Virus record (IMG/VR): IMGVR_UViG_3300021084_000006
Coordinates: 1 to 64,000 of that record
Strand: one strand, 5' to 3'
Source of the DNA: a virus
DNA: 64,000 nt
Positions 1 through 64,000 of the stretch are shown piece by piece. Numbering within the stretch: the stretch's first letter is position 1; every line of letters starts with the position of its first letter. Both the position numbers and the translations under genes were made by a program. The notes beneath the pieces are model-generated. The model was given only the letters and a program-made list of their open reading frames with translations, did not search any database and was not told where the DNA came from.

Positions 1-3000
1 GTGGAGTTATTCCATATACAATTATAGGTGCTATTCATAGATATGGAGATCAATGGATTGTATATTCTACAGATGACATTAATTCTGAAATTGGAACGTT
101 TGATGATAGTGAATGTAAATATGAAGCTTTAGTAAATGACCCTTGTTTAAATTTTAAAAAGAAATTTTTAATTACTGGTGCATCTAAAGAAAACTTTGAT
201 TGTTCTTGGCAAGTGTATTGGGATGATGGTAATAACCCATCACGTACATTAAACATAGATGACATTCCTTGGAAACAATACATAAGTTCTGCACCAGGAG
301 ATCCTTGTGTAGTTTTTAGTGATATAGAACCTAAACAATTAGATTGTGAAAAAATAAGATTGGCACCACTGATGGACACACCTTGTGTAAAACTATCAAA
401 AGATGTTGATGGTGGTATGTTAAGAAATGGTGCATATCAGGCTTTTATTGCATATACTGAGAATGAACAAAAAGTAACAGACTATATTGGTATATCAAAT
501 GTTCAAACGCTTTGGAGTCATGCTGGCTCTGGTGGATCAATGAATATTAAATTATCAAACTTAGATACTAAATTTGATTATTATCAGCTAGCTCTTTTGA
601 TAAGACAGCAGGGTCAAGTATTTGCTAAAAAAATTGGTCTTTATAGTACTCAGCAACTAGACATAGGTCTTGATTTTATTAGTGATGAATTAGAAGCAGT
701 AGATATAGCAGAGTTACCTAAACGTAATCCAGCATATGAAAAATCAAATGCAATGTATGTTGTTAATGATTGGCTTATTAGACAAGGACCAACTGAAAAA
801 TTTGATTTTAATTATCAACCTATTGCTAATCAAATAAAAACAAATTGGGTAAGTAATCAACTAGATTCAAAATATTATACTTTAGGTGGTAGTAAATTAG
901 GATTCTTAAGAGATGAGCAATATGCATTTTTTATTAGATGGATATATAATACAGGTGAAAGATCTTCATCATATCATATACCAGGTAGAGCACCAGAAAA
1001 CTATAATGGTAATTTAGAAACTGATATTATATTTGGTGATAATGCTTTAGATGATTTGGGAGATCCTGTTTATAAAGTTTATAATACTGGTTCTATTACA
1101 CAACAAAATATATCTGAACTACAAGATGATGGTTCTTTTATTATTGGTAGAGGTAAAATGGGATATTGGGAATCTACAGAAAGATATCCTTCAGATAGAC
1201 CTGACATTTGGGGTGATCTATGTGGGAAACCAATCAGACATCACAAGTTTCCTACTGAAGAAGTAGGAGGACCAAACTCACCTTTACATATTAGTACAAC
1301 TGACGGAGATAATATAAACTTATTAGGAGTAGAATTTACTAATATAGGAAGACCAAAATATAATGATGGAAGTTATCTACAAGATGTAGTTGGTTATGAA
1401 ATACTAAGAGGTTCAAGAACTGGAGCAAAATCTATATTGGCTAAAGGTTTGTTTAGGAATATGCGTGAATATACTGTACCAAATTCAGAGAATTTAATTG
1501 GTGGAAGTGTTCAAGGTTTATATGCAAACTATCCATATAATGATTTGAGACCAGACATGTATTTTTGGAAAGGTGGCAATGATCTTAATAGAACAGAATC
1601 ATGTGATAACCTGCTTCAAAGTATAGCATCATTTGCTCCTTTAGACGGGTATTCAAAAAAAGCATTTACTTTTGCATCTCCAGATCTAATGTTTACAAAG
1701 CCTTTTTTAAATGCTTATGAAACTAGAATATATGGTGAGATAACAGGTAAACAATCTGGTTATTTTAAAGCATCAGAAGATCACCCTCAGTTTAAACTAT
1801 TAAGAAATGGAGCAGCTGTAATAGCAGCTGTGATTGGTATAGGTTATGCTGTTGCTCAAATTCAAGGAGATAGAGGAACTAAAAGAACCGGTGGTGGAGG
1901 TGGTTTTTGGACTGCAAATGACTTTTACTTAGGTTTTGGAACTGGTGGTACTACAGGACCTTTTGGAGTAAATGGAGTAGCTAATGCTGCAGGTGCTGTA
2001 GCCAACTCAGGTATTTCTGAAGGTGCATCAATTGCTTATGAATTAGTTGATAGTACAGTAGCTTTAGCTGATTTGTGGGCAGGTGGAGCAGGTTTAGAAC
2101 TAGCACAAGGGATTTTTGGATCAGTAACTGCTTTATCTGGTCTTCTACCAGGTGGTAAACCAGGTGAGTATGAAATAACAACTAATAAAAATACAGCTTT
2201 ATCTCAGTTGCCTTCAGGATTTAGAGCATTAATTTCTCTGACAACTTCAGCTGCTAATATTGCAATTGGTGGTAATGAGATAATTGAGCTAATTTATAAC
2301 TTAGTTAACAAGAGTGATTTTGTATTTAAATATAATTCACAAGGCTTTTTTAATGATTTTAAAGATAGCAACTTATCAATATGGAGATTTAAGAATGAAG
2401 ATTCTAATTATTTAGGTTCTTCATTTCAAACATTTAATAATGGACAATATAAAATAAATAATTTATTTAGACCATCAACAGTTGCTGTTGCATTAGAAAA
2501 AGAATTACAAGATCCAATAACTGAGGATAAATCAAGATTTACAGTTGGGGGTTATGTTAGAAAAAATGGTTCAGTAGGTGAATGGTCTGATAATTATTTA
2601 TTAAATCCTGATCAAAGTAAAATATCAAATATATCTGCATATTACGGATCACTTAAATTTAACTTTGATAATCAATATGGTCAACTAAGCGGTATAAAAC
2701 AAATACCTATGAGAGGTTGTGTTGAATTATTAGATCCAACTAAACCTGATCAATTTATGTATTCAACTCAAGCTCTTATGGCAGGTGATACATTTATTGG
2801 TAGGTATACTGAAAAAGTTATAATGCCAATTTTTTCTCAATATCTATTAGGTCAGCCAGATGAGTTTACATATGATTACTCCATGCATGTCAATATACCA
2901 TACCCTAGGTTTTGGTTAAATTCACAAAGATTTGACATGACAGGTTTAGCTCAACAAATAGCAACACTTGGTATTGCTCCTGACCCTGATGAATTATTTC

Positions 3001-5888
3001 CTAATGATCTATTTTATTTAGATAGAGGTAATGATAGTTGTGGTCAAGGATTTACTAATATATTTACAGGAGGAAATGCAAATGATCCTAACCCTATATT
3101 AGCTATGAGATATGCTTACATGTATTCTCATAATAATGGAATATTAGACTTCTTTGTAGAATCAGAAATTAATTTAGCACACAGAGATTGGGAAGATACT
3201 AAAGCAAGACAAATATATGATGTATATGAAAATAATGATATAGATGAATTATTTCATGCACAAATAGAAAAGAAAGATAACTACTATAAGTATGATGAAT
3301 CATTAAGTCCATCAAGATTTCCATCACAAATGAGTTCCTTTGGGGAAATTCAACCATTGTACTATGATCCATATGTTGCAGCAAACTGTTATGTTAGCCG
3401 TCCAAAAAGATTAATATATTCTTTACAAGCTCAAGATGAAGCTAAGAAAGATTTTTGGAGAGTATTTTTACCACTTAATTATAAAGACTTTAAAAATAAA
3501 GTTAGTGTAATAAAACCTATGAGTAAGACAGGGGCATTAGTATTTTTCCCTTATTTATCTCCTCAGTTATTTCAAGGAGTAGATTCTTTAAAGTTAGGAT
3601 CAAATACTAATGTAACAATAGGTGATGGTAAATTATTTAATCAACCGTTGCAAAATGTAACTAATTCTGACATCTCTAATGAATATGGTTCATGTGAAAG
3701 TTTAAGAAGCGTTGTAAATACACCAGTAGGTTTGTTTTTTATATCACAAGCACAAGGTAAAATATTTCAATATACAGGTAAAGGATTAGATCCAATATCT
3801 AATAATGGAATGAAATGGTGGTTTAATAAATATCTACCTTCTCAATTAGTTAAACAATTTCCATTACTGGAAGATTCTGTATTATCTGATAATCCTATAG
3901 CAGGTGTAGGGTGTCAAGCAATATATGATCCTAATGATGATATTGTTTATTTTATGAAAAAAGATTATAGAATAAAATCTAAATGGATTGCTAATGTTAC
4001 ATATTCTGAATCAAAAGGATTTGAATTTAATGGAGGATTACCTCTTACAATAGGGGATCCCGTTTGGTTTGATGATTGTTCTTGGACTATAAGTTATGAT
4101 CCAAAAGGAAAAGGATGGGTATCTTTTCATGACTGGCATCCTGAGTTAGCTTTACCAAGCATTAATCACTTTTTTACAACAAAGACAATAGAAAGTGAAA
4201 CTCCAATATGTCCACCAGGATTCACATATAATGCAACAAACGGATTGTGTGAAAGAATAGAAAATACATCTGATTTAGCTTCTGTCATAATAGATGAAGT
4301 AGATGCTGATGTACAAGGTGGTGCAACACTATGTTTATTAGATATTGTTATAGCAATGGACACTTCTGGTTCTACTGGGAATGGTCCAGGTTCTATAAGA
4401 CAAGCTCAACAGGATTGGTTAAGTGCATTTTTGACTGATCCTAATATATCAGGACCTATGGCTACTGGTAGATTTCAAGTAGGTTTAAATGCATGGGCAA
4501 GCCAACGGGTTGATATGAATCCTAATGGATTTACTATGAGTAACACTGTTACTGAACCTCAAGTAACTGCTTGGTATAATAGTGTTTGGGGTCAAACTCC
4601 TCCAGGAACTGGTACAGTAGTGGGTCCAGCACTAACTCATGCGCAGAATGTATTAAATTTAAAAGCAGGAAGTCAGCTAGGAGATAGAACTGCAGATCCA
4701 GCTTTTAGACAAATAATTATTTTTGTAACTGATACAAATAGTAATCCTGGAAATATAGGTTGTCCATTCCAAGGTATAAATAATTCACCCAATGCATCAG
4801 GTCCTGCAAATCAAGATGTGTTTGCTTTATATTGTGGTGCTACAAATAGTACACCTGCTAACCCAAATGTATTAACTAATATAGCTTGTACTCCTGGTCC
4901 TATAAATGTTGATGGATATCAATATGGTATTGCAGCTAATAATCCAGCTCAAGTTGCTTTAATAGCAGCAAACATTGCAGCTAATGCATGTTCAATACCT
5001 ACTACATGTAATTGCCCTCCTGGTTATACTCTTGTATATCCAAATCCAACAACAGGAGAGTTTATAGATAGCTCAGGACCATGTGAGGTAGATGCACCAC
5101 CAATATGTAGAAAATTAGAATGTGAATGTCCTCCTGGTATTCCTGGATTTCCTACAACAACAACAGGTCAGTGTGATGATTTATTTTTAGCAGGAAGTCC
5201 TACATATGTTAATCCTAATCCACTTATATGTAATTCAGACTCTTATGAAACTGCACAAGCAAACTTTAAGGTTGGAGCATTTTGGAGACATAATGTAAGG
5301 TGTGATTTATTTGCAAATTATTACGGTGTAGATTATCCATGGGAAATTGATTTAGTTGAACAAACTGGGCAAATGGTTAATACTGTAAGAAGTGTTGAAT
5401 ATCAACTTGAAACATATGTTTATAAAGGTGATATGGGCTATGCGTGTAATGATGACAAATGGGAAGATCTTTTATTTAATTTTGATCAAGCAATCATTTA
5501 TAATAATGAACAAGTATCCGGATCTTTAAAGTTAGTTCCTACACCATTTAATGAACCTTTAGCTAATTTAACTTACCCTATAGTTAGTGGTAATAATATA
5601 GATATACTATGTTCTAAAGTAGAACAGAAATATAGGTTTAATCAATTTTGGGATATTACAAATGATAGAGGAGAGTTTTCATTTGCAGAACAACCTATTT
5701 GGAGAACAGCACCAAATGGCTACATAAAAAACTTAAATGTGATAAACTTAAATTATAATAAATCACAACTACAACATAAGAAATTTAGACATTACGCAAA
5801 TAATTTTATATTAAGAAGATTAGTCTCAGGAAATAGAAAAATGTTGCTACGTTTATTTAATACTAAACTACTTACATCTCTTAGATAA
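1..5888 (+). CDS. Large tail protein with a von Willebrand A domain (5' end outside window)
   Basis: The frame is open back to base 3, so the protein begins before the window; the Met at 213 lies mid-sequence. More than 1960 residues are visible. Counting from that Met, a hydrophobic Ala/Gly-rich stretch lies near 525-720. A GxCESxRSV...GKIFxYTGKGL block, of the kind seen in beta-propeller-like phage tail proteins, lies near 1155-1200. A VWA domain follows at about 1375-1570, with MIDAS residues D1383-x-S1385-x-S1387. It is bracketed by Cys-rich CPPG motifs near 1332, 1600 and 1637. The position just before wall-lytic and RNA-polymerase cargo genes resembles that of the crAss-like tail 'muzzle' protein, but this identity is inferred from order and one motif block. 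The VWA insert suggests metal-dependent adhesion at the tail tip. The stop overlaps the next start (TAATG). Confidence 0.7.
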   Translation, partial: GVIPYTIIGAIHRYGDQWIVYSTDDINSEIGTFDDSECKYEALVNDPCLNFKKKFLITGASKENFDCSWQVYWDDGNNPSRTLNIDDIPWKQYISSAPGDPCVVFSDIEPKQLDCEKIRLAPLMDTPCVKLSKDVDGGMLRNGAYQAFIAYTENEQKVTDYIGISNVQTLWSHAGSGGSMNIKLSNLDTKFDYYQLALLIRQQGQVFAKKIGLYSTQQLDIGLDFISDELEAVDIAELPKRNPAYEKSNAMYVVNDWLIRQGPTEKFDFNYQPIANQIKTNWVSNQLDSKYYTLGGSKLGFLRDEQYAFFIRWIYNTGERSSSYHIPGRAPENYNGNLETDIIFGDNALDDLGDPVYKVYNTGSITQQNISELQDDGSFIIGRGKMGYWESTERYPSDRPDIWGDLCGKPIRHHKFPTEEVGGPNSPLHISTTDGDNINLLGVEFTNIGRPKYNDGSYLQDVVGYEILRGSRTGAKSILAKGLFRNMREYTVPNSENLIGGSVQGLYANYPYNDLRPDMYFWKGGNDLNRTESCDNLLQSIASFAPLDGYSKKAFTFASPDLMFTKPFLNAYETRIYGEITGKQSGYFKASEDHPQFKLLRNGAAVIAAVIGIGYAVAQIQGDRGTKRTGGGGGFWTANDFYLGFGTGGTTGPFGVNGVANAAGAVANSGISEGASIAYELVDSTVALADLWAGGAGLELAQGIFGSVTALSGLLPGGKPGEYEITTNKNTALSQLPSGFRALISLTTSAANIAIGGNEIIELIYNLVNKSDFVFKYNSQGFFNDFKDSNLSIWRFKNEDSNYLGSSFQTFNNGQYKINNLFRPSTVAVALEKELQDPITEDKSRFTVGGYVRKNGSVGEWSDNYLLNPDQSKISNISAYYGSLKFNFDNQYGQLSGIKQIPMRGCVELLDPTKPDQFMYSTQALMAGDTFIGRYTEKVIMPIFSQYLLGQPDEFTYDYSMHVNIPYPRFWLNSQRFDMTGLAQQIATLGIAPDPDELFPNDLFYLDRGNDSCGQGFTNIFTGGNANDPNPILAMRYAYMYSHNNGILDFFVESEINLAHRDWEDTKARQIYDVYENNDIDELFHAQIEKKDNYYKYDESLSPSRFPSQMSSFGEIQPLYYDPYVAANCYVSRPKRLIYSLQAQDEAKKDFWRVFLPLNYKDFKNKVSVIKPMSKTGALVFFPYLSPQLFQGVDSLKLGSNTNVTIGDGKLFNQPLQNVTNSDISNEYGSCESLRSVVNTPVGLFFISQAQGKIFQYTGKGLDPISNNGMKWWFNKYLPSQLVKQFPLLEDSVLSDNPIAGVGCQAIYDPNDDIVYFMKKDYRIKSKWIANVTYSESKGFEFNGGLPLTIGDPVWFDDCSWTISYDPKGKGWVSFHDWHPELALPSINHFFTTKTIESETPICPPGFTYNATNGLCERIENTSDLASVIIDEVDADVQGGATLCLLDIVIAMDTSGSTGNGPGSIRQAQQDWLSAFLTDPNISGPMATGRFQVGLNAWASQRVDMNPNGFTMSNTVTEPQVTAWYNSVWGQTPPGTGTVVGPALTHAQNVLNLKAGSQLGDRTADPAFRQIIIFVTDTNSNPGNIGCPFQGINNSPNASGPANQDVFALYCGATNSTPANPNVLTNIACTPGPINVDGYQYGIAANNPAQVALIAANIAANACSIPTTCNCPPGYTLVYPNPTTGEFIDSSGPCEVDAPPICRKLECECPPGIPGFPTTTTGQCDDLFLAGSPTYVNPNPLICNSDSYETAQANFKVGAFWRHNVRCDLFANYYGVDYPWEIDLVEQTGQMVNTVRSVEYQLETYVYKGDMGYACNDDKWEDLLFNFDQAIIYNNEQVSGSLKLVPTPFNEPLANLTYPIVSGNNIDILCSKVEQKYRFNQFWDITNDRGEFSFAEQPIWRTAPNGYIKNLNVINLNYNKSQLQHKKFRHYANNFILRRLVSGNRKMLLRLFNTKLLTSLR

Positions 5889-8800
5889 TGGCAAATAAGA
5901 AAAGCATAGGACTACCAGGGGGACCAAATGAATACATAACACATGTATCAGAAATGTTTAGTACAGAAGGATATAAAAGAAATTCACCTGATGTAAACAA
6001 TCCAGTTAATATTATTGAGTCAAGTAATATTACTATGAATGGTGTAGACTTCCCTGTTAGGGGTTATGGTAACAATGGCAAAGTTCAGGATATGATGCCG
6101 GGAGTAGAACATTACGACTATGGTAATGCAGACTATGTTGTTGAAGTACCAATGGCTCAGACAGGTGTAGAAGTAGAAAAAAGTTTTGAGATAACTCCTG
6201 AGTTGCTTTTAAAACAAGCTTTTGTAGAATCTTTATTAAACCCAAAAGCTAAAAATGATCTTGGATATAAAGGTATAGCACAAATAGGAGATGACTTAAT
6301 AAGTGATTATAAAAAGGCAAATAAAGTTGAATCAGTAGATCCATTTAATGTACAACAAAATCATGATGTTCAAGAGTGGTCTATGAATGAATTATACAAC
6401 TCATCATTTGTAGATAAACCTACAAGCACTGCTGAGAATAGATTACTCAAAAGTTTAGCATCTTATAATTGGGGAAGAGGTAAAGTACGAAAATTACTTA
6501 ATGAAGAAAAGGCTAGTGGTACTGATATATATACAGGAACTGATTGGACAGAGAAACTACCGCAACAAACAAAGGACTACATAAATATGATTGTTTATGA
6601 TGGTTCAACAGAAAAAAGACCTCTAGTACAAGAGAATTTTATCAAAGCAACAAAAGATGATAAGTATAAAGAAATAAGAGATATATATAAATATCAGTAC
6701 GGTGGTGATTTATTTGATGAAAGAACTAATAACGCACTTGTACAAGATAATACTTATGTAAGTAGGTTTATGCCTAAAGATCCTTTCCCATCTTTAAGAA
6801 ATATAAATAAAAGTATTGAAGATTATAAATTAGATCCATCAGATTATGAAGTTAAAGATAATCCAAGATCATCAGATAATAATCTAGAAAATAATCATGT
6901 TGTTGCAAAGGGTGAAAACTTAGGTCTTATAGCAAAAAAGTATAATACATCTGTTAGTGAAATTGCATCTTTAAATAATATACAAGATCCTAATTTAATT
7001 AATGTAAATCAAAAATTAAAATTACCAAACATTGAGGTTAGTGACAAAAAAGAATATGTAATAAAAGCTGGTGATACCTTAAATGAAATAGCTAAAAAAC
7101 ACGGGACAACATCCAATAAGTTAGCTGAAATTAATGGCATTGAAGATATAAATATTATAAGTATAAATCAAAGATTACAACTGCCTGATAATTATATTGA
7201 TGAAGTAAGTCTAGCAGAAGAAAGTTGGATTAGTACAGATAAATTAAAGCAAAATAGAAAAGACATCAATGGTGGTAATGATGAAAGCATTGTTGTAAAA
7301 TCACAAATGTTAAATGACCCAAATCAAAGATATGTTGTTATAGATAAAAAATCACAAAGATTAAAACTTTATCAAGGTGATAATGTTCTTATGGATTTTG
7401 AAGTGGGAACAGGTCAAAATGTTGGAGATGCACAAACAGTAACTAAAAATAAATATATAGATCCATATGGAAATACAGTTACACCAAAAGAAGCATTTAT
7501 AGAAGAAGAGAAAGACGGTAGAATTGTATATGAGAAACTTAAACCAGGATACAAAAGTAAAGTAGACTGGAGTGCTGGTAATAAGCAAACAGGTGCAGGA
7601 AAATTTACAATGGGTAATGTGGGTGAATATAAAGACACACCTTCATTTACATTAGTTAATGAAAATGGAATAGAAATACCTGCTGTTATTCATGCTGCAT
7701 TAAATAGTAGAAAACAATACTTTGATAATGACAACATTGAAGATAATAGAATGAGCAATGGTTGTATCAATGGTAAGTGTACTGATCTAGAGGCATTATA
7801 TAATACAGGCTTACCGGCAGGTTCTCCAGTATTTATATTACCAGAAGAAGAAGGAAACTATTTTGAGTTTGCAGATGGTCAAGCAGTATTAAGAACAGGT
7901 AGACAAAATAGGATAGATGCAGAAAATTATACTGATTCACAAGGTAGAGAACAGAAAGGTCAAGGGATTAATAGATCTACTAATACTTTAAACTATAAAG
8001 AAATTAGACCTGTTTTTGATGAGGAGAAATTTAAAGAAGATAAATTTACTTATTTTGATTTTGATGATACTGAAGAATATGAAGAATCAGTTAAGCCTTT
8101 TGTAAATTCATTAGTAAATAATAAACAAAGGATAATGAAAGTTGCTGGTATATCTAGTGACCAGTATAATGAAATAGCTCAGATTGCATTTGGAATTTTA
8201 GGTAATGAAACAAACTTTGGAGATACTCATAGTGAAGTGGGTAATGCAATTAGAGGTGCAAGGAAAAAATTTATAAGTCCAAAATCATCATCACCAGATT
8301 ATCAGAGAAAATTTGATGGTTATAGTTTTGCTGAAGGTGCTGATAATGACTATAACAGTGTTGGACTTACTCAGCTTAGGTATCAAGAAGTAAAAAATGA
8401 AGGTAAAAAAAGAGATAGTAATGGTAATATTTTAGCTTCTGAAAGGGACAAAGTAATGCCAGCAGAAAAAATGTTTAATGATTTAGGTATAACTTCTAAT
8501 GCAGACTTAATGGATCCTGAGAAAGCAGCTATAGCAACAATTGCTAGATTAGCTTTTTTAGTCAACAATAGAAAAGGTGTTGACAAAAATGATTTGATGA
8601 ATACATTACCTGGATTTTGGGGAGGGTCAAGTAAAGATGGTAAAGCTACATATATAAATAATGTCAAGAAGAATTCTAAATATTTAAAGCTAGAACAGCT
8701 AGATAGAGTTTTACCTACAAATGAAGAAGGAGGAGAGATGGATGACTTTGATATGTATCAAGGATATTTAAATGGTAAGTATGATGGTACTGAACAAGAG

Positions 8801-8914
8801 CTGGAAGCAGAAAAGATATATGATAAGCTTAACAGAAAACATTATAGAGAAGCTAAAATGCATGGTATGACTGCTAGTAATTTTATAGCAACTCACTTTT
8901 TAAATAAAGCTTAA
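5888..8914 (+). CDS. Virion peptidoglycan-active protein: transglycosylase-like, 2x LysM, YkuD-like L,D-transpeptidase, second lysozyme-like region
   Basis: This 1008-residue multidomain protein probably acts on the host wall during entry. Residues 100-210 look like a lytic transglycosylase: E114 in an AFVES helix, then GYKGIAQI and YNWGRG blocks. Two LysM repeats follow, near 336-380 and 389-430, each with a GDTL/GENL start and an NQ-L-LP end. Residues 480-650 match a YkuD-type L,D-transpeptidase, with H602 and the catalytic S623-N-G-C626. A second lysozyme-like segment begins near 770 (GNETNFG, then SVGLTQL). The C-terminus carries EEGGE and YQG motifs shared with neighbouring virion proteins. 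The start codon overlaps the upstream stop by one base, so the two genes are translationally linked. Domain identities rest on motifs. Whether the YkuD domain cross-links, cleaves or only binds is unknown. Confidence 0.82.
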   Translation: MANKKSIGLPGGPNEYITHVSEMFSTEGYKRNSPDVNNPVNIIESSNITMNGVDFPVRGYGNNGKVQDMMPGVEHYDYGNADYVVEVPMAQTGVEVEKSFEITPELLLKQAFVESLLNPKAKNDLGYKGIAQIGDDLISDYKKANKVESVDPFNVQQNHDVQEWSMNELYNSSFVDKPTSTAENRLLKSLASYNWGRGKVRKLLNEEKASGTDIYTGTDWTEKLPQQTKDYINMIVYDGSTEKRPLVQENFIKATKDDKYKEIRDIYKYQYGGDLFDERTNNALVQDNTYVSRFMPKDPFPSLRNINKSIEDYKLDPSDYEVKDNPRSSDNNLENNHVVAKGENLGLIAKKYNTSVSEIASLNNIQDPNLINVNQKLKLPNIEVSDKKEYVIKAGDTLNEIAKKHGTTSNKLAEINGIEDINIISINQRLQLPDNYIDEVSLAEESWISTDKLKQNRKDINGGNDESIVVKSQMLNDPNQRYVVIDKKSQRLKLYQGDNVLMDFEVGTGQNVGDAQTVTKNKYIDPYGNTVTPKEAFIEEEKDGRIVYEKLKPGYKSKVDWSAGNKQTGAGKFTMGNVGEYKDTPSFTLVNENGIEIPAVIHAALNSRKQYFDNDNIEDNRMSNGCINGKCTDLEALYNTGLPAGSPVFILPEEEGNYFEFADGQAVLRTGRQNRIDAENYTDSQGREQKGQGINRSTNTLNYKEIRPVFDEEKFKEDKFTYFDFDDTEEYEESVKPFVNSLVNNKQRIMKVAGISSDQYNEIAQIAFGILGNETNFGDTHSEVGNAIRGARKKFISPKSSSPDYQRKFDGYSFAEGADNDYNSVGLTQLRYQEVKNEGKKRDSNGNILASERDKVMPAEKMFNDLGITSNADLMDPEKAAIATIARLAFLVNNRKGVDKNDLMNTLPGFWGGSSKDGKATYINNVKKNSKYLKLEQLDRVLPTNEEGGEMDDFDMYQGYLNGKYDGTEQELEAEKIYDKLNRKHYREAKMHGMTASNFIATHFLNKA

Positions 8915-8944
8915 ACCTTAAAAATTAGTAAATCTCTTGATTTA

Positions 8945-8964
8945 TTTGTATATTATTAATATAA
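8945..8964 (+). promoter_or_regulatory. Putative promoter, TTTGTATATTA type
   Basis: TTTGTATATTA followed by an AATATA tail lies 30 bases before the GTG start of the next gene, in a 60-base gap. The same 11-base core occurs before two other plus-strand units (41940 and 42712). The upstream bases end in a TTTATTTG that resembles the Bacteroidota -7 box TAnnTTTG. Function is inferred from repetition and position. Confidence 0.5.
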
Positions 8965-8974
8965 AATAATTGTT

Positions 8975-11900
8975 GTGAAAGTAAACAAAAAAAGTTTAAT
9001 GCAGATGGGTGGTCAATCCTCAATGCAGCCTACAGGACAAAGTACAGATTCTGGTATGCAGCAGATTGTTGGGTTTATAAACTCTTCTGTAAATGAAGGA
9101 CAAGACCCGGTAGAAGTTGTTATGGGTTTATTACAACAAGAAGTAGATCAACAAACTATAGCACAAGCATTTATGCAATTGGGTTATGAAGAAGAACAAT
9201 TGATGCAATTGTTTAGTGCTGTTCAAGAAAGAAGTCAACCACAAGAACCAAGTTCACCAGATGAACAAACTAGAAATCCTCAAGAGATTGCTAGAAATCA
9301 GGCATTAGAAGAACAAGCAGAGGCTGAAGAGCAACAAGCTGCAATGGCTGAAAAAAATGCAATGGCTGAACAACTAGCCATGGATCAAGGTATGCCAGTT
9401 GCAAAGTCAGGTATAGAAATTAAACCTGAAAATAAAGGTAAGTTTACTAAGTGGGCTAAAGCACGTGGTATGTCTGTAGCTGAAGCATATAAAAAAGTAT
9501 TAGCTAATAAAGACAAGTATCCTCCTTCTGTAGTCAAGATGGCTAATTTTGCAAGAAATGCAGCTGGATGGAAAAAAGAAAAAGGTGGAGAGACAGAAGA
9601 GTTTGTAGCACACATGATGTATGATACTAAAACAGGTGATGCATATAAAGCTAATACTCCTGCTGATCATGAAAAGTATAAAAAGCTAGGCTACTTGCAT
9701 AAAGATGAATTGAAGAAAGCTCAAGAAGGTACAGAGATAGTAAAGAAAAATGGGTATGAATATAAGAAAGTATTAAACCCAGAAACAAATGAATCTACAT
9801 ATTTTTCTAGAAGAAATGGTTCAAGCAATTGGAAAGACTTACAAGAAGAAGGTAACATAATACCATTAAAAGCTGTACGTTCTGATATTTTTGCTGACAA
9901 CATAGAAGAATGGGAAGGTACAGAAGAGCAAAAGAAATGGGATCAAGAGGAAGCAAAAAGATACAAAGCATCTAGAGAACCAAAAAAAGAATCCTCTGAT
10001 GAAATTAATTATGATAACTACGGTATAAGAGTTGTGCAATTTCCTTATGGATACAGCTCAACCATGCCTCCTGGTCATATTCAAGCTCAGTTATACAATA
10101 AAGATACAACAAAGCTTGTTAATAGAGTTGATGGTCAAAAAGCTTATATAAATAGATGGGAAAATGGTAGTGGTAATGTACCTATGAATCCTTCTGAATA
10201 TGAAGGTCAAGATGATGTAAGAGTAGTTGATCTTGATGCATCACCTGAAGAAATTCAAAGATTTTTAAATGAAGCACAAACATTCCGAGGTACAGATAGA
10301 CGGGCACAAAGAAAAAATGTAAAAGGACTTTTAGCCGAAGCACCTACAGCATTAGGTGAAGGAAAAGAAGGTGCTTATGATTTTGTAGAAAGTAACTGTG
10401 CTACTGGTGTATGTACCGGTCTTGGTTTAAATCCCAATGCTTACAGAAATGCAGGAATAACAGATCCTACAGAAGTAATGGATGGTATTATCAAAGGAAA
10501 AAAATACAGAGACCGTATTAATAAAATTGTTGGTAATAGAGTAAATTCAGCAGAGGGCCTTCAAGCTATAATAGGCAATGGTACAGATGGAGCATATGTT
10601 CCATCAAATGATGCTGCTAAAAGAATATCAAATTTTCTAAATGGTATTAGTGTAGATGAAAGAGATAAATTATTAAAATCTATAAATAAACCAGTCAGTG
10701 AGCTTAAGTCTTTTGATGGTGTAATGGATGTATATAACTCTTTGCCAGAAGGTACAATACCTACAGCTATAGGTGCTGGTATAGATGAAATTGAAAACAA
10801 TACTGATTTTCAGTTTGATATGCAGGGTGTAAAGAATATACCTGGTTATTGGTATGATAAAGTAGGTGATGCTTGGAACAATTTCTTTGATCCAAGCAAC
10901 TATAGGCAATCAGGTGGTGAACAGGATAATGAAAGGATTAAAAATCCTAACATGATAACTAGATCTAATAATTATGCAAACCCATTAGCTTTTGAAACTG
11001 CTAATGACTTTAATCTTTTAGGTGCAGTTAACACATTAAATAGTGGTCTGACTAATATGTTTAGTGGTAAAGATGAAGATGGTGATGGTCTTAAAGATGG
11101 TTCATTTAGAAATCTTGGTGCAAAGAAAACATTAAATAAGTTAAACAAAGGTCAGTACTATGATTATAATATTCAGGTAGATCCTAATGATACTAATACT
11201 TATGCGTTTGATGAATTAGATTTATTTAATGCAAGTAAAACAATTGGTAAAGATAACTTAAGAACAACTGAAGAGTATAAGGAAGATATTAAGAAAAACT
11301 CACGTGTCAATTTTAATACAGAGACAGGTGAGTATGATGCTCTTTTATCTAGCAGAGATCCAAGTAACTATACATACCGTAATTTATTTGGTCAAAAGAA
11401 AGATGTATTTAATGATGAAAAATTAACTAATGCATTAGATGGAGAAAATCTAAACTATTTTGAAAATGTAGATGAAGATACTAGACAACAAATTTTAGAC
11501 TTTGGAGCAGCAGACGGAATGCCTGAAGGCACTACACTAAATATAGATAGAGATACTGGTGCAGTGCGTTATATGGGTCCTGATACACCGGAGAATAAGC
11601 AAAGAGATAATTATAGAACAATGATGGGCTATAACAAATATGGTCCTAGAGAAGAAGTAGAAGAAGTAGTAGAAGAATCTAAATCTATAATACCAACAAA
11701 TGTAAACGGACAACCTTTAGCAGCTTTAAGTACTGATCCACCAAGGGTACAGCCACCATCTTTTAAAGAATGGGTGATGCAAGATTCTCGTAATAGAACT
11801 GGTGCTAATGCTCCACAACAATATCAAGACTTTCTTAATGGTGTTAAATCAAGTCCAACCAGTCCAGTAAATCAAACACCAAAACAAAATATATTTGATA

Positions 11901-12796
11901 AAACAGGAGAGTTTTTTGAAGATAGATACAACGAAGCTATGCCATTTTTAAAAGAAGGTGTTGAAGAAGCTGGGAAAGCTGTAAGGAAAGCAGGAGATTT
12001 TGTTGAAGATAAAGTTAATACAGGATTAGATTTTTTAAAAGATATTAAATTTGAAGAAGGTGGTGATTTACCAAAAGCTCAAATGGGTTTTGGGAATCCT
12101 CAATTTGATCCAAATAATCCATTTGGTATACCTGATTTTTCACAAATGGGTCAGACATCTTATATAAATCCAGATACAGGAGCACCTTATACACCTGGTC
12201 CAAATGTACCAGCTGTAAATGAAGAAAATCCAATAATGCTAGATGAGGTAACTGTTACTGCAAAAGGTGATCCTCTTAATAGATTAAAGCCAATTGGTAT
12301 ACAACCATTATCCAACGGTTTAGATGATTTAAAATTAGCACCTATAAATGTACCTAGTCAATTTATGACGAATGAAGATTCAAATCAAGAATTAGAAAGA
12401 GCAGATTTTGATGATCCAAAAGTCAAAAGGACAAATAACTTTGAAGGAGGACTAAATAGATTTATGGATAGCAATTTTATGAAAGGTTATGCAGATATTT
12501 CAGAATTTGCTGTTGAAGGAGCAGGTGTAATAAATGATTGGTTTAGACAAAAAAATGTTCAAGATGCAAGAAGAGAAAACCGTAGAAGATTTGCTGTAGC
12601 AGATAATATATATGGTACATATGAAGATCCAGCTCTTAAAAGAGGTGTATGGGATGTTAATACAGGTCAGGCTCAGGGTGAGGCAGACAGAACAACTAGC
12701 TGGAGTATGACAGCTAAAGAAGGTGGAGAAGTAAATGTTAATAGTGAAATGCTTGCTGCGTTAATAGCAGCTGGTGCTGATATAGAAATGTTATAA
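8975..12796 (+). CDS. Virion or cargo protein with a possible papain-like cysteine-peptidase site
   Basis: The protein has 1273 residues and starts at GTG 8975; an in-frame ATG at 8999 is the alternative. The N-terminus is Gln/Met-rich with an acidic EEQAEAEEQ segment. A KWAKARGMSVAEAY...NFARNAAGW block near 150-195 has the look of a helical phage structural domain. Around 470-480, ESN-C475-A-TGVCTGLGL resembles the catalytic Cys region of NlpC/P60- or papain-like peptidases, but no His partner was identified. Short Gly motifs (KAQEGTEI, FEEGGDLPKAQMG, AKEGGEV) match others in neighbouring proteins. L1089-DEVTVTA resembles the plug-domain signature of TonB-dependent receptors. It lies among virion genes and is read with the next gene after a 2-base gap. 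I call it a virion component; enzymatic activity is a guess. Confidence 0.6.
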   Translation: MKVNKKSLMQMGGQSSMQPTGQSTDSGMQQIVGFINSSVNEGQDPVEVVMGLLQQEVDQQTIAQAFMQLGYEEEQLMQLFSAVQERSQPQEPSSPDEQTRNPQEIARNQALEEQAEAEEQQAAMAEKNAMAEQLAMDQGMPVAKSGIEIKPENKGKFTKWAKARGMSVAEAYKKVLANKDKYPPSVVKMANFARNAAGWKKEKGGETEEFVAHMMYDTKTGDAYKANTPADHEKYKKLGYLHKDELKKAQEGTEIVKKNGYEYKKVLNPETNESTYFSRRNGSSNWKDLQEEGNIIPLKAVRSDIFADNIEEWEGTEEQKKWDQEEAKRYKASREPKKESSDEINYDNYGIRVVQFPYGYSSTMPPGHIQAQLYNKDTTKLVNRVDGQKAYINRWENGSGNVPMNPSEYEGQDDVRVVDLDASPEEIQRFLNEAQTFRGTDRRAQRKNVKGLLAEAPTALGEGKEGAYDFVESNCATGVCTGLGLNPNAYRNAGITDPTEVMDGIIKGKKYRDRINKIVGNRVNSAEGLQAIIGNGTDGAYVPSNDAAKRISNFLNGISVDERDKLLKSINKPVSELKSFDGVMDVYNSLPEGTIPTAIGAGIDEIENNTDFQFDMQGVKNIPGYWYDKVGDAWNNFFDPSNYRQSGGEQDNERIKNPNMITRSNNYANPLAFETANDFNLLGAVNTLNSGLTNMFSGKDEDGDGLKDGSFRNLGAKKTLNKLNKGQYYDYNIQVDPNDTNTYAFDELDLFNASKTIGKDNLRTTEEYKEDIKKNSRVNFNTETGEYDALLSSRDPSNYTYRNLFGQKKDVFNDEKLTNALDGENLNYFENVDEDTRQQILDFGAADGMPEGTTLNIDRDTGAVRYMGPDTPENKQRDNYRTMMGYNKYGPREEVEEVVEESKSIIPTNVNGQPLAALSTDPPRVQPPSFKEWVMQDSRNRTGANAPQQYQDFLNGVKSSPTSPVNQTPKQNIFDKTGEFFEDRYNEAMPFLKEGVEEAGKAVRKAGDFVEDKVNTGLDFLKDIKFEEGGDLPKAQMGFGNPQFDPNNPFGIPDFSQMGQTSYINPDTGAPYTPGPNVPAVNEENPIMLDEVTVTAKGDPLNRLKPIGIQPLSNGLDDLKLAPINVPSQFMTNEDSNQELERADFDDPKVKRTNNFEGGLNRFMDSNFMKGYADISEFAVEGAGVINDWFRQKNVQDARRENRRRFAVADNIYGTYEDPALKRGVWDVNTGQAQGEADRTTSWSMTAKEGGEVNVNSEMLAALIAAGADIEML

Positions 12797-12798
12797 TT

Positions 12799-15309
12799 AT
12801 GGCAAAGATCAAAATAAATAAATTACCAAAAGGTTTTAAACTTGTTAATGGTAAGGTTGTAAAAGAGCAGGTAATGAATAACGGTGGTTATGTTACCGGT
12901 GACCAAAGAGATTATGGCTTGGTTACAACTCCTCAAGAGTATTATAATAATACAAACTTTAATAATGCTGATGATCAAAGTGTTAGATACAGTCTATCTA
13001 GTGTACCTAGAGATGTAGCTAACATAGAAGCAGAAGGTGGAGAAACTGTTCTTACTGACTTAAGTGGTGATGGACAATTTGGTCTTTATAACATTAATGG
13101 ACCAAGACATAGTAGTGGTGGTGTACCAATGTTTTTACCAGAGCAATCTTTTATATATTCAGATACAAATAAAATGAAATTTAATAAAGATGAAATGGCT
13201 GAATTTGGTATTGAGTCACGTAAAGGAAAAACACCGGCTACAATATCAAAGAAGTATCAGCTTAATCCATATTTAGGAGCAATAAATGATCAGTATGCAG
13301 ATGACATATCTACAATAAGTGCTGAACTTATGCTTAAAAAAAATATGAATGATTTATCAAGGTTGGCTTTTGGTCAAGAAGTAAAAAAGAATTTTGAAGA
13401 TGGTGTGCCATTAGCAGCACATCCATACCTAGTTTCTATAGGAGAGGATCCTATTGAATTTACTGCAAAGGTTGAAGAAATTTCTAAAAGACAAGCACAA
13501 ATGAACGCTCTTGCAGCATTGCCTCCTGAACAGCAACAACAATTAATGATGTTGCAACAAATGATGGCACAAGTTGATCAACAACCACAAGGTCAAGGTC
13601 AACCACAAGGTCAACCAGAAGAAGGAGTTGTAGAAGATGTTGTAGAAGTTGCAAAGTATGGGACTGAAGTAAACGGTTTAAGAAAATATCAAGATGGGAC
13701 AGAAGTTGTAAACCCATTAAAAGAAGATCACCCAAAGTATAACGAATGGAATGAAAAAATTTCTACAGGTAATTATGATGTAAAAACTGTAACACTTGAA
13801 AATGGTGGTAAAAGACTTATACTAACAGAAAAAAGAGTAGAACAACCAACTACAGAAATAGGTGAAGCAGGTAATCAAAGAGGAAGAGGAAGTACACCTA
13901 TATATAATGAAGATATTGCAGGTCAAAGAAGAGCTTTTAATGAGGCAAGTGATGATGGATGGCAATATCAATCAGGTTCTTTATCATCTGGTAACAGACC
14001 TTTACAACAAAGTAAAATATATAACAATCAAGTAGTAGATGGTGTGTTTGATCCAAGTATAACTGCTGATAAATCATCTGGTGTACATTCATATGGTTCT
14101 CCAGAAATTAAAAGTGCAGCTGCAGAAAAAGACTTCATGAATAGATGGGGAGATGTTGTTGCACAGATAGATGGATATGATTACAGCATGGATGCCAATG
14201 ATCCAAAAGTTAAGCAATTTCAACGTCTTGCTGAAGAAACTAGAAGAAAAGAACATCTAGAGCACTTTGGTAATTTAGATAACTATAAAAAATACTTCAC
14301 AGAAGATGGTGTTAGTGGATCTAAATTTGATGGTGCCTTTGGTTTACATACTTACAATACTCCACGTTTAAAAAAGAATGAGTTATTTAGTGAAGAAATA
14401 ACTTTAGATCCAGAAGAAAAGAAGAAAGAAGTAATTGAGAAAAAGGATCCAGAAGCTTATAAGCAACCTTATACTCCTCCTTTTATTCAAGATGAAATTA
14501 ACTTAAATGCATTAGGTATGATAGATGACAATCTATATATGCCTTGGGCACCAACAGCAGAAAGACAAAAAATTGATTATGTCTTGGATGATTATCTAGG
14601 ACAAGTTAATGCAAACAATTCCTCACTTGCTACTGCATCAGAGCAAGTAGGTAATACTATTGGTGGGCCTGCAGCAATAGCTGCAATTTCTGATCTACAA
14701 GGTAGAACTATGAAAGCAAATGCTGCTGCTATAGGTTCTACTAACTCACGAAATGTAGCTACTTTGAATCAAGTAGGAACTCTACAACCTCAATTGGATA
14801 TGAAAGTAAACTTTGAGAATGATAGAAGAACTACAAAAGTATATGATGATGTTAACAAGACATTACAAGATCATGATAACTTTTTAAATGATAAAATAGC
14901 TAAGAGTGCAGAATTAAGAAACGCACTTATAACTAATAGAGCAGGTGCAGCTAATCTAAATGCATTAACTAAGAATTTTGATATAGATACTACAACAGGT
15001 GGTATAGTAGAATTCACTGATGGTGATGCTTTAGAAAAAGTAGGATTACCAAAAGATCAGCAAAAAGCATTCTTAGATAGTTATACTGAACTTCAAAAGA
15101 ATTTGGGACCAGATGTAAAAGTTGATGCTGATTTAATAAAAGCATATATGACACTTGGTCAACCTACAGCAGCATCTAATCAAACAAATGCAGCAGCTGA
15201 ATTTGCAAGATTAGGAAGCCCACAGTTTTATCCAACAGGTAAATCTAAAGTGGGGAAAGAGATTAAAAGAATGGTAGTCCCATTCTATACAGGCAAGATG
15301 GGATCATAA
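12799..15309 (+). CDS. Virion structural or cargo protein (crAss-like type)
   Basis: This is an 836-residue protein. Near residues 75-135 is a conserved-looking block (EAEGGETVLTDL, then INGPRHSSGGVPMFLPEQSF, then IYSDTNKM) followed by TPATISKKYQLNPY. I recognise this arrangement from large structural proteins of crAss-like and flavobacterial phages. Residues about 245-280 are a Gln-rich low-complexity run. AKYGTEV and RKYQDGTEVV motifs near 290-305 repeat those in the two preceding proteins. The C-terminal third is helical and Ala/Asn-rich, which suits an elongated internal or tail component. It starts 2 bases after the upstream stop with ATT-ATG and no Shine-Dalgarno. No enzymatic motif was seen. 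The exact virion location is unknown. Confidence 0.6.
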   Translation: MAKIKINKLPKGFKLVNGKVVKEQVMNNGGYVTGDQRDYGLVTTPQEYYNNTNFNNADDQSVRYSLSSVPRDVANIEAEGGETVLTDLSGDGQFGLYNINGPRHSSGGVPMFLPEQSFIYSDTNKMKFNKDEMAEFGIESRKGKTPATISKKYQLNPYLGAINDQYADDISTISAELMLKKNMNDLSRLAFGQEVKKNFEDGVPLAAHPYLVSIGEDPIEFTAKVEEISKRQAQMNALAALPPEQQQQLMMLQQMMAQVDQQPQGQGQPQGQPEEGVVEDVVEVAKYGTEVNGLRKYQDGTEVVNPLKEDHPKYNEWNEKISTGNYDVKTVTLENGGKRLILTEKRVEQPTTEIGEAGNQRGRGSTPIYNEDIAGQRRAFNEASDDGWQYQSGSLSSGNRPLQQSKIYNNQVVDGVFDPSITADKSSGVHSYGSPEIKSAAAEKDFMNRWGDVVAQIDGYDYSMDANDPKVKQFQRLAEETRRKEHLEHFGNLDNYKKYFTEDGVSGSKFDGAFGLHTYNTPRLKKNELFSEEITLDPEEKKKEVIEKKDPEAYKQPYTPPFIQDEINLNALGMIDDNLYMPWAPTAERQKIDYVLDDYLGQVNANNSSLATASEQVGNTIGGPAAIAAISDLQGRTMKANAAAIGSTNSRNVATLNQVGTLQPQLDMKVNFENDRRTTKVYDDVNKTLQDHDNFLNDKIAKSAELRNALITNRAGAANLNALTKNFDIDTTTGGIVEFTDGDALEKVGLPKDQQKAFLDSYTELQKNLGPDVKVDADLIKAYMTLGQPTAASNQTNAAAEFARLGSPQFYPTGKSKVGKEIKRMVVPFYTGKMGS

Positions 15310-15368
15310 ACCTTAAAGGTTTTAATTTATACCTTGTTAAACATATATAATTATAGTAAATTTACATT

Positions 15369-18300
15369 ATGGCAACATACGTACCAGGATCAAAAGCATA
15401 CTTACCGGACATTAAACCGTTTACTCCAGATTTTAAGTTTCTATCTGCGGTATTAGATCAAAGACAAGATAAGTATACTACTAGTTGGAAGGCAACAAAT
15501 GATGTCTACAATAAAGTAGTGTATGCTGATCTATCAAGACAAGATACTACAGAACAAAGAGATCAATATATAGAAACGTTAGGTCCTTCACTAGAGAAGA
15601 TTGCTGGTATGGATTTATCATTAGCACAAAACGCTGATTCAGCTAAAGCTGTATTTGCACCTTTCTTTGAAGATAAACTAATTGTAAAAGATATGGTTTA
15701 TACTGCTAACTATAGAAAGCAAATGGATTATGCTAATAGACTTTTGCAATCAAACAATCAAGAACAAAGAGAAAAATACTGGAACCCAGGCATCAAAGCT
15801 TTACAGTATAGAATGGAAGATTTTGTAAATGGTTCTGCAGATGAAGCAATGAATGCATCATTAGCTAGATATGTAGAAGATGCAGATTTAGTTCAGATGT
15901 CTGAAAAAATATTATCAGAAATGGATCCTCCTTTAAAAATTAAGATGGATCATTTTGGAACAAATCCAGATGGAACTGTAAATACAGATTTTATTATAAC
16001 AACGCAGAATGGTGAGTTAGTTACTGGACCAGCTTTACAATATATACAAACAGCATTGGCAGATGATCCAAGAGTTCAGCAAGCCTATCAAACAAGTGCA
16101 TATGTAGAAAGCAGGGACCGTGCTGCAGAATTAATGCAAGCAGGACAAGCTGCAAGCGTTCAGCAAGGACAAGAGATGTGGGCTAATGAAAGAATAGCTT
16201 TAGTAACTGGAGCAAATCAAGAGCAAACAAAAGAAAAGAAAAAGCAACTTGCTGAAGATAATAAAACCAATGAAAACTGGGCAGCATATCAAAAAGATCA
16301 AGGTATTATACCGGGATCTGATGAAGATAAAGAGCAGAAAGACAACTTAAGTGCTTATGAAGCTACTAAAGCTGAGTTAGAACAAAACATGAAAGTTGAG
16401 CAAATTGCTCAAACACCTGTTGGTGAAGGTTTAGAAAGCAATCTTAATAGAGCTTATGAACTAACTATGTTATTTAACATGGATAGAGATATGAAAATAG
16501 GAGCTCAGAACTATAGCATGAGAGATTTTGAATCTTCAATGGAGGCTAATCCTTATGCGGTTGCACAGAAGAAGCATATGATGGATATGCAAAAGGTAAG
16601 ATTCCAAGCTAGAGAAAGAAGAAACCTTGAAAGTATTAAGCAAAGAAATAGAATTGATTTAGCAAAAGCAAAAGGAGAAATCTTAAGTCCAGAACAAAAA
16701 GCACAACAAGATGCTTTATTGAAAGCATTAGGACAAACTGTTGTTAGAAGAGGTGAGGCTAACACTACAGAATTACCTGAAGGTGCTGTAGTAGTAGCTG
16801 TAACAGAAGATCAATTTATTCAAGATGATAATAAACTTCTAGTACGTGAAGTAGATGCTATTTTAAATTCATATGTGCAAATAAATCCAAATGGTGATAA
16901 TGGCAATCAAGAGTGGACTATAGATTTTAATGGTACACAAATTACAGGTAACATTGAGACGCTTAGAAATCAAATGCTTAAGCAAGAAGATCTTACTACT
17001 AAACAACAGGAGGATGGCGTTGTAGCTGATTATGAAAATAGAGAGGCAATAAATGCTGCGTTTACAAACAGATATGAATTTATTACTAATGCAGAAGGAG
17101 TTAAAAGTAAAAACCCTTCTTATCAGCAATCAGCTCAATGGGCAAGTTTAAATAATGACTTCTTACAATTAAGAACAGACAAAACAGTATTAGACAGAAA
17201 CTTCCAGAGTGCAACACAAACCCAGTATGAGACTTATGAAAAAACAAAAGTAAGAACTCTAAAAGATGATGATGAAGTTAAACTACAAATGGAAGCAGGG
17301 TTTGGTGATATATATGATGATACTGACCCAGATAATGTAAGACTTTTAAGTAAAGCAGAGTATGTTGCTGCTATGATAGAAAAGGCAGAAGCCAATCAAC
17401 TAATTAATATAGGTGATGAAGGTTTACTGTATGGTAGAAATAATGTCCCAGAAGGTGAGGGTGATGACTTTACAGATAAGTACTATAGAAAAACTAAAAC
17501 AAGATATGTAGAAGGTCAATCTACTTATCAAAGCTATGGTATAGGTGGTGGTTCTACTGGTGACAGTGGATACTATGTACCAGTATTAGATGCTGATGGT
17601 AATGAAGTAAAAGAAGTTAATATTTATGCAGTTAAAAAACATGCAGAAGAAGTATATGATAGACTAACAGAAGATCATAATAAAGGATTAACTGCTCAAA
17701 AAGGTTGGGAAGGTTATGAAACTGCAACACTTAAAAGTGTACAAATGGGTAGACAAAACCTTATTGGTGAAATTGAAACGGGAGTAACTTATGGAGGTAA
17801 TATAGATCCTAAAGTCTCAGGTTCTGCAGGTAATAAAATCTATACTGATCTTTTAAATCAAATAGCAGTAATGGAAGGTGCTGGGCAAAATCCACAATAC
17901 TATGCTGGTGAAATAGGTATAGATAGTGACATGGATGATCAACTAGAAGGTACTGACTTAGCTTTATATAAAAGAGCACTAAATGCTTATAGAGCAGATA
18001 TGCTTAACTATGTCACAAATGAAAAAGCAGGAAACTCTATTTCAACTATGCCTAGAGCATCTATAGAATACAAACCTGTATATGGAGATCCAGAAACAGT
18101 AGATAAAACAAAAGCTGGTAATATTATTACGTTTGGTGGGGATTGGTTAGAGTCCAAGAAAGCTGGTTCAGAAACTACTGGTGAGTATGGTACATTTAGT
18201 CAAACAGAGATTAATAAATTAAAGAAAGGTATTTCTATTCTATTTGATCAAAAAGATGATATAAGCTCCAGGTCTGCAGCTAATAGTGCTATTGTATCAT

Positions 18301-18644
18301 CACCTATTATAAGTGAGATAATGGCAAGTCAAAATCATTATGTAGAATATAAACCAAACTATGGTACCAAGGAAGATGGTAATGTTAATACAGGTACATT
18401 AAGATTTGTTCAGAACAGTCCAACAGAATATATGATGAACTGGCAATTTAATGAATATGTAGAAGGCGGATCATACAGAATGACACCAATTAGATCAAGA
18501 ACCATAACTTTACCAGCTGGAACACCATATGACGGAACACTGGAAACATTAAAGAAAGCTTTAATAGAAAGGGAGTTTAATCCTTTAGGTGCAGAAAATT
18601 TGAGAAGAAGAAAAAAAGATAAAGCAATAAATGCTAAAAAATAA
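15369..18644 (+). CDS. Large internal or structural virion protein, coiled-coil rich
   Basis: The protein has 1091 residues. The N-terminal block (YLPDIKPFTPDFKFLSAVL, then LDQRQDKY and a helical run) resembles the start of internal or tail-associated proteins in crAss-like phages. Long charged helices rich in Lys, Glu and Gln occupy roughly 240-480 and suggest coiled coils. The C-terminal half is mixed, with a GYYVP segment and ends in a basic RRRKKDKAINAKK tail. A 60-base AT-rich gap precedes it, containing TTGTTAAACATATATAATTATAG, which may hold a promoter of its own. The next gene, the giant RNA polymerase protein, follows after 15 bases. No catalytic motif was found; the role is inferred from neighbours and the N-terminal block. 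Confidence 0.55.
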   Translation: MATYVPGSKAYLPDIKPFTPDFKFLSAVLDQRQDKYTTSWKATNDVYNKVVYADLSRQDTTEQRDQYIETLGPSLEKIAGMDLSLAQNADSAKAVFAPFFEDKLIVKDMVYTANYRKQMDYANRLLQSNNQEQREKYWNPGIKALQYRMEDFVNGSADEAMNASLARYVEDADLVQMSEKILSEMDPPLKIKMDHFGTNPDGTVNTDFIITTQNGELVTGPALQYIQTALADDPRVQQAYQTSAYVESRDRAAELMQAGQAASVQQGQEMWANERIALVTGANQEQTKEKKKQLAEDNKTNENWAAYQKDQGIIPGSDEDKEQKDNLSAYEATKAELEQNMKVEQIAQTPVGEGLESNLNRAYELTMLFNMDRDMKIGAQNYSMRDFESSMEANPYAVAQKKHMMDMQKVRFQARERRNLESIKQRNRIDLAKAKGEILSPEQKAQQDALLKALGQTVVRRGEANTTELPEGAVVVAVTEDQFIQDDNKLLVREVDAILNSYVQINPNGDNGNQEWTIDFNGTQITGNIETLRNQMLKQEDLTTKQQEDGVVADYENREAINAAFTNRYEFITNAEGVKSKNPSYQQSAQWASLNNDFLQLRTDKTVLDRNFQSATQTQYETYEKTKVRTLKDDDEVKLQMEAGFGDIYDDTDPDNVRLLSKAEYVAAMIEKAEANQLINIGDEGLLYGRNNVPEGEGDDFTDKYYRKTKTRYVEGQSTYQSYGIGGGSTGDSGYYVPVLDADGNEVKEVNIYAVKKHAEEVYDRLTEDHNKGLTAQKGWEGYETATLKSVQMGRQNLIGEIETGVTYGGNIDPKVSGSAGNKIYTDLLNQIAVMEGAGQNPQYYAGEIGIDSDMDDQLEGTDLALYKRALNAYRADMLNYVTNEKAGNSISTMPRASIEYKPVYGDPETVDKTKAGNIITFGGDWLESKKAGSETTGEYGTFSQTEINKLKKGISILFDQKDDISSRSAANSAIVSSPIISEIMASQNHYVEYKPNYGTKEDGNVNTGTLRFVQNSPTEYMMNWQFNEYVEGGSYRMTPIRSRTITLPAGTPYDGTLETLKKALIEREFNPLGAENLRRRKKDKAINAKK

Positions 18645-18659
18645 TATTCAATTCTGAAA

Positions 18660-21600
18660 ATGGAGAACAATTTAGAAAGTAAAGGTTTAGATCAGGCTAT
18701 CAAAGCTAGTGAGGAAACAGGACCTCAGTTTGCTATTAATAAGGATATAGACTTTGTATCAGTTGATCAAGCGTATGAAGACCCAGAATATGATGCATAT
18801 ATTGATATGGCAGATACTGCTGCTATACAAAGGTTAGATCAGCAAAAAGATTTTATAGAAAAGTATGGTTCCGGTGTATATCAGAATATGGCTTTACCTA
18901 CACCATCTATGGCAAATGATACATATGATCCACAGATGCAAAGAAAGGCAAAAGTGCCTGGTGATACTATATCAAGAGATAACTCCGTAGAACAAACTAT
19001 TGATGAAGTTTTATATAATCAAGGAGTAAAATTAAATCAAAAACAAAAAGAAGGGAATTTAATTGCGTCTCCTCTTTACAGTGATAAAAGAGCAAATAGT
19101 TTTGACCGTTATTATCATCATCCAAAATTTGCTACATTAGGTTATAGTCCTTATGCAAATAATTCAGAATATTATAATGCAAATAGTACAGCTTGGGATG
19201 ATCTGTCTAGAACATGGACATCTGTAAAAGGATTATTTGGCATTGGTTTTACTTCTAGTTATGTAAGTGTTGGAGATGGTATGGATGGCAAATATGGAAA
19301 ATATGATTCAGGTAGTGCTGGTTCATATGAAGATTTTGTTGACATTGGTATGTCTGATAGAGGTGGAGCAACTCAATTTTTTAATAATTTACTAGTTAAT
19401 TCAGGTTATACTTTTGGTATAATAGGATCAATAGCATTAGAAGAACTTGCATTAGTAGGTTTAGAGGCAGCAACTTTTGGTGGTGCAACACCTTTGGTAG
19501 CTGCTAGAACAGCAACGAATGCTGCAAAATTAGCTAAAGCAGGTAAAAGAGTGGTAAACTCTTTTGGAGTAGGTAGAATGGCTACAGCAACAATGGATAT
19601 GTTAAAAGCCTTAAGGAATGCTGATATTGCTAAAGACTTTTATAGTGTAGGTAAATTTGTTGGAAAAGGAATAGCACCAGAAACTTATGCTGCAATTAAG
19701 GGTATAAGGACTGCAAAAAATACTGCAGGTAATCTTACCAACATGCGTAAAGCAGCAACAACCTTTGGAGGATTTTATAGAGATGTAAGATCTTTTAACT
19801 TGGCTATGGCAGAAAGCAAGCTTGAAGGTGGTATGCTTTATAATGAAAGGATGGATGAAGGCATGAGAGAAATGCAAGCAACCAACTTTGGTGGTCCAGT
19901 TACTGATTCACAAATGGCTAGGATACAGGAAAATGCTGCTAAAGCAGGTTTTGCATCTACTATGCAAAATTTACCTTTAATATTTGCCACTAATCAACTA
20001 GTTCTAGGTAATGCATTTGGTGGTTTTAATAAGTCATTTGCAAGAATGGCTAATCAAAACATAAAAGGTGGAGCTAGAAGAATTATTAAAACTTCAAAAA
20101 GTGTACTTAAAGATGGCACAAAAGCCTTAGATGTATTTGCTGATGCAGGTGCAGGATTAAAAGGTGTTGTTAAATCTATTGCTAACGCTGGTGTAAAGGG
20201 GAATCTTAGAACTGCAGCTGGTGCTAGTCTAAGATATTTTGCTGCTAATTTTGGTGAAGGTATTCAAGAATTAGGTCAAGAAGCAATTGCTACAGGAACA
20301 GGAGAATATTATAAAACATTATTAAAAGATCCGGGAGCAGGTGGATTAGAATTATATAATACAAGTTTAGCATCAGGAATTGGATCTCAATTTTCTGAGC
20401 AAGGGTTTGAAACCTTTATGTCTGGGTTCTTGATGGGTGGTGTTGTAGCAGGCCCACAAAAATTATTTTTTCAAGGAGTGCCTGCTATTTACAAAAGAAT
20501 TTCAGATCCTAAAGCATTTGCGGAGTACAAAGCAAATAAAGAAAAAGCTATTTCTTCATTGGTAGATACTTATAATGATACCTGGAACAAAATGGCAGAA
20601 GATCCAAATGCTGTTTTTGATCAAAAGAAGTTTAAATTTTTAGTTCAAAAGCAAGCTGCTGAAGGAATGTTAGAATCTGCATTTGAAAGTGATCAGTTTG
20701 GTTTTATAGATAGTAAAGATATTGCAAAGTTTAATCAAATTTATGATGTAATATCTAATGGTGGTGCAAGATTTTTTGAACAACAATTAAATGATTATGC
20801 AAACCTGGATGACGCTAGTTTAGCACAGGCATTTCCTACAGATAAACAACAAATAAAATCAGGTAAACTTAGAAAAAGATTTACTGACATGATTGATTCA
20901 ATTGGAGTCATGGAAGAAAACTTTAATAAGTTAAGTGATAAATATGAAAATCCTTTTGATGAAAGTAGATTTGAAAAAGGTACAAGAGAATTTCAAGAAG
21001 AAGCAATAAAAAGAATATCATTTGATCATGCACGTTATTTATACATGTTTACTAATGATGGATTTAATAGAGCTTTAGAAAGAGCAGATAGTATATTTCA
21101 GTCATTAGAATCAGATCCATTGTTTAAAGACATGGAGGCAAAAGATATTACTGTATTATTAGACAATGATTCAATTAATAATGAATTAAAACTTTTACTT
21201 CAAGAAGAGTTAATTTTAAAAGATGATAAAACTCAAAAAGGTAAAGTAAAAGAAATTAGAGAAAGAGCAAAAAGGTTAGGAGCTTTACAAGCAATCTTAA
21301 GTGACAAAAAAAATCTAAAAAAAGATGGATCATTTGATCAAAGAAAAATACTTAAACTTAAAACTGAATTTCACAACTATGTAAGATTCATGGCTAAAAA
21401 GTCAGGATCATTTGTGAATGAAGAGGTTGTAATGGACGCTCTTAAAAAAATTGTAGATCATAAAGCCCTTAAAGGTAGAGCAAGGGTATACTACAAGTCT
21501 ATTGAATACTTAAACAATCCTGAAAGATTTACAGAGATATATGAAAGAACAAATGAATTCTTAAAGAGTGCATTTAAAGATGTTCAAAGAAACTATAAAG

Positions 21601-24600
21601 AAGCAGTTGAAAAGTATATTGAAACAAAAGAACAAGTTCAACTTCTTAATGAAATAGCTAAACTTACTGATCACAAGGGTAACATGGTTATACCAGACCC
21701 TAATGAAGTTAAAAAATTCTCTATAACTAATAACCCATATGATCTTAAGACGTTCTATACAGAAGCAGGTACAGTTACAAAAAGGTTTAATGCAACTACA
21801 GTAACACAAATCAATGAAATACTGGGTGCCTATGCAAAAATAACTGAGCAGGATACAGTAGATCAAAAGACAGAAGAAGCACAAGCTGAAGAAACAAGGG
21901 CTGATGTTGAAGAGATACTCAGTGAAAATGGAGTAGAGATAGAACTACCTACTGGTGAATCCAAAGTATATACAGAAATACTAAGAAAAGGTTATAACAA
22001 ATATCTTGCTGATCAAGCAAACTTAAATAAAAATGCAGTAGACTTTAATGCTTGGATTAATACAGAAAATGGTAAAGCCTATAGACAATCATTTGCAGCA
22101 ATTAAAAAGATATGGATAGCAAATGATAAGTTAACAAACCCTAATAGATCTTTAACCCCAGAGCAGATTGAGAATGATGCAAACCTTATAAGTTGGTTAA
22201 CATCTCAAGAAGGAAAAACAAATGACTTGGTTGCTAAAATATTAGACAAGACTGGTTTAACCATCTCAGAAATAACAGGTATACAAGAACAAGCACCTAC
22301 AAAGAATAAACCATACAAGGGAAGAGCTAACACAGATGTTATTGAAAGCGGATCTTATGTAGCACTTGTACAAACTGAAACAGAAAACAAAAATGGTGAG
22401 AAAGAATTTCTTTATCAGTTGTTTGAAAATAGTACTGGTAGATTACTAGATGCTGAAATACTAAGTGCAAAAGGATTAGGTAATGTTAATGCTTTTTTAG
22501 TAAAGGGTCAAGCTATATCTGCTTATAAAAGACTAGAAAGTGATCAACCAAACTCAGCAGAGTTTCCATTTGATGGTGTTGAAGGTTTGTCATATGGTCA
22601 AAAGGTTTATAAAGATGGAATAGAATATACAATATTAAGTAATCCAAAAAAATTAGCTAATAAAGGAACACTTCTTTTAATACCATCTGATGCTCAATCA
22701 TTAACGTATGAGGAAAAGGTAGCACAAAAGGTATTTGTAAATGTAAAAAAAGGTGGGTTTAAAGATTTCTATACACTAGAAGAAATAGATTCAAAACGTT
22801 TACCTAATAGTGTTTCAAGATTAAACTTTAATGAACTTGTTACACCTTATGGTGCAAAGAATGAAGATGAAACTTCATGGAGTATAGCTAAGCAAAGATA
22901 TTTTGCTATAATTTCTGAATTATCTCAAGAAGACCTAAAAACTTTAGAACTTGTTGTTACACTAAATCCAGAGGCTGGTAAAAAAGGAGGGCAATATACT
23001 ATACCTGGTAAAGAAAGCAATGAATATATTACACGTACACAATCTAAATACCTTATTGGTATAAGAACAAACAGTGGTGTTGTACAAGATAAGATTGATG
23101 CATTGTTTGCTAAGAATGGTAGACTTGAAGGAGTAGATCCTTTTAAAAGTGATGCTAGAGTATTTGCTTTTTTACCTAATCAAAATTTTCAAATAGAGAT
23201 AGGTGGTAAAGTATTAACAGTTGATCAGCTTAACCCTAGTCAGTCAGCCAATATATTTGATGTATCTGATAATTTAAAAAATAAATTAACTGATGCACAA
23301 GTATTAGAAATAGTAAAGGAAAAATATGCAATAAATAATGCTCTCTTGGCAAAAATAGATGAGCAATTTGCAGAAAATTCAACAGATGGGAACACAGCAG
23401 TATTGTCTAAAGAACAATTACCTGAAGGATTTTCATTTAATTCTACACTTGGTAATGTTGTATATGATAAATCAGATAAAAAATTAACTGATTTAGAATA
23501 CAATGCAGCAGATGAAAATGGTAACTATTTGATTTATCAATTAGAAAAAAGTAAAACTGGAAGATCTAAAATAGTTATTACTAATCTAGAAGAAGATGCT
23601 AGAGAAGAACTAATTAATAAAGTAGAAACACAATTAGAAAAGCAAGGTTTACTAAGTGAGTTAAGCAAAGGAACAGATGCTTATAAAGCAGCTGTACTTT
23701 TACCTGATGGAACTTATAGACTTGTTCCTTTAAAGTCAGAGTCATTAGAAAATGAAGCAACTGATAAGCTGTTTGTTGATTTGATTACAAGAGCACAAAA
23801 AACACAAGAGGAAAATAAGAATGGAAAAGACCCTTCTTATAACAAAGAATGGAATGATAATCAAGGAGTGTGGATTAGTTCTTATCCAGGAATAACGGTA
23901 AAGCTTGAAGTAAATAAATATGGTAAAGTTCAATTGTCTATTGTTAAAGATGGTAAATGGACAAACTTAGAATTAACACGTGATGAGGTTAACGCAGCAG
24001 AAGATGTAGAAGTTAAGATCCAAAAATTAATTGATAGAGCTAATGAAACAACTGTTTTCAAAACAGCAGTTAGTAGTCCAGAGACAGGAAGTAAAATAGG
24101 TTTTACTTTATCTAGAAAAAACTTTAGAACATCTTATTCTAGAAGTGTAGGTGTTAATGAATTAATTGAGAAAACAACAACTCAAGCTAAAACTCAAGTT
24201 GTAGGTGTAAATACATTAGAAGTATTTGCTCCTTCAGGAACTACACAGAGTTCTTCTAATACAGAAACAACTACATCAGCTACGTTTACTCCAACCAGAG
24301 ATTATACAGATGCAGAGGGTAATCCAATACCTGCAGGCCCAGAGATGACAACTGCAAGTTCTAAAGAAAAAACTTTTACAGCAGAAGAATCTGAATATAG
24401 TATACTAGACTTAGAAGATAGTGAGTTTGATGCATATAAGGAAAATGACTTTAGAGATCTTCCTTCTTATATGATAGAGCATATTGTAAACAAAATCATA
24501 TCACCAGAGGGTGGAGTTGCGTTAAGAGAAAGAGAAAGACAAGTTTTTGAAAGTCCACGCAAGTCAGAAATAATGACTAGAATTGCTATACTAGGTGGTA

Positions 24601-27600
24601 CAGTTAAAGAAACAGAGATATCAGAAACACCTTTAAGTAAAATTGATAAAGAATTAACTGCTCTCAAAAAGAAATTACAAGAGGGTAAAAAAGGTGCAGC
24701 AAAAAGAAAAGCTTTAAAAGATAGTAAGGAATATCAAACATTACTAAAAAATAAAAAAGCAATAGAGTCTGCAGCTAATAAAGTAATGCCTGCATATACA
24801 GCGCAGGATTCAGAGAATGTAGATGTCTTTATGGCTTGGGCTGCAAACAACCTACCTGACTTCATTAGTATAGAGGACATAGGTGTATTAGGTAGCAACT
24901 TAAAAGCGGGTGGTGTAAGAGTTGGAGCTTTTGCTTTAAACTTACATGCATTAGCAGGAGGAATGAAAATTGGTGGAACAATATACACCGGTGCTAAATC
25001 TCCATTTAGATATCATGAAGCATTTCATGGTGTGTTTAGAATGTTGCTAAGTGATACAGAAATTAATAAGTACTTATCAATTGCAAGAAAAGAAGTAAGA
25101 AGCAAATTAAGAGCAGAAGGTAAAAACTTTTTACAAGAACTAGAAAGATTTAGAAATTCAGCAGACACATATACTAATATGAGTAAGGCTAGATTAGAAC
25201 AAGAATATTATGAAGAATATCTAGCAAATGAGTTTGAAGCATTTAAACAAAATCCAAAAAAGACTAAAACAGATTCCGGTGTCAAGTCTTTATTTACTAG
25301 GATTATGGAGTGGATTAAATCCGTATTTAATTCATACAATAAAAGTGAGTTGCTTACTTTATTTGAAAACATTGATGGTGGTAAATATCAGACAGCGTCA
25401 ATAGCTAACAATCAATTTATTAATACTCTTACTACAGGAGTTACAGTAGAAGCAAATGCATTAATACCTTATGATTCTATACAAGATGGAAAGAAGGTAG
25501 GTTTTTATTATTTAGATAGTGCTGTAGCTGATCCTATGATTAGAAGTATTGCTGCTATGTATTTACAAGCAGAACGTCAAGTTACAGAAACAGGTGTTAA
25601 AAGATCTGAAATATTTGATGCTGTCATAGATGATTTTTACAATCTATATGATCCAGAGAATGTAATAAACCTAGATAAAACAGATGCACAAAGAGAAGTA
25701 TTAGAAAATATAATTTTAGCATTAGATAATTATTTGGAGGTTATAAAACCACAAGTATATTCTGTATTAAATGTTATAGATAGTCAGATTACTGAAGAAG
25801 AATATAACACAGAGTACTTTGAAGACTCAGTAGGACTAAGAAGTATTGATCAGTGGAATACAGATGCATCATTAATTGGTGGATTAGAATCTACACCGAG
25901 ACATATACGTGCTTACTTGGCTACAACTACTAAAGAAGAAACAGATTTCTTTGGTAATAGAGAGTTAAAAGCTGGAGTACCTTTAATTATACCAGTAGAG
26001 TTTAATAAAGTATATAACGGTTTACTAAAAGCTGTTAAGAATATTGAAGATCCAAAAAAGATGTTGCGTACAATGTACTTCTTTGGACAAGATAATCTTG
26101 AAACAGGAGCAGTAGTGTCAAGATTATTGAATGATCTTGGTGTTAGTAAAGAAGCTTTGTTATCAAATAGCCCTTTACCTTTAGAATTAAAAAATCCTAG
26201 TTTGTTTCAAGCATTCACTAAAGCTTTTGAAAACTTTAGAGTAGAATATATATTTAGTCAAAGAGATTCAGCGGGTAATGTTATAATGTATTCTGCAGCT
26301 GAAAGAGATGATATAAATTCTCAAGTAGATGTTTGGTCACAAGCATGGAATGATGCAGAAAAGAAAATAAAAGTTGATTCTAGTAGAAAAGAAACTGTTG
26401 AAAAAACATTAGGTGCTTTTGGTAATTTATTATTGCCTTCATCAACACAGAAAACAGATAAGGAAATTAGTGAGTTGTCTCAAAAATACTCAGAGAAAAT
26501 ATTTGAACTTACAGGTATAAGACTAAGTAAGCAATACATTGCATTTAGTTTAACAGCAAACAGACCTCAAACCGAAGAGCAGGGAGCACTTCAGAGTGTG
26601 CATTCTAATGAAACACCTATTACTGAAGAGGCTATCCGTACAATGAATATATTGATTCAAAATGGTGAAGATATTTTTAATGAGGGTGAAGAAGGAATGT
26701 ATTCTAGATTAAGAACCCTAGCTATTAATAATGCACCTTTTGATGAAACAATTGGTTTATCTGTATTTAAAAATAGTGAGGGTAATTTAGTTTATGCTCA
26801 TCAAAAACCTACGTATCATTTAAAGCAAGTTGAAAAATTAAATACTGATGTTCAAGCTTTAGAAAAATTAAAACAAGAGAATCCTTATTTGAAAAATAAT
26901 TATCTTTTAAATAATGATGCGTTTATACAAATGTCTGCAGAGAACAGACAAAAAATATTAAGAATTGCTGGTACAGCTGTTGGTAATATAAATACTACTG
27001 AAGAAGAAATAAATGAAAGTATTTCTGGATTAAAGTCTAGATCCACTTATGGTAACTTCACACCACAAGAGTTTGCACTAAATTTACTGAACTCATATAC
27101 TTATGGTGTTAATACCAAATCTAATAAAGCTAATTTTGTAGAGTACTATGATACTAAGCTTGGTAAGAATGTTAAGGTTGCTTTAGCTCCTTCATTAATA
27201 AGGGTATTAGAATCTTCCAACACGGGGGATATGATGAACCTTCCTGTAATTAAAGCTGTTGAGTTTGTTAGTGGATCAACTGGTGCTGTAAAATTAACAG
27301 ATGAGGCTGTTGATACATATATAAGTTCAATTGAAACAGAGTATGACCGTATACTAAGAGAGTCAGCTCTAAGACGTGATAATCCTTTGCAAGTACAAAA
27401 GCTAGGTTATAATACTGAAGGAGGTAGAGCATACAAACTTCATAACTCTGCTTTATTTTTACCTCAAACAATAAGAATTGCACTAGAAGAAATAGCAACA
27501 CGTGATGATGCAAAAAGTTTGTCTGCTGCTTTATCTGAATTAGATATGACTATGGCTGATCTTAAGTCAAATGTAGTAGAAAGTTTAGAGCAACAATTTG

Positions 27601-30600
27601 AACTGTTTAAAGATGAGCTTAAAACATTAAACATAAATGAAGAAATAAGCAGTAAAGTTAGAGAAGGTTTGGTAAATAAAAATGTAAAAGCTACACCAGA
27701 TCTAATACAGTCAAATCAATTGCTAAATTTAAATTATGATCAAGAATATAATTTAAAACAAATCTTTTTTAATAACTGGATTAATACAAAATCAATCAAT
27801 GAGATATTATTAGGAGATCAAGCAGTTACTTTAAAGAATGGTGTAGATGCTATTAAAAGAGCAAAGGCACAGAATGCTTCAACAGTTAGTGCTTATAGTG
27901 CAATTACTGCTCCTGAATTAGGAATTAATCATCCTGTTGATAATATAAGTTTAGTTTCTTTAGAAGAACCAATTGGTGTATCATCTGTAACAGGTGACAA
28001 TATTGATATTGCTGATGCACAAATGTGGATGACTACAAAAGCATTTAGATATATGTTCTTTGGTTTTGGTAAATTAACACCAATGCAAGCCAAACTTATG
28101 GATAAAGTAGAGGCAGGAGAAACAATCTCATCTGAAGATATATTTGGTCAAGACGGTTATGTTAGTAATGGTGTAATGCTTAATTCTAAAAAACTTGTTT
28201 ATTTTGATGGTAGTACATTTATAAAGATGTCTGCTTTTATATTGACACCACAACTTACATCCAATAAAGTTGTAAATGCTAATGGTGAAGTTACATATAC
28301 TGCAAAAGAAAATAGAAAAGAATTACATGATCTAAGAGTAAAACTTGAAGGTATAGAAGCAATAAAAGACAAACAAACACTTGGTATTGCTGCGCCTTTG
28401 AGTGCTTTAAAAATGTTAAAGCAAAAAGTAAAAACATTAGAGGAAGTAAAAGCAGATGGTCAATTCAGTGAAAATGATTTTACATCATTATCAGCTAAAA
28501 ATATGGGTCTTCAATTAGAGGTACCTTCTAATAAACTTGAAACTGTTGAGCCTTCACAAATTAAAGCAATTATAACATCAGAACAAAAAGATGATGTATT
28601 TGTCAAAGAGCTTGGTTTAACTGTAGGTCAAATTAGAAAAGCGTACAATGAAGCAATTAGTGCTAGAGTTGAATTAAAGTTTAAGAATAAAAGAAATCTT
28701 ATTTTTACTTTTGACAGTGCTATGGAAGAGTTAAAAATCTCTATGGCTAAAGATAAGCTTACACCTAACTTAATGTCTTTTTTAAGATATGCAACAGAAG
28801 GTTTAAAGGCATCACAATCTAGCTCACAACTATTAGAGTTTTTCTCTACTGAAGAAGGAGAACAAAAATATGATTTGAATAACCCTATAACAATTAATAA
28901 GTTTGAGCAATTATTCTTAAGTTATTTAAGTAAAGGTGTTCTTGCTGAAAAACAACCGGGACATGCTTTAGCTTTGGTTTCTTCATACGGTATGAATATA
29001 TACAGAAGAGTTTATAGTGTAGATGAAAATGGTATTCCAGATAGATCAGAAGTTATTAGAGAAAAGTACTGGAACAAGATATCTAATAAACCAGAAGTTG
29101 TAGAATTTGACACACTTCTAGGCAGAAAGATTCCAAAAGAAGGTGTTGTAGTATTAGACCGTTTAAGATCTGGTGTTAAAGAATATGATAGCAAAGGTGT
29201 GTTTACAGGTCAAAGATATACTGAAATGCTAATGCCAGCACATTTTAAAAGCGTAATGGATTTAGTTGAGAATGGTAGCATGGCTAATATACCTGAAGTT
29301 ATATCTAAGATGTTTGCAATACGTATACCATCTCAAGATAATCATTCAACAATTAATATAAAGCATGTAGATTTCTTACCTGCCTTTTATGGTTCATCAG
29401 CAACATTTGCTCAAGAACTTGTTGAAATATCAGGAGCGGATTTTGATATTGATAAAGTATATGCTCAGATTAAAGAGTTTTATGTTAAAGATAAAAAGTT
29501 TATTGAATACGGTACTGCTAAAAATAACAATGATGCATATGATGACTATATTAATTACATAAATGAAAAGGTAAACAAACCAGGTACAATTTATTCTGAA
29601 GCTTATCAGTTATACAAAACAGATGAAGGATCAGCAAGAATACAAAACAGTGCAACAGAAGCTGAGGTTGGCGTTGCATCTGATGCGGGTGCTAGTGAGC
29701 AATCTATAAAAGCATTGCAAATGTTAGGATTACCTATTACTAAAGGACAATATGTAAACTATATAAAGAAAAATAAAACTGAACCTTATGAAGCACCATA
29801 TAACAATGAAGTATTAGATTATAAATATGCTTTAATGGGTAATACAGGTGTAACTGAATCAACTGAAGGTATACCAATATCTTATACAGCAGCAAACTTA
29901 GAGATTTTAGAATCTGAATTAGCAGCATTGGTACAACTTTCTGAAACCTTTGCACTACGTGATAGTGAAGACTCTGTGGATATTGATAATTTACTTGGTC
30001 AAATAAAAGCGTTTACAAGCAACAAAGGTGCTGCTATTGGTGCAATTGTATCTCCTAATGTTAACTTAAGTTTATTGACTGAGTATAAGATAAAACTAAA
30101 AGGTGATAACGGATTAAATTTTAATAATGTAACCTATGATAGTTTTGCAACATTAACTGAGAAACTTACCAAAACAAAAAATGGTCTTAGAAAGCAAGAT
30201 ATTATATCTTCTTTAATTACCATGGCTACAGATAATGCTAAAGAAAGATTAGTTGCAAAACTTGGTCTTAACAGAGCAGCATTATCATTGGTAGGTACAA
30301 TGACAGGTTTAGGTGTTCCAATTAGAACATCCTTACTCTTAGTCAACAATCCATTGATACGTGATATCTATAATGAAGCTTTAAATAAAAAAGATAAGTT
30401 AGATCCTGGAGTTAAGGCATTATCTAAAACTGCATTTGAAAATATTTTTAAAAGAATTGGGAATCTAAATGAAAAAGTAGTAGAGGTTGTAGTAACTGAT
30501 GAACTTTTATTAGAAGCTATTAATAGAACAGGTAAAGAAAGTATTGCTTCATTACAAGCAGATTTAGCTATACTAGATCAGTTTATATCTGCATTAAATA

Positions 30601-32762
30601 TTAATGATGAGGTTACCAAAATGACATCTGTTTCAAATCTAACAAAAGGGTTGGGTCAAAATATGGCTGCTGTAGCTGAGACAAGAAGAAACATATCAGA
30701 CTTAATGGACAGTGAGATGATGGATCTTAAATCTATTTATCAAGGTGACACATGGCTTTCAAAATATGTTGAAATATTTCAGCAAATATCTGATGAAATA
30801 TTACCATCAACATTTTTATCTGCTAGTGAATCATTCCAAGATATCTTGGATGAAGTTGTAATAAACATAAATGCAGGAGATATACAATTTACAGAAGAAA
30901 CATTAGCTGGTATATCAAGAGACTTATTGTCTTACATTACTATTAAAGCCTACATAAACAAAAAATTAGGTGTAGATGGTAATTCACAAAGTGTTGCTAC
31001 TTTAAGTAATGATTTAATCTATCCTGGAGATTATCAATCCATTAATGAAATAGTTGATAGAATGAGATCATCAGAAGCTGGACAAGACAATTTCTTCTTG
31101 GATAGTTTTGCAGTCAGTGTTAAATCAGATGAGCAAAGCAATAATACTGGTACAAATCAGCTAAATGCAAATACATTTAGAAGTTTAAATGCTGCACAAA
31201 AGATTGACTTACAAACTTCTTTTGCTAAGCTTTACGGTTCATTGGAGACAAAGGATGATGCTTTATCAATTATTAATTATATAATGGTAAAAGACGGTCT
31301 ACAATTATCATCAGGGTCATTACTAGATGCTGTTAGTCCATTTATTATGGAGAGTTATTTATCTCAAATTGAAACAGCAAATCAAGCATTAAGATCTAGA
31401 TCTACTGAAGAAGTATTTGGTTTATCTTTTACTGAGATGAAAAAAGAATTTATAGAAGGTTATCTTCTTTCAAATAAAAGTAATGCATTGTTGCAAACAT
31501 TTATTTCTTCTCCAGGATTTGTATCTAAAGGTATAAAGATTAAGGATAATAAAGCCACTGTTGCATGGAATGAAAAGCAAAAAATTGGTGGAAGTAAACT
31601 TTACTTTAGAGTTAAAAATGAAACTGATGCTGGAGTTATTACATCAATAGATACATATAAAAGAGATGAAGATTCACAAACTGACTATACAAAAATAGAT
31701 ACTGTTGGTTCTAATCAACAAAATGCTATTGGTTTTATGTTTGGTGAAAGACCTACATATAAAGCTGTTAGAGAGTATGTAAAAGAAAAAAATGATCTTG
31801 TAAATAAAAATGATGACATTGCTAATAATTCAGCAAGCTCATTAGCAGAGGAAAAAAGTCTAGCTGCTGTATATGCTGATGAAATTTTAAATGATCAAAC
31901 TGCAGATATAGTAGCAACAGAAGAAGGCATTACAGTGAATGGTGAAGATATAGCAGATGCAATAGAGTCATATGACCCAGATAATGTTGTTGATCCAGAA
32001 AATTTAGAAGGTAATTCTATTTCTGGTAATAGTATATTAAATCTAATTTCATCTGATACAATAAAAAGTGTAGAGGTGCCTGAGTACACAGTTAAAAATC
32101 TAGTAAATGAAGATGGTACTAAAAGACTAGCTTCAACTAATGGTAATCAAATATTTCTAAACCCTGTTGAATCTATAGAAGAGTTCTTTAATTATGTTAC
32201 TGGTAAACAAGGTGGTCAAACATCTAAACAAAAAGAACAAGTAATATTGGCTTTAGAAAAAGAAGGTTATACAGTAGACCAAATGAGAAACATTCTAGAT
32301 ACTAAGAAGAAAGTAAATACTTTTTTAGTTTTTCATGAGCAAGATCATATAGATAACAATGATAAAGATGTCTATTGGAAAAATGGGAAAGACTTGCTGA
32401 CTCAAGATAAAATAGATATTGAAGTTAGAGCTACAGTTGTTGCTTTGAAAAAGGTTCAAGAAATGCAGGCTGGTACAGAACAAACTGAATTAGATACTTC
32501 AGAAAATCAAGTATCAGAAACACCGTTAACAAATGAACTAATGGGTCAATTAAAGTTTGCATTAGATTTTGAATCTAAATATAACACTTTAATAAACTTT
32601 TGGGACAACAATGTACAAGGTAAACCTGAAATGAGAAGTAAGCTAAGAGCTCAAAATATATTATCTTTACAGGATATGATTGATGCATTTAATAATTCAA
32701 GTTTTGAAGAGACAGGTGTAGATCCACAAGATCAATTTTTAGAAAAGTTAGGTTGTTTATAA
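18660..32762 (+). CDS. Giant virion RNA polymerase protein (crAss type, DFDID) with two zincin-like metallopeptidase motifs
   Basis: The gene encodes 4700 residues without interruption. The decisive motif is SGA-D3594-F-D3596-I-D3598-KVY. It is preceded by the RIPSQ...HVDFLP...YGSSATF context typical of the two-barrel, single-chain RNA polymerase of crAss-like phages (characterised for Cellulophaga phage phi14:2 gp66). The three Asp should bind catalytic Mg. An upstream block near 3115-3190 (DAQMWMTTKAFRYMFFG, then SKKLVYFDG and FIKMSAF) is a candidate for the Lys-bearing barrel. H2119-EAF-H2123 and H4559-EQD-H4563 (followed by an IEVRATVVAL helix) are zinc-peptidase HExxH motifs on either side of the polymerase. 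Hydrophobic segments near 245-290 and 590-620 may help membrane passage. By analogy it is packaged and injected to start transcription. Whether the chain is cleaved into parts is unknown. Confidence 0.85.
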   Translation: MENNLESKGLDQAIKASEETGPQFAINKDIDFVSVDQAYEDPEYDAYIDMADTAAIQRLDQQKDFIEKYGSGVYQNMALPTPSMANDTYDPQMQRKAKVPGDTISRDNSVEQTIDEVLYNQGVKLNQKQKEGNLIASPLYSDKRANSFDRYYHHPKFATLGYSPYANNSEYYNANSTAWDDLSRTWTSVKGLFGIGFTSSYVSVGDGMDGKYGKYDSGSAGSYEDFVDIGMSDRGGATQFFNNLLVNSGYTFGIIGSIALEELALVGLEAATFGGATPLVAARTATNAAKLAKAGKRVVNSFGVGRMATATMDMLKALRNADIAKDFYSVGKFVGKGIAPETYAAIKGIRTAKNTAGNLTNMRKAATTFGGFYRDVRSFNLAMAESKLEGGMLYNERMDEGMREMQATNFGGPVTDSQMARIQENAAKAGFASTMQNLPLIFATNQLVLGNAFGGFNKSFARMANQNIKGGARRIIKTSKSVLKDGTKALDVFADAGAGLKGVVKSIANAGVKGNLRTAAGASLRYFAANFGEGIQELGQEAIATGTGEYYKTLLKDPGAGGLELYNTSLASGIGSQFSEQGFETFMSGFLMGGVVAGPQKLFFQGVPAIYKRISDPKAFAEYKANKEKAISSLVDTYNDTWNKMAEDPNAVFDQKKFKFLVQKQAAEGMLESAFESDQFGFIDSKDIAKFNQIYDVISNGGARFFEQQLNDYANLDDASLAQAFPTDKQQIKSGKLRKRFTDMIDSIGVMEENFNKLSDKYENPFDESRFEKGTREFQEEAIKRISFDHARYLYMFTNDGFNRALERADSIFQSLESDPLFKDMEAKDITVLLDNDSINNELKLLLQEELILKDDKTQKGKVKEIRERAKRLGALQAILSDKKNLKKDGSFDQRKILKLKTEFHNYVRFMAKKSGSFVNEEVVMDALKKIVDHKALKGRARVYYKSIEYLNNPERFTEIYERTNEFLKSAFKDVQRNYKEAVEKYIETKEQVQLLNEIAKLTDHKGNMVIPDPNEVKKFSITNNPYDLKTFYTEAGTVTKRFNATTVTQINEILGAYAKITEQDTVDQKTEEAQAEETRADVEEILSENGVEIELPTGESKVYTEILRKGYNKYLADQANLNKNAVDFNAWINTENGKAYRQSFAAIKKIWIANDKLTNPNRSLTPEQIENDANLISWLTSQEGKTNDLVAKILDKTGLTISEITGIQEQAPTKNKPYKGRANTDVIESGSYVALVQTETENKNGEKEFLYQLFENSTGRLLDAEILSAKGLGNVNAFLVKGQAISAYKRLESDQPNSAEFPFDGVEGLSYGQKVYKDGIEYTILSNPKKLANKGTLLLIPSDAQSLTYEEKVAQKVFVNVKKGGFKDFYTLEEIDSKRLPNSVSRLNFNELVTPYGAKNEDETSWSIAKQRYFAIISELSQEDLKTLELVVTLNPEAGKKGGQYTIPGKESNEYITRTQSKYLIGIRTNSGVVQDKIDALFAKNGRLEGVDPFKSDARVFAFLPNQNFQIEIGGKVLTVDQLNPSQSANIFDVSDNLKNKLTDAQVLEIVKEKYAINNALLAKIDEQFAENSTDGNTAVLSKEQLPEGFSFNSTLGNVVYDKSDKKLTDLEYNAADENGNYLIYQLEKSKTGRSKIVITNLEEDAREELINKVETQLEKQGLLSELSKGTDAYKAAVLLPDGTYRLVPLKSESLENEATDKLFVDLITRAQKTQEENKNGKDPSYNKEWNDNQGVWISSYPGITVKLEVNKYGKVQLSIVKDGKWTNLELTRDEVNAAEDVEVKIQKLIDRANETTVFKTAVSSPETGSKIGFTLSRKNFRTSYSRSVGVNELIEKTTTQAKTQVVGVNTLEVFAPSGTTQSSSNTETTTSATFTPTRDYTDAEGNPIPAGPEMTTASSKEKTFTAEESEYSILDLEDSEFDAYKENDFRDLPSYMIEHIVNKIISPEGGVALRERERQVFESPRKSEIMTRIAILGGTVKETEISETPLSKIDKELTALKKKLQEGKKGAAKRKALKDSKEYQTLLKNKKAIESAANKVMPAYTAQDSENVDVFMAWAANNLPDFISIEDIGVLGSNLKAGGVRVGAFALNLHALAGGMKIGGTIYTGAKSPFRYHEAFHGVFRMLLSDTEINKYLSIARKEVRSKLRAEGKNFLQELERFRNSADTYTNMSKARLEQEYYEEYLANEFEAFKQNPKKTKTDSGVKSLFTRIMEWIKSVFNSYNKSELLTLFENIDGGKYQTASIANNQFINTLTTGVTVEANALIPYDSIQDGKKVGFYYLDSAVADPMIRSIAAMYLQAERQVTETGVKRSEIFDAVIDDFYNLYDPENVINLDKTDAQREVLENIILALDNYLEVIKPQVYSVLNVIDSQITEEEYNTEYFEDSVGLRSIDQWNTDASLIGGLESTPRHIRAYLATTTKEETDFFGNRELKAGVPLIIPVEFNKVYNGLLKAVKNIEDPKKMLRTMYFFGQDNLETGAVVSRLLNDLGVSKEALLSNSPLPLELKNPSLFQAFTKAFENFRVEYIFSQRDSAGNVIMYSAAERDDINSQVDVWSQAWNDAEKKIKVDSSRKETVEKTLGAFGNLLLPSSTQKTDKEISELSQKYSEKIFELTGIRLSKQYIAFSLTANRPQTEEQGALQSVHSNETPITEEAIRTMNILIQNGEDIFNEGEEGMYSRLRTLAINNAPFDETIGLSVFKNSEGNLVYAHQKPTYHLKQVEKLNTDVQALEKLKQENPYLKNNYLLNNDAFIQMSAENRQKILRIAGTAVGNINTTEEEINESISGLKSRSTYGNFTPQEFALNLLNSYTYGVNTKSNKANFVEYYDTKLGKNVKVALAPSLIRVLESSNTGDMMNLPVIKAVEFVSGSTGAVKLTDEAVDTYISSIETEYDRILRESALRRDNPLQVQKLGYNTEGGRAYKLHNSALFLPQTIRIALEEIATRDDAKSLSAALSELDMTMADLKSNVVESLEQQFELFKDELKTLNINEEISSKVREGLVNKNVKATPDLIQSNQLLNLNYDQEYNLKQIFFNNWINTKSINEILLGDQAVTLKNGVDAIKRAKAQNASTVSAYSAITAPELGINHPVDNISLVSLEEPIGVSSVTGDNIDIADAQMWMTTKAFRYMFFGFGKLTPMQAKLMDKVEAGETISSEDIFGQDGYVSNGVMLNSKKLVYFDGSTFIKMSAFILTPQLTSNKVVNANGEVTYTAKENRKELHDLRVKLEGIEAIKDKQTLGIAAPLSALKMLKQKVKTLEEVKADGQFSENDFTSLSAKNMGLQLEVPSNKLETVEPSQIKAIITSEQKDDVFVKELGLTVGQIRKAYNEAISARVELKFKNKRNLIFTFDSAMEELKISMAKDKLTPNLMSFLRYATEGLKASQSSSQLLEFFSTEEGEQKYDLNNPITINKFEQLFLSYLSKGVLAEKQPGHALALVSSYGMNIYRRVYSVDENGIPDRSEVIREKYWNKISNKPEVVEFDTLLGRKIPKEGVVVLDRLRSGVKEYDSKGVFTGQRYTEMLMPAHFKSVMDLVENGSMANIPEVISKMFAIRIPSQDNHSTINIKHVDFLPAFYGSSATFAQELVEISGADFDIDKVYAQIKEFYVKDKKFIEYGTAKNNNDAYDDYINYINEKVNKPGTIYSEAYQLYKTDEGSARIQNSATEAEVGVASDAGASEQSIKALQMLGLPITKGQYVNYIKKNKTEPYEAPYNNEVLDYKYALMGNTGVTESTEGIPISYTAANLEILESELAALVQLSETFALRDSEDSVDIDNLLGQIKAFTSNKGAAIGAIVSPNVNLSLLTEYKIKLKGDNGLNFNNVTYDSFATLTEKLTKTKNGLRKQDIISSLITMATDNAKERLVAKLGLNRAALSLVGTMTGLGVPIRTSLLLVNNPLIRDIYNEALNKKDKLDPGVKALSKTAFENIFKRIGNLNEKVVEVVVTDELLLEAINRTGKESIASLQADLAILDQFISALNINDEVTKMTSVSNLTKGLGQNMAAVAETRRNISDLMDSEMMDLKSIYQGDTWLSKYVEIFQQISDEILPSTFLSASESFQDILDEVVININAGDIQFTEETLAGISRDLLSYITIKAYINKKLGVDGNSQSVATLSNDLIYPGDYQSINEIVDRMRSSEAGQDNFFLDSFAVSVKSDEQSNNTGTNQLNANTFRSLNAAQKIDLQTSFAKLYGSLETKDDALSIINYIMVKDGLQLSSGSLLDAVSPFIMESYLSQIETANQALRSRSTEEVFGLSFTEMKKEFIEGYLLSNKSNALLQTFISSPGFVSKGIKIKDNKATVAWNEKQKIGGSKLYFRVKNETDAGVITSIDTYKRDEDSQTDYTKIDTVGSNQQNAIGFMFGERPTYKAVREYVKEKNDLVNKNDDIANNSASSLAEEKSLAAVYADEILNDQTADIVATEEGITVNGEDIADAIESYDPDNVVDPENLEGNSISGNSILNLISSDTIKSVEVPEYTVKNLVNEDGTKRLASTNGNQIFLNPVESIEEFFNYVTGKQGGQTSKQKEQVILALEKEGYTVDQMRNILDTKKKVNTFLVFHEQDHIDNNDKDVYWKNGKDLLTQDKIDIEVRATVVALKKVQEMQAGTEQTELDTSENQVSETPLTNELMGQLKFALDFESKYNTLINFWDNNVQGKPEMRSKLRAQNILSLQDMIDAFNNSSFEETGVDPQDQFLEKLGCL

Positions 32763-32786
32763 ACATAGAAATAAGATATAATAGTT

Positions 32787-35700
32787 ATGGCTACATGTCC
32801 AAATAAAAACGCAGCAGAATACAAAGCTTTACAAGCAGTGTATAAAACAGAATTAAAGACAAATGATGTCATTAATAGCTGGCAACGTGTTAATAATACA
32901 GATGTAATACCTACAACGGTAGAGGCAAATAGATATGTAAAAAACCAAAAAACAGTTTATGCATTAAAGCAAAAAGCATTTGGTGAAAGTCTTTTGAATA
33001 ATTTACGTAGAGAAAAAATTATACATCAGTATCAGGGTACTTATTTTATTAATAACTCCAATCAGCAGACTAGAGAGTATGATGAAGTATTTCTGCAAAA
33101 AAACTATGACAAACTACAAAGGTATTTAGAAATAAATAATATTCCTTTAGATTCTATATCACTAACAAGAACACCTAAAACATTTAAAGTAGCTGTCAAG
33201 AATGATATATTCACACCTCAAGATATTTTAACAAAGTCTAGATCTTGGGATACAAATAGATCAAGGGCTGTTGTTACACATTTAATGAGGATGTTTCCCC
33301 AGATAAAAGTAAAAATGCTATCAGTAGCAGATGCTAAAGCTGTATATGATACTATCCCAAAGTGGAAAAAAACATCTGCAAATTTTTCTGAAGTTAATTC
33401 ATTTTATGTTGATGGTGTAGCATACTTAATTAGAGGAAGAGTAACTGATGAAACTGCTATAGAAGAAATGCTTCACCCATTTATAGATGCAATTAAAGTA
33501 GATAATGCAGAGCTTTTTAATGGTTTACTAGCTGAAGCAAAAAGAAACTTTCCTCAAATGGTTCAGGAAATTACAGATGCATATAATAGTGACAGAAGAT
33601 TTACTCAGGTTGAAAGAGATTTAGAAATTGTAACACAAGCATTAACAAGACATTTCAAACAAGAATATGAAACTAAGCCAACTCAAACATTCTTAAATAG
33701 AATAAACCAAGCATTGGAGTGGTTTATGAATGTAATTAAAGACTTGCAAAACTACATTACAGGTGCAGCTTTACCAGTAACTGCAATAAACAGCAGTACA
33801 AACTTTAGTACTCTAGCCAAACTTCTTAATACAGAGGGTATAAGGTTTAATCTTGAAAGTAGAGCTAATGGTAAAGTTAGGTATGCTTTAACTCCAAAAA
33901 AACAAAAAATAGTAGATGCTACATTAAAAGTGTCTAATGGATTGCAGCAAGAAATAATTAAAAAAATGTTTCAGGTTGCAACGTCAACTAAAGAAGAAGT
34001 TGACTCTTTATCTGTTAATATTAATGTAGCAGAGCAAGGAGATGACATAGTAATACTAAATGAAAAAGATCATACATACTATAACTTAGCTACAGGAGAA
34101 ATATATGAATCTGTTACTACTGCTATAAAAGGTAAAATGCCTAAGTCAAAGCAAGTAGAAAATCAAATTAACCTTGATATTGGTAATGATGTAGATGCAT
34201 TATTAGATGCGTTGGTGTCTTTTGAATCTTTTGAAAGTGCTATTCCAAACATGCAAGTTTTAAATGCTGAGCAGGCGGAGGAAGTATATAAAAGATTAAA
34301 AGATGAGCTGTCACAAATAATTCCTAAGTCAACAGTACTTATATCACAAGTAGTAGTATTTGATCCTGCAACTAAGATTGCCGGTACTGCAGATTTAATT
34401 GCAATTGATGAAAATGGAAACATAAAGATTATTGATTTAAAAACCAGTAAGAATTCCATATACAAAAAAACTGTTAAAGATTCATTTGTTAGTGGTATAC
34501 CAGGTAGATCAGAAGTATTTCAGTATGAAACTAAAGAGTGGGATATTTTACCATCTACAGAAGATGTAATAGAAGATTTAGAAGATAATAATGTAAAGAA
34601 GGAAGACGGTAATAAATATTCTAAAGAGCAAATAAAGAATAGGAAAGAAGAACTTGCACCTACACTTTATAAAAAAGCAGGAGTTACAAAGCTTTCTACA
34701 AGAGGTCAGCATAACTTACAAGTAAACATGTATAAACGTATGTTTGAAAACATGGGTTATAAAGTTTTAGGTAATGAAAATGGTGCGGCAACCTTCCATA
34801 TGTTAGCAGATATAAGTGGAAAAGGTAAGGATCAAGTATTTAATGGTGGTATAAAGTATGATGGTTTATATCAACACAAGGCAACAGAAGAACAAGATAA
34901 GGTAGACAAATTAATACCTGCTGATAATAGCACGGCTGCTGCTAAAAAATTAGAAGAACTTACAAAAGACAATGAAAATCTTGCTTACGTAGGTAAAGAT
35001 GAAGATATAGAGCAAGTAGAAAATAATATCCCAGAAGAAAACTATCCTGAGTATAATACAATCTTTGGTGCATTAGAAGGTTTTGCAGCTGGTCTTCTTA
35101 ATAAGCAACAAGCTCTTGAAACTATTGCTAGTAAAACCTTCACTACTCAAAATAAAGAATTAACACGTGATGAGATTGCAAGAGCTGTTGCTTTAATACG
35201 TATGAATTTAGGGGCCGGTTCAGATGCTAGATCACAGACTTACACAGCAATGTTGAGGTATGGGTTAAAAGAAATAAGACAATTTAAAGATTATGTTGAA
35301 GATCCAAATAATGTTACAAAGCCTGAGTATATAACTTTTGTTTTAAATTTTAACAGATTTATTGCCACATATGAAAGCTTATATTCAATTGCAGAATCTA
35401 GTGAATTAAATGCTACACAAAGATCTTTAGTTCTACAAATGCAAATTGAAGTTAATAAACTTGTAGGAACAGAAAACACTGAAGGTATAATTAATCAAGC
35501 ATACACTGATTTTGTAAAAGAGACGGTTAGATTAAGATCAGATAAAAATTTTGGTGCAGAAAACAGCTTGTTTACTGAGGAAGATCTTGATCAGTTGATG
35601 AAAAGAGTAGAAGACATAAGCACTATAGAATTGCTTACTAAAGATATGGCTACTCAGAAAGATACTTTGATGGCTGTTATGGATAAAATCTATAAAAGAC

Positions 35701-38612
35701 AAAAGCAAATACTCTTAGATAAAATAGCACAACGTGAAGATCTAATAAGGAAGTCAGGTAATAAACTATTAAAGCTTTCTCAAGGTAGTGATAAAAATAA
35801 GATTTATGACTTTATGCTTGAGTATGATAAAGATGGTAAATTCACTGGCTTCTATACTAAATCAATTGGTCAAAAGTATTATGAAAAATCTCAAGAGCTT
35901 TATTCTGAACTAAGTGATGCTAATGGTACGCCTTATGAGTATCACAAAATATACAACATTGAAGATGCTACAGAAAAGCAACTACAAGAAAATATTGACT
36001 TAGCAAATAAAAAGAGAGCTTATAGTGATTTTTATAAAGCAGAGGATACATCAGTAGATATAGATGCAAACGGTAATCTTCCGGGTGGTAAGTATCACAG
36101 ATTTACTCAAGAATTTATAGAAGTAAGAAGAAAGAATGAGACTTATGTTTATAATGAGAAAACAGGCTATGGAGAATGGATGAGAAAAGCTGGAGTAAGT
36201 AATGCTCAATGGTCAGAGTATCAAGCAAAGTATTACAAGTTCAATCCTTATACAAAAGCATTAAGAAAGAATGGTGTACCTATTGGTACTATACTTGAAG
36301 ATCAAGTTTTTCCTGCACCTAAAGAACAATATGTTGAAGCAAGAGAGATTACATCAGAGGGTGAGGATATGCGTAGTGAAAAATATAAAGCTTTGTATGA
36401 TCCAACAAAAACTGATGCATTAACAATGGCTCAGAGAGAGTTCTATGAACTTTATGTAAGATTTTATGAAGAAGAGTTATTAAAAAAATTACCTCAGAAT
36501 ACTAAAGATAGAATGGCAGGTAGAGTACCTGTGGTTAAAAATGAATTAATTAGTAAACTAAAAGGAGAGGGTCCATTGTTTAGTAAGCTTTATGCTAATA
36601 CTATTAGAGGGTTTAAAAACTTTACTGAGCAAACAGCTACAGAAAAAAATGTTTTACTTGATGAGCAAGGTAATTTTGTAAATGGCTTACCAATCATGTA
36701 TACTGGTAGTACTAAGATAGATGGTCAACTAGAAGAAGTTGAATCTCAGATACGTGCTTTAAAAGATGAATACAAGAAAGGTAAAATATCAAGAACCAAC
36801 TATAATACAAAAGTAGCTAAGCTAAATGCAAACGCAGCTAGCCTAAGAAATCAACCTTCTCTAGGTGAAGTAAGCACTGACTTGGCAAGTAGTTTAATTA
36901 AGTTTAGTGCAATGGCTGAGCATTATGAAGTAATGGGTGAGATAGAAGACACTCTTACTGCTTTTGTAAAGGTTATAGAAAACAGAGAGTATGATCCTTC
37001 TCCAGATACATCAACCAAATTCTTTGGGCGTGCTGTTGATGGAGTTATGAAAGGTGTTGGATACACTAAAGAAACTAAAGGTGCATCCAATGTAGCAAAG
37101 AGAGCAAGAAAATACATGTCTATGATTTTCTATGATAATGAGCTTGTAACAAAAGGGATGGCTAATAAAATAGCTGATAACTTAGTTGCTGCATCTTCTC
37201 TTACATATGTAGCATTTAACCCACTAGGTAACTTCAATAACTACGTTATGGGTAGGTTAAATAATAATATAGAGATGCTTGGTGGTAGATACTTTAGTAA
37301 GAAGAACTTTTTACGTGCTGGGAAAGAATATAATCTGCAGGCATTGCAATCAGGTATATTTAAAAGACTTGGTACTGCAACACTAGATCTTGCAGATATT
37401 GCAACTCTAGGTAAAGCAGGGTTAAAAGTCTCTAACTATGATCCAGATAAAGCCAATAACAAATATGAAGGTTTTGTAGAAGAGTTTAGAATGATGGATC
37501 CTTCTACTGATATACGTGAATCTGGTAGAGATAATGATGGTAAAACTGTTTGGGAAAGATTTAAAGCCTGGGGTTATGTTTTACAGGATGCTGCAGAATA
37601 TAATGTACAAACAAGAGTTGGTATATCAATGCTTATGGACACCATAATAGAAAACTCTAAGACTGGTGAATCATTATCTTTTTATGATGCTCACAGCTTT
37701 AATCAAGAAACACATAAACTTGAGTTAAAAGAAGGCTATGATACAATAGTAACTAAAGATGGTAACAAAATTAAATACACTGATGAGTTTAGATATGACA
37801 TTAGAAATAAGATACGTGAAGTAAACAAACAAATTCATGGTAACTATGCCAAGGAGGACAAAATGGTTCTTCAAAGTTACACTTTAGGTAACCTAGCAGC
37901 ACAGTTCAAGAAATGGGTTGCTCCTGCAATAAGGTCAAGATTTCAAAGAGAATACTTTGATGAGAACTTAGGCCATATGGAAGGAAGATATAGATCATTC
38001 TGGAAATTTTTAGCTTACACAAAGCAACAAATCTTTTTAGGTAATAGAGATTTTAGAAAATACTCTGATGGTTTCTTAGAAGAATATGGTTTTACTGGTA
38101 AAGGTGGTAATAGAGATCAGTTTGCTGTAAATAAACTTAAAGGTTTTTATAGAACCATGGGTGAAGCAGGTATCATATTAACTGTTATGGCAATGAACTT
38201 ATTATTTGATGGTTTATTAAGTGGAGATGATGATGATAGTGATGCAATGATAAAACTAAAACATGCTTTAAAGAAGCAAGGTAGTAGAACCTATCAAGAA
38301 CTTGTTGCTTTTGTACCAGTATCACCTGCTGGTTGGGAACAATTGTTTGGTATGATAGAGAGTCCAATAGCAACCACAAAAGTTTTAGGTGAAATGACTG
38401 AAGCATTCACACAAACTATATTTACTCCAGCTGCAATGTTATATTATAGTGATAAAGAGTTTTATTCAAACTCAGACTATGTATATCAAAATAGACCTAG
38501 AAGAGGTCAGCTTAAGTTAGCTAAAGAGTGGAAAGATGTTATTCCAATTTTATATACAATACAAAAATGGGACAACTTAATTAAAGAGCAAGAGTACAGT
38601 ATTAAGTACTAA
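32787..38612 (+). CDS. Giant cargo-like virion protein with an embedded PD-(D/E)XK nuclease-like domain
   Basis: The protein has 1941 residues and directly follows the RNA polymerase gene (24-base gap). Residues about 470-660 carry a PD-(D/E)XK pattern: G533-TAD536, then IID550-L-K552-TSK, then Q645-VNMY, matching the acidic, D-x-K and QxxxY motifs of RecB/Cas4-like nucleases. Near the N-terminus E226-EML-H230-PF resembles a zincin helix that has lost its first His. The C-terminal part has hydrophobic segments (near 1470 and 1795) and a WVAPAIRSRFQREYF...EGRY block typical, as I recall, of crAss-like cargo proteins. I infer an injected protein whose nuclease could act on host or phage DNA. 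Its last codon lies just before the bidirectional terminator. Confidence 0.7.
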   Translation: MATCPNKNAAEYKALQAVYKTELKTNDVINSWQRVNNTDVIPTTVEANRYVKNQKTVYALKQKAFGESLLNNLRREKIIHQYQGTYFINNSNQQTREYDEVFLQKNYDKLQRYLEINNIPLDSISLTRTPKTFKVAVKNDIFTPQDILTKSRSWDTNRSRAVVTHLMRMFPQIKVKMLSVADAKAVYDTIPKWKKTSANFSEVNSFYVDGVAYLIRGRVTDETAIEEMLHPFIDAIKVDNAELFNGLLAEAKRNFPQMVQEITDAYNSDRRFTQVERDLEIVTQALTRHFKQEYETKPTQTFLNRINQALEWFMNVIKDLQNYITGAALPVTAINSSTNFSTLAKLLNTEGIRFNLESRANGKVRYALTPKKQKIVDATLKVSNGLQQEIIKKMFQVATSTKEEVDSLSVNINVAEQGDDIVILNEKDHTYYNLATGEIYESVTTAIKGKMPKSKQVENQINLDIGNDVDALLDALVSFESFESAIPNMQVLNAEQAEEVYKRLKDELSQIIPKSTVLISQVVVFDPATKIAGTADLIAIDENGNIKIIDLKTSKNSIYKKTVKDSFVSGIPGRSEVFQYETKEWDILPSTEDVIEDLEDNNVKKEDGNKYSKEQIKNRKEELAPTLYKKAGVTKLSTRGQHNLQVNMYKRMFENMGYKVLGNENGAATFHMLADISGKGKDQVFNGGIKYDGLYQHKATEEQDKVDKLIPADNSTAAAKKLEELTKDNENLAYVGKDEDIEQVENNIPEENYPEYNTIFGALEGFAAGLLNKQQALETIASKTFTTQNKELTRDEIARAVALIRMNLGAGSDARSQTYTAMLRYGLKEIRQFKDYVEDPNNVTKPEYITFVLNFNRFIATYESLYSIAESSELNATQRSLVLQMQIEVNKLVGTENTEGIINQAYTDFVKETVRLRSDKNFGAENSLFTEEDLDQLMKRVEDISTIELLTKDMATQKDTLMAVMDKIYKRQKQILLDKIAQREDLIRKSGNKLLKLSQGSDKNKIYDFMLEYDKDGKFTGFYTKSIGQKYYEKSQELYSELSDANGTPYEYHKIYNIEDATEKQLQENIDLANKKRAYSDFYKAEDTSVDIDANGNLPGGKYHRFTQEFIEVRRKNETYVYNEKTGYGEWMRKAGVSNAQWSEYQAKYYKFNPYTKALRKNGVPIGTILEDQVFPAPKEQYVEAREITSEGEDMRSEKYKALYDPTKTDALTMAQREFYELYVRFYEEELLKKLPQNTKDRMAGRVPVVKNELISKLKGEGPLFSKLYANTIRGFKNFTEQTATEKNVLLDEQGNFVNGLPIMYTGSTKIDGQLEEVESQIRALKDEYKKGKISRTNYNTKVAKLNANAASLRNQPSLGEVSTDLASSLIKFSAMAEHYEVMGEIEDTLTAFVKVIENREYDPSPDTSTKFFGRAVDGVMKGVGYTKETKGASNVAKRARKYMSMIFYDNELVTKGMANKIADNLVAASSLTYVAFNPLGNFNNYVMGRLNNNIEMLGGRYFSKKNFLRAGKEYNLQALQSGIFKRLGTATLDLADIATLGKAGLKVSNYDPDKANNKYEGFVEEFRMMDPSTDIRESGRDNDGKTVWERFKAWGYVLQDAAEYNVQTRVGISMLMDTIIENSKTGESLSFYDAHSFNQETHKLELKEGYDTIVTKDGNKIKYTDEFRYDIRNKIREVNKQIHGNYAKEDKMVLQSYTLGNLAAQFKKWVAPAIRSRFQREYFDENLGHMEGRYRSFWKFLAYTKQQIFLGNRDFRKYSDGFLEEYGFTGKGGNRDQFAVNKLKGFYRTMGEAGIILTVMAMNLLFDGLLSGDDDDSDAMIKLKHALKKQGSRTYQELVAFVPVSPAGWEQLFGMIESPIATTKVLGEMTEAFTQTIFTPAAMLYYSDKEFYSNSDYVYQNRPRRGQLKLAKEWKDVIPILYTIQKWDNLIKEQEYSIKY

Positions 38613-38615
38613 AAT

Positions 38616-38648
38616 AAAACCCCGGTGTAATTGCCGGGGTTTCTTTTT
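38616..38648. terminator. Bidirectional Rho-independent terminator
   Basis: A perfect CCCCGG / CCGGGG stem with an 8-base loop is extended by A-T pairs. It has T-rich tracts on both strands (TTTCTTTTT rightwards, TTTTATTTT leftwards). It sits exactly between convergent genes ending at 38612 and 38647. Confidence 0.92.
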
Positions 38649-38835
38649 ATTCTGCATGATATAGTGAGTCTATAAAGATACGTCTTTCACGTTCATCCCT
38701 TATAGAATCTTGTTTGGTATAGATGATTGTGTCTTGACCATCTACGTACCAGTCTATCACGTTAGGGTCTTTATCCGGTTTATACTCCGATTTGCAACCT
38801 AGGCAAACCAAGAGTAATAACACACTAACCTTCAC
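38647..38835 (-). CDS. Small lipoprotein, possible outer spanin or surface protein
   Basis: The 62-residue product starts with a Lys followed by a Leu/Val-rich helix ending in CLGC-K, which looks like a lipoprotein signal with the modified Cys at about residue 14. The remaining mature chain of about 48 residues is charged and hydrophilic. The start overlaps the 3' end of the ribonucleotide reductase alpha gene by 11 bases. Small phage lipoproteins are commonly outer spanins or exclusion proteins. Location beside nucleotide genes gives no help in choosing. The lipobox has Cys rather than Leu at -3, so lipidation is likely but not certain. Confidence 0.6.
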   Translation of the reverse strand: MKVSVLLLLVCLGCKSEYKPDKDPNVIDWYVDGQDTIIYTKQDSIRDERERRIFIDSLYHAE

Positions 38836-40450
38836 AACTAGAACACTCTAATATATTACGAGCAAAGTCTTGAGCACTACTCTTACTAAACTGATAGTAC
38901 AAAGTCTTTACACCTTCTTCCCAAGCATACATGTAAAGCTTATTAATATCTTTAGCTGATACTGACGGGTCAATCATTAAGTTTAATGACTGTGACTGGT
39001 CAATGTACTTTTGTCTTTGTGCTGCTTGAAGTACGAGCTCTTTTGGAGATATCTCAACAAAAGACTTGAACACTGCTTTAGTAGGGAAATCTAAGTGTTG
39101 CACACTACCATCTTTCTTTAGGATAGACTTCCAAGTCTTGTCTGTATTTAGACCATAGGTTTCAAGTTCCTCTTCTAAGAAGGGATTCTTGTAAATAGTC
39201 TTAGACTTAGCAAGATCCTTAATAAAGTAGTTAGACTTAATAGGCTCTATACCCATAGACACGGCACCGTGGATAAATGAACTAGACTTAGTAGGAGCAA
39301 TAGCCATAAGAGTGGTGTTAGCATATCCTTCTCTAAGAGAAGTGTATCCATACTCATTATGCAATTCTCTAGAAGCAATCTCACTTCTATCTTTAAGTGT
39401 TCTAAAAATTTCACTGTTCAATCCTTTAGCTTGCAATGAGTCAAACTCAAGAAGCTTTGATTGAAACAAAGAGTGATATCCTAACACACCAAGACCAATT
39501 GCTCTATGCTTCTCAGCAAAGTTAAACGCTCTCTTCATGCCCGGCATAGTCTCAGACTTAATAATGAATTCATCCATTACTGCATTTAAGAAATACACAT
39601 ATGTTTCAATTGCATCAGTTTCTTTTATCTGGTCCCAATGTAATAGGTTAATAGAACCTAAGCAACATACAAAAGAATTATAACTATCAGTAGGAAGCTG
39701 GATCTCTGAACATAAATTAGATGCTGTGATATCCATTCCAAGTTCTTTATAAGGAGAATTGTTATTGGAGTTATCCTTAAACATAATATAAGGAAATCCA
39801 AACTCACTCCTGTTCTGAATGATCTTAGCCCATACTTTACGTTTAGCTTTATCTCCTTCCTTCATTTCATTCATCCATTGATCAGTAACTGTAACACCAT
39901 ACTGTAAATTTTGTATAGGATTACCCTCTGTACCAATATCTAAGAACTCTAAGATATCCGCATGCTCAACTGGTAGGTATACTGCACAAGCACCACGTCT
40001 GGCCTCAGACTGCTTGCAAACGTCCACTACAGTATCATATATCTTAGCGTAGTGCACTGGACCATCAGCAAAACCACCTGTAGATATTTCAGTTCCTCTT
40101 GCTCTAATGTTGCCAATAAAAGCACTTGTACCTCCGCCATATTTACTCATCATTCCAATTTCACGGCCTGCATTTAATATGCTATCTAAGTTATCATCAA
40201 CATTAGATCCGTAGCAGCTTATAGGTAAACCTTTTTGTTTACCAAAGTTAATCCATACAGGAGTAGACAAAGAGTAAAATCCTCTTGCCATATAATCCTC
40301 AAACTTTTCTGCAAAGCCTTTTATATTCAAATACTTTTCTGCTTTAATAGCAATGTCTTTGATTCTTTGTTCAGGGCTTTCTGATATATACCCTCTTGAT
40401 AAAAATGTGCGGCTGTCTTCATTCAGCCAGTAGTATTTATTATATTCCAT
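38825..40450 (-). CDS. nrdA: Class Ia ribonucleoside-diphosphate reductase, alpha subunit (compact)
   Basis: This subunit reduces ribonucleoside diphosphates to deoxy forms together with NrdB. The active site is clear: N245-L-C247-S-E249 carries the thiyl-radical Cys. C79 (LPISCYG) and C262/C263 are the candidate redox pair. Y518-Y519 form the radical-transfer pair, and the tail ends C536-x2-C539 for reduction by thioredoxin or glutaredoxin. At 541 residues it is much shorter than the roughly 760 of E. coli NrdA. No N-terminal ATP-cone is present, so dATP inhibition through that domain is probably absent. It lies downstream of nrdB with a small membrane gene between, all on one strand. Confidence 0.95.
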   Translation of the reverse strand: MEYNKYYWLNEDSRTFLSRGYISESPEQRIKDIAIKAEKYLNIKGFAEKFEDYMARGFYSLSTPVWINFGKQKGLPISCYGSNVDDNLDSILNAGREIGMMSKYGGGTSAFIGNIRARGTEISTGGFADGPVHYAKIYDTVVDVCKQSEARRGACAVYLPVEHADILEFLDIGTEGNPIQNLQYGVTVTDQWMNEMKEGDKAKRKVWAKIIQNRSEFGFPYIMFKDNSNNNSPYKELGMDITASNLCSEIQLPTDSYNSFVCCLGSINLLHWDQIKETDAIETYVYFLNAVMDEFIIKSETMPGMKRAFNFAEKHRAIGLGVLGYHSLFQSKLLEFDSLQAKGLNSEIFRTLKDRSEIASRELHNEYGYTSLREGYANTTLMAIAPTKSSSFIHGAVSMGIEPIKSNYFIKDLAKSKTIYKNPFLEEELETYGLNTDKTWKSILKKDGSVQHLDFPTKAVFKSFVEISPKELVLQAAQRQKYIDQSQSLNLMIDPSVSAKDINKLYMYAWEEGVKTLYYQFSKSSAQDFARNILECSSCEG

Positions 40451-40456
40451 ATTGTT

Positions 40457-40648
40457 TTAGTTTTTATTTCCGTTTTGTTTCCAATCAATCCAAAAGCCTA
40501 TAGCCACCATTAAGTGTAAAAAAATAGACAGTGCATATTCATAAAAGTTATGCCAAGTAGCAAAATGCAAATGTACATGACCAATTATCCAAAAAGGTAT
40601 AGCCATTTGCTGACTATACCATATAAGAAAAAATTTTATAAACTTCAT
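40457..40648 (-). CDS. Small membrane protein between nrdB and nrdA
   Basis: This 63-residue protein is rich in Phe, Ile, Trp and His, with two probable membrane helices (about 4-24 and 38-56) and a basic, Asn-rich C-terminus. It starts with ATG 19 bases after nrdB and ends 6 bases before nrdA, so the three genes form one unit. I do not recognise the family. The tight spacing supports it being a real gene. Nothing in the sequence links it to nucleotide reduction. Confidence 0.6.
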   Translation of the reverse strand: MKFIKFFLIWYSQQMAIPFWIIGHVHLHFATWHNFYEYALSIFLHLMVAIGFWIDWKQNGNKN

Positions 40649-40667
40649 CTCTCTTTGGTGTTAAAGG

Positions 40668-41648
40668 TTAAAAAAGATCATCTTCTGTAATAGACTTACT
40701 TTTTTTATTATAATCAACACTCTTCTTATAAAAGAAATCTCCTTCTTTAGTGCCAGTAATTTCTATATCAAACCATTCTACTGCTTTCAATATTTCCTGA
40801 TTTACCTCAAAGATGGGCTTCATACCTATCTTATCTAAAGAGTTGTTGAATCTGTTTCTTATAAAATGTTGTATTGTTTCTTTAGGTAGAAAACTAAGTT
40901 CTCCTTTCTCAAAGATCCAATCAAGTATACCACACTCTGCACTATAAGCTTTCATGCATGCAGAGTAGATCAAATCTTCAAATTCTTTATCAAACCATTC
41001 TGGATTTTCTCTTTTGATTATATTAATAATCTCAGCACCAAAATTACCATGTATCTCCTCTTCTTTACTGGTGGCCTCAACAACATTAGATATACCTTTA
41101 AGTACATTCTTTTCTTTGTTAAAGCTCATCATAATTAAGAACTGACTAAATAGACTTACGTGCTCTATAAATAAAGAGAATAATAATACAGACTTAGTAT
41201 ACATTTTATTGTCTCTAGAACGTGTACCATCTAGGTACTTTTTTAAGTACTTAAGTCTACCTTCTATTGCAGGCACTTCAACCACTGATTGAAACTCTTT
41301 TTCTAAACCTAAGATTCTCAACAGTCTAGCATAAGCATCTTTGTGCCTAACTTCTGATTCAGCAAATGTAAATCCTACATCACCAATCTCAGTAATAGGC
41401 ATTCTTTTATATAGATCACCCCAAAAAGTTTTTACATTAACTTCTATCTGGGCAATTGCTAACATAGTTTTTTTAATAACATCCCTTTCTGCTGATGTGA
41501 TAGTTACTTTAAAATCTTGTATGTCTTCTGTAAAATTAAACTCAGTATCAATCCAATATGAATGTCTAATAGCATCTTTGTATGCTAGCAATTGAGGATA
41601 CTCATAAGGTAATATGTTTTGTCTTGGTAAGAAAATGTTTTTATTCAT
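40668..41648 (-). CDS. nrdB: Class Ia ribonucleoside-diphosphate reductase, beta subunit
   Basis: The 326-residue di-iron subunit generates the tyrosyl radical for NrdA. Metal ligands follow the family pattern: E69 in an AQIEVNV helix, E99-VR-H102, E162 in LFIEH, and E197-xx-H200. Y106, four residues after H102, sits at the position of the E. coli radical Tyr122, which points to class Ia rather than a Tyr-lacking class Ic enzyme. The C-terminal tail ends in an acidic DDLF, suitable for docking onto NrdA. It is the first gene of its operon, 20 bases downstream of a terminator, so it may have its own promoter in that short stretch or be reached by readthrough. Confidence 0.95.
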   Translation of the reverse strand: MNKNIFLPRQNILPYEYPQLLAYKDAIRHSYWIDTEFNFTEDIQDFKVTITSAERDVIKKTMLAIAQIEVNVKTFWGDLYKRMPITEIGDVGFTFAESEVRHKDAYARLLRILGLEKEFQSVVEVPAIEGRLKYLKKYLDGTRSRDNKMYTKSVLLFSLFIEHVSLFSQFLIMMSFNKEKNVLKGISNVVEATSKEEEIHGNFGAEIINIIKRENPEWFDKEFEDLIYSACMKAYSAECGILDWIFEKGELSFLPKETIQHFIRNRFNNSLDKIGMKPIFEVNQEILKAVEWFDIEITGTKEGDFFYKKSVDYNKKSKSITEDDLF

Positions 41649-41668
41649 ATGATTATTTTTTAATGTGG

Positions 41669-41701
41669 AAAAAAAAACTGCATCCCTTTTGAGAGATACA
41701 G
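41669..41701 (-). terminator. Rho-independent terminator upstream of nrdB
   Basis: On the minus strand a 9-bp stem (two G-T pairs), with loop TCAAAA, is followed by nine T. It lies after the small gene ending at 41741 and 20 bases before the nrdB start. Confidence 0.8.
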
Positions 41702-41740
41702 CTCTTGTTCAATTTAAGAAATATAACTGTAAATATAAAA

Positions 41741-41929
41741 TTATTGAGTCATATTAGCAAAAGAAATTGTGAAAAATATAAGACCAAACTCTACTCCAAG
41801 TACTGGACGATAGATGTCATCTTCACATAAGACTTCACAGTTTACTATTTTAATGCCTAATAGTGTTTCTGTAGGAAGAAACTCTATAGCTAGTTTATTT
41901 TTAAAAATTAAAGGATTTACTTTTTTCAT
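41741..41929 (-). CDS. Hypothetical protein, 62 residues
   Basis: This small, mostly beta-strand-like protein alternates hydrophobic and charged residues (LAIEFLPTETLLGIKIV, then GVEFGLIFFTISFA). It has no signal peptide, and the hydrophobic C-terminal strand is too short for a confident membrane helix. It is read divergently from the gene at 41987 across a 57-base AT-rich gap, and its 3' end is followed by a terminator. This isolated, bounded arrangement argues for a genuine transcript. The family is not recognised. Confidence 0.5.
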   Translation of the reverse strand: MKKVNPLIFKNKLAIEFLPTETLLGIKIVNCEVLCEDDIYRPVLGVEFGLIFFTISFANMTQ

Positions 41930-41939
41930 AAAATTAGAA

Positions 41940-41958
41940 TTTGTATATTAAGTATATA
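41940..41958 (+). promoter_or_regulatory. Putative promoter, TTTGTATATTA type
   Basis: TTTGTATATTA followed by GTATATA lies 47 bases before the ATG at 41987, in the divergent gap. It is one of three copies of the same 11-base core (others at 8945 and 42712). Confidence 0.55.
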
Positions 41959-41986
41959 CCATTATTGCAAAGATATATATTTTATT

Positions 41987-42370
41987 ATGAGCCATTGGAA
42001 AAAAATTAAGAATTTATTTTGGTACTCTGACAGTGAGCCAACTGAATTGCTTATATCTTTCTGCTATATATTGGCTCTTCCAGCATGTATGATACAAGAA
42101 TTCAGCAACCCTAATATTATTTTTATAATAGGGGGTGTTCTCATAGGTTTATTTCAGTTGTGGTCAGTTTTATATAATGTAGTAACAAAAAATTGTTTAA
42201 GTTATAGACTTCTTGCCACAAAGCTCTCATCAATATTAGCCGTTATAGTTGTAGTTAATCTATATATAGAAGGTGTAATGAGAGGAACCAATATTGAGTG
42301 GATAATCATTATGCTTTTTGCTTTTTGGAATACAATAAGATTGTTTAAAGAAAAAATAGAAAGAGAATAA
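41987..42370 (+). CDS. Multi-pass membrane protein, first gene of the lysis/fibre cassette
   Basis: This 127-residue protein has three or four probable membrane helices (about 22-37, 43-64, 79-98 and 104-118), a basic N-terminus and a charged EKIERE tail. It opens the plus-strand cassette behind a TTTGTATATTA promoter candidate. Its stop overlaps the next start (TAATG), linking it to a single-TM coiled-coil protein. A holin or other inner-membrane lysis role is plausible from context, but a clearer holin lies at 44220. No family was recognised. Confidence 0.6.
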   Translation: MSHWKKIKNLFWYSDSEPTELLISFCYILALPACMIQEFSNPNIIFIIGGVLIGLFQLWSVLYNVVTKNCLSYRLLATKLSSILAVIVVVNLYIEGVMRGTNIEWIIIMLFAFWNTIRLFKEKIERE

Positions 42371-42681
42371 TGGATCCTGTAGTACAAATAGTTATAACAA
42401 TAATAGGGGTCTTAGGCTCTGGTGCAATCTGGAAATATCTTGAAGCAAGGTTAAGAGTGAATTCAGATGAAAAAAAATTAGAATTACAAAACAATGATGG
42501 CGTGCAATATAGAGACGATTTAAAAAACAGAGTTAGAAACCTTGAGGCAATGCTAGCTAACTCAAGCAATGAGAAAGACACGCTTAGACAGCAAGTACTA
42601 GACTTAGTAGCTGAAGTTAATACATTAAGAGTTAAAGTTGAGTTTCTTGAAAAAGAGAACCAACGTTTAAAGAATAAGTAA
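42370..42681 (+). CDS. Membrane-anchored coiled-coil protein, possible inner spanin
   Basis: One N-terminal membrane helix (about residues 4-21, VVQIVITIIGVLGSGAIW) is followed by roughly 75 residues of uninterrupted charged heptad-like sequence. That region ends in a clear leucine/valine-spaced coiled coil. This plan of short inside N-terminus, one helix and a periplasmic coiled coil is that of Rz-type inner spanins. It is translationally coupled to the preceding membrane gene by a one-base overlap. The small lipoprotein at 38647 could be an outer partner, though the two are encoded far apart. The function is inferred from topology only. Confidence 0.6.
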   Translation: MDPVVQIVITIIGVLGSGAIWKYLEARLRVNSDEKKLELQNNDGVQYRDDLKNRVRNLEAMLANSSNEKDTLRQQVLDLVAEVNTLRVKVEFLEKENQRLKNK

Positions 42682-42711
42682 ACTTTAAATATTTGGAAAA
42701 GTTTCTTAAAT

Positions 42712-42732
42712 TTTGTATATTATAGTATATAG
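42712..42732 (+). promoter_or_regulatory. Putative promoter, TTTGTATATTA type
   Basis: TTTGTATATTA followed by AGTATATAG starts 38 bases before the ATG at 42750, in a 68-base gap. A TTTG about 20 bases further upstream could serve as the -33 element of a Bacteroidota promoter. Confidence 0.55.
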
Positions 42733-42749
42733 TAACTTAAATATTTAAC

Positions 42750-42911
42750 ATGATAAAAAGATTTTTTTATTTAGTATGGACAAGCAGTCTCCAAGATATA
42801 TGGAGATACTTGTGGTCTTTAACATCAATAGATGAGAAGACTGTTGCAGTTGTTAAAGAAACAAAGAAAAGAACCAAGGCTGTTAAAAAGGCTATTAAAG
42901 GAAAAAAATAA
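42750..42911 (+). CDS. Small basic protein, 53 residues
   Basis: ATG 42750 opens a 53-residue frame. An aromatic, Trp-rich N-terminal half (FFYLVWTSSLQDIWRYLWSL) is followed by a strongly basic tail of about 20 residues with many Lys. It follows a promoter-like sequence, and the next gene starts one base after its stop. The amphipathic aromatic plus poly-Lys layout suggests membrane or nucleic-acid binding. The family is not recognised. Confidence 0.6.
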   Translation: MIKRFFYLVWTSSLQDIWRYLWSLTSIDEKTVAVVKETKKRTKAVKKAIKGKK

Positions 42912-42912
42912 C

Positions 42913-43059
42913 ATGGGTGATTGGACATTAGAAATAGCATTCCATTGGCCTCATAACAGATTAGCTCTGGGATGGGAAACTATAATGCCTGATGAAGAGT
43001 ACAATTATAGTACTATAAAAGTCTATTTATTATTTGTAACACTCACTTTAGATTTTTAA
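42913..43059 (+). CDS. Small phage protein, 48 residues (LGWE...PDEEYxYSTI type)
   Basis: I start this at ATG 42913; an in-frame upstream extension would run back through the preceding gene. The 48 residues form a hydrophobic, beta-rich chain with a central acidic PDEEYNYSTI followed by a hydrophobic LLFVTLTLDF end. I recognise this layout from small uncharacterised proteins common in phages of Bacteroidota and marine hosts. It sits in a string of tiny genes with gaps of 1 and 3 bases. No function is known to me. Confidence 0.65.
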   Translation: MGDWTLEIAFHWPHNRLALGWETIMPDEEYNYSTIKVYLLFVTLTLDF

Positions 43060-43062
43060 ACT

Positions 43063-43290
43063 ATGAAAAAGATAAATGTAAAAACACAAAAGGGATTAGT
43101 TGCTTTAAAAAAGAAAGCTCCTGAAGTTGTTAAAGATATGGGTTATTTCAAATTAGGTGGTGGCACTCATAATACATTTAGTGGTTTACCTAAAAAACAA
43201 ATTGGTGGTACATCTCCTGAGTTGATGCCAACAACAGAGAATAAAAACAATGCTGTAGATAGTATTAAGAAAAATTCTTTTGTAAGATAA
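43063..43290 (+). CDS. Small Lys/Gly protein with GGG and QIGGT motifs
   Basis: This 75-residue protein has a basic N-terminal half, then FKLGGGTH and LPKKQIGGTSPEL. These Gly motifs resemble those scattered through the large virion proteins of the left block (KAQEGTEI, LPKAQMG), which suggests that this is also a virion component or interacts with one. Its stop overlaps the start of the fibre gene (TAATG). No domain is recognised. Confidence 0.6.
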   Translation: MKKINVKTQKGLVALKKKAPEVVKDMGYFKLGGGTHNTFSGLPKKQIGGTSPELMPTTENKNNAVDSIKKNSFVR

Positions 43291-44216
43291 TGAATATTTT
43301 AACTGACATATTAAGTTTATTTAAACGCAAGAAATTTGTTAAAGAAGCTAAAGCTAATGATGTATTAGTTTTAGGTCTTAATGAAGAACCTGACATGACG
43401 GGTGTTGCATCTCCAATTCCTTATAAAAGTGTAAGGTTAATAAAGGTGAAAGATTTGGTTGTAAAAGGTGAAGCATGTGAATATAATAATGTAGTCAATG
43501 GTACAGGTACTAAACCTTCTTATGTATATAGAGATACTACAGAAGATCCATGCTCAGTTAATTTACGTTCAATTGCAGCTACTGGTAATTATATTAGTGT
43601 ATTAACAAATAATAATGAAATTGAAATTTCTACAACTGCTGAACCAAATAGAGCAGCAAATGTAGGTAGAGGAACTGGTGTATTTAGAGATAAAACAGGA
43701 GCTTTATTAAACTTCAAATCTCTTGTTGGTGGTGGTGATGTTACTATAAGTGACGATGGTGATACAATACAAATTACTTCAACCGGTGGTGGTGGTGGAG
43801 TAACTAGCATTATTGCAGGTGACGGTATCTCTGTTAATAGATCAACAGGTGATGTAACTGTAACAGCTACAACTGCTCCTCCAACTTTATATGCAGCCGG
43901 GTTAACACAATTTAATAATAATGCACCAACCTTGAATGTATTTGCTAATTCAATTAATAGAATTGTAACAGCTACATATGTAGATGTTGGTGTATATCAA
44001 TTTGAATTTAGTGTACCAGTTAATATTAATAGAACAGCAATAAAGTGTTCATTAACAGGACAATCTCATCCGTTTTTGTTTAACGTTTCTAATCAAACAT
44101 CAAACGGATTTAGAATATATACATATATTGTTGATGAGACAGGCGCAACTGTTCTTAAGGATGGTATATTATTTAAGACACCATTAGAAATTATTGTTTA
44201 CCCAGAAGAACCATAA
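43290..44216 (+). CDS. Fibre- or spike-like virion protein with shared N-terminal anchor
   Basis: This is a 308-residue protein. The first 100 or so residues (ILSLFKRKK, then VLVLG, IKVKDLVV and VYRDTTEDPCS) follow the same order as the N-terminus of the long fibre protein at 45626. Both therefore probably attach to the virion in the same way. The middle is Gly/Thr/Ser-rich (GGGDVTISDDGDTIQITS, then a GGGGG linker and VTSIIAGDGISVN), typical of beta-structured fibre shafts. The C-terminal 100 residues form a separate beta-rich domain that could be a receptor-binding head. There are no catalytic motifs. It lies directly upstream of the holin gene. Confidence 0.65.
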   Translation: MNILTDILSLFKRKKFVKEAKANDVLVLGLNEEPDMTGVASPIPYKSVRLIKVKDLVVKGEACEYNNVVNGTGTKPSYVYRDTTEDPCSVNLRSIAATGNYISVLTNNNEIEISTTAEPNRAANVGRGTGVFRDKTGALLNFKSLVGGGDVTISDDGDTIQITSTGGGGGVTSIIAGDGISVNRSTGDVTVTATTAPPTLYAAGLTQFNNNAPTLNVFANSINRIVTATYVDVGVYQFEFSVPVNINRTAIKCSLTGQSHPFLFNVSNQTSNGFRIYTYIVDETGATVLKDGILFKTPLEIIVYPEEP

Positions 44217-44219
44217 GCT

Positions 44220-44693
44220 ATGAGTGATAAAAAACCCAAAAAGAAGTTTAAAGATACTAAAGTAGGACAGTTCCTTACAAAGAAGGTTCCAAGTATATTA
44301 GGTATTGCAGGAGAATTACTTCCTGATGCAGGCGTTTTAGGTATGGTTAAATCTTTAATAGAAAAAGAACCAGCTTTATCTCCAGTAGATAAAGAGACTG
44401 CTTTAAAGTTATTAGAGCAAGATATGGTTGAAATGCAAGAAGTAAGCAAGCGTTGGGTCAGTGACATGAGTTCTGATTCTTGGCTTAGTAAAAATACAAG
44501 ACCAATGACTTTGATATTTTTAACTATATCAATGGTAATATTTATGTTGTTGGACAGTTCTGAAATTGACTTTAAGGTAGACTCAGTATGGGTAGACTTA
44601 TTAAAGTCATTATTAATAACAGTCTATGTAGCTTACTTTGGTTCAAGGGGAGCTGAGAAATTTAAAACAATTAGTAATAAAAATAAAAATTAG
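44220..44693 (+). CDS. Holin of the 3-TM (GTA-type) family
   Basis: The 157-residue protein has a basic N-terminus (KKPKKKFK), a hydrophobic segment near 25-48, an acidic helical middle and two C-terminal membrane helices (about 98-115 and 126-140). The motif RWVSDMSSDSWLSKNTRP just before the first of these helices is characteristic of the 3-TM holin family found in gene transfer agents and many marine phages. It would form the inner-membrane holes that start lysis. No endolysin gene is adjacent; the wall-active domains in this window are in the virion protein at 5888. It starts 4 bases after the fibre gene. Confidence 0.82.
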   Translation: MSDKKPKKKFKDTKVGQFLTKKVPSILGIAGELLPDAGVLGMVKSLIEKEPALSPVDKETALKLLEQDMVEMQEVSKRWVSDMSSDSWLSKNTRPMTLIFLTISMVIFMLLDSSEIDFKVDSVWVDLLKSLLITVYVAYFGSRGAEKFKTISNKNKN

Positions 44694-44698
44694 AAATT

Positions 44699-44956
44699 AT
44701 GTCAAGAAGTAATAAAGTAGGACCCAAGTATGGTAATGGTGGTTCAACAATGCAAAGCACAGATAAATATACATATGGTGGTGGATTTACAATGGGTGCT
44801 GGAGACGGAGATATGACTCCGGGTAAAGCAGGAATGAGAGCAATGGCCAAAGGTGGTGGCTTAATGGGCTTCATGGAAGGTGGAGATGTTACACAACCAG
44901 GTTCAATGGACTACTACAAAATGGGTGGTGGCAAAGGTAAATGCTGCGGCAAATAA
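44699..44956 (+). CDS. Glycine/methionine-rich small protein
   Basis: The 85 residues are rich in Gly, Met and Lys (YGGGFTMGAGDGDM, AKGGGLMGF, EGGDV, KMGGGKGKCCGK) with a Cys pair near the end. The EGGD and GGG motifs echo those in the large virion proteins. The composition suggests a flexible virion or binding peptide rather than an enzyme. It starts 6 bases after the holin gene with AAATT-ATG. The family is not recognised. Confidence 0.6.
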   Translation: MSRSNKVGPKYGNGGSTMQSTDKYTYGGGFTMGAGDGDMTPGKAGMRAMAKGGGLMGFMEGGDVTQPGSMDYYKMGGGKGKCCGK

Positions 44957-44980
44957 TAATTAACTTTTAAAAATATAACT

Positions 44981-45064
44981 ATGAAACAAGGACAGCAATG
45001 TATATGTGGTGAAACACAAAACTCAGAAGGTTTATGTGACGGATCACATGCTTCATGTAAATAA
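44981..45064 (+). CDS. Miniature CDGSH-type iron-sulfur (mitoNEET-like) protein, 27 residues
   Basis: ATG 44981 to TAA 45064 encodes 27 residues that are essentially one CDGSH motif: C7-x-C9-x2-T12, then C19-D-G-S-H23. The usual family motif is CxC-x2-(S/T)-x3-P-x-CDG(S/A/T)H, whose three Cys and one His hold a 2Fe-2S cluster. Here all four ligands are present. The Pro position is Glu, and the loop before CDGSH is one residue longer. CDGSH proteins are usually at least twice this length and bind as dimers or tandem repeats. The gene lies in a run of tiny genes, 24 bases after one and 7 before the next, with AT-rich upstream sequence. Real expression is likely but unproven. Confidence 0.65.
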   Translation: MKQGQQCICGETQNSEGLCDGSHASCK

Positions 45065-45071
45065 ACAAATT

Positions 45072-45269
45072 ATGGCAAAGACAAATAAAGTAGAAAATGG
45101 ATATTTTGATCCAACCTCTATACCGGCAAAGATACAAGCAAAAAAGAATGCAACTGCTACAGCAACTAGAATGAGGTTGGCAGCACGTGGTTCTCAAGCA
45201 AAACAAGTATCTACTAGAGCAACAGAACCAGTACAATCAGAAGCTTTTAAAAAAGGATATTGTAAATAA
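45072..45269 (+). CDS. Small basic Ala/Lys-rich protein, 65 residues
   Basis: I take ATG 45072 (AAATT-ATGGC, the common start context here); the frame is open further upstream but overlaps the CDGSH gene. The 65 residues include NGYFDPTSIPAKIQAKKNATATATRMRLAARG, basic and helical, ending in KKGYCK. It may be a small virion or DNA-binding protein. The next gene follows after 8 bases. No family is recognised. Confidence 0.6.
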   Translation: MAKTNKVENGYFDPTSIPAKIQAKKNATATATRMRLAARGSQAKQVSTRATEPVQSEAFKKGYCK

Positions 45270-45277
45270 ATTATAAA

Positions 45278-45622
45278 ATGGCATTAATTCCACAACAACA
45301 AATAACTCAATCTGGTCTAGTTCCAGCATATACTGCTGCATTATTAGCAGGAAATGTTTTACAGAATACAGGAATACAGTACTTTCATATTAGAAATGAG
45401 AGTGCTTCTTCAGTTACAGCAACAGTAGTCCCTGTAATAACAACTGTAATAGATCCGGGACTGGGGGAACTTGTAAAGGAAAATGCTGTCTTAACTTTAG
45501 CTGCAGGTGAAGCTGGTTTCCTAGGGCCTTTTGAAACAAAAGCATTTAACAGTCCAGAAGGACAAATAACACTAACTTACACTTCTGTAACATCAGTTAC
45601 AGTAGCGGCATTATATATTTAA
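45278..45622 (+). CDS. Capsid-decoration-like small beta protein
   Basis: This 114-residue, Thr/Val/Ala-rich protein has the repeating strand pattern of small head-decoration or stabilisation proteins. It opens with SGLVPAYTAALLAGN, then a GIQYFHIRNESASSVTATV strand pair. It closes with LTLAAGEAGFLGPF and ITLTYTSVTSVTVAAL. This order of strands is familiar from phage genes near capsid or fibre genes, usually left unnamed. No signal peptide or membrane helix is present. It lies immediately before the long fibre gene, so a role on the capsid surface or as a fibre base is plausible. Confidence 0.6.
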   Translation: MALIPQQQITQSGLVPAYTAALLAGNVLQNTGIQYFHIRNESASSVTATVVPVITTVIDPGLGELVKENAVLTLAAGEAGFLGPFETKAFNSPEGQITLTYTSVTSVTVAALYI

Positions 45623-45625
45623 ATT

Positions 45626-48600
45626 ATGAGCATATTTATACAAGAGGTATTAGGCCTTTTAACAAGAAAAGAAATCAAGAAAGAAATTAATCCTAAAACA
45701 GATTGGTTACAACTTGGTCACAAAAAACAAAGTAAATTAACTGGTACATCCTTTACACCAAAAATGGAACCTTATGCTATTAAAGCACAAGATTTTATTT
45801 GTACGGTGACTAAAGGGTTAACTAGAACTATACAAGGATCAGGAAAAATAGGTTTTGTTCCTGTATATACTGAAACAGATGGAGTATGTAGTCTAAAAGC
45901 ATTAAAAGATAGTATCATAACTCAAGATCTTGCCAATCAAACAATTTCTGTAAATGGAAATCTTCTTGTTAAAGGTGATACATCATTAAATGGAAATGTC
46001 AGATTAGGAACTGGTGGTATAGGTTTTAAAACATCTTTTGAATCAGTAGTTGTAGATGTTAATGGTCAACAGGGTCAACCAAATCAAGTTCTTATTGCTC
46101 AACCAGATGGTACCGTAATATGGAAAGACCAAGCCGGTGGTGGTACTTGTGTATGGCAAGTTGGTGGTGATAATGGTTTTGTTGTAGATTGTAGTGATGT
46201 AGTTTTATTTATAGGTGGTGATAAGCTTACTGCATTTCCAAATGCTGCTAATAAAAGTGTTACATTCAATCATGATAAAACGGTTGTTAATGTAGTTTCT
46301 CAAAATGTTGATCCAGGTTTTGGGGATTCTTTTGATGCTGTCTTTGAAGTAAGAGTAGATGATTATGGTCATGTAGATGGAATTACTACAAGTAAAATTA
46401 CTTTACCTGAAGAAACTACTTATACTCTAAAAGGAGAAATATCAGGCACAGATGATTATGCTATATCCTTATCAGATTCAAATGGAGGAACAAGTGAGGT
46501 ACTCTTAAAAGCAGGAACTAATATTACTTTACAAGATGACGGTAATGCTACAGTAACAATAAAAGCAGCAGGTGGAGGTTCACCAGTAATGACATCTACA
46601 GTTACCGGAACAGGTAAACTATGGAGTGATGTTGTACAAGCACAACCAGCAGCAGCTGTATCAGATACAGATCAAAGAACATATGGAGTTCAATTTAATG
46701 ATGCATCACAACTTGTTGTTAATGTACCATGGGTTGAAGGATCAGGTTCTGTTGTAGTTGGTAACCCAGGTAATCCTACAATAGATTTAACTTCTATAAG
46801 TATAGATGGTACTGTTTATGGTATTGCATCAGGCGGTGGAGGATCAGTAACCAGTGTTGGTTTAGCTGCACCTTCAGCATTCACTGTAACTAATAGTCCT
46901 GTAACAAGCAATGGAACATTAACTCTTGCAGGTGCAGGAGCAACAACAGATTATATAGATGGGACAGGTGCTTTACAAGCTTTTCCTTCTATTCCAAGTG
47001 TACCAGCAAATATAGTTGAGACAGTAGATACACAAAATGGTACATACATTGATATGACACCAACAGGTGCTGTAGATGGAGATGTTGTTGTAACAGCAGA
47101 ATTATCAGCAGTAGACGGAGCAGATACTTCAGGTAGATTCTTAAGTAAAGATAACGTATGGTCAGCAATTCCTGGAGGTAATGCAGGAACTGTAACTAGT
47201 GTTGGCTTAAGTACAGATATTGCAGCATTCACAGTTGGAAGTTCTCCTGTAACAGATAATGGTGTAATAGAACTAAACCGTAATGGAGGAACTGCAGGTC
47301 AGTTTTTAAGACAAGATGGTAATTGGGCAGATATTCCTTCAGGAGGAACAGTAACTGCTCTTTCAACAGAAGTAACTCCAGTTGTAGCAGATTCAATTGA
47401 CTTTACTGTAGCTGATCCAACAACAACGCCTAAATTAACTATAGACTTTAAAGGAGTAGCTGGACAGTATATAAATGGAGAAGGTCAATTAGAAACATTC
47501 CCTACTATCCCACCGGCATCAGAAGATGTTAAGTTTAAAATTGATGCAGCAGATACTGTAGCAGGATATTGGACTGATAAAATAACAATAGGTTCAGGTT
47601 TATCAGGTTCAGTTAATACAGATCCAAGTGGTGAAAAAACATTAACAATAAGTGCTGTATCAGTTACTACAGTAAATAGTATTAAGGTAGGAAACACTAC
47701 TACTTCTGGAGCGTTTGAGTTTACAGGACCGGGTGTTACAATGGATACTAATCCAAATCCTCAACTAATTACTTTTGCAAGTGTATTATCATTAGGAGCA
47801 ACAACAGCAGGTGATGCATTAGATGTTGCAGTAACAAATGATAGTAGTAATACAGGAGATAGTACACTAGACTTTACTTGGGCAGGATCTGCATCTGAGT
47901 ATATAAACGGTCAAGGTAACTTAGTTACTTTCCCAGCAATAACAACAGGTACTGTTGAATCAATAAGCACATCATGGCCAAGCGGTGCAAATGTAGCAAT
48001 GACTTTAACAGAAGTAAATTTATCTGGACCAGATGTACAGCTAAATTGGAATGTTCAAGGTACTACAGCACAATACATAGATGGTACTTTTAAACTACAA
48101 ACATTCCCAACAATACCAGCAGAATATACTGGTTGGAGTTTAGTTGGAGATTTAGGAAGTGCACAACAAATAAAAACAGGTAATACTGCATTAATAGCAG
48201 GTGGTGTTGGTTTAACATCAACAGCAAGTGCAACAGATACATTAACTATTGATTTAGATGACACAGCAGTAACTCCAGGTGCATATAGTAATGCAGATGT
48301 AACTGTAGATCAGCAAGGTAGAATTATAAGTATCCAAGATGGAGCAAGCTCAGCAAGACCTTATAAATCATATGTTGCTAACTTCTCAATTGTTAATAAT
48401 GTTGTGGCTGTTAATATACTAGAAGATGAGCTTCAAGTACAAACTAATTGGTCTGATGACAGCCTTGGTAAAATATCTATATCATTCCGTCAAAATTTTG
48501 ACAAGAAAAGAGTTATGGTGTTCATTAATGGAATGAGTGGTGAAAAAGGAGGCGGTGGTCAAATATTCTTTGACGATGTAATTTCTGGAGTATCAGAGTT

Positions 48601-48694
48601 AACAGTGAATTGTGTACATCAAATAGTTAGCAGTGGTGCTATGACAAATGCAAATGTTGATTTTGGAAGTTTTGAATTTAGATTATATGACTAA
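45626..48694 (+). CDS. Long tail or head fibre protein with repeats
   Basis: This is a 1022-residue protein. The N-terminal region (LLTRKEIKKE, then DWLQLG, AIKAQDF and VYTETDGVCS) parallels that of the protein at 43290 and is probably a virion anchor. The shaft is built of loosely repeated beta units. Four copies of a YI(D/N)G...L...FP(T/S/A)I unit occur, together with GTVTSVGL and SPVT-NG turns, all typical of fibre shafts that trimerise. The C-terminal 120 residues (from about 905) differ in composition, lack the repeats and could be the receptor-binding tip. No chaperone or peptidase motif was identified. It is the last gene before the bidirectional terminator. Confidence 0.8.
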   Translation: MSIFIQEVLGLLTRKEIKKEINPKTDWLQLGHKKQSKLTGTSFTPKMEPYAIKAQDFICTVTKGLTRTIQGSGKIGFVPVYTETDGVCSLKALKDSIITQDLANQTISVNGNLLVKGDTSLNGNVRLGTGGIGFKTSFESVVVDVNGQQGQPNQVLIAQPDGTVIWKDQAGGGTCVWQVGGDNGFVVDCSDVVLFIGGDKLTAFPNAANKSVTFNHDKTVVNVVSQNVDPGFGDSFDAVFEVRVDDYGHVDGITTSKITLPEETTYTLKGEISGTDDYAISLSDSNGGTSEVLLKAGTNITLQDDGNATVTIKAAGGGSPVMTSTVTGTGKLWSDVVQAQPAAAVSDTDQRTYGVQFNDASQLVVNVPWVEGSGSVVVGNPGNPTIDLTSISIDGTVYGIASGGGGSVTSVGLAAPSAFTVTNSPVTSNGTLTLAGAGATTDYIDGTGALQAFPSIPSVPANIVETVDTQNGTYIDMTPTGAVDGDVVVTAELSAVDGADTSGRFLSKDNVWSAIPGGNAGTVTSVGLSTDIAAFTVGSSPVTDNGVIELNRNGGTAGQFLRQDGNWADIPSGGTVTALSTEVTPVVADSIDFTVADPTTTPKLTIDFKGVAGQYINGEGQLETFPTIPPASEDVKFKIDAADTVAGYWTDKITIGSGLSGSVNTDPSGEKTLTISAVSVTTVNSIKVGNTTTSGAFEFTGPGVTMDTNPNPQLITFASVLSLGATTAGDALDVAVTNDSSNTGDSTLDFTWAGSASEYINGQGNLVTFPAITTGTVESISTSWPSGANVAMTLTEVNLSGPDVQLNWNVQGTTAQYIDGTFKLQTFPTIPAEYTGWSLVGDLGSAQQIKTGNTALIAGGVGLTSTASATDTLTIDLDDTAVTPGAYSNADVTVDQQGRIISIQDGASSARPYKSYVANFSIVNNVVAVNILEDELQVQTNWSDDSLGKISISFRQNFDKKRVMVFINGMSGEKGGGGQIFFDDVISGVSELTVNCVHQIVSSGAMTNANVDFGSFEFRLYD
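46951..48117 (+). repeat. Four diverged copies of a fibre-shaft coding repeat
   Basis: Copies of a unit encoding YI(D/N)G-x(3)-L-x(2)-FP-x-I begin near 46951, 47467, 47898 and 48070, at uneven spacing within the fibre gene. They are diverged at the DNA level, so they look like old protein repeats rather than recent tandem duplication. Confidence 0.75.
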
Positions 48695-48733
48695 GAATTT
48701 ATGATGAAGTTTAATTTTACTAAATTCTGAGTG

Positions 48734-48770
48734 AAGAGGGTAAGCAGAAATGTTTACCCTCTTTCTTTTT
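48734..48770. terminator. Bidirectional Rho-independent terminator
   Basis: AGAGGGTAA pairs with TTACCCTCT across a 10-base loop and is followed rightwards by TTTCTTTTT. Leftwards the complement gives a weaker T tract. It separates the convergent genes ending at 48694 and 48769. Confidence 0.88.
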
Positions 48771-49158
48771 ATTTACCCCATTTGTTTCTATTAATCAGCA
48801 TAGATATTATTGAGTAGTTAGATAAATCAATCCATGAATCTTCTAGACTTTCATTTTTAGGATTACGGTTTGACTGTACAATATTCAGTATTCTTTGTAT
48901 TTTGTCATTACTACGAAACCATATACCAAGCAAACTCAGCCTACGGTTTTCTTTTAACTCTGTATCTTTACCAAGAGTAATGTTTTGAGGCCCGTAGTCT
49001 AATTGCTTCATACAAAACAATGTGTATTGTTCCTGCTGTATCTCTTTAAACTCTTTTGTTGTTTCAGGATACAACATCTCACAAGATGCTACAGGATCCA
49101 TAGTATCTTCTTGTGTGTCACTAAACGGGTGAGCAAATGGTTCTATTTTTTTATTCAT
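48769..49158 (-). CDS. DUF1599 / nucleotide-modification-associated domain 1 (Nmad1) protein
   Basis: I take ATG 49158, which overlaps the upstream stop by a few bases; an ATG 33 bases further upstream lies inside the neighbouring gene. The 129-residue protein has the family pattern: a helical start with QLDYGPQN, then LSLLGIWFRSNDKIQRI and ESLEDSWIDLSNYSII. The two acidic helices resemble the metal-binding core of all-alpha NTP pyrophosphatases. DUF1599 was linked to modified-nucleotide pathways in phages by comparative genomics (Nmad1), and its reaction is not established to my knowledge. It is the last gene of the minus-strand block, next to a terminator. Confidence 0.75.
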   Translation of the reverse strand: MNKKIEPFAHPFSDTQEDTMDPVASCEMLYPETTKEFKEIQQEQYTLFCMKQLDYGPQNITLGKDTELKENRRLSLLGIWFRSNDKIQRILNIVQSNRNPKNESLEDSWIDLSNYSIISMLINRNKWGK

Positions 49159-49390
49159 CTTTAGTATATTTATTTTTACTTTGTCTAACATTGGTTTTTT
49201 CTATTAAATGTAAATGATATGCAAGCTCAGAAGTATTTTTAAGTTTATTGTAATACTTGTCAATACGCTGATCAAGCTTCCGTGATTTTTGTAAACCAAA
49301 TACATTGGGCTTTGCCTTATATTCTAGTTCATCTAGTCTACCTTTTAAGTACTGTACTTCTAATAGTACGTGTAGTTCTTGTTCTGTCAT
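49151..49390 (-). CDS. Small helical hypothetical protein
   Basis: The 79 residues are predicted mostly helical, charged and coiled-coil-like (ELHVLLEVQYLKGRLDELEYK, then KLDQRIDKYYNKLKN). There is no signal peptide or membrane helix. It overlaps the genes on both sides by a few bases (ATGA-type at 49390 with a 36-residue membrane peptide, and at 49151 with the Nmad1 gene), so translation is probably coupled. The family is not recognised. Confidence 0.6.
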   Translation of the reverse strand: MTEQELHVLLEVQYLKGRLDELEYKAKPNVFGLQKSRKLDQRIDKYYNKLKNTSELAYHLHLIEKTNVRQSKNKYTKDE

Positions 49391-49497
49391 GATCCTTCTG
49401 CAATTATAATGTAAATGTTATTCCAAATCAAAAAAGAAATTATAAATATTACAACCCAAGCTGCAAGACCTATCCAATTAGTATTATGCTTTTTCAT
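49387..49497 (-). CDS. Single-TM peptide, 36 residues
   Basis: ATG 49497 to TGA 49387 encodes a basic N-terminus (KKHNTNW), one clear membrane helix of about 25 residues (from IGLAAWVV on) and a short AEGS tail. The stop overlaps the start of the next gene (ATGA), which supports real translation. It could be a small membrane regulator or toxin-like peptide. No family is recognised. Confidence 0.5.
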   Translation of the reverse strand: MKKHNTNWIGLAAWVVIFIISFLIWNNIYIIIAEGS

Positions 49498-49657
49498 AAT
49501 TTTTAAAATGTTTATCAACTATCTTCCAATAATTTTCTAGTTTAACTGAGTTCATTCCGGCAACAAAACACAATATCATATCTAAATGTTTTTTACCATC
49601 TGTATATCCCATTTTTTTATGTATTCTTGCTGCTTCATCTTTATGATCTTTTTTCAT
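49484..49657 (-). CDS. Small helical protein, 57 residues
   Basis: ATG 49657 to TAA 49484 encodes 57 residues with a very charged start (MKKDHKDEAARIHKKMGY) and two amphipathic helices, and no signal peptide. It overlaps the start of the 36-residue membrane peptide by 14 bases. It is the first gene after the terminator at about 49.69 kb, so it may begin a transcript. The family is not recognised. Confidence 0.5.
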   Translation of the reverse strand: MKKDHKDEAARIHKKMGYTDGKKHLDMILCFVAGMNSVKLENYWKIVDKHFKNYEKA

Positions 49658-49668
49658 ACATATATATA

Positions 49669-49712
49669 TAAAAATAGAAGGCCTAAGAGAAAATCTCTTA
49701 GTTGGTTGGCCT
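49669..49712 (-). terminator. Probable Rho-independent terminator
   Basis: An inner perfect stem CTAAGAGA / TCTCTTAG with a 3-base AAA loop is surrounded by a GGCC / GGCC outer pair. On the minus strand it is followed by CTTCTATTTTTATAT. It lies downstream of the DUF932 gene. Confidence 0.65.
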
Positions 49713-49719
49713 CCTATAA

Positions 49720-49791
49720 TTAATAGTCTTCACTTCTACTGCTAATGTAAAAGCAAAAACAAGCTAACAATACTGCTATTACAAAATGCAT
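49720..49791 (-). CDS. Possible 23-residue membrane peptide
   Basis: ATG 49791 opens a 23-residue frame overlapping the last bases of the DUF932 gene in another frame. It encodes a single hydrophobic helix (FVIAVLLACFCFYI) and a polar end. There is no independent support beyond the hydrophobic composition and position before a terminator. Confidence 0.25.
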   Translation of the reverse strand: MHFVIAVLLACFCFYISSRSEDY

Positions 49792-50633
49792 TCATCAATT
49801 ATAATGCTTTGCTTTTCTAGTTCTTCATCAATTTCAATTGTCTCTCCATTGATACCTACTAGCTCCCATTTTTCAGTATTAGTTGTTTGATTGTTTACAA
49901 CATCAGACATCATAAAATCATGAAAGTTCTGAGAATCTTGTAACCAATCCCTTGGTGTAGATAGTTTTAATGCATGTGTTACGTGATTGTAAAAACTCCA
50001 AGCATTGTTATTATCTGTTAAGTAATCATAAGAAGGTTTATTAATCTCTTTCTTAATTATAGACATCTGTGAAGAAGTTACAATCTCTTCATCTATAAAT
50101 AGTCTACCAACTAAAGCTGCTTGCTCTGTCTTACTTAACAATGTAGACTTTAATGCATCTCTATCTTTAAGAATGCGTGAATAATGAACTTCTCCATTCT
50201 TAATTTGATTGCTCAGCTGCATTTTAATATCATGACCTGCGGATCCTGTGTGTTTTCTTTTAAAGTTCATCATGTCTCCAGCTACCATACCATTGTTACA
50301 TACCATAACATATGCACCAATTGCACACTGAAATCTTGTACTCTTATCATAAGAGTTTGTCCAGGCAAACATCATCCCTAATTCTCTTTCTTTAGAGATA
50401 TCTTCATCAGTTGTCTGAGAAGGATAGATATGATATATGCCTTGTGCTACATTGGCATTCATGTTTGCTCTATATAATTCTTTACGAATAGTAAATCCAC
50501 TATTCTCCAATAAATTTTTTGTGTCATCTATCACTTGTTTATGTGATATGACTGTATAACTCTTACCATGTTTAGGTAAAGGTTGACTTTCTAAATAATT
50601 CTGTGTTGTTTCTACTGCTCTTTTATAACGCAT
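49779..50633 (-). CDS. DUF932 family protein
   Basis: This 284-residue protein has the family core near 105-130: RFQCAIGAYVMVCNNGMVAGD, then FKRKHTG. DUF932 proteins occur widely in phages and plasmids; their biochemical role is not settled. The second half is helical and ends in acidic residues (GETIEIDEELEK). A 50-base AT-rich gap separates its start from the radical SAM gene upstream and contains TATATTTAC-like sequence that may be a promoter. The terminator candidate at about 49.69 kb follows it. Confidence 0.75.
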   Translation of the reverse strand: MRYKRAVETTQNYLESQPLPKHGKSYTVISHKQVIDDTKNLLENSGFTIRKELYRANMNANVAQGIYHIYPSQTTDEDISKERELGMMFAWTNSYDKSTRFQCAIGAYVMVCNNGMVAGDMMNFKRKHTGSAGHDIKMQLSNQIKNGEVHYSRILKDRDALKSTLLSKTEQAALVGRLFIDEEIVTSSQMSIIKKEINKPSYDYLTDNNNAWSFYNHVTHALKLSTPRDWLQDSQNFHDFMMSDVVNNQTTNTEKWELVGINGETIEIDEELEKQSIIIDECIL

Positions 50634-50683
50634 AGTTTAAACTTTTAAAGTGTAAATATAACTATTTTATATGGGATAACCAA

Positions 50684-51517
50684 TTAAAATATATATCTGA
50701 TTGTTTTTATAGAAAAATACTTTGAATAAATTTCTTTAAATTCAGATAACAACCTTCCTTTATGTTCTAAAGGATATCTCATAACTCCTGATTGATTCTT
50801 AATTTCATAAGATCTTCTCATCAACTCTCTTGCTTCTGGTGTTGTTTTAATCATTTGCTTAACATGATTAGTTAAAGCAATAACTTCACATTTATTTTCA
50901 CCTGCTACATCTTTTACCATAGAAAAAAGATTATTATACTCTTCTTTCCAACCGGGGTAAAAAATTAAAGGGCTATAATTTAAATGTACTTCCCAGCCCA
51001 ATTTCTTAAGCCTATTAATATCAGCTATACGGCTTACTATCTTTTGCATCTTAGGTTCTAATATATTAGAATACTTCTGAGGCATAAGACTTACACGTAC
51101 CCGTGGTGGTTTATTAAAGTGATTTACATCTAACTTTAACAACCCTGGATACTTAGTGGCCATAGTACTATTAAGTTGTGGGTGATTATCAAACCTCTTA
51201 AGATAATCAATCAAAGGTTCAGGCATGTGTTTCTGCATCAGTACTAAATCTGAATTGCAGGCAACATCTACCATAGTATATATAGGGTCTTGTTGATCAG
51301 GGACTTTAGTAAATTCCTTTTCCCATTCAACAACAGACTCATAAATCTCATCAACGTTCTTGTTAACAAAAACTCTTTTACCATTATATCTAGACATATA
51401 ACAATATGTATCTACACAGCCTCCAAAACACCCATATATGATGTTTGGAGCTATGCAATTACTACTATTATTATTTGTTTTGGTAATTAAAGTTTTGGTT
51501 TTCTGAACTTTAATCAA
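50684..51517 (-). CDS. Spore-photoproduct-lyase-like radical SAM protein
   Basis: The start is TTG 51517, overlapping the MazG stop (TTGA); no ATG lies before the Cys cluster. The 277 residues follow the spore photoproduct lyase layout. A Cys cluster near the N-terminus is followed by VA-C87-NSDLVL, which aligns with the AACTSD block holding the H-donor Cys of B. subtilis SPL as I recall it. The rest includes STMATKYPGLL, VRVSLMPQ, EP, SRIADINRLKKLGWEVHLN and YPGWKEEY. The cluster is C30-x3-C34-x4-C39 instead of C-x3-C-x2-C, two residues longer. The family uses SAM and a 4Fe-4S cluster to repair a UV-induced thymine dimer. Here the substrate could be that lesion or a modified base. Confidence 0.75.
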   Translation of the reverse strand: MIKVQKTKTLITKTNNNSSNCIAPNIIYGCFGGCVDTYCYMSRYNGKRVFVNKNVDEIYESVVEWEKEFTKVPDQQDPIYTMVDVACNSDLVLMQKHMPEPLIDYLKRFDNHPQLNSTMATKYPGLLKLDVNHFNKPPRVRVSLMPQKYSNILEPKMQKIVSRIADINRLKKLGWEVHLNYSPLIFYPGWKEEYNNLFSMVKDVAGENKCEVIALTNHVKQMIKTTPEARELMRRSYEIKNQSGVMRYPLEHKGRLLSEFKEIYSKYFSIKTIRYIF

Positions 51518-51816
51518 CGGTCTTTAACAAATTGACCATTAACCATCCTACCTGTACGTTGTGAAATTACATTGTAAGCACTTTCTAAACATTTTTCTAA
51601 ACTAATGTTTTGCATCTTAGCTTGAATAATCAAGGTAACCATAATATCACCCATAGCATCAATGATCTCTTCACGGTCTTTAACATTAATGGCCGTGCAA
51701 AGCTCAGTTGTTTCTTCTAATGTTTTCAGTGCTTGGGCCATTGGTGTAGCTTTAGCAAGAATACCTTTTTCCATAGCCCAGTTTTCTACTGCGCATTCTA
51801 ATTCAAAATAATCCAT
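51514..51816 (-). CDS. mazG: MazG-like nucleotide pyrophosphohydrolase
   Basis: This 100-residue single-domain protein carries E34-E35-x2-E38 and, after an AI-N-KDR turn, E50-xx-D53 with D57 (AMGDIMVTL). That is the Mg-binding EExxE...ExxD signature of MazG/all-alpha NTP pyrophosphatases. It would hydrolyse an NTP, dNTP or ppGpp-like substrate; phage versions are often thought to adjust host nucleotide signalling. It lies between phoH and the radical SAM gene and overlaps the latter by 4 bases. Confidence 0.85.
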   Translation of the reverse strand: MDYFELECAVENWAMEKGILAKATPMAQALKTLEETTELCTAINVKDREEIIDAMGDIMVTLIIQAKMQNISLEKCLESAYNVISQRTGRMVNGQFVKDR

Positions 51817-51821
51817 ATTGT

Positions 51822-52484
51822 TTAATTGTTTTTTAATAATTCTAATACTTCAGTCAATGATTCATGACGGTGGTTATCTTCTAGTACAACTTTATATACA
51901 TGAAGAGAACTTGTAATCTTAGCAACTTCATTAATTGCAGAATAATTTTTGTCTTTTAAATCTATTTGTTGATTGTCTCCACAAAAGATCATCATTGAAT
52001 CTTTACCTAGTCTACTTAAAGCCATTGAAAACTGAGAGCGTGTTAAGTTCTGAAACTCATCTACAATAACAACAGAGTGATCAAATGTCCTTCCTCTAAA
52101 ATGAGATAAAGAAACCAATTCTATTTGTTCTTCAGATTCAAGCTTCTCTAAAAGCTCAGGTTTATTATAGACCTTACGCATATTAGATTTAATAGGTACC
52201 AACCAAGGTTCCATCTTTTCTTTTTCAGAGCCAGGTAAAAAACCATTATCTTCTGTTGCCACAGTAGGCCTAGTAATAATAATCTTATTGTATTGTCTCT
52301 TAAAAAATTGATCTAGTGCTATTTGGACAGCAAGTAGTGTTTTACCACTACCTGCGTTCCCATGTATAAAACTAAAAGGATGTTTAAGTATTTGTTCTTT
52401 TGCAACCTTTTGTTCTTCTGATAATGTAATACTAAATCTGATAGACCCTTTAGGTGGTCTCTTTGTTATATTTGTTTTTGCCAT
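51822..52484 (-). CDS. phoH: PhoH-like ATPase
   Basis: The 220-residue P-loop ATPase has Walker A G42-NAGSGKT49, Walker B V139-VIVDE143-FQNL, a TRP motif after strand 3 and a GDNQQIDL sensor block. These features match the PhoH family, which is common in marine phages. It belongs to the helicase-like P-loop group and may act on RNA or DNA. The start overlaps the DNA polymerase stop (TAATG). Confidence 0.9.
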   Translation of the reverse strand: MAKTNITKRPPKGSIRFSITLSEEQKVAKEQILKHPFSFIHGNAGSGKTLLAVQIALDQFFKRQYNKIIITRPTVATEDNGFLPGSEKEKMEPWLVPIKSNMRKVYNKPELLEKLESEEQIELVSLSHFRGRTFDHSVVIVDEFQNLTRSQFSMALSRLGKDSMMIFCGDNQQIDLKDKNYSAINEVAKITSSLHVYKVVLEDNHRHESLTEVLELLKNN

Positions 52485-54490
52485 TAGAATAGTGTTAATT
52501 GATTTGGAGCAACATCAATAATATTATTAATCTCTTGCTCTATAGCTTCAAGATAATATTTTTTATCAATATCATAGTTTTCCCACTTAGGTTCTAATTG
52601 CATATCATTAAATATTGACTGCAACCATTTGCCAGCTTCTAACTGTATCTCTCTTTTATCTTTCTTGTTAACTTTAAGAATCTTTACACCGGATTTAGAT
52701 ATAAAATATCTATTAATCTTCTGTAATTTTTCTTCATCAAATATACCATTCTTTATTTGTCTAGCAACCTGTTGCCAATCACCTTTTGATTTTCCACCAA
52801 TACAATAATCTAATATGTTTTTATTTGTATCAATATAATCTTCAGGTAACATATCATGAACAAAGTAATGATAGATTGCCTTTGGTATAACAAGTTTAGA
52901 TTTATTCTTGTGCAACTGCAGGTTATGAAAATCAAATCTACCCTTAAGTTTTACCGGGGCAAAACTAAACTTATCATTCTCTACTTTAAATAAGTAATGA
53001 GGATTGTCAGTTTTTAGTTTTCTCCAAGTAGATATATCTACATCAACCCACTTATTAATACCAATGTAGTTGTTAACATCACCAATAACCATCTTCTGAT
53101 ATTCATCATGCTCTAAATTAAGATTGGTTTTCTTTTCCCATTCTTCACATATAAGCATGTACTCATCATAAAATGCCTTTGGTATTATAGTTTCTACACC
53201 ATCTGTGTTTTGTAATAAAGCAATAGCACCCGGTATACGCTCCATAATTTGCTCATAAAGCATCATTAGGGATAGTTGACCATTGATTGTTATTCTCATA
53301 CATAACTCAGGATCATAAAAGAAGCTATTTTCATCATTGCTAAGACCAAAAGTAGAATTAAGTATAATCTTATATACATAGTTCATTGGATTGCTCTTAG
53401 GAATCTTCTTACGCTCTTCAAAGAACCACTCATATTGATTACAGAATTCTTCTTTAGGGAAATGACCCGGAGACCACTTGTTTTTAATAGCCAGATTAGG
53501 ATAAAAAGATGTTACATCAGAAGACATAATCATCATGTCATCATCCGGTTCATAAACACCTTTCTTTATAGCACCATGAACACCACCTAAACCAAAGTGT
53601 GTATTGACACCCTTATAGTTTATGTTGTATTTAAAACTACCCTTAAGACTACCTGCGTTAACTTCTAATGAAGCAAACCTATCAAACAATACCTTAAACT
53701 CTTGAGATGAGAAAGAAATGTATGGTAATATAATATCCTTAATCTTAATTGTATCCCTATAAGTTCTCATCTGTTTGAGATCTCTTTTAGGAATATTTAA
53801 GTTTCTAGATAAATAATATCCAAATATCTCTTTACTAATCCTAGGCTCTGAGGCACTAAACATGTTAATATTGTATGTACTTGTCAATTCTTTTCTTAAA
53901 GCTACTTGAGATCTTGATCTGTTATAGATTTCTTTTGTAGACTTAACATCATTAATGCAGTATTCAAGTATAGTGTCTAGATCTTTTTGAGTTCTGATTT
54001 CAGTTTCATGATGAATAGGCATATCTAATATATTCTGCCAATCCATACTATACTGAATCCATTTAAGACTAGAACGTTTAGCCGGGTTATCCCAATGGTG
54101 CATTTTAAATAAATCTATTTGACCTATTCTCATCTTCCATTGTGGATAATCACTAAACTCTTTATTGTTTGATTTCTGTATACATCTCTGTGCATACTTA
54201 TAAATAATATTAGCAACTAGATGACCATCAAGACCTAAACCTTCTTCATCTTTCCATTTACTAACATTATCTAATATATAGTGAGTTACTTGCGCATCAA
54301 ATGCTAATCCATTATAGGATATATGCCACTCTTTGTTTGTGATGTTGTCTTCTAGAAAGTTTATAAATTCTGTCTGATCATTTCTTAACCGTGATATTAC
54401 AAATATCTTAGTCTCTGTAGTTTTATAATTTTCAAAAACACCAGTAAAACAATCATAAAGTGTTTCATAATCCATTACCCAATGTTTCAT
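52484..54490 (-). CDS. Compact family B DNA polymerase with 3'-5' exonuclease
   Basis: At 668 residues this is short for family B. Exonuclease motifs are D7-Y-E9 (Exo I), YN60-GLAFD65 (Exo II) and a YCINDVKST block near 190 (Exo III). Polymerase motifs follow: A, SSDVTSFYP near 323; B, KIILNSTFG near 375; C, NTDGV near 430. All catalytic Asp are present. Only about 50 residues separate motifs A and B, so no long terminal-protein (TPR1) insertion is seen, and protein priming is unlikely. The C-terminal 200 residues are Lys-rich and probably form the thumb. It starts in a 4-base overlap (ATGA) with a tiny Fis-like HTH gene and ends overlapping phoH. Confidence 0.92.
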   Translation of the reverse strand: MKHWVMDYETLYDCFTGVFENYKTTETKIFVISRLRNDQTEFINFLEDNITNKEWHISYNGLAFDAQVTHYILDNVSKWKDEEGLGLDGHLVANIIYKYAQRCIQKSNNKEFSDYPQWKMRIGQIDLFKMHHWDNPAKRSSLKWIQYSMDWQNILDMPIHHETEIRTQKDLDTILEYCINDVKSTKEIYNRSRSQVALRKELTSTYNINMFSASEPRISKEIFGYYLSRNLNIPKRDLKQMRTYRDTIKIKDIILPYISFSSQEFKVLFDRFASLEVNAGSLKGSFKYNINYKGVNTHFGLGGVHGAIKKGVYEPDDDMMIMSSDVTSFYPNLAIKNKWSPGHFPKEEFCNQYEWFFEERKKIPKSNPMNYVYKIILNSTFGLSNDENSFFYDPELCMRITINGQLSLMMLYEQIMERIPGAIALLQNTDGVETIIPKAFYDEYMLICEEWEKKTNLNLEHDEYQKMVIGDVNNYIGINKWVDVDISTWRKLKTDNPHYLFKVENDKFSFAPVKLKGRFDFHNLQLHKNKSKLVIPKAIYHYFVHDMLPEDYIDTNKNILDYCIGGKSKGDWQQVARQIKNGIFDEEKLQKINRYFISKSGVKILKVNKKDKREIQLEAGKWLQSIFNDMQLEPKWENYDIDKKYYLEAIEQEINNIIDVAPNQLTLF

Positions 54491-54615
54491 TCTTTTTCTT
54501 CTTTAAGTTTATCTTTAAATGTATGTAGAGTTCTTTCATTAATACCTAAAGCTTTAGCTGCACTTCTTACAGTTTTATGCTTTTTTAGAGCTAGAGTCAT
54601 TAATCTCTCTTTCAT
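54487..54615 (-). CDS. Tiny Fis-type helix-turn-helix protein, 42 residues
   Basis: The 42 residues consist almost entirely of one HTH: LALKKHKTVRSAAKALGINE, then RTLHTFKDKLKEE. This is the pattern of the Fis/NtrC C-terminal HTH, with the AAKALGI turn and a following recognition helix. ATG 54615 overlaps the upstream gene by 41 bases and its TGA overlaps the polymerase start (ATGA), so it is translationally coupled to polB. It may bind DNA as a dimer and control the operon or assist the polymerase; neither is shown. Confidence 0.65.
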   Translation of the reverse strand: MKERLMTLALKKHKTVRSAAKALGINERTLHTFKDKLKEEKE

Positions 54616-54907
54616 TTGTAACAGTGTTTCCATCTTTATAATTTTTAAGTGCTACTACTTTAGCTTCTAATATTAAATCCATAATACTATCATAGATGCT
54701 TTCTACTGCTTCAGGAGATCCCTCACGCTCTAACTTTTTATCAATCTCTCTTTCATATAAGTCAACAGTCTTGATTACTTGTTTAATCTTCTGTTTAACT
54801 TGTTGTGTATGTATATACTGTAACCCATGTGCAAGTTCACCTATGCACTTAGTCATAGCAAATAGGATGTTTACATCCATTATTTCTTCATCTGTTAATT
54901 TAGCCAT
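54575..54907 (-). CDS. Helical hypothetical protein upstream of the polymerase
   Basis: This 110-residue, largely helical, acidic and Lys-rich protein (LTDEEIMDVNILFAMTK, then VKQKIKQVIKTVDLYEREIDKKLE) has no enzyme motif. It is the first gene after the terminator at about 54.93 kb and overlaps the HTH gene by 41 bases, so it probably begins the polB-phoH-mazG-radical-SAM transcript. The family is not recognised. Confidence 0.6.
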   Translation of the reverse strand: MAKLTDEEIMDVNILFAMTKCIGELAHGLQYIHTQQVKQKIKQVIKTVDLYEREIDKKLEREGSPEAVESIYDSIMDLILEAKVVALKNYKDGNTVTNEREINDSSSKKA

Positions 54908-54922
54908 ATAAATATATTAGAG

Positions 54923-54950
54923 CAAAAAAAAGCCCAAATTAATGGGCTCC
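54923..54950 (-). terminator. Rho-independent terminator
   Basis: On the minus strand AGCCC / GGGCT with an 8-base loop is followed by eight T. It lies after the gene ending at 54982 and before the start at 54907, splitting block D into two transcripts. Confidence 0.85.
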
Positions 54951-54981
54951 TTTACATTATTTAATAAATAGAATAGGCTAC

Positions 54982-55398
54982 TTATTGACCAGGCATGATA
55001 ATTTTAGAAACTTTTGTTTCTTCAATATCTACAAAAAATTGTTTGTAATCATAAGAAGATGCATTGATTGCAAATATATTAATAAAGTCTTCAATGTCTT
55101 TTTTATCTGATAAATAAAATTCAGAAAAAGTATCCACTAATCTTCTTTCTTCTTTATGTGTTTTACCTGTTTGCTTATTAGGTGTCTTAAGTCTCATAGG
55201 TTGACCATCATCATCTAACTTAGGAACCATATGATAGGATTGTTTCATCACTTTACTGATGACTGCTAAAATGCCTGACGTAGGGTCAAACATAGCTTCT
55301 GTATAAGGTGAGTCATTACTGACTGGAATCATTGTAAATGATTTAGCATTTCTAAAACTAGAACTTACTAACATCATATTTTGTCCAATTTTTGACAT
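54982..55398 (-). CDS. Hypothetical protein, 138 residues
   Basis: The protein begins SKIGQNMMLVSSSFRNAKSF and continues with mixed alpha/beta sequence. A Lys-rich middle (RLKTPNKQTGKTHKEERR) is followed by an aromatic, acidic C-terminal part (DTFSEFYLSDKKDIEDFI, then YDYKQFFVD). There is no membrane segment or catalytic signature. It is the last gene before the terminator and lies 12 bases after a second unknown gene downstream of the nuclease. A replication-accessory role would be pure guesswork. Confidence 0.65.
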   Translation of the reverse strand: MSKIGQNMMLVSSSFRNAKSFTMIPVSNDSPYTEAMFDPTSGILAVISKVMKQSYHMVPKLDDDGQPMRLKTPNKQTGKTHKEERRLVDTFSEFYLSDKKDIEDFINIFAINASSYDYKQFFVDIEETKVSKIIMPGQ

Positions 55399-55410
55399 AT
55401 TGATTTTTTT

Positions 55411-55986
55411 TTATTTAGGCAAATATACATTACATTCTTTTAATAAAGAAAGAAATGCACCATTTTTATTAATAACTGTTTCTTTTATCAAGTCTGGCGG
55501 GCTGCATAATTCAAACACATCTTCTAAAAGTTCTACTTCAACATCTAGCTCATCAGCATAAAATTCATGAAATCCTTCTGGTGATAAAAATGCTTCAACA
55601 AAGTCTGAAGATTTAGAATCACTAAAGAAATCTATAATTATTACCTTAGAGTTTAAACTAAATTGAGAATATTTTCCTTTTAGAAATTTGTTAAAGTCAC
55701 TTTTATAGCCTGAGAAATCAAAAACAAATAAATGTTTATTATCTCCCAGGTCTATATACTCATCAAATTTAGGATGGTTTCTTATGTATCTTTTACAGAA
55801 CTTATCAAATGAATCACACATTTTAACTTTGTATTCACAAAGAAATTTGTAATCATCAAAAGAGTGCACATTATCCATAGCTATATAAGTTTGCTTTGGA
55901 ACGTATGCCAATCCTTTCTTTAAATCCAATAAAGGATAAAGAAAGACCCTACTCTTCTGAAAATAATCTGTATACACAATACCCAT
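55411..55986 (-). CDS. Hypothetical acidic protein, 191 residues
   Basis: I choose ATG 55986, one base after the nuclease stop codon (TAG), over the TTG at 56007 that lies inside the nuclease gene. The protein is rich in Asp, Phe, Tyr and Lys, with beta-strand segments (HLFVFDFSGY, KVIIIDFFSDS) alternating with helices, and an acidic stretch (DELDVEVELLEDVFEL) near the C-terminus. This alternation suggests an alpha/beta fold, perhaps nucleotide-binding, but no P-loop or metal site is evident. The family is not recognised. Confidence 0.6.
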   Translation of the reverse strand: MGIVYTDYFQKSRVFLYPLLDLKKGLAYVPKQTYIAMDNVHSFDDYKFLCEYKVKMCDSFDKFCKRYIRNHPKFDEYIDLGDNKHLFVFDFSGYKSDFNKFLKGKYSQFSLNSKVIIIDFFSDSKSSDFVEAFLSPEGFHEFYADELDVEVELLEDVFELCSPPDLIKETVINKNGAFLSLLKECNVYLPK

Positions 55987-55987
55987 A

Positions 55988-56986
55988 CTATAATCTAACT
56001 TTTTCAATTAAGAAATTATAAGGTAAGCTATAATTTCTTTCATTATAATGGTATTCTGCAGCCTTAATTACATTACTAAAAGCTTGCGCCCATTTATTAA
56101 GTGTAGCATCTGTAACTTCAAAAGTATAAACTTGGTTATATTTATCTATAACAACAAACTTAAACTCAATCTTATACTCATCTACATTATCAATTGATTT
56201 ACTTATATCTTCATAAACAAGTTTACAATAAATAGCAGCTTGAAGCCAGTAGTTATAAAACTCTACTGTATCATTAAAGTCAGCTATTGTTTTACCTGTA
56301 GTTTTAAGATCACATATAGTTATAAGCTTCTCATCATGATTAACTTTATAGTAATCTATGTAACCATGCAAACCAAAAGGCATTTTAGATAATGTACAAC
56401 TCAGATATTTTTCTGCATGAGTTTCTATTGGGTCTAAATCAAAGTCTGTTGAAACTTCTTCAAATATTGCCATAACATCACTGTTACTTTTAATAAACTC
56501 TGCCTGCTCTGTACACTTTAATAAAGTATCTTGATCTACAACATCAACGTTTTTGTTAGATAAGAATTCCCAATAAGGTTCAAACTCATCTTTTATAATC
56601 TTAACAATACGTTGCTCATCTGTTTTTAGAGACTGATACAAATTCATTTCTTTGAGTGAATCCAATACTATTTCAGATGGGACATCAAATAACTTTTCTG
56701 CATCAGTATATAAAGACATGTTCTTTAAAACCTTTCTAACACTATCTGATGGTGCTTTACCAGGTACAATACTAAACTTGTTCTCAACGTTTTCAGGTTC
56801 AAACACCAAACAATGTACAAGCTTGCCTTCTACTAAATGTTTATCTGTTCTAACCTCACGGTCATTTAAAATATAGTCCTTATAAAATAAGGATGGTGAA
56901 AATAAAAGTTTATTTAAAGAAGAGTAGCTAAACTTAAATTTATCATTTGAGTAAAACTGCTCTTCTTTTTCAATGTTTCTATTCAT
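55988..56986 (-). CDS. PD-(D/E)XK exonuclease (RecB/Cas4-like)
   Basis: The 332-residue protein shows the usual order of this superfamily. It has an N-terminal SYSSLNKLLFSPSLFY helix, a GKLVHCLVFEP block (motif I region), GYIDYYK with an acidic metal ligand, then ICDLKTTG (the D-x-K motif) and WLQAAIYCKLV, matching QxxxY. All core motifs are intact. Such nucleases process DNA ends in phage replication, recombination or host-DNA breakdown. It overlaps the upstream unknown gene by 8 bases. A second nuclease of this superfamily sits inside the giant virion protein at 32787, but the two look only distantly related. Confidence 0.85.
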   Translation of the reverse strand: MNRNIEKEEQFYSNDKFKFSYSSLNKLLFSPSLFYKDYILNDREVRTDKHLVEGKLVHCLVFEPENVENKFSIVPGKAPSDSVRKVLKNMSLYTDAEKLFDVPSEIVLDSLKEMNLYQSLKTDEQRIVKIIKDEFEPYWEFLSNKNVDVVDQDTLLKCTEQAEFIKSNSDVMAIFEEVSTDFDLDPIETHAEKYLSCTLSKMPFGLHGYIDYYKVNHDEKLITICDLKTTGKTIADFNDTVEFYNYWLQAAIYCKLVYEDISKSIDNVDEYKIEFKFVVIDKYNQVYTFEVTDATLNKWAQAFSNVIKAAEYHYNERNYSLPYNFLIEKVRL

Positions 56987-58145
56987 TAATTGAGTTATTA
57001 TATTTTTCCTTTAATACAAGATGTTCTAAATCAACTTTAAATACTTCAGCTCCTGGTCCTACCATTGCATTTAAGCATTTATTGAGAAATAAAGATCTGG
57101 TATTGTCAACAGCAAATTTAGTTAATTTTCTATCTTCTGTCAAAGCCATGATGTATCTATTATAAGAATAAACATTATTAGTATCATGACCACCTTCATA
57201 TGATTTTAACCGTGACCTCATAGCTTTTACATTTACTGTATTCCAATTATTAGTAGCTTTCATCCAATCATAGTGCCACCAATACAAACTAGATACTACA
57301 TTAAATGATTTTTCTATATTAGAATTAGCTAGCATTTCAAGAGCCAATGTTCTATTTTCTATATCATTACTTGTAATCATCTGTTCTATGGTACCGTATT
57401 GATCATCTTCAATAATTGCTAAATCTTCATCAATTATTTCAGTTATTGCAGTATCAAATACAACAGTAGCTACAGAATTAACAACTCTATCATAATCTTT
57501 AACTTTACCTTTTTCAATCATAACTACTCTAGATCCTAGATTTGCTGCTTCATGAAAAGGTTCTGTAATCTTAAGAAATTGGTCTCTCCATAACTGAACA
57601 TTATTACTACTATTATAGTAGTGTTGATTAAAAGCAACAATAGAGTTTTGATCCATTCCAGATAGTTTTTCTCTAAGCTGATTAAGAGCTCCATCAGTAA
57701 ACATACCTTTCTCTTTTGCTATAATACAAACTCTAACGAAGTCTCTGTAATCTAAAAATTTATTACTATACCAATTGTATGTGAATAAAGATTCTAAAAA
57801 CTTATATGACACTACATGTATGTCTGCCTTATCACTATTCCTAGTAATTTTACAATCAAACCTTTCCTTTAACAAATCAAACTTTTGTCTTGGTAAGTTT
57901 AATTTAGGATATCTATAAATCTTTACATCTTGTAAGCTAATAACAGATGGTTGCTGTTTACCAGTAACTATGTTATGTAACCCAAAATTTGCAAGATCAT
58001 CACCTGATAAATGATAGTTATCACTACTACCAACATACAGTTCATCTGTTAGTTCTATATCAAATGCTCCAGATGTTAGTTCAACGTTTTTGTTGACTGT
58101 AACATCATCTCTCTTTAAATTAAAATTATATATTTTTTTAGTCAT
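56979..58145 (-). CDS. Unknown protein, paralogue of its upstream neighbour
   Basis: This 388-residue protein has no recognised domain. Near residues 73-112 it shares a pattern with the next protein upstream: K-(I/A)-x2-PK-x-N-(L/V), then a helix, then IT-x4-(K/L)-AD(I/L). The middle holds IEDDQYGTIEQMI and a TLALEMLANSNIEKSF helix repeat-like region, and the C-terminus has a helix ending HLVLKEKYN. It overlaps its upstream partner by 8 bases and the nuclease downstream by 8 bases. Its place next to the MoxR/VWA pair suggests a shared task, possibly as substrate or adaptor. Confidence 0.6.
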   Translation of the reverse strand: MTKKIYNFNLKRDDVTVNKNVELTSGAFDIELTDELYVGSSDNYHLSGDDLANFGLHNIVTGKQQPSVISLQDVKIYRYPKLNLPRQKFDLLKERFDCKITRNSDKADIHVVSYKFLESLFTYNWYSNKFLDYRDFVRVCIIAKEKGMFTDGALNQLREKLSGMDQNSIVAFNQHYYNSSNNVQLWRDQFLKITEPFHEAANLGSRVVMIEKGKVKDYDRVVNSVATVVFDTAITEIIDEDLAIIEDDQYGTIEQMITSNDIENRTLALEMLANSNIEKSFNVVSSLYWWHYDWMKATNNWNTVNVKAMRSRLKSYEGGHDTNNVYSYNRYIMALTEDRKLTKFAVDNTRSLFLNKCLNAMVGPGAEVFKVDLEHLVLKEKYNNSINE

Positions 58146-59175
58146 TTTTTAAATATTTTTGATATTCTTTTTTTACAGCTACTTTAAAAGTATAAAGATC
58201 CCTGTTATGAATGCTTATTTCTTTTCTTACTATAGGTTCTAAATATCTGAAACTTGTTTTACATAACAATTCTCTCTCTTCTAACCAAAGTATCATGTCC
58301 TGAGCACTCTTTCTTTCAAAATCAAGAAATCCAGATTCTTTTAACCAATACTGTAGATCTTTATCTCTGTTATCTGCATATGTTATACTACTACAGTCTT
58401 GTGAAAATTGCCATAATAAATGATAATTTTTTTTATAATCTATAGTAGGAACAATTTTAAGAGCTAAGGCCTTATCATCACCATAAGCCTTTAATTGCGC
58501 TTTTAAATCATTAAACAGACCTTCATCAAGAGTCATTTTAGTAGCAGATGCATGTAACACAGTCTCAGGATCAATAACACTAACATGTGTGGTATCAATT
58601 ATATGAGCCAAGTTTATAGCCATACCAGTAAGCATCCAGGTATCATATAGACTATCATTTATATCTATATCATAATATCTTACATTGTCTGTAATCTTAG
58701 GTGTAATAATACATTCTAAACCAGAATCTGAGACTTTTTTTAGGACACCTGTTTTTGTTGCATCTCCCATTGTAGTTTCATAATTCCATATCTTATTCAT
58801 CATTATAGTAGACGGGATATTTTCCGCATTCTGTAATGTATGAGTAGAAATATCCTCATGCCCAATTATAAGATCTGCTAATTCATAATCATTTGTAACA
58901 GTTATACCGTGCTCTTTAAGAGCAGCCTTTAATCTATCTTGTGATACATTACACTTAGGTAGTATAAAAGCTTTCTTTTTGGTTCTAAAAGTTTGGTCAT
59001 CTTCTGTGGGGACCGTTAATATACTGTGTATTTTTTCATATGTTGTTTGATCTTGAGTACATAATACTTTATTACAGTCTGTATTAGAGAGGACACCATA
59101 AACGGTGTCACTCTCCAATGCAAAGTAATTTAAAGCATCAGTATCAAAATCTTGATATACTGATTTATTTGCCAT
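58138..59175 (-). CDS. Unknown protein of the MoxR/VWA module
   Basis: This 345-residue protein has no recognised domain. Residues about 65-105 (KKKAFILPKCNVSQDRLKAA, then ITVTNDYELADLII) match a block in the adjacent 388-residue protein, as does a later region (DYKKNYHLLWQFS). The C-terminus is helical and basic (YTFKVAVKKEYQKYL). It starts 2 bases after the MoxR-like ATPase gene and overlaps its paralogue by 8 bases. Function unknown; it could be a component acted on by the AAA+ ATPase. Confidence 0.6.
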   Translation of the reverse strand: MANKSVYQDFDTDALNYFALESDTVYGVLSNTDCNKVLCTQDQTTYEKIHSILTVPTEDDQTFRTKKKAFILPKCNVSQDRLKAALKEHGITVTNDYELADLIIGHEDISTHTLQNAENIPSTIMMNKIWNYETTMGDATKTGVLKKVSDSGLECIITPKITDNVRYYDIDINDSLYDTWMLTGMAINLAHIIDTTHVSVIDPETVLHASATKMTLDEGLFNDLKAQLKAYGDDKALALKIVPTIDYKKNYHLLWQFSQDCSSITYADNRDKDLQYWLKESGFLDFERKSAQDMILWLEERELLCKTSFRYLEPIVRKEISIHNRDLYTFKVAVKKEYQKYLKND

Positions 59176-59176
59176 T

Positions 59177-60445
59177 TTATTTCATTGTCATTTTAACAAT
59201 CTCAGGGATCATCATTAATTTATTGAACTTTTGTTTATTACCACTAAATATTGATCTTACAATCAAATATTTTAAGTCATTAGTAAAATAGTCTTCAGTA
59301 CATAGTGTCTTTAGTCTATCTGTATTCTTTTGACTTACGGTATTTTCTTTAGAATACACAACAGCATAATTTGCTAAACGTGTAGCTAATGTAGATGCTA
59401 TATCAGCACGGTAATTATCATCCTTACCAATACAACTTCTAAGTTCACCTAAAATATATTGCTGATTATCATGTGTCAACAAATCTTTTGGTGTTACAAG
59501 CTTATCAAGTTTATTATTAATGAAGGTTGTGAACATTGATGCAAAAGCATCACCTACACTACCCTCACCAATCATTTGAATCATGCTGAGGTTATCTTCA
59601 AAATTATCAAAACTTGATATAGCATTAAAGAATGTAGTAATAGATCTTGCATTTGTTTCTTGAGTTACTAACTCAGGATTCAATAACAAAAAGTTAATAC
59701 ATCTAGAATCTACACCTGCTTCTTCTGCCCATTGAGCCCATACATTAACATCAAACTTAAGATTTGCGGTTACATATCTAGTCTTCTGTGCACTATCTAC
59801 ACTGTTAACCATATAATCTCCGTTATCCGGGTTAGCTGTTAATATAATATGCCAATCCTGTGGTAGTGTCCATGAAATATAAGACTGTCTGTCAATCAAT
59901 TCCATACAAGCTTGAATAAAACGTACATCAGCACGGTTCCAGTCATCTAGTAATAAGATACCACCTGATTTTTTATCAGCAATCCACTCTGGTGGACAAT
60001 AAGACATTCTGTTCTTACCAGTCATTTTGTATCCATTTTTTAGATACTCTTGTACAGCAAGTTCATCAACCCATAAACCAACTTTTTTGGTTTTTGCTTG
60101 AGGCATCTTTGCCAGAGATGATGATGCAGCAGCTCTTTGTGCAGCAGTATAAGATATGTCATTTTTATTTTCTGAAACTTTTGTCTCTTTATACATTTGG
60201 AATTGTCTAACTGGGAAACCTACTAAGTCACCTAGCTCTTCTATCTGTGCTAAGTTTAACTTAACAAAGTTTAAATCATTCTCTTTAGCTAGTTCAACAA
60301 TGGTTGACGTTTTACCAATACCTGATTCACCAACAACCTCAACAGATACAGATTGCTTACCTTCTTTTTGTAAGAATCTGTTGTTTGTGATTATGTGGTT
60401 TACAAATCCTTTTAGTTCTGTAGCATTTAAATTTACTTGACCCAT
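59177..60445 (-). CDS. MoxR-like AAA+ ATPase
   Basis: The 422-residue AAA+ protein has Walker A G39-ESGIGKT46, and a Walker B GGILLLD167-D168-WNRAD in which Asp replaces the usual Glu. It also has the sensor-1 block LTANPDNGDYMVNSVD and the following Arg (KTRYV). The D-D form with an N-R-A-D extension is typical of the MoxR/AAA_5 group. These ATPases act with VWA-domain partners to remodel or assemble protein complexes or insert metals. The VWA-metallopeptidase gene lies 15 bases upstream in the same operon and is its likely partner. Confidence 0.88.
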   Translation of the reverse strand: MGQVNLNATELKGFVNHIITNNRFLQKEGKQSVSVEVVGESGIGKTSTIVELAKENDLNFVKLNLAQIEELGDLVGFPVRQFQMYKETKVSENKNDISYTAAQRAAASSSLAKMPQAKTKKVGLWVDELAVQEYLKNGYKMTGKNRMSYCPPEWIADKKSGGILLLDDWNRADVRFIQACMELIDRQSYISWTLPQDWHIILTANPDNGDYMVNSVDSAQKTRYVTANLKFDVNVWAQWAEEAGVDSRCINFLLLNPELVTQETNARSITTFFNAISSFDNFEDNLSMIQMIGEGSVGDAFASMFTTFINNKLDKLVTPKDLLTHDNQQYILGELRSCIGKDDNYRADIASTLATRLANYAVVYSKENTVSQKNTDRLKTLCTEDYFTNDLKYLIVRSIFSGNKQKFNKLMMIPEIVKMTMK

Positions 60446-60460
60446 TTTTACTTTTTTAAT

Positions 60461-61624
60461 TTAATTTAGTTTTATCTTTTGTCCTGGTAATTCATCATTT
60501 ATCTCTGATATACTGCTATGTACCCATAGGGTATTTTTTGGACAGTCATCAGGAGAATATGCTTCACCGTCTGTTAAATATATAAGAGCTGTATAAACTC
60601 CTTTCTTTTCATTATAGTGATCAATTACTGGTTGGAAGCTTGTTCCACCACGACCATGTATTTCCCAATCTTTTTTAGGATTGAATTCTTTTACACTTTT
60701 AAGCTGTGTATCACACTGTGCAACTGTAATCTTATGACCAGTTTTATGCATATGTGCTAACTCAGAGAAGAATTCTTTTAGTTCTTCTGTATTTACAGAT
60801 CCTGATGTATCAACACCAACAAGTATGTGATTCTTAAACTTTATCTTTAAACCTGGATTCTCAGAATAACGTTTATTATACTTACGTCTCATTTTTCTAG
60901 TGTAAACTATACTTGAATTACCAACAAACCTTCTTAAGTAAGCTTTCCAATTAAACTTTGCAGGTTCAACATGCATTAACTTGTGAATTAGTTCTGCTAA
61001 CTCTCCTGGCACACTACCTTGCTTTTTAAGAGTTTCTTGTGTTGCTTCCTTAAGCTGATGATCAACCTGTTTTTGTACAAGCTTTTTATCTGCTTCAGAT
61101 AAATCATCAAATTCATTCCATGTACCATGACAATATTGTGATTCACCATTCATTTCATCCATTAGATTATCTAATGAAGGAGAACTCCCATCTTGCTGCG
61201 CTTGTTCCAAAAGTTTATAATATTCTTTTGTTCCTGCTTTAGTAGGAAGATTTAATTCAGGAAAACTTGAGAGTAATAAACCACCTTCAGGTAATTTACT
61301 TTCCAGTATGTACTGGTTGATCTCTAAATCAGCAGCTATGTTAAATAACTTATGATTAGAATATAGATCTCTCATTACTAAGTGCCCAAATGCAATGTGT
61401 AATAGCTCATGCTTTACCAAACCATACCTATGATCTTCACTTAAGTTTAAGTAAAAATCAGGATTGATTGTTAACTGCATGCCAATACCGTGTTTACTAA
61501 CACCTGCTGTAGGTATTTTATCACTGTATTGTTTATTTATACCAATTAAAAAAAGCCCGTAAAAGGGCTCTTCAAATATTAAACTTTTAGTTGTCCGTGC
61601 AACTATATCTTGTATGTTCATCAT
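60461..61624 (-). CDS. DUF2201-type metallopeptidase-like protein with VWA domain
   Basis: The 387-residue protein joins an N-terminal zinc-peptidase-like domain (EEPFYG, PTAGV, INPDF, then H72-ELL-H76) to a C-terminal VWA-like domain. The VWA MIDAS sequence DTSGS lies near 272, followed by GGTSF and LTDGE. This is the DUF2201 (N-terminal metallopeptidase plus VWA) architecture. A Glu/Gln/Lys-rich helical linker separates the halves. Partnership with the MoxR-like ATPase downstream matches known MoxR-VWA pairs such as RavA-ViaA. Whether the HExxH site cleaves protein is untested. A terminator-shaped hairpin is encoded within residues 18-27. Confidence 0.85.
   Translation of the reverse strand: MMNIQDIVARTTKSLIFEEPFYGLFLIGINKQYSDKIPTAGVSKHGIGMQLTINPDFYLNLSEDHRYGLVKHELLHIAFGHLVMRDLYSNHKLFNIAADLEINQYILESKLPEGGLLLSSFPELNLPTKAGTKEYYKLLEQAQQDGSSPSLDNLMDEMNGESQYCHGTWNEFDDLSEADKKLVQKQVDHQLKEATQETLKKQGSVPGELAELIHKLMHVEPAKFNWKAYLRRFVGNSSIVYTRKMRRKYNKRYSENPGLKIKFKNHILVGVDTSGSVNTEELKEFFSELAHMHKTGHKITVAQCDTQLKSVKEFNPKKDWEIHGRGGTSFQPVIDHYNEKKGVYTALIYLTDGEAYSPDDCPKNTLWVHSSISEINDELPGQKIKLN
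61548..61569 (-). other. Terminator-shaped hairpin inside a coding sequence
   Basis: On the minus strand AGCCC-TTTTAC-GGGCT followed by seven T lies about 55 bases inside the VWA-metallopeptidase gene. It encodes part of a segment (EEPFYGLFLIG) that looks conserved in the protein family, so the hairpin may be coincidental. Confidence 0.4.
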
Positions 61625-61626
61625 AT

Positions 61627-61917
61627 CTATATAATTTTATCTAATATTTTTTTATAAGTTTCTTCATTATATGTACCACCAATATCAATAAGTATACATT
61701 TTATTGTAAGAGAACCTAAAGAATATTTAATGTTTCTACTTTTCAAAAACAATTTTCTTGCATCATAATGCAAAGCTTTAGCAAATAGCTTATCAGTTAT
61801 ATATTTATCTTGTAACTCTAAACTATTATAACAATGCATTCCTAAATCAAAATCAACAGGTAGGCCATTAAGTAATCTTAAAATATTAAAGAAATCACTT
61901 TTCTTTATTACATTCAT
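61627..61917 (-). CDS. Hypothetical protein, 96 residues
   Basis: This small alpha/beta-like protein has FNILRLLNGLPVDFDLGMHCY, then a long basic helix (ALHYDARKLFLKSRNI) and a hydrophobic strand (LTIKCILIDIGG). Its start overlaps the last 23 bases of the RusA gene in another frame and its stop lies 2 bases before the VWA-metallopeptidase gene, so it is embedded in the operon. There is no signal peptide or catalytic motif. The family is not recognised. Confidence 0.6.
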   Translation of the reverse strand: MNVIKKSDFFNILRLLNGLPVDFDLGMHCYNSLELQDKYITDKLFAKALHYDARKLFLKSRNIKYSLGSLTIKCILIDIGGTYNEETYKKILDKII

Positions 61918-62293
61918 CAGTTAATATTTCTATCCATACTCCAGGATTCTGTTTATCATATGTATATTGAATAAATACAGGAAGAATAAACTCTGCATTA
62001 TCATCCTCAATCCAACCCGCTTTAACCATATCATCTTGAACTGTTTGTGCAGGATTGATGTAATCAAATTTATGTTTGGTACCCCTTACAAATGTAAAAG
62101 ATATCTTAGCCGGCAAAGTACATTTAGATAATTCTGCTTTAAACTCTTCAGCATACTTTTCATAGTATTCTTTAGTAAGCTTTCTATAGTTAACTACTGT
62201 CTTACTAGCTATAAAGTATTTACCCGTCCATCTTCTTCCATTTTTACTGGAAGGTACGGAACCTGGTATCCACCATTTTTTTGGTTTTTTCAT
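61895..62293 (-). CDS. rusA: RusA-like Holliday junction resolvase
   Basis: The 132-residue protein has the RusA layout: a GSVPSSKNGRRW start, then RGTKHK76-F-D77-YIN80, QTVQD87-D88-MVKAGWIED97-D98. These Asp are the metal ligands that cut four-way junctions, and the K/N residues match the family. It would resolve recombination or replication intermediates before packaging. It lies between the primase-like gene (1-base gap) and a small unknown gene. Confidence 0.9.
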   Translation of the reverse strand: MKKPKKWWIPGSVPSSKNGRRWTGKYFIASKTVVNYRKLTKEYYEKYAEEFKAELSKCTLPAKISFTFVRGTKHKFDYINPAQTVQDDMVKAGWIEDDNAEFILPVFIQYTYDKQNPGVWIEILTDECNKEK

Positions 62294-62294
62294 A

Positions 62295-63269
62295 TTATTT
62301 ATTAAGTGTTTGCTTTAGTAATGGTTTTAATGCTTCATGTAACTTATCAAAGCCATGTTTTTCCATAGCATCTGATATGTCTTTGCATATAGTTAAGTAA
62401 CATCCTTGAATATTATATGCATTTGCATATCTTTCAATTGCTTTAAAACCTGCTTCATCATTATCAAACAATGTAATAACCTTTTTATACTTTTTTTTAA
62501 AGTTTTGTATAATGTGAGGTTTAATTATAGTATTCTCTGAGTCTGGTGCTACAACTTCAACGTTATAACCCATACTTTTTAAACACATTGCATCTTTTAA
62601 TGATGAACATATTACTAAATAAGGTTTCTCATATTTCAATTGATCTAGTCCCTGAAGATAAGTATTAACTTTATGAAATCTATGTTTACTCTTGGGTTGA
62701 TATATTTTATATACTTCTCCATGTTTATTAAAGTAACCATAAATTCTTGGTGCCTGTATTTTCAATGTATTAATGTGGCCATCTTCTTGCTTTATGAGAT
62801 TATAATACTCAATTGGCTTGACATTATACAAATCCAACATAGACATACCTATCCTATAGGATAACCAGTAATCTGCATCTAATTGATTCCAAGGTCTGTG
62901 TTTTATAAAATCCACTTCCCATTTAGATACAGGTTTAAATTCAATTTTAGCTTTACCATTCTGCTTGACATATATATTATAGTCAGATATAATTTTCATT
63001 ACAGCTTTAGTATAACCAATATTAAACATAAGTTTTACTAAGTCAACTTTATTACCATTATTACCAGTTGAGAAGTCTTTAAATTTATATTGACTTATTC
63101 TTGGGTCAACATAAACACAAAAGCTTGGTGTTTTCTCATTAGGATTAAATACTGAATGTATTTTATATCCTGGTCCTGTTAAGGTTTCTGATAAATTTAA
63201 ATAATATTGAAACACCCAATAACTTGGTATATCATCTATTTCTAATACTAAATTTTTAGTGTTAAACAT
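62295..63269 (-). CDS. TOPRIM primase-like protein (DnaG-related)
   Basis: I start this at ATG 63269, giving 324 residues. The ATG at 63299 lies within the loop of the terminator hairpin and would add a PPFFF leader, so it is unlikely. The N-terminal part resembles the CHC2-type primase zinc domain (TPSFCVYV, YKFKDFST, NNGNKVDLVKLM) but lacks the zinc Cys. The TOPRIM part has VICSSLKDAMCLKSMG, in which the usual catalytic Glu appears replaced by Ser, then LFDNDEAGFKA, matching DxDxxG. It probably makes or regulates primers. Activity is in doubt given the missing Glu and zinc ligands. No helicase domain is fused. Confidence 0.78.
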   Translation of the reverse strand: MFNTKNLVLEIDDIPSYWVFQYYLNLSETLTGPGYKIHSVFNPNEKTPSFCVYVDPRISQYKFKDFSTGNNGNKVDLVKLMFNIGYTKAVMKIISDYNIYVKQNGKAKIEFKPVSKWEVDFIKHRPWNQLDADYWLSYRIGMSMLDLYNVKPIEYYNLIKQEDGHINTLKIQAPRIYGYFNKHGEVYKIYQPKSKHRFHKVNTYLQGLDQLKYEKPYLVICSSLKDAMCLKSMGYNVEVVAPDSENTIIKPHIIQNFKKKYKKVITLFDNDEAGFKAIERYANAYNIQGCYLTICKDISDAMEKHGFDKLHEALKPLLKQTLNK

Positions 63270-63282
63270 ATTAATCAAATTG

Positions 63283-63309
63283 AAAAAAAAAGGGGGCATT
63301 ACACCCCCT
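63283..63309 (-). terminator. Rho-independent terminator
   Basis: On the minus strand AGGGGG / CCCCCT with a 7-base loop is followed by nine T. It lies just after the SSB-like gene and overlaps a spurious upstream start of the primase-like gene. Confidence 0.92.
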
Positions 63310-63331
63310 CTAATTTTAGGTTAATTTCTGA

Positions 63332-64000
63332 CTACAGATCAAAGTCACTTGCTGATGAAGTTGTTGGCTCAAAGCTTGTTGTTGCTGGAGCATCTGTTTT
63401 AACAACTTTTCTTAAGTGAAGAGGATTGTTAGAATCAAATGTAATTAATTTAGATGACTCTACATCAAGTGCTTCTATTGGCACATTACCTTTACTCATT
63501 TTTGGTAGAAACAAATCATTGTTAATATAACCTTCTTTGTTTTCCCATTCACGTGCTGCAAGGCATACGTTTACAAAACCTGAATTAGAAAAGATACCAT
63601 TACATGCACTCATGAATTCTTCAATTGTGTTTGCACTAATCTTATCTAGATCCGCTCTTTTGTTTAGAGTTTCAGCTAAAAATACCATAGCTTTCATAAC
63701 TTCATTGTCACGGCTAATCTCATTACCATTAGGAAGAATAGTATCTTTATATGCATAAGGGCTAAACCTTACTCTACCTACTTGACCTGAATAACGTGGT
63801 CCATTAGGATTATTTTGATCTACTAAAAATCCTTGAAATTCACCTGTTACAGGCTCACTTTCTACATGCAATGTAATGTTATATGCATTTGCATCATATG
63901 GTGTTTGATCAAAAGTAACAGAGTTAATCTTTACTTTTTGGTTACCTGTTCCAATAACTGGTTTTTCTTTGCCTGATCCGGCTGTCATTCCTTGTGTGTT
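63332..64000 (-). CDS. SSB-like protein (5' end outside window)
   Basis: The frame is open to the right window edge (NTQG precedes the Met at 63988), so the protein may be longer than the 218 residues from that Met. The N-terminal half has beta-strand segments (QKVKINSVTF, YNITLHVESEP, GQVGRVRFSPYAY) that would suit an OB fold. A helical middle is followed by REWENKEGYINNDLFLPK. The C-terminus is Ser/Thr-rich and ends in acidic SDFDL, the kind of tail that recruits partners to SSB proteins. I recognise the overall layout from proteins encoded near primase genes in Bacteroidota phages. Single-strand binding is inferred, not shown. Its terminator follows directly. Confidence 0.6.
   Translation of the reverse strand, partial: NTQGMTAGSGKEKPVIGTGNQKVKINSVTFDQTPYDANAYNITLHVESEPVTGEFQGFLVDQNNPNGPRYSGQVGRVRFSPYAYKDTILPNGNEISRDNEVMKAMVFLAETLNKRADLDKISANTIEEFMSACNGIFSNSGFVNVCLAAREWENKEGYINNDLFLPKMSKGNVPIEALDVESSKLITFDSNNPLHLRKVVKTDAPATTSFEPTTSSASDFDL

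Follow-up and report, generated by a model that had tools for sequence, protein, structure and literature searches.

A probable gp47–gp50 fusion carrying a crAss-type RNA polymerase, and a rule of terminal cysteines in the transcription proteins of Crassvirales

A single viral open reading frame in which an RNA polymerase signature lies between two metallopeptidase motifs raises the question of what protein it encodes, and whether its parts act as one chain or are separated on their way into the host. The frame runs without an internal stop through the forward strand of the 64 kb window analysed here (64,000 nucleotides in all), which is part of a 71,814-base virus record. An initial annotation had proposed that the chain contains a crAss-type virion RNA polymerase with metallopeptidases on both sides, arranged as a self-processing or staged-release cargo polyprotein, and the length of the frame and the positions of HEAFH (2119), DFDID (3594) and HEQDH (4559) that it gave are all correct:

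18660–32762, + strand: probable virion cargo protein in which a gp47-type protein is fused to a gp50-type RNA polymerase, 4,700 aa (translation; HHalign)
25014–25028, + strand: HEAFH, residues 2119–2123 (conservation in relatives; motif scan)
29439–29453, + strand: DFDID, the catalytic Asp triad D3594/D3596/D3598, residues 3594–3598 (motif and conservation; beta strands of the model flank it on both sides)
32334–32348, + strand: HEQDH, residues 4559–4563 (motif; conserved Glu 25 residues past the second His)

The chain holds just 23 histidines, and shuffling it gave a mean of 0.0065 HExxH motifs, with two reached in 0 of 2,000 shuffles. DFDxD alone is less rare, occurring in 3.6% of shuffles, and homology tests were therefore needed for it. 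Both HEAFH and DFDID are conserved in the relatives long enough to cover them, with HEAGH as a variant in one (L043), while HEQDH is found in few relatives only and sits in a hypervariable stretch. Since the record comes from a viral metagenome collection, misassembly could in principle yield a fused frame, but an identical chain exists in a second IMG/VR record, the core of the relatives is 50–81% identical, and named phages share the architecture. These observations refute chance motifs or an assembly artefact, to which we assign a negligible probability.

The window contains polymerase, gp49-type and primase genes of the order Crassvirales. The + strand carries, in order, a muzzle-type protein, an internal lysin, two predicted cargo genes, a 1,091-aa gene, the giant chain and a gp49 homolog, and the – strand carries ribonucleotide reductase (RNR) subunits, a primase with crAss relatives and other replication genes. 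The muzzle-type structural protein (213–5888) is closest to those of Leptolyngbya phage Lbo-JY46 and Cellulophaga phages phi17:2 and phi4:1, not to those of the gut crAss phages, and includes a von Willebrand A-like stretch recognized by eye (DIVIAMDTSGS). The internal virion lysin (5888–8914) has LysM repeats and transglycosylase/endolysin matches, and a further protein (60461–61624) with HELLH and DTSGSVN motifs resembles a VWA-metallopeptidase gene.

The polymerase could be delimited by several independent comparisons:

25848–31586, + strand: predicted crAss-type RNA polymerase, residues ~2397–4309 (HHalign; profile against 6vr4_A; AF2 and Foldseek)

Pfam and PHROGs gave no match above threshold for the full chain or for its separate modules, and phmmer with the whole chain found no match in the PDB, so that a profile was required instead. 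When residues 2400–4000 were compared by tblastn with 50,697 phage records, 64 were matched (best E 2e-7) around the Asp triad, and these are crAss-type wherever they are named. In HHalign the polymerase half and crAss001 gp50/Dulem 41 share 1,628 aligned columns (prob 99.6, E 9.7e-24); for phi14:2 gp66 the values are prob 98.2 and E 2.7e-14. A profile of the 42-sequence family retrieved the phi14:2 vRNAP structure 6VR4 at E 4.1e-117. Both barrels lie in the single chain, where profile positions 17–1142 align with 6vr4 809–1924 as one stretch and Foldseek aligns 1,248 columns, the two barrels being covered jointly by one alignment. The AF2 model of residues 2990–4150 (pLDDT 83.3, pTM 0.83) gave 6VR4 as its first Foldseek match (6vr4_A, E 9.8e-29, probability 1.00) and QDE-1 as its second. 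Profile, model and structural search thus place the DxDxD motif in a double-psi beta-barrel with the fold of 6VR4, rather than in a loop of an unrelated fold, and the polymerase assignment of the initial annotation is borne out. The phi14:2 protein (gp66; KC821624 gp077; PDB 6VR4) has the same two-barrel core and DFDID triad (D1361 there), but it is 2,180 aa long and, unlike the window chain, is not fused to a zincin-bearing protein. Packaging into the virion and transcription of early genes by crAss-like polymerases have been shown in the literature for crAss001 and phi14:2.

In the first half of the chain little is recognizable beyond the domain at its end, on which its assignment mainly depends:

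18660–25394, + strand: predicted gp47-type half, residues 1–~2245, boundary approximate (HHalign; zincin end and weak collinear stretch)
24897–25394, + strand: zincin-like domain, residues ~2080–2245 (HHalign prob 99.1, E 1.3e-18; invariant residues)

Residues 1–2400 gave no tblastn match in the phage collection. In HHalign, residues 2054–2350 matched the zincin region of crAss gp47 proteins and of fused chains (prob 99.1, E 1.3e-18), and the N-terminal half matched the C-terminal end of gp47 (prob 96.8), with crossed controls near 0: the N-terminal half resembles gp47 and not gp50, and the C-terminal half gp50 and not gp47. Outside the zincin end, the likeness to gp47 is confined to a weak collinear stretch at residues 365–552 (prob 40). 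The half ends, as in gp47-type proteins, in a zincin-like domain with HExxH and downstream Glu; H2119, E2120, H2123, E2185 and E2186 are invariant in 36 chosen rows, from which degenerate motifs were left out, and this Glu pair lies 66 and 67 residues past the first His of HEAFH. The AF2 model of the domain (pLDDT 66.8, pTM 0.49) is too weak for a fold call and gave no Foldseek match below E 1, and the profile matches are weak (PPEP-2, E 0.23; FtsH, E about 2).

The 4,700-aa chain thus appears to be gp47 and gp50 in one, two proteins that other Crassvirales make separately, and on the comparisons above we hold the fusion and the polymerase identity, as a joint claim, to be very nearly certain. 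This identity would account both for the size of the chain and for the zincin motif at its centre. In crAss001 (Steigviridae) the homologous parts are three separate chains, gp47 (2,341 aa, HEAFH at 2157), gp50 (2,412 aa, DFDVD at 1483) and gp49, with gp47 on the opposite strand; all three are found in virions (PMC6235969, PMC10172136). Dulem virus 41 has the gp47, gp50 and gp49 genes in a row, collinear and unfused. An IMG/VR survey with a diverse polymerase alignment gave 80 loci, 67 with a readable G[SA]DFDxD chain; zincin and polymerase share a chain in 32 of the 67 (30 non-redundant), the zincin lies elsewhere in the locus in nine, and in 26 it was not found.

The size of the chain, which the initial annotation had treated as novel, is not. 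Suoliviridae cr1_1 (MT774380), cr4_1 (NC_055893) and cr55_1 (MT774376) encode the same single chain, about 4,500 aa long, with the gp49 homolog as a gene of its own behind it, and lengths of "up to ~6000 aa" are already on record for crAss polymerases in a review (PMC10136315). The cr1_1 and cr4_1 chains are 4,551 and 4,491 aa long, with HEAFH at 2001 and 2002 and DFDxD at 3445 and 3433, respectively; cr4_1 uses TAG as a sense codon, and the chains are annotated merely as "hypothetical protein". They differ from the window chain in having low similarity outside the core and no HEQDH cassette. The architecture was therefore known but uninterpreted, and what is added here is its identity as gp47 plus gp50.

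With a zincin-like domain placed right at the gp47/polymerase junction, a self-processing polyprotein is an attractive reading, in which the zincin would cut the junction, either in the head or after injection, and free the polymerase. The strong conservation of the HEAFH helix and the downstream Glu pair would suit such a role, and a published account proposes autoproteolysis by such domains in polyvalent proteins and in P1 DdrB (PMC5512222). A release protease would, however, have to be catalytically intact in all members, and six fused relatives have lost zinc ligands: the second His is replaced by Glu in L093, L124 and L126 (HEAFE) and in L094 (HEIFE), and both His are lost in L098 and L101 (WEAFR). 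These zincin-degenerate chains amount to natural experiments against release of the polymerase by the zincin, and they contradict it as a general mechanism. The domain is, moreover, equally conserved in unfused gp47, which has no polymerase to release, the N4 vRNAP is packaged unprocessed although it is fused to a similar domain (PMC5512222), and the fused chains lack the junction cysteines of the two-piece systems discussed below. Taken together, we regard self-processing as improbable. Of the proposals in the initial annotation, zincin self-processing does not stand as a general one, and staged release fails in that form; it may survive in another, in which separate pieces are joined by reducible Cys–Cys bonds.

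The second HExxH motif belongs to a module of a different kind:

32067–32465, + strand: mobile HEQDH cassette, residues 4470–4602, occupying a variable slot in the C-terminal part of the polymerase (module comparison across relatives)

This module of about 130 residues is present in few close relatives only. Its slot is bounded by a conserved stretch (..GSNQQ..FMFGERPT..) and the last 70 residues of the chain; five relatives have nothing in the slot, and in L003/L039, L007/L008 and L011 it is taken by other modules, none of which has a Pfam or PHROG match. A scan with the HEQDH module located it elsewhere in the same chain in L136, within a gp49-like gene in L128, close to the C-terminus of more distantly related polymerase chains in L131 and L132, and in L134 within a polyvalent protein that is not a polymerase. 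Against Pfam, PHROG and PDB nothing scored above threshold, the evidence for the module being the motif and the conserved Glu, and HHalign found the HEAFH and HEQDH domains to be unrelated. A conserved second protease is ruled out by this mobile, optional distribution. The two domains therefore appear to differ in kind, HEAFH being conserved and fixed in place and HEQDH mobile, and of the "metallopeptidases on both sides", proposed as one design, only the zincin-like domain N-terminal of the polymerase stands as part of the architecture.

The chain thus combines several unrelated domains and swaps modules, as do the polyvalent proteins of phages and conjugative elements, injected chains in which zincin-like domains are the commonest (PMC5512222). 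The crAss polymerase chains are absent from that survey and, in the window, the chain is built on a conserved polymerase set. It is tempting to see the zincin-like domain and the C-terminal cassette as polyvalent-protein effectors acting on host or competitor proteins, with the chain as a delivery vehicle only. The exchange of slot modules between relatives and the recurrence of the HEQDH module in L136, L128 and L134 fit this theme (PMC5512222), but the HEAFH domain keeps its position from family to family and is not swapped. We consider the effector reading a serious possibility that falls somewhat short of an even chance; it is compatible with the explanation preferred below, and not exclusive of it.

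If the chain is not cut, how are its parts and its partners kept together? An indication comes from cysteine:

32754–32756, + strand: Cys4699, sole cysteine of the 4,700-aa chain (residue count)
32787–38612, + strand: gp49 homolog, 1,941 aa, predicted RNA-polymerase-associated cargo with an N-terminal extension (tblastn, best E about 1e-18)
32796–32798, + strand: Cys4, sole cysteine of the gp49 homolog and proposed disulfide partner of Cys4699 (residue count)

The gp49 homolog matches crAss genes annotated as "putative RNA-polymerase subunit" (tblastn, best E about 1e-18), and its N-terminal extension has a sub-threshold PD-(D/E)XK match (PF12705, 18.6 bits, cut-off 22). The six predicted cargo genes (5888–38612) contain 6 Cys in 10,849 residues, against 108 in 9,148 (1.2%) in the other listed genes. 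Chains of the close family with an intact 3′ end have exactly one Cys, within the last four residues, in 17 of 17 cases. In a wider set, with duplicates removed and an end Cys defined as one within 12 residues of the terminus, separate gp49 proteins carry it at the N-terminus in 62/64 and at the C-terminus in 0/61, and polymerases standing alone in 22/26 and 26/28, respectively. For gp47+gp50 fusions the N-terminal count falls to 2/18 and the C-terminal count is 41/41, while chains fused to gp49 have no C-terminal Cys (0/10, after dropping L070, which the profile scored as fused but which has a separate gp49 gene). Other open reading frames, taken as a control, have an N-terminal Cys in 4/92. 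Separate gp47 genes carry Cys at the C-terminal end; no end Cys was found at gp47 N-termini, at gp49 C-termini or in the C1/C2 cargo proteins. The rule is that where the chain is broken the facing ends carry Cys, and where it is fused the facing Cys are absent.

Individual families follow the break as it moves. In crAss001, Cys is found at the gp47 C-terminus as C2339, at the two gp50 ends as C5 and C2404, and at the gp49 N-terminus as C5; in phi14:2 the corresponding residues are C1797 of gp078, C3 and C2179 of gp077, and C3 of gp076. The Suoliviridae giant chains end in Cys, as here, with Cys at positions 3–5 of their gp49. In Intestiviridae, which have gp50 and gp49 in one chain, that chain begins with MSC and lacks a C-terminal Cys, and the preceding gene ends in Cys. 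Four chains of about 5,500 aa (L091, L098, L101, L111) have no Cys at all; L098 and L101 contain recognizable zincin remnants and gp49 within the Cys-free chain, and a gp47 part in L091 and L111 is suggested by their length. The two N-terminal "exceptions", L087/L089 and L092, break before the zincin, the upstream gene ending in ..NCN and the chain starting with MALGC, so that here too the Cys pair follows the break. At intron-type breaks (PQ006092, L075) the facing Cys are absent; cr116_1 was left out of this control, as its interrupted chain happens to end in Cys within the insertion. In L107 (9746–10049) and L075 (8101–10346) probable introns break the polymerase frame close to the catalytic motif or upstream of it. 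The DNA neighbourhood of the genes is ruled out as the source of the pattern, because in crAss001 the gp47 and gp50 genes are encoded on opposite strands, their starts and ends separated by 11 kb.

The association is strong by Fisher tests (P 4.6e-11 for C ends, 5.4e-7 for N ends and 6e-36 for gp49 N-terminal Cys against other open reading frames), in which the rows are related and kinship is uncorrected. On a tree of 79 polymerase cores there are at least six changes in gp47 fusion, and N-terminal Cys varies with it as expected in 5.8 of the 6 independent pairs (P about 0.03 by a sign test); the gp49 fusion changes twice, 2/2 as expected, so that this half has few independent cases. Script-written predictions for five further phages, made after the rule had been formed, agreed at 49 of 50 ends, and the single miss is an annotated start 18 codons too early, with an internal start at MAKSC; as cr55_1 is close to cr1_1, the five are not fully independent cases. 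Taking the first ATG as the start codon produced false misses in L059, L069 and the PQ006092 gp49. True exceptions are L082, with no Cys at either end and no fusion recognized, and L054, with its last Cys 27 residues from the end, and many unfused polymerases have further cysteines beyond those at the ends. It is this cysteine rule, rather than the giant chain already present in public Suoliviridae genomes, that is the new finding: a literature search, with the phi14:2 polymerase paper outside its scope, found no report of the end-Cys pattern in crAss phages, nor of nearly Cys-free cargo in them, though such cargo is known for N4-type virion polymerases.

Facing Cys whose presence depends on whether a peptide bond spans the junction would be expected if a disulfide joins those ends that are not joined by translation. 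From the demonstrated homology, fusion and cysteine pattern, we infer an ordered delivery in which the 4,700-aa protein would be packaged and injected as a single chain and would transcribe early genes in the new host. The gp49 homolog, the third member of the set and a separate gene here, would be tied end to end to the polymerase by a disulfide between Cys4699, at the polymerase C-terminal end, and its own Cys4. The bond would form in the oxidised virion, hold the pieces in line at ejection and be reduced in the host cytoplasm, whereupon the pieces would come apart. In relatives the gp47/gp50 break would be bridged likewise, the fusion swapping the bridge for a peptide bond. A fused cargo polymerase with disulfide-tied separate pieces is, overall, the explanation that we favour, with moderate confidence. 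Tethering across the break is, by itself, slightly better than evenly supported, and its extension to the Crassvirales at large, whose transcription proteins would form a covalent head-to-tail train with a disulfide at each gp47/gp50/gp49 break unless fusion replaces it, we judge to be evenly balanced.

Disulfides have been resolved in the crAss001 tail (PMC10172136), and gp47, gp49 and gp50 were detected in crAss001 virions after reducing SDS-PAGE (PMC6235969). Thioredoxin-like genes lie near the transcription block in L138, L139 and L142, and could reduce the proposed bonds or serve nucleotide metabolism. The terminal Cys might instead be packaging or anchoring devices, one for each free end, that attach to the portal, a scaffold, other cargo or further molecules of the same protein rather than linking one piece to the next. 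The pattern can equally be described as one Cys per free end at the gp47 C-terminus, both gp50 termini and the gp49 N-terminus. However, the lack of Cys at gp47 N-termini, at gp49 C-termini and in C1/C2 cargo means that there is not one tag per protein; Cys are confined to ends turned towards another member of the set, and they track the break where it has moved (L087, L092). Anchoring is thus a less likely account, though one to be kept in mind beside the disulfide tether.

Other giant virion polymerases offer partial parallels. N4-type virion RNA polymerases (about 3,400–3,500 aa) are likewise giant and injected, with an HExxH domain, and are cysteine-free (PMC5512222, PMC3715699, PMC3915230), which has been attributed to passage through the oxidising periplasm (PMC3715699, PMC3915230); they are, however, T7-like with an unrelated fold, and an end-cysteine pattern is not reported for them. 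P23-45 gp96 (5,002 aa) is also a giant chain that combines a two-barrel polymerase with a metallopeptidase domain (PMC10770324), but there the polymerase is N-terminal in the tape measure protein of a long-tailed phage and belongs to a different clade.

The cysteine rule provides a simple, testable statement about the most abundant human gut viruses, and it bears on how three huge proteins, which in crAss001 measure 262 (gp47), 277 (gp50) and 154 kDa (gp49) and together 694 kDa, are threaded in order through a narrow tail and separate inside the cell. If the disulfide proposal is true, it names three bands that would be expected to become one on a non-reducing gel, and it would describe a redox-cleavable linkage for the ordered injection of phage proteins, which may represent a general design for linking and releasing them.
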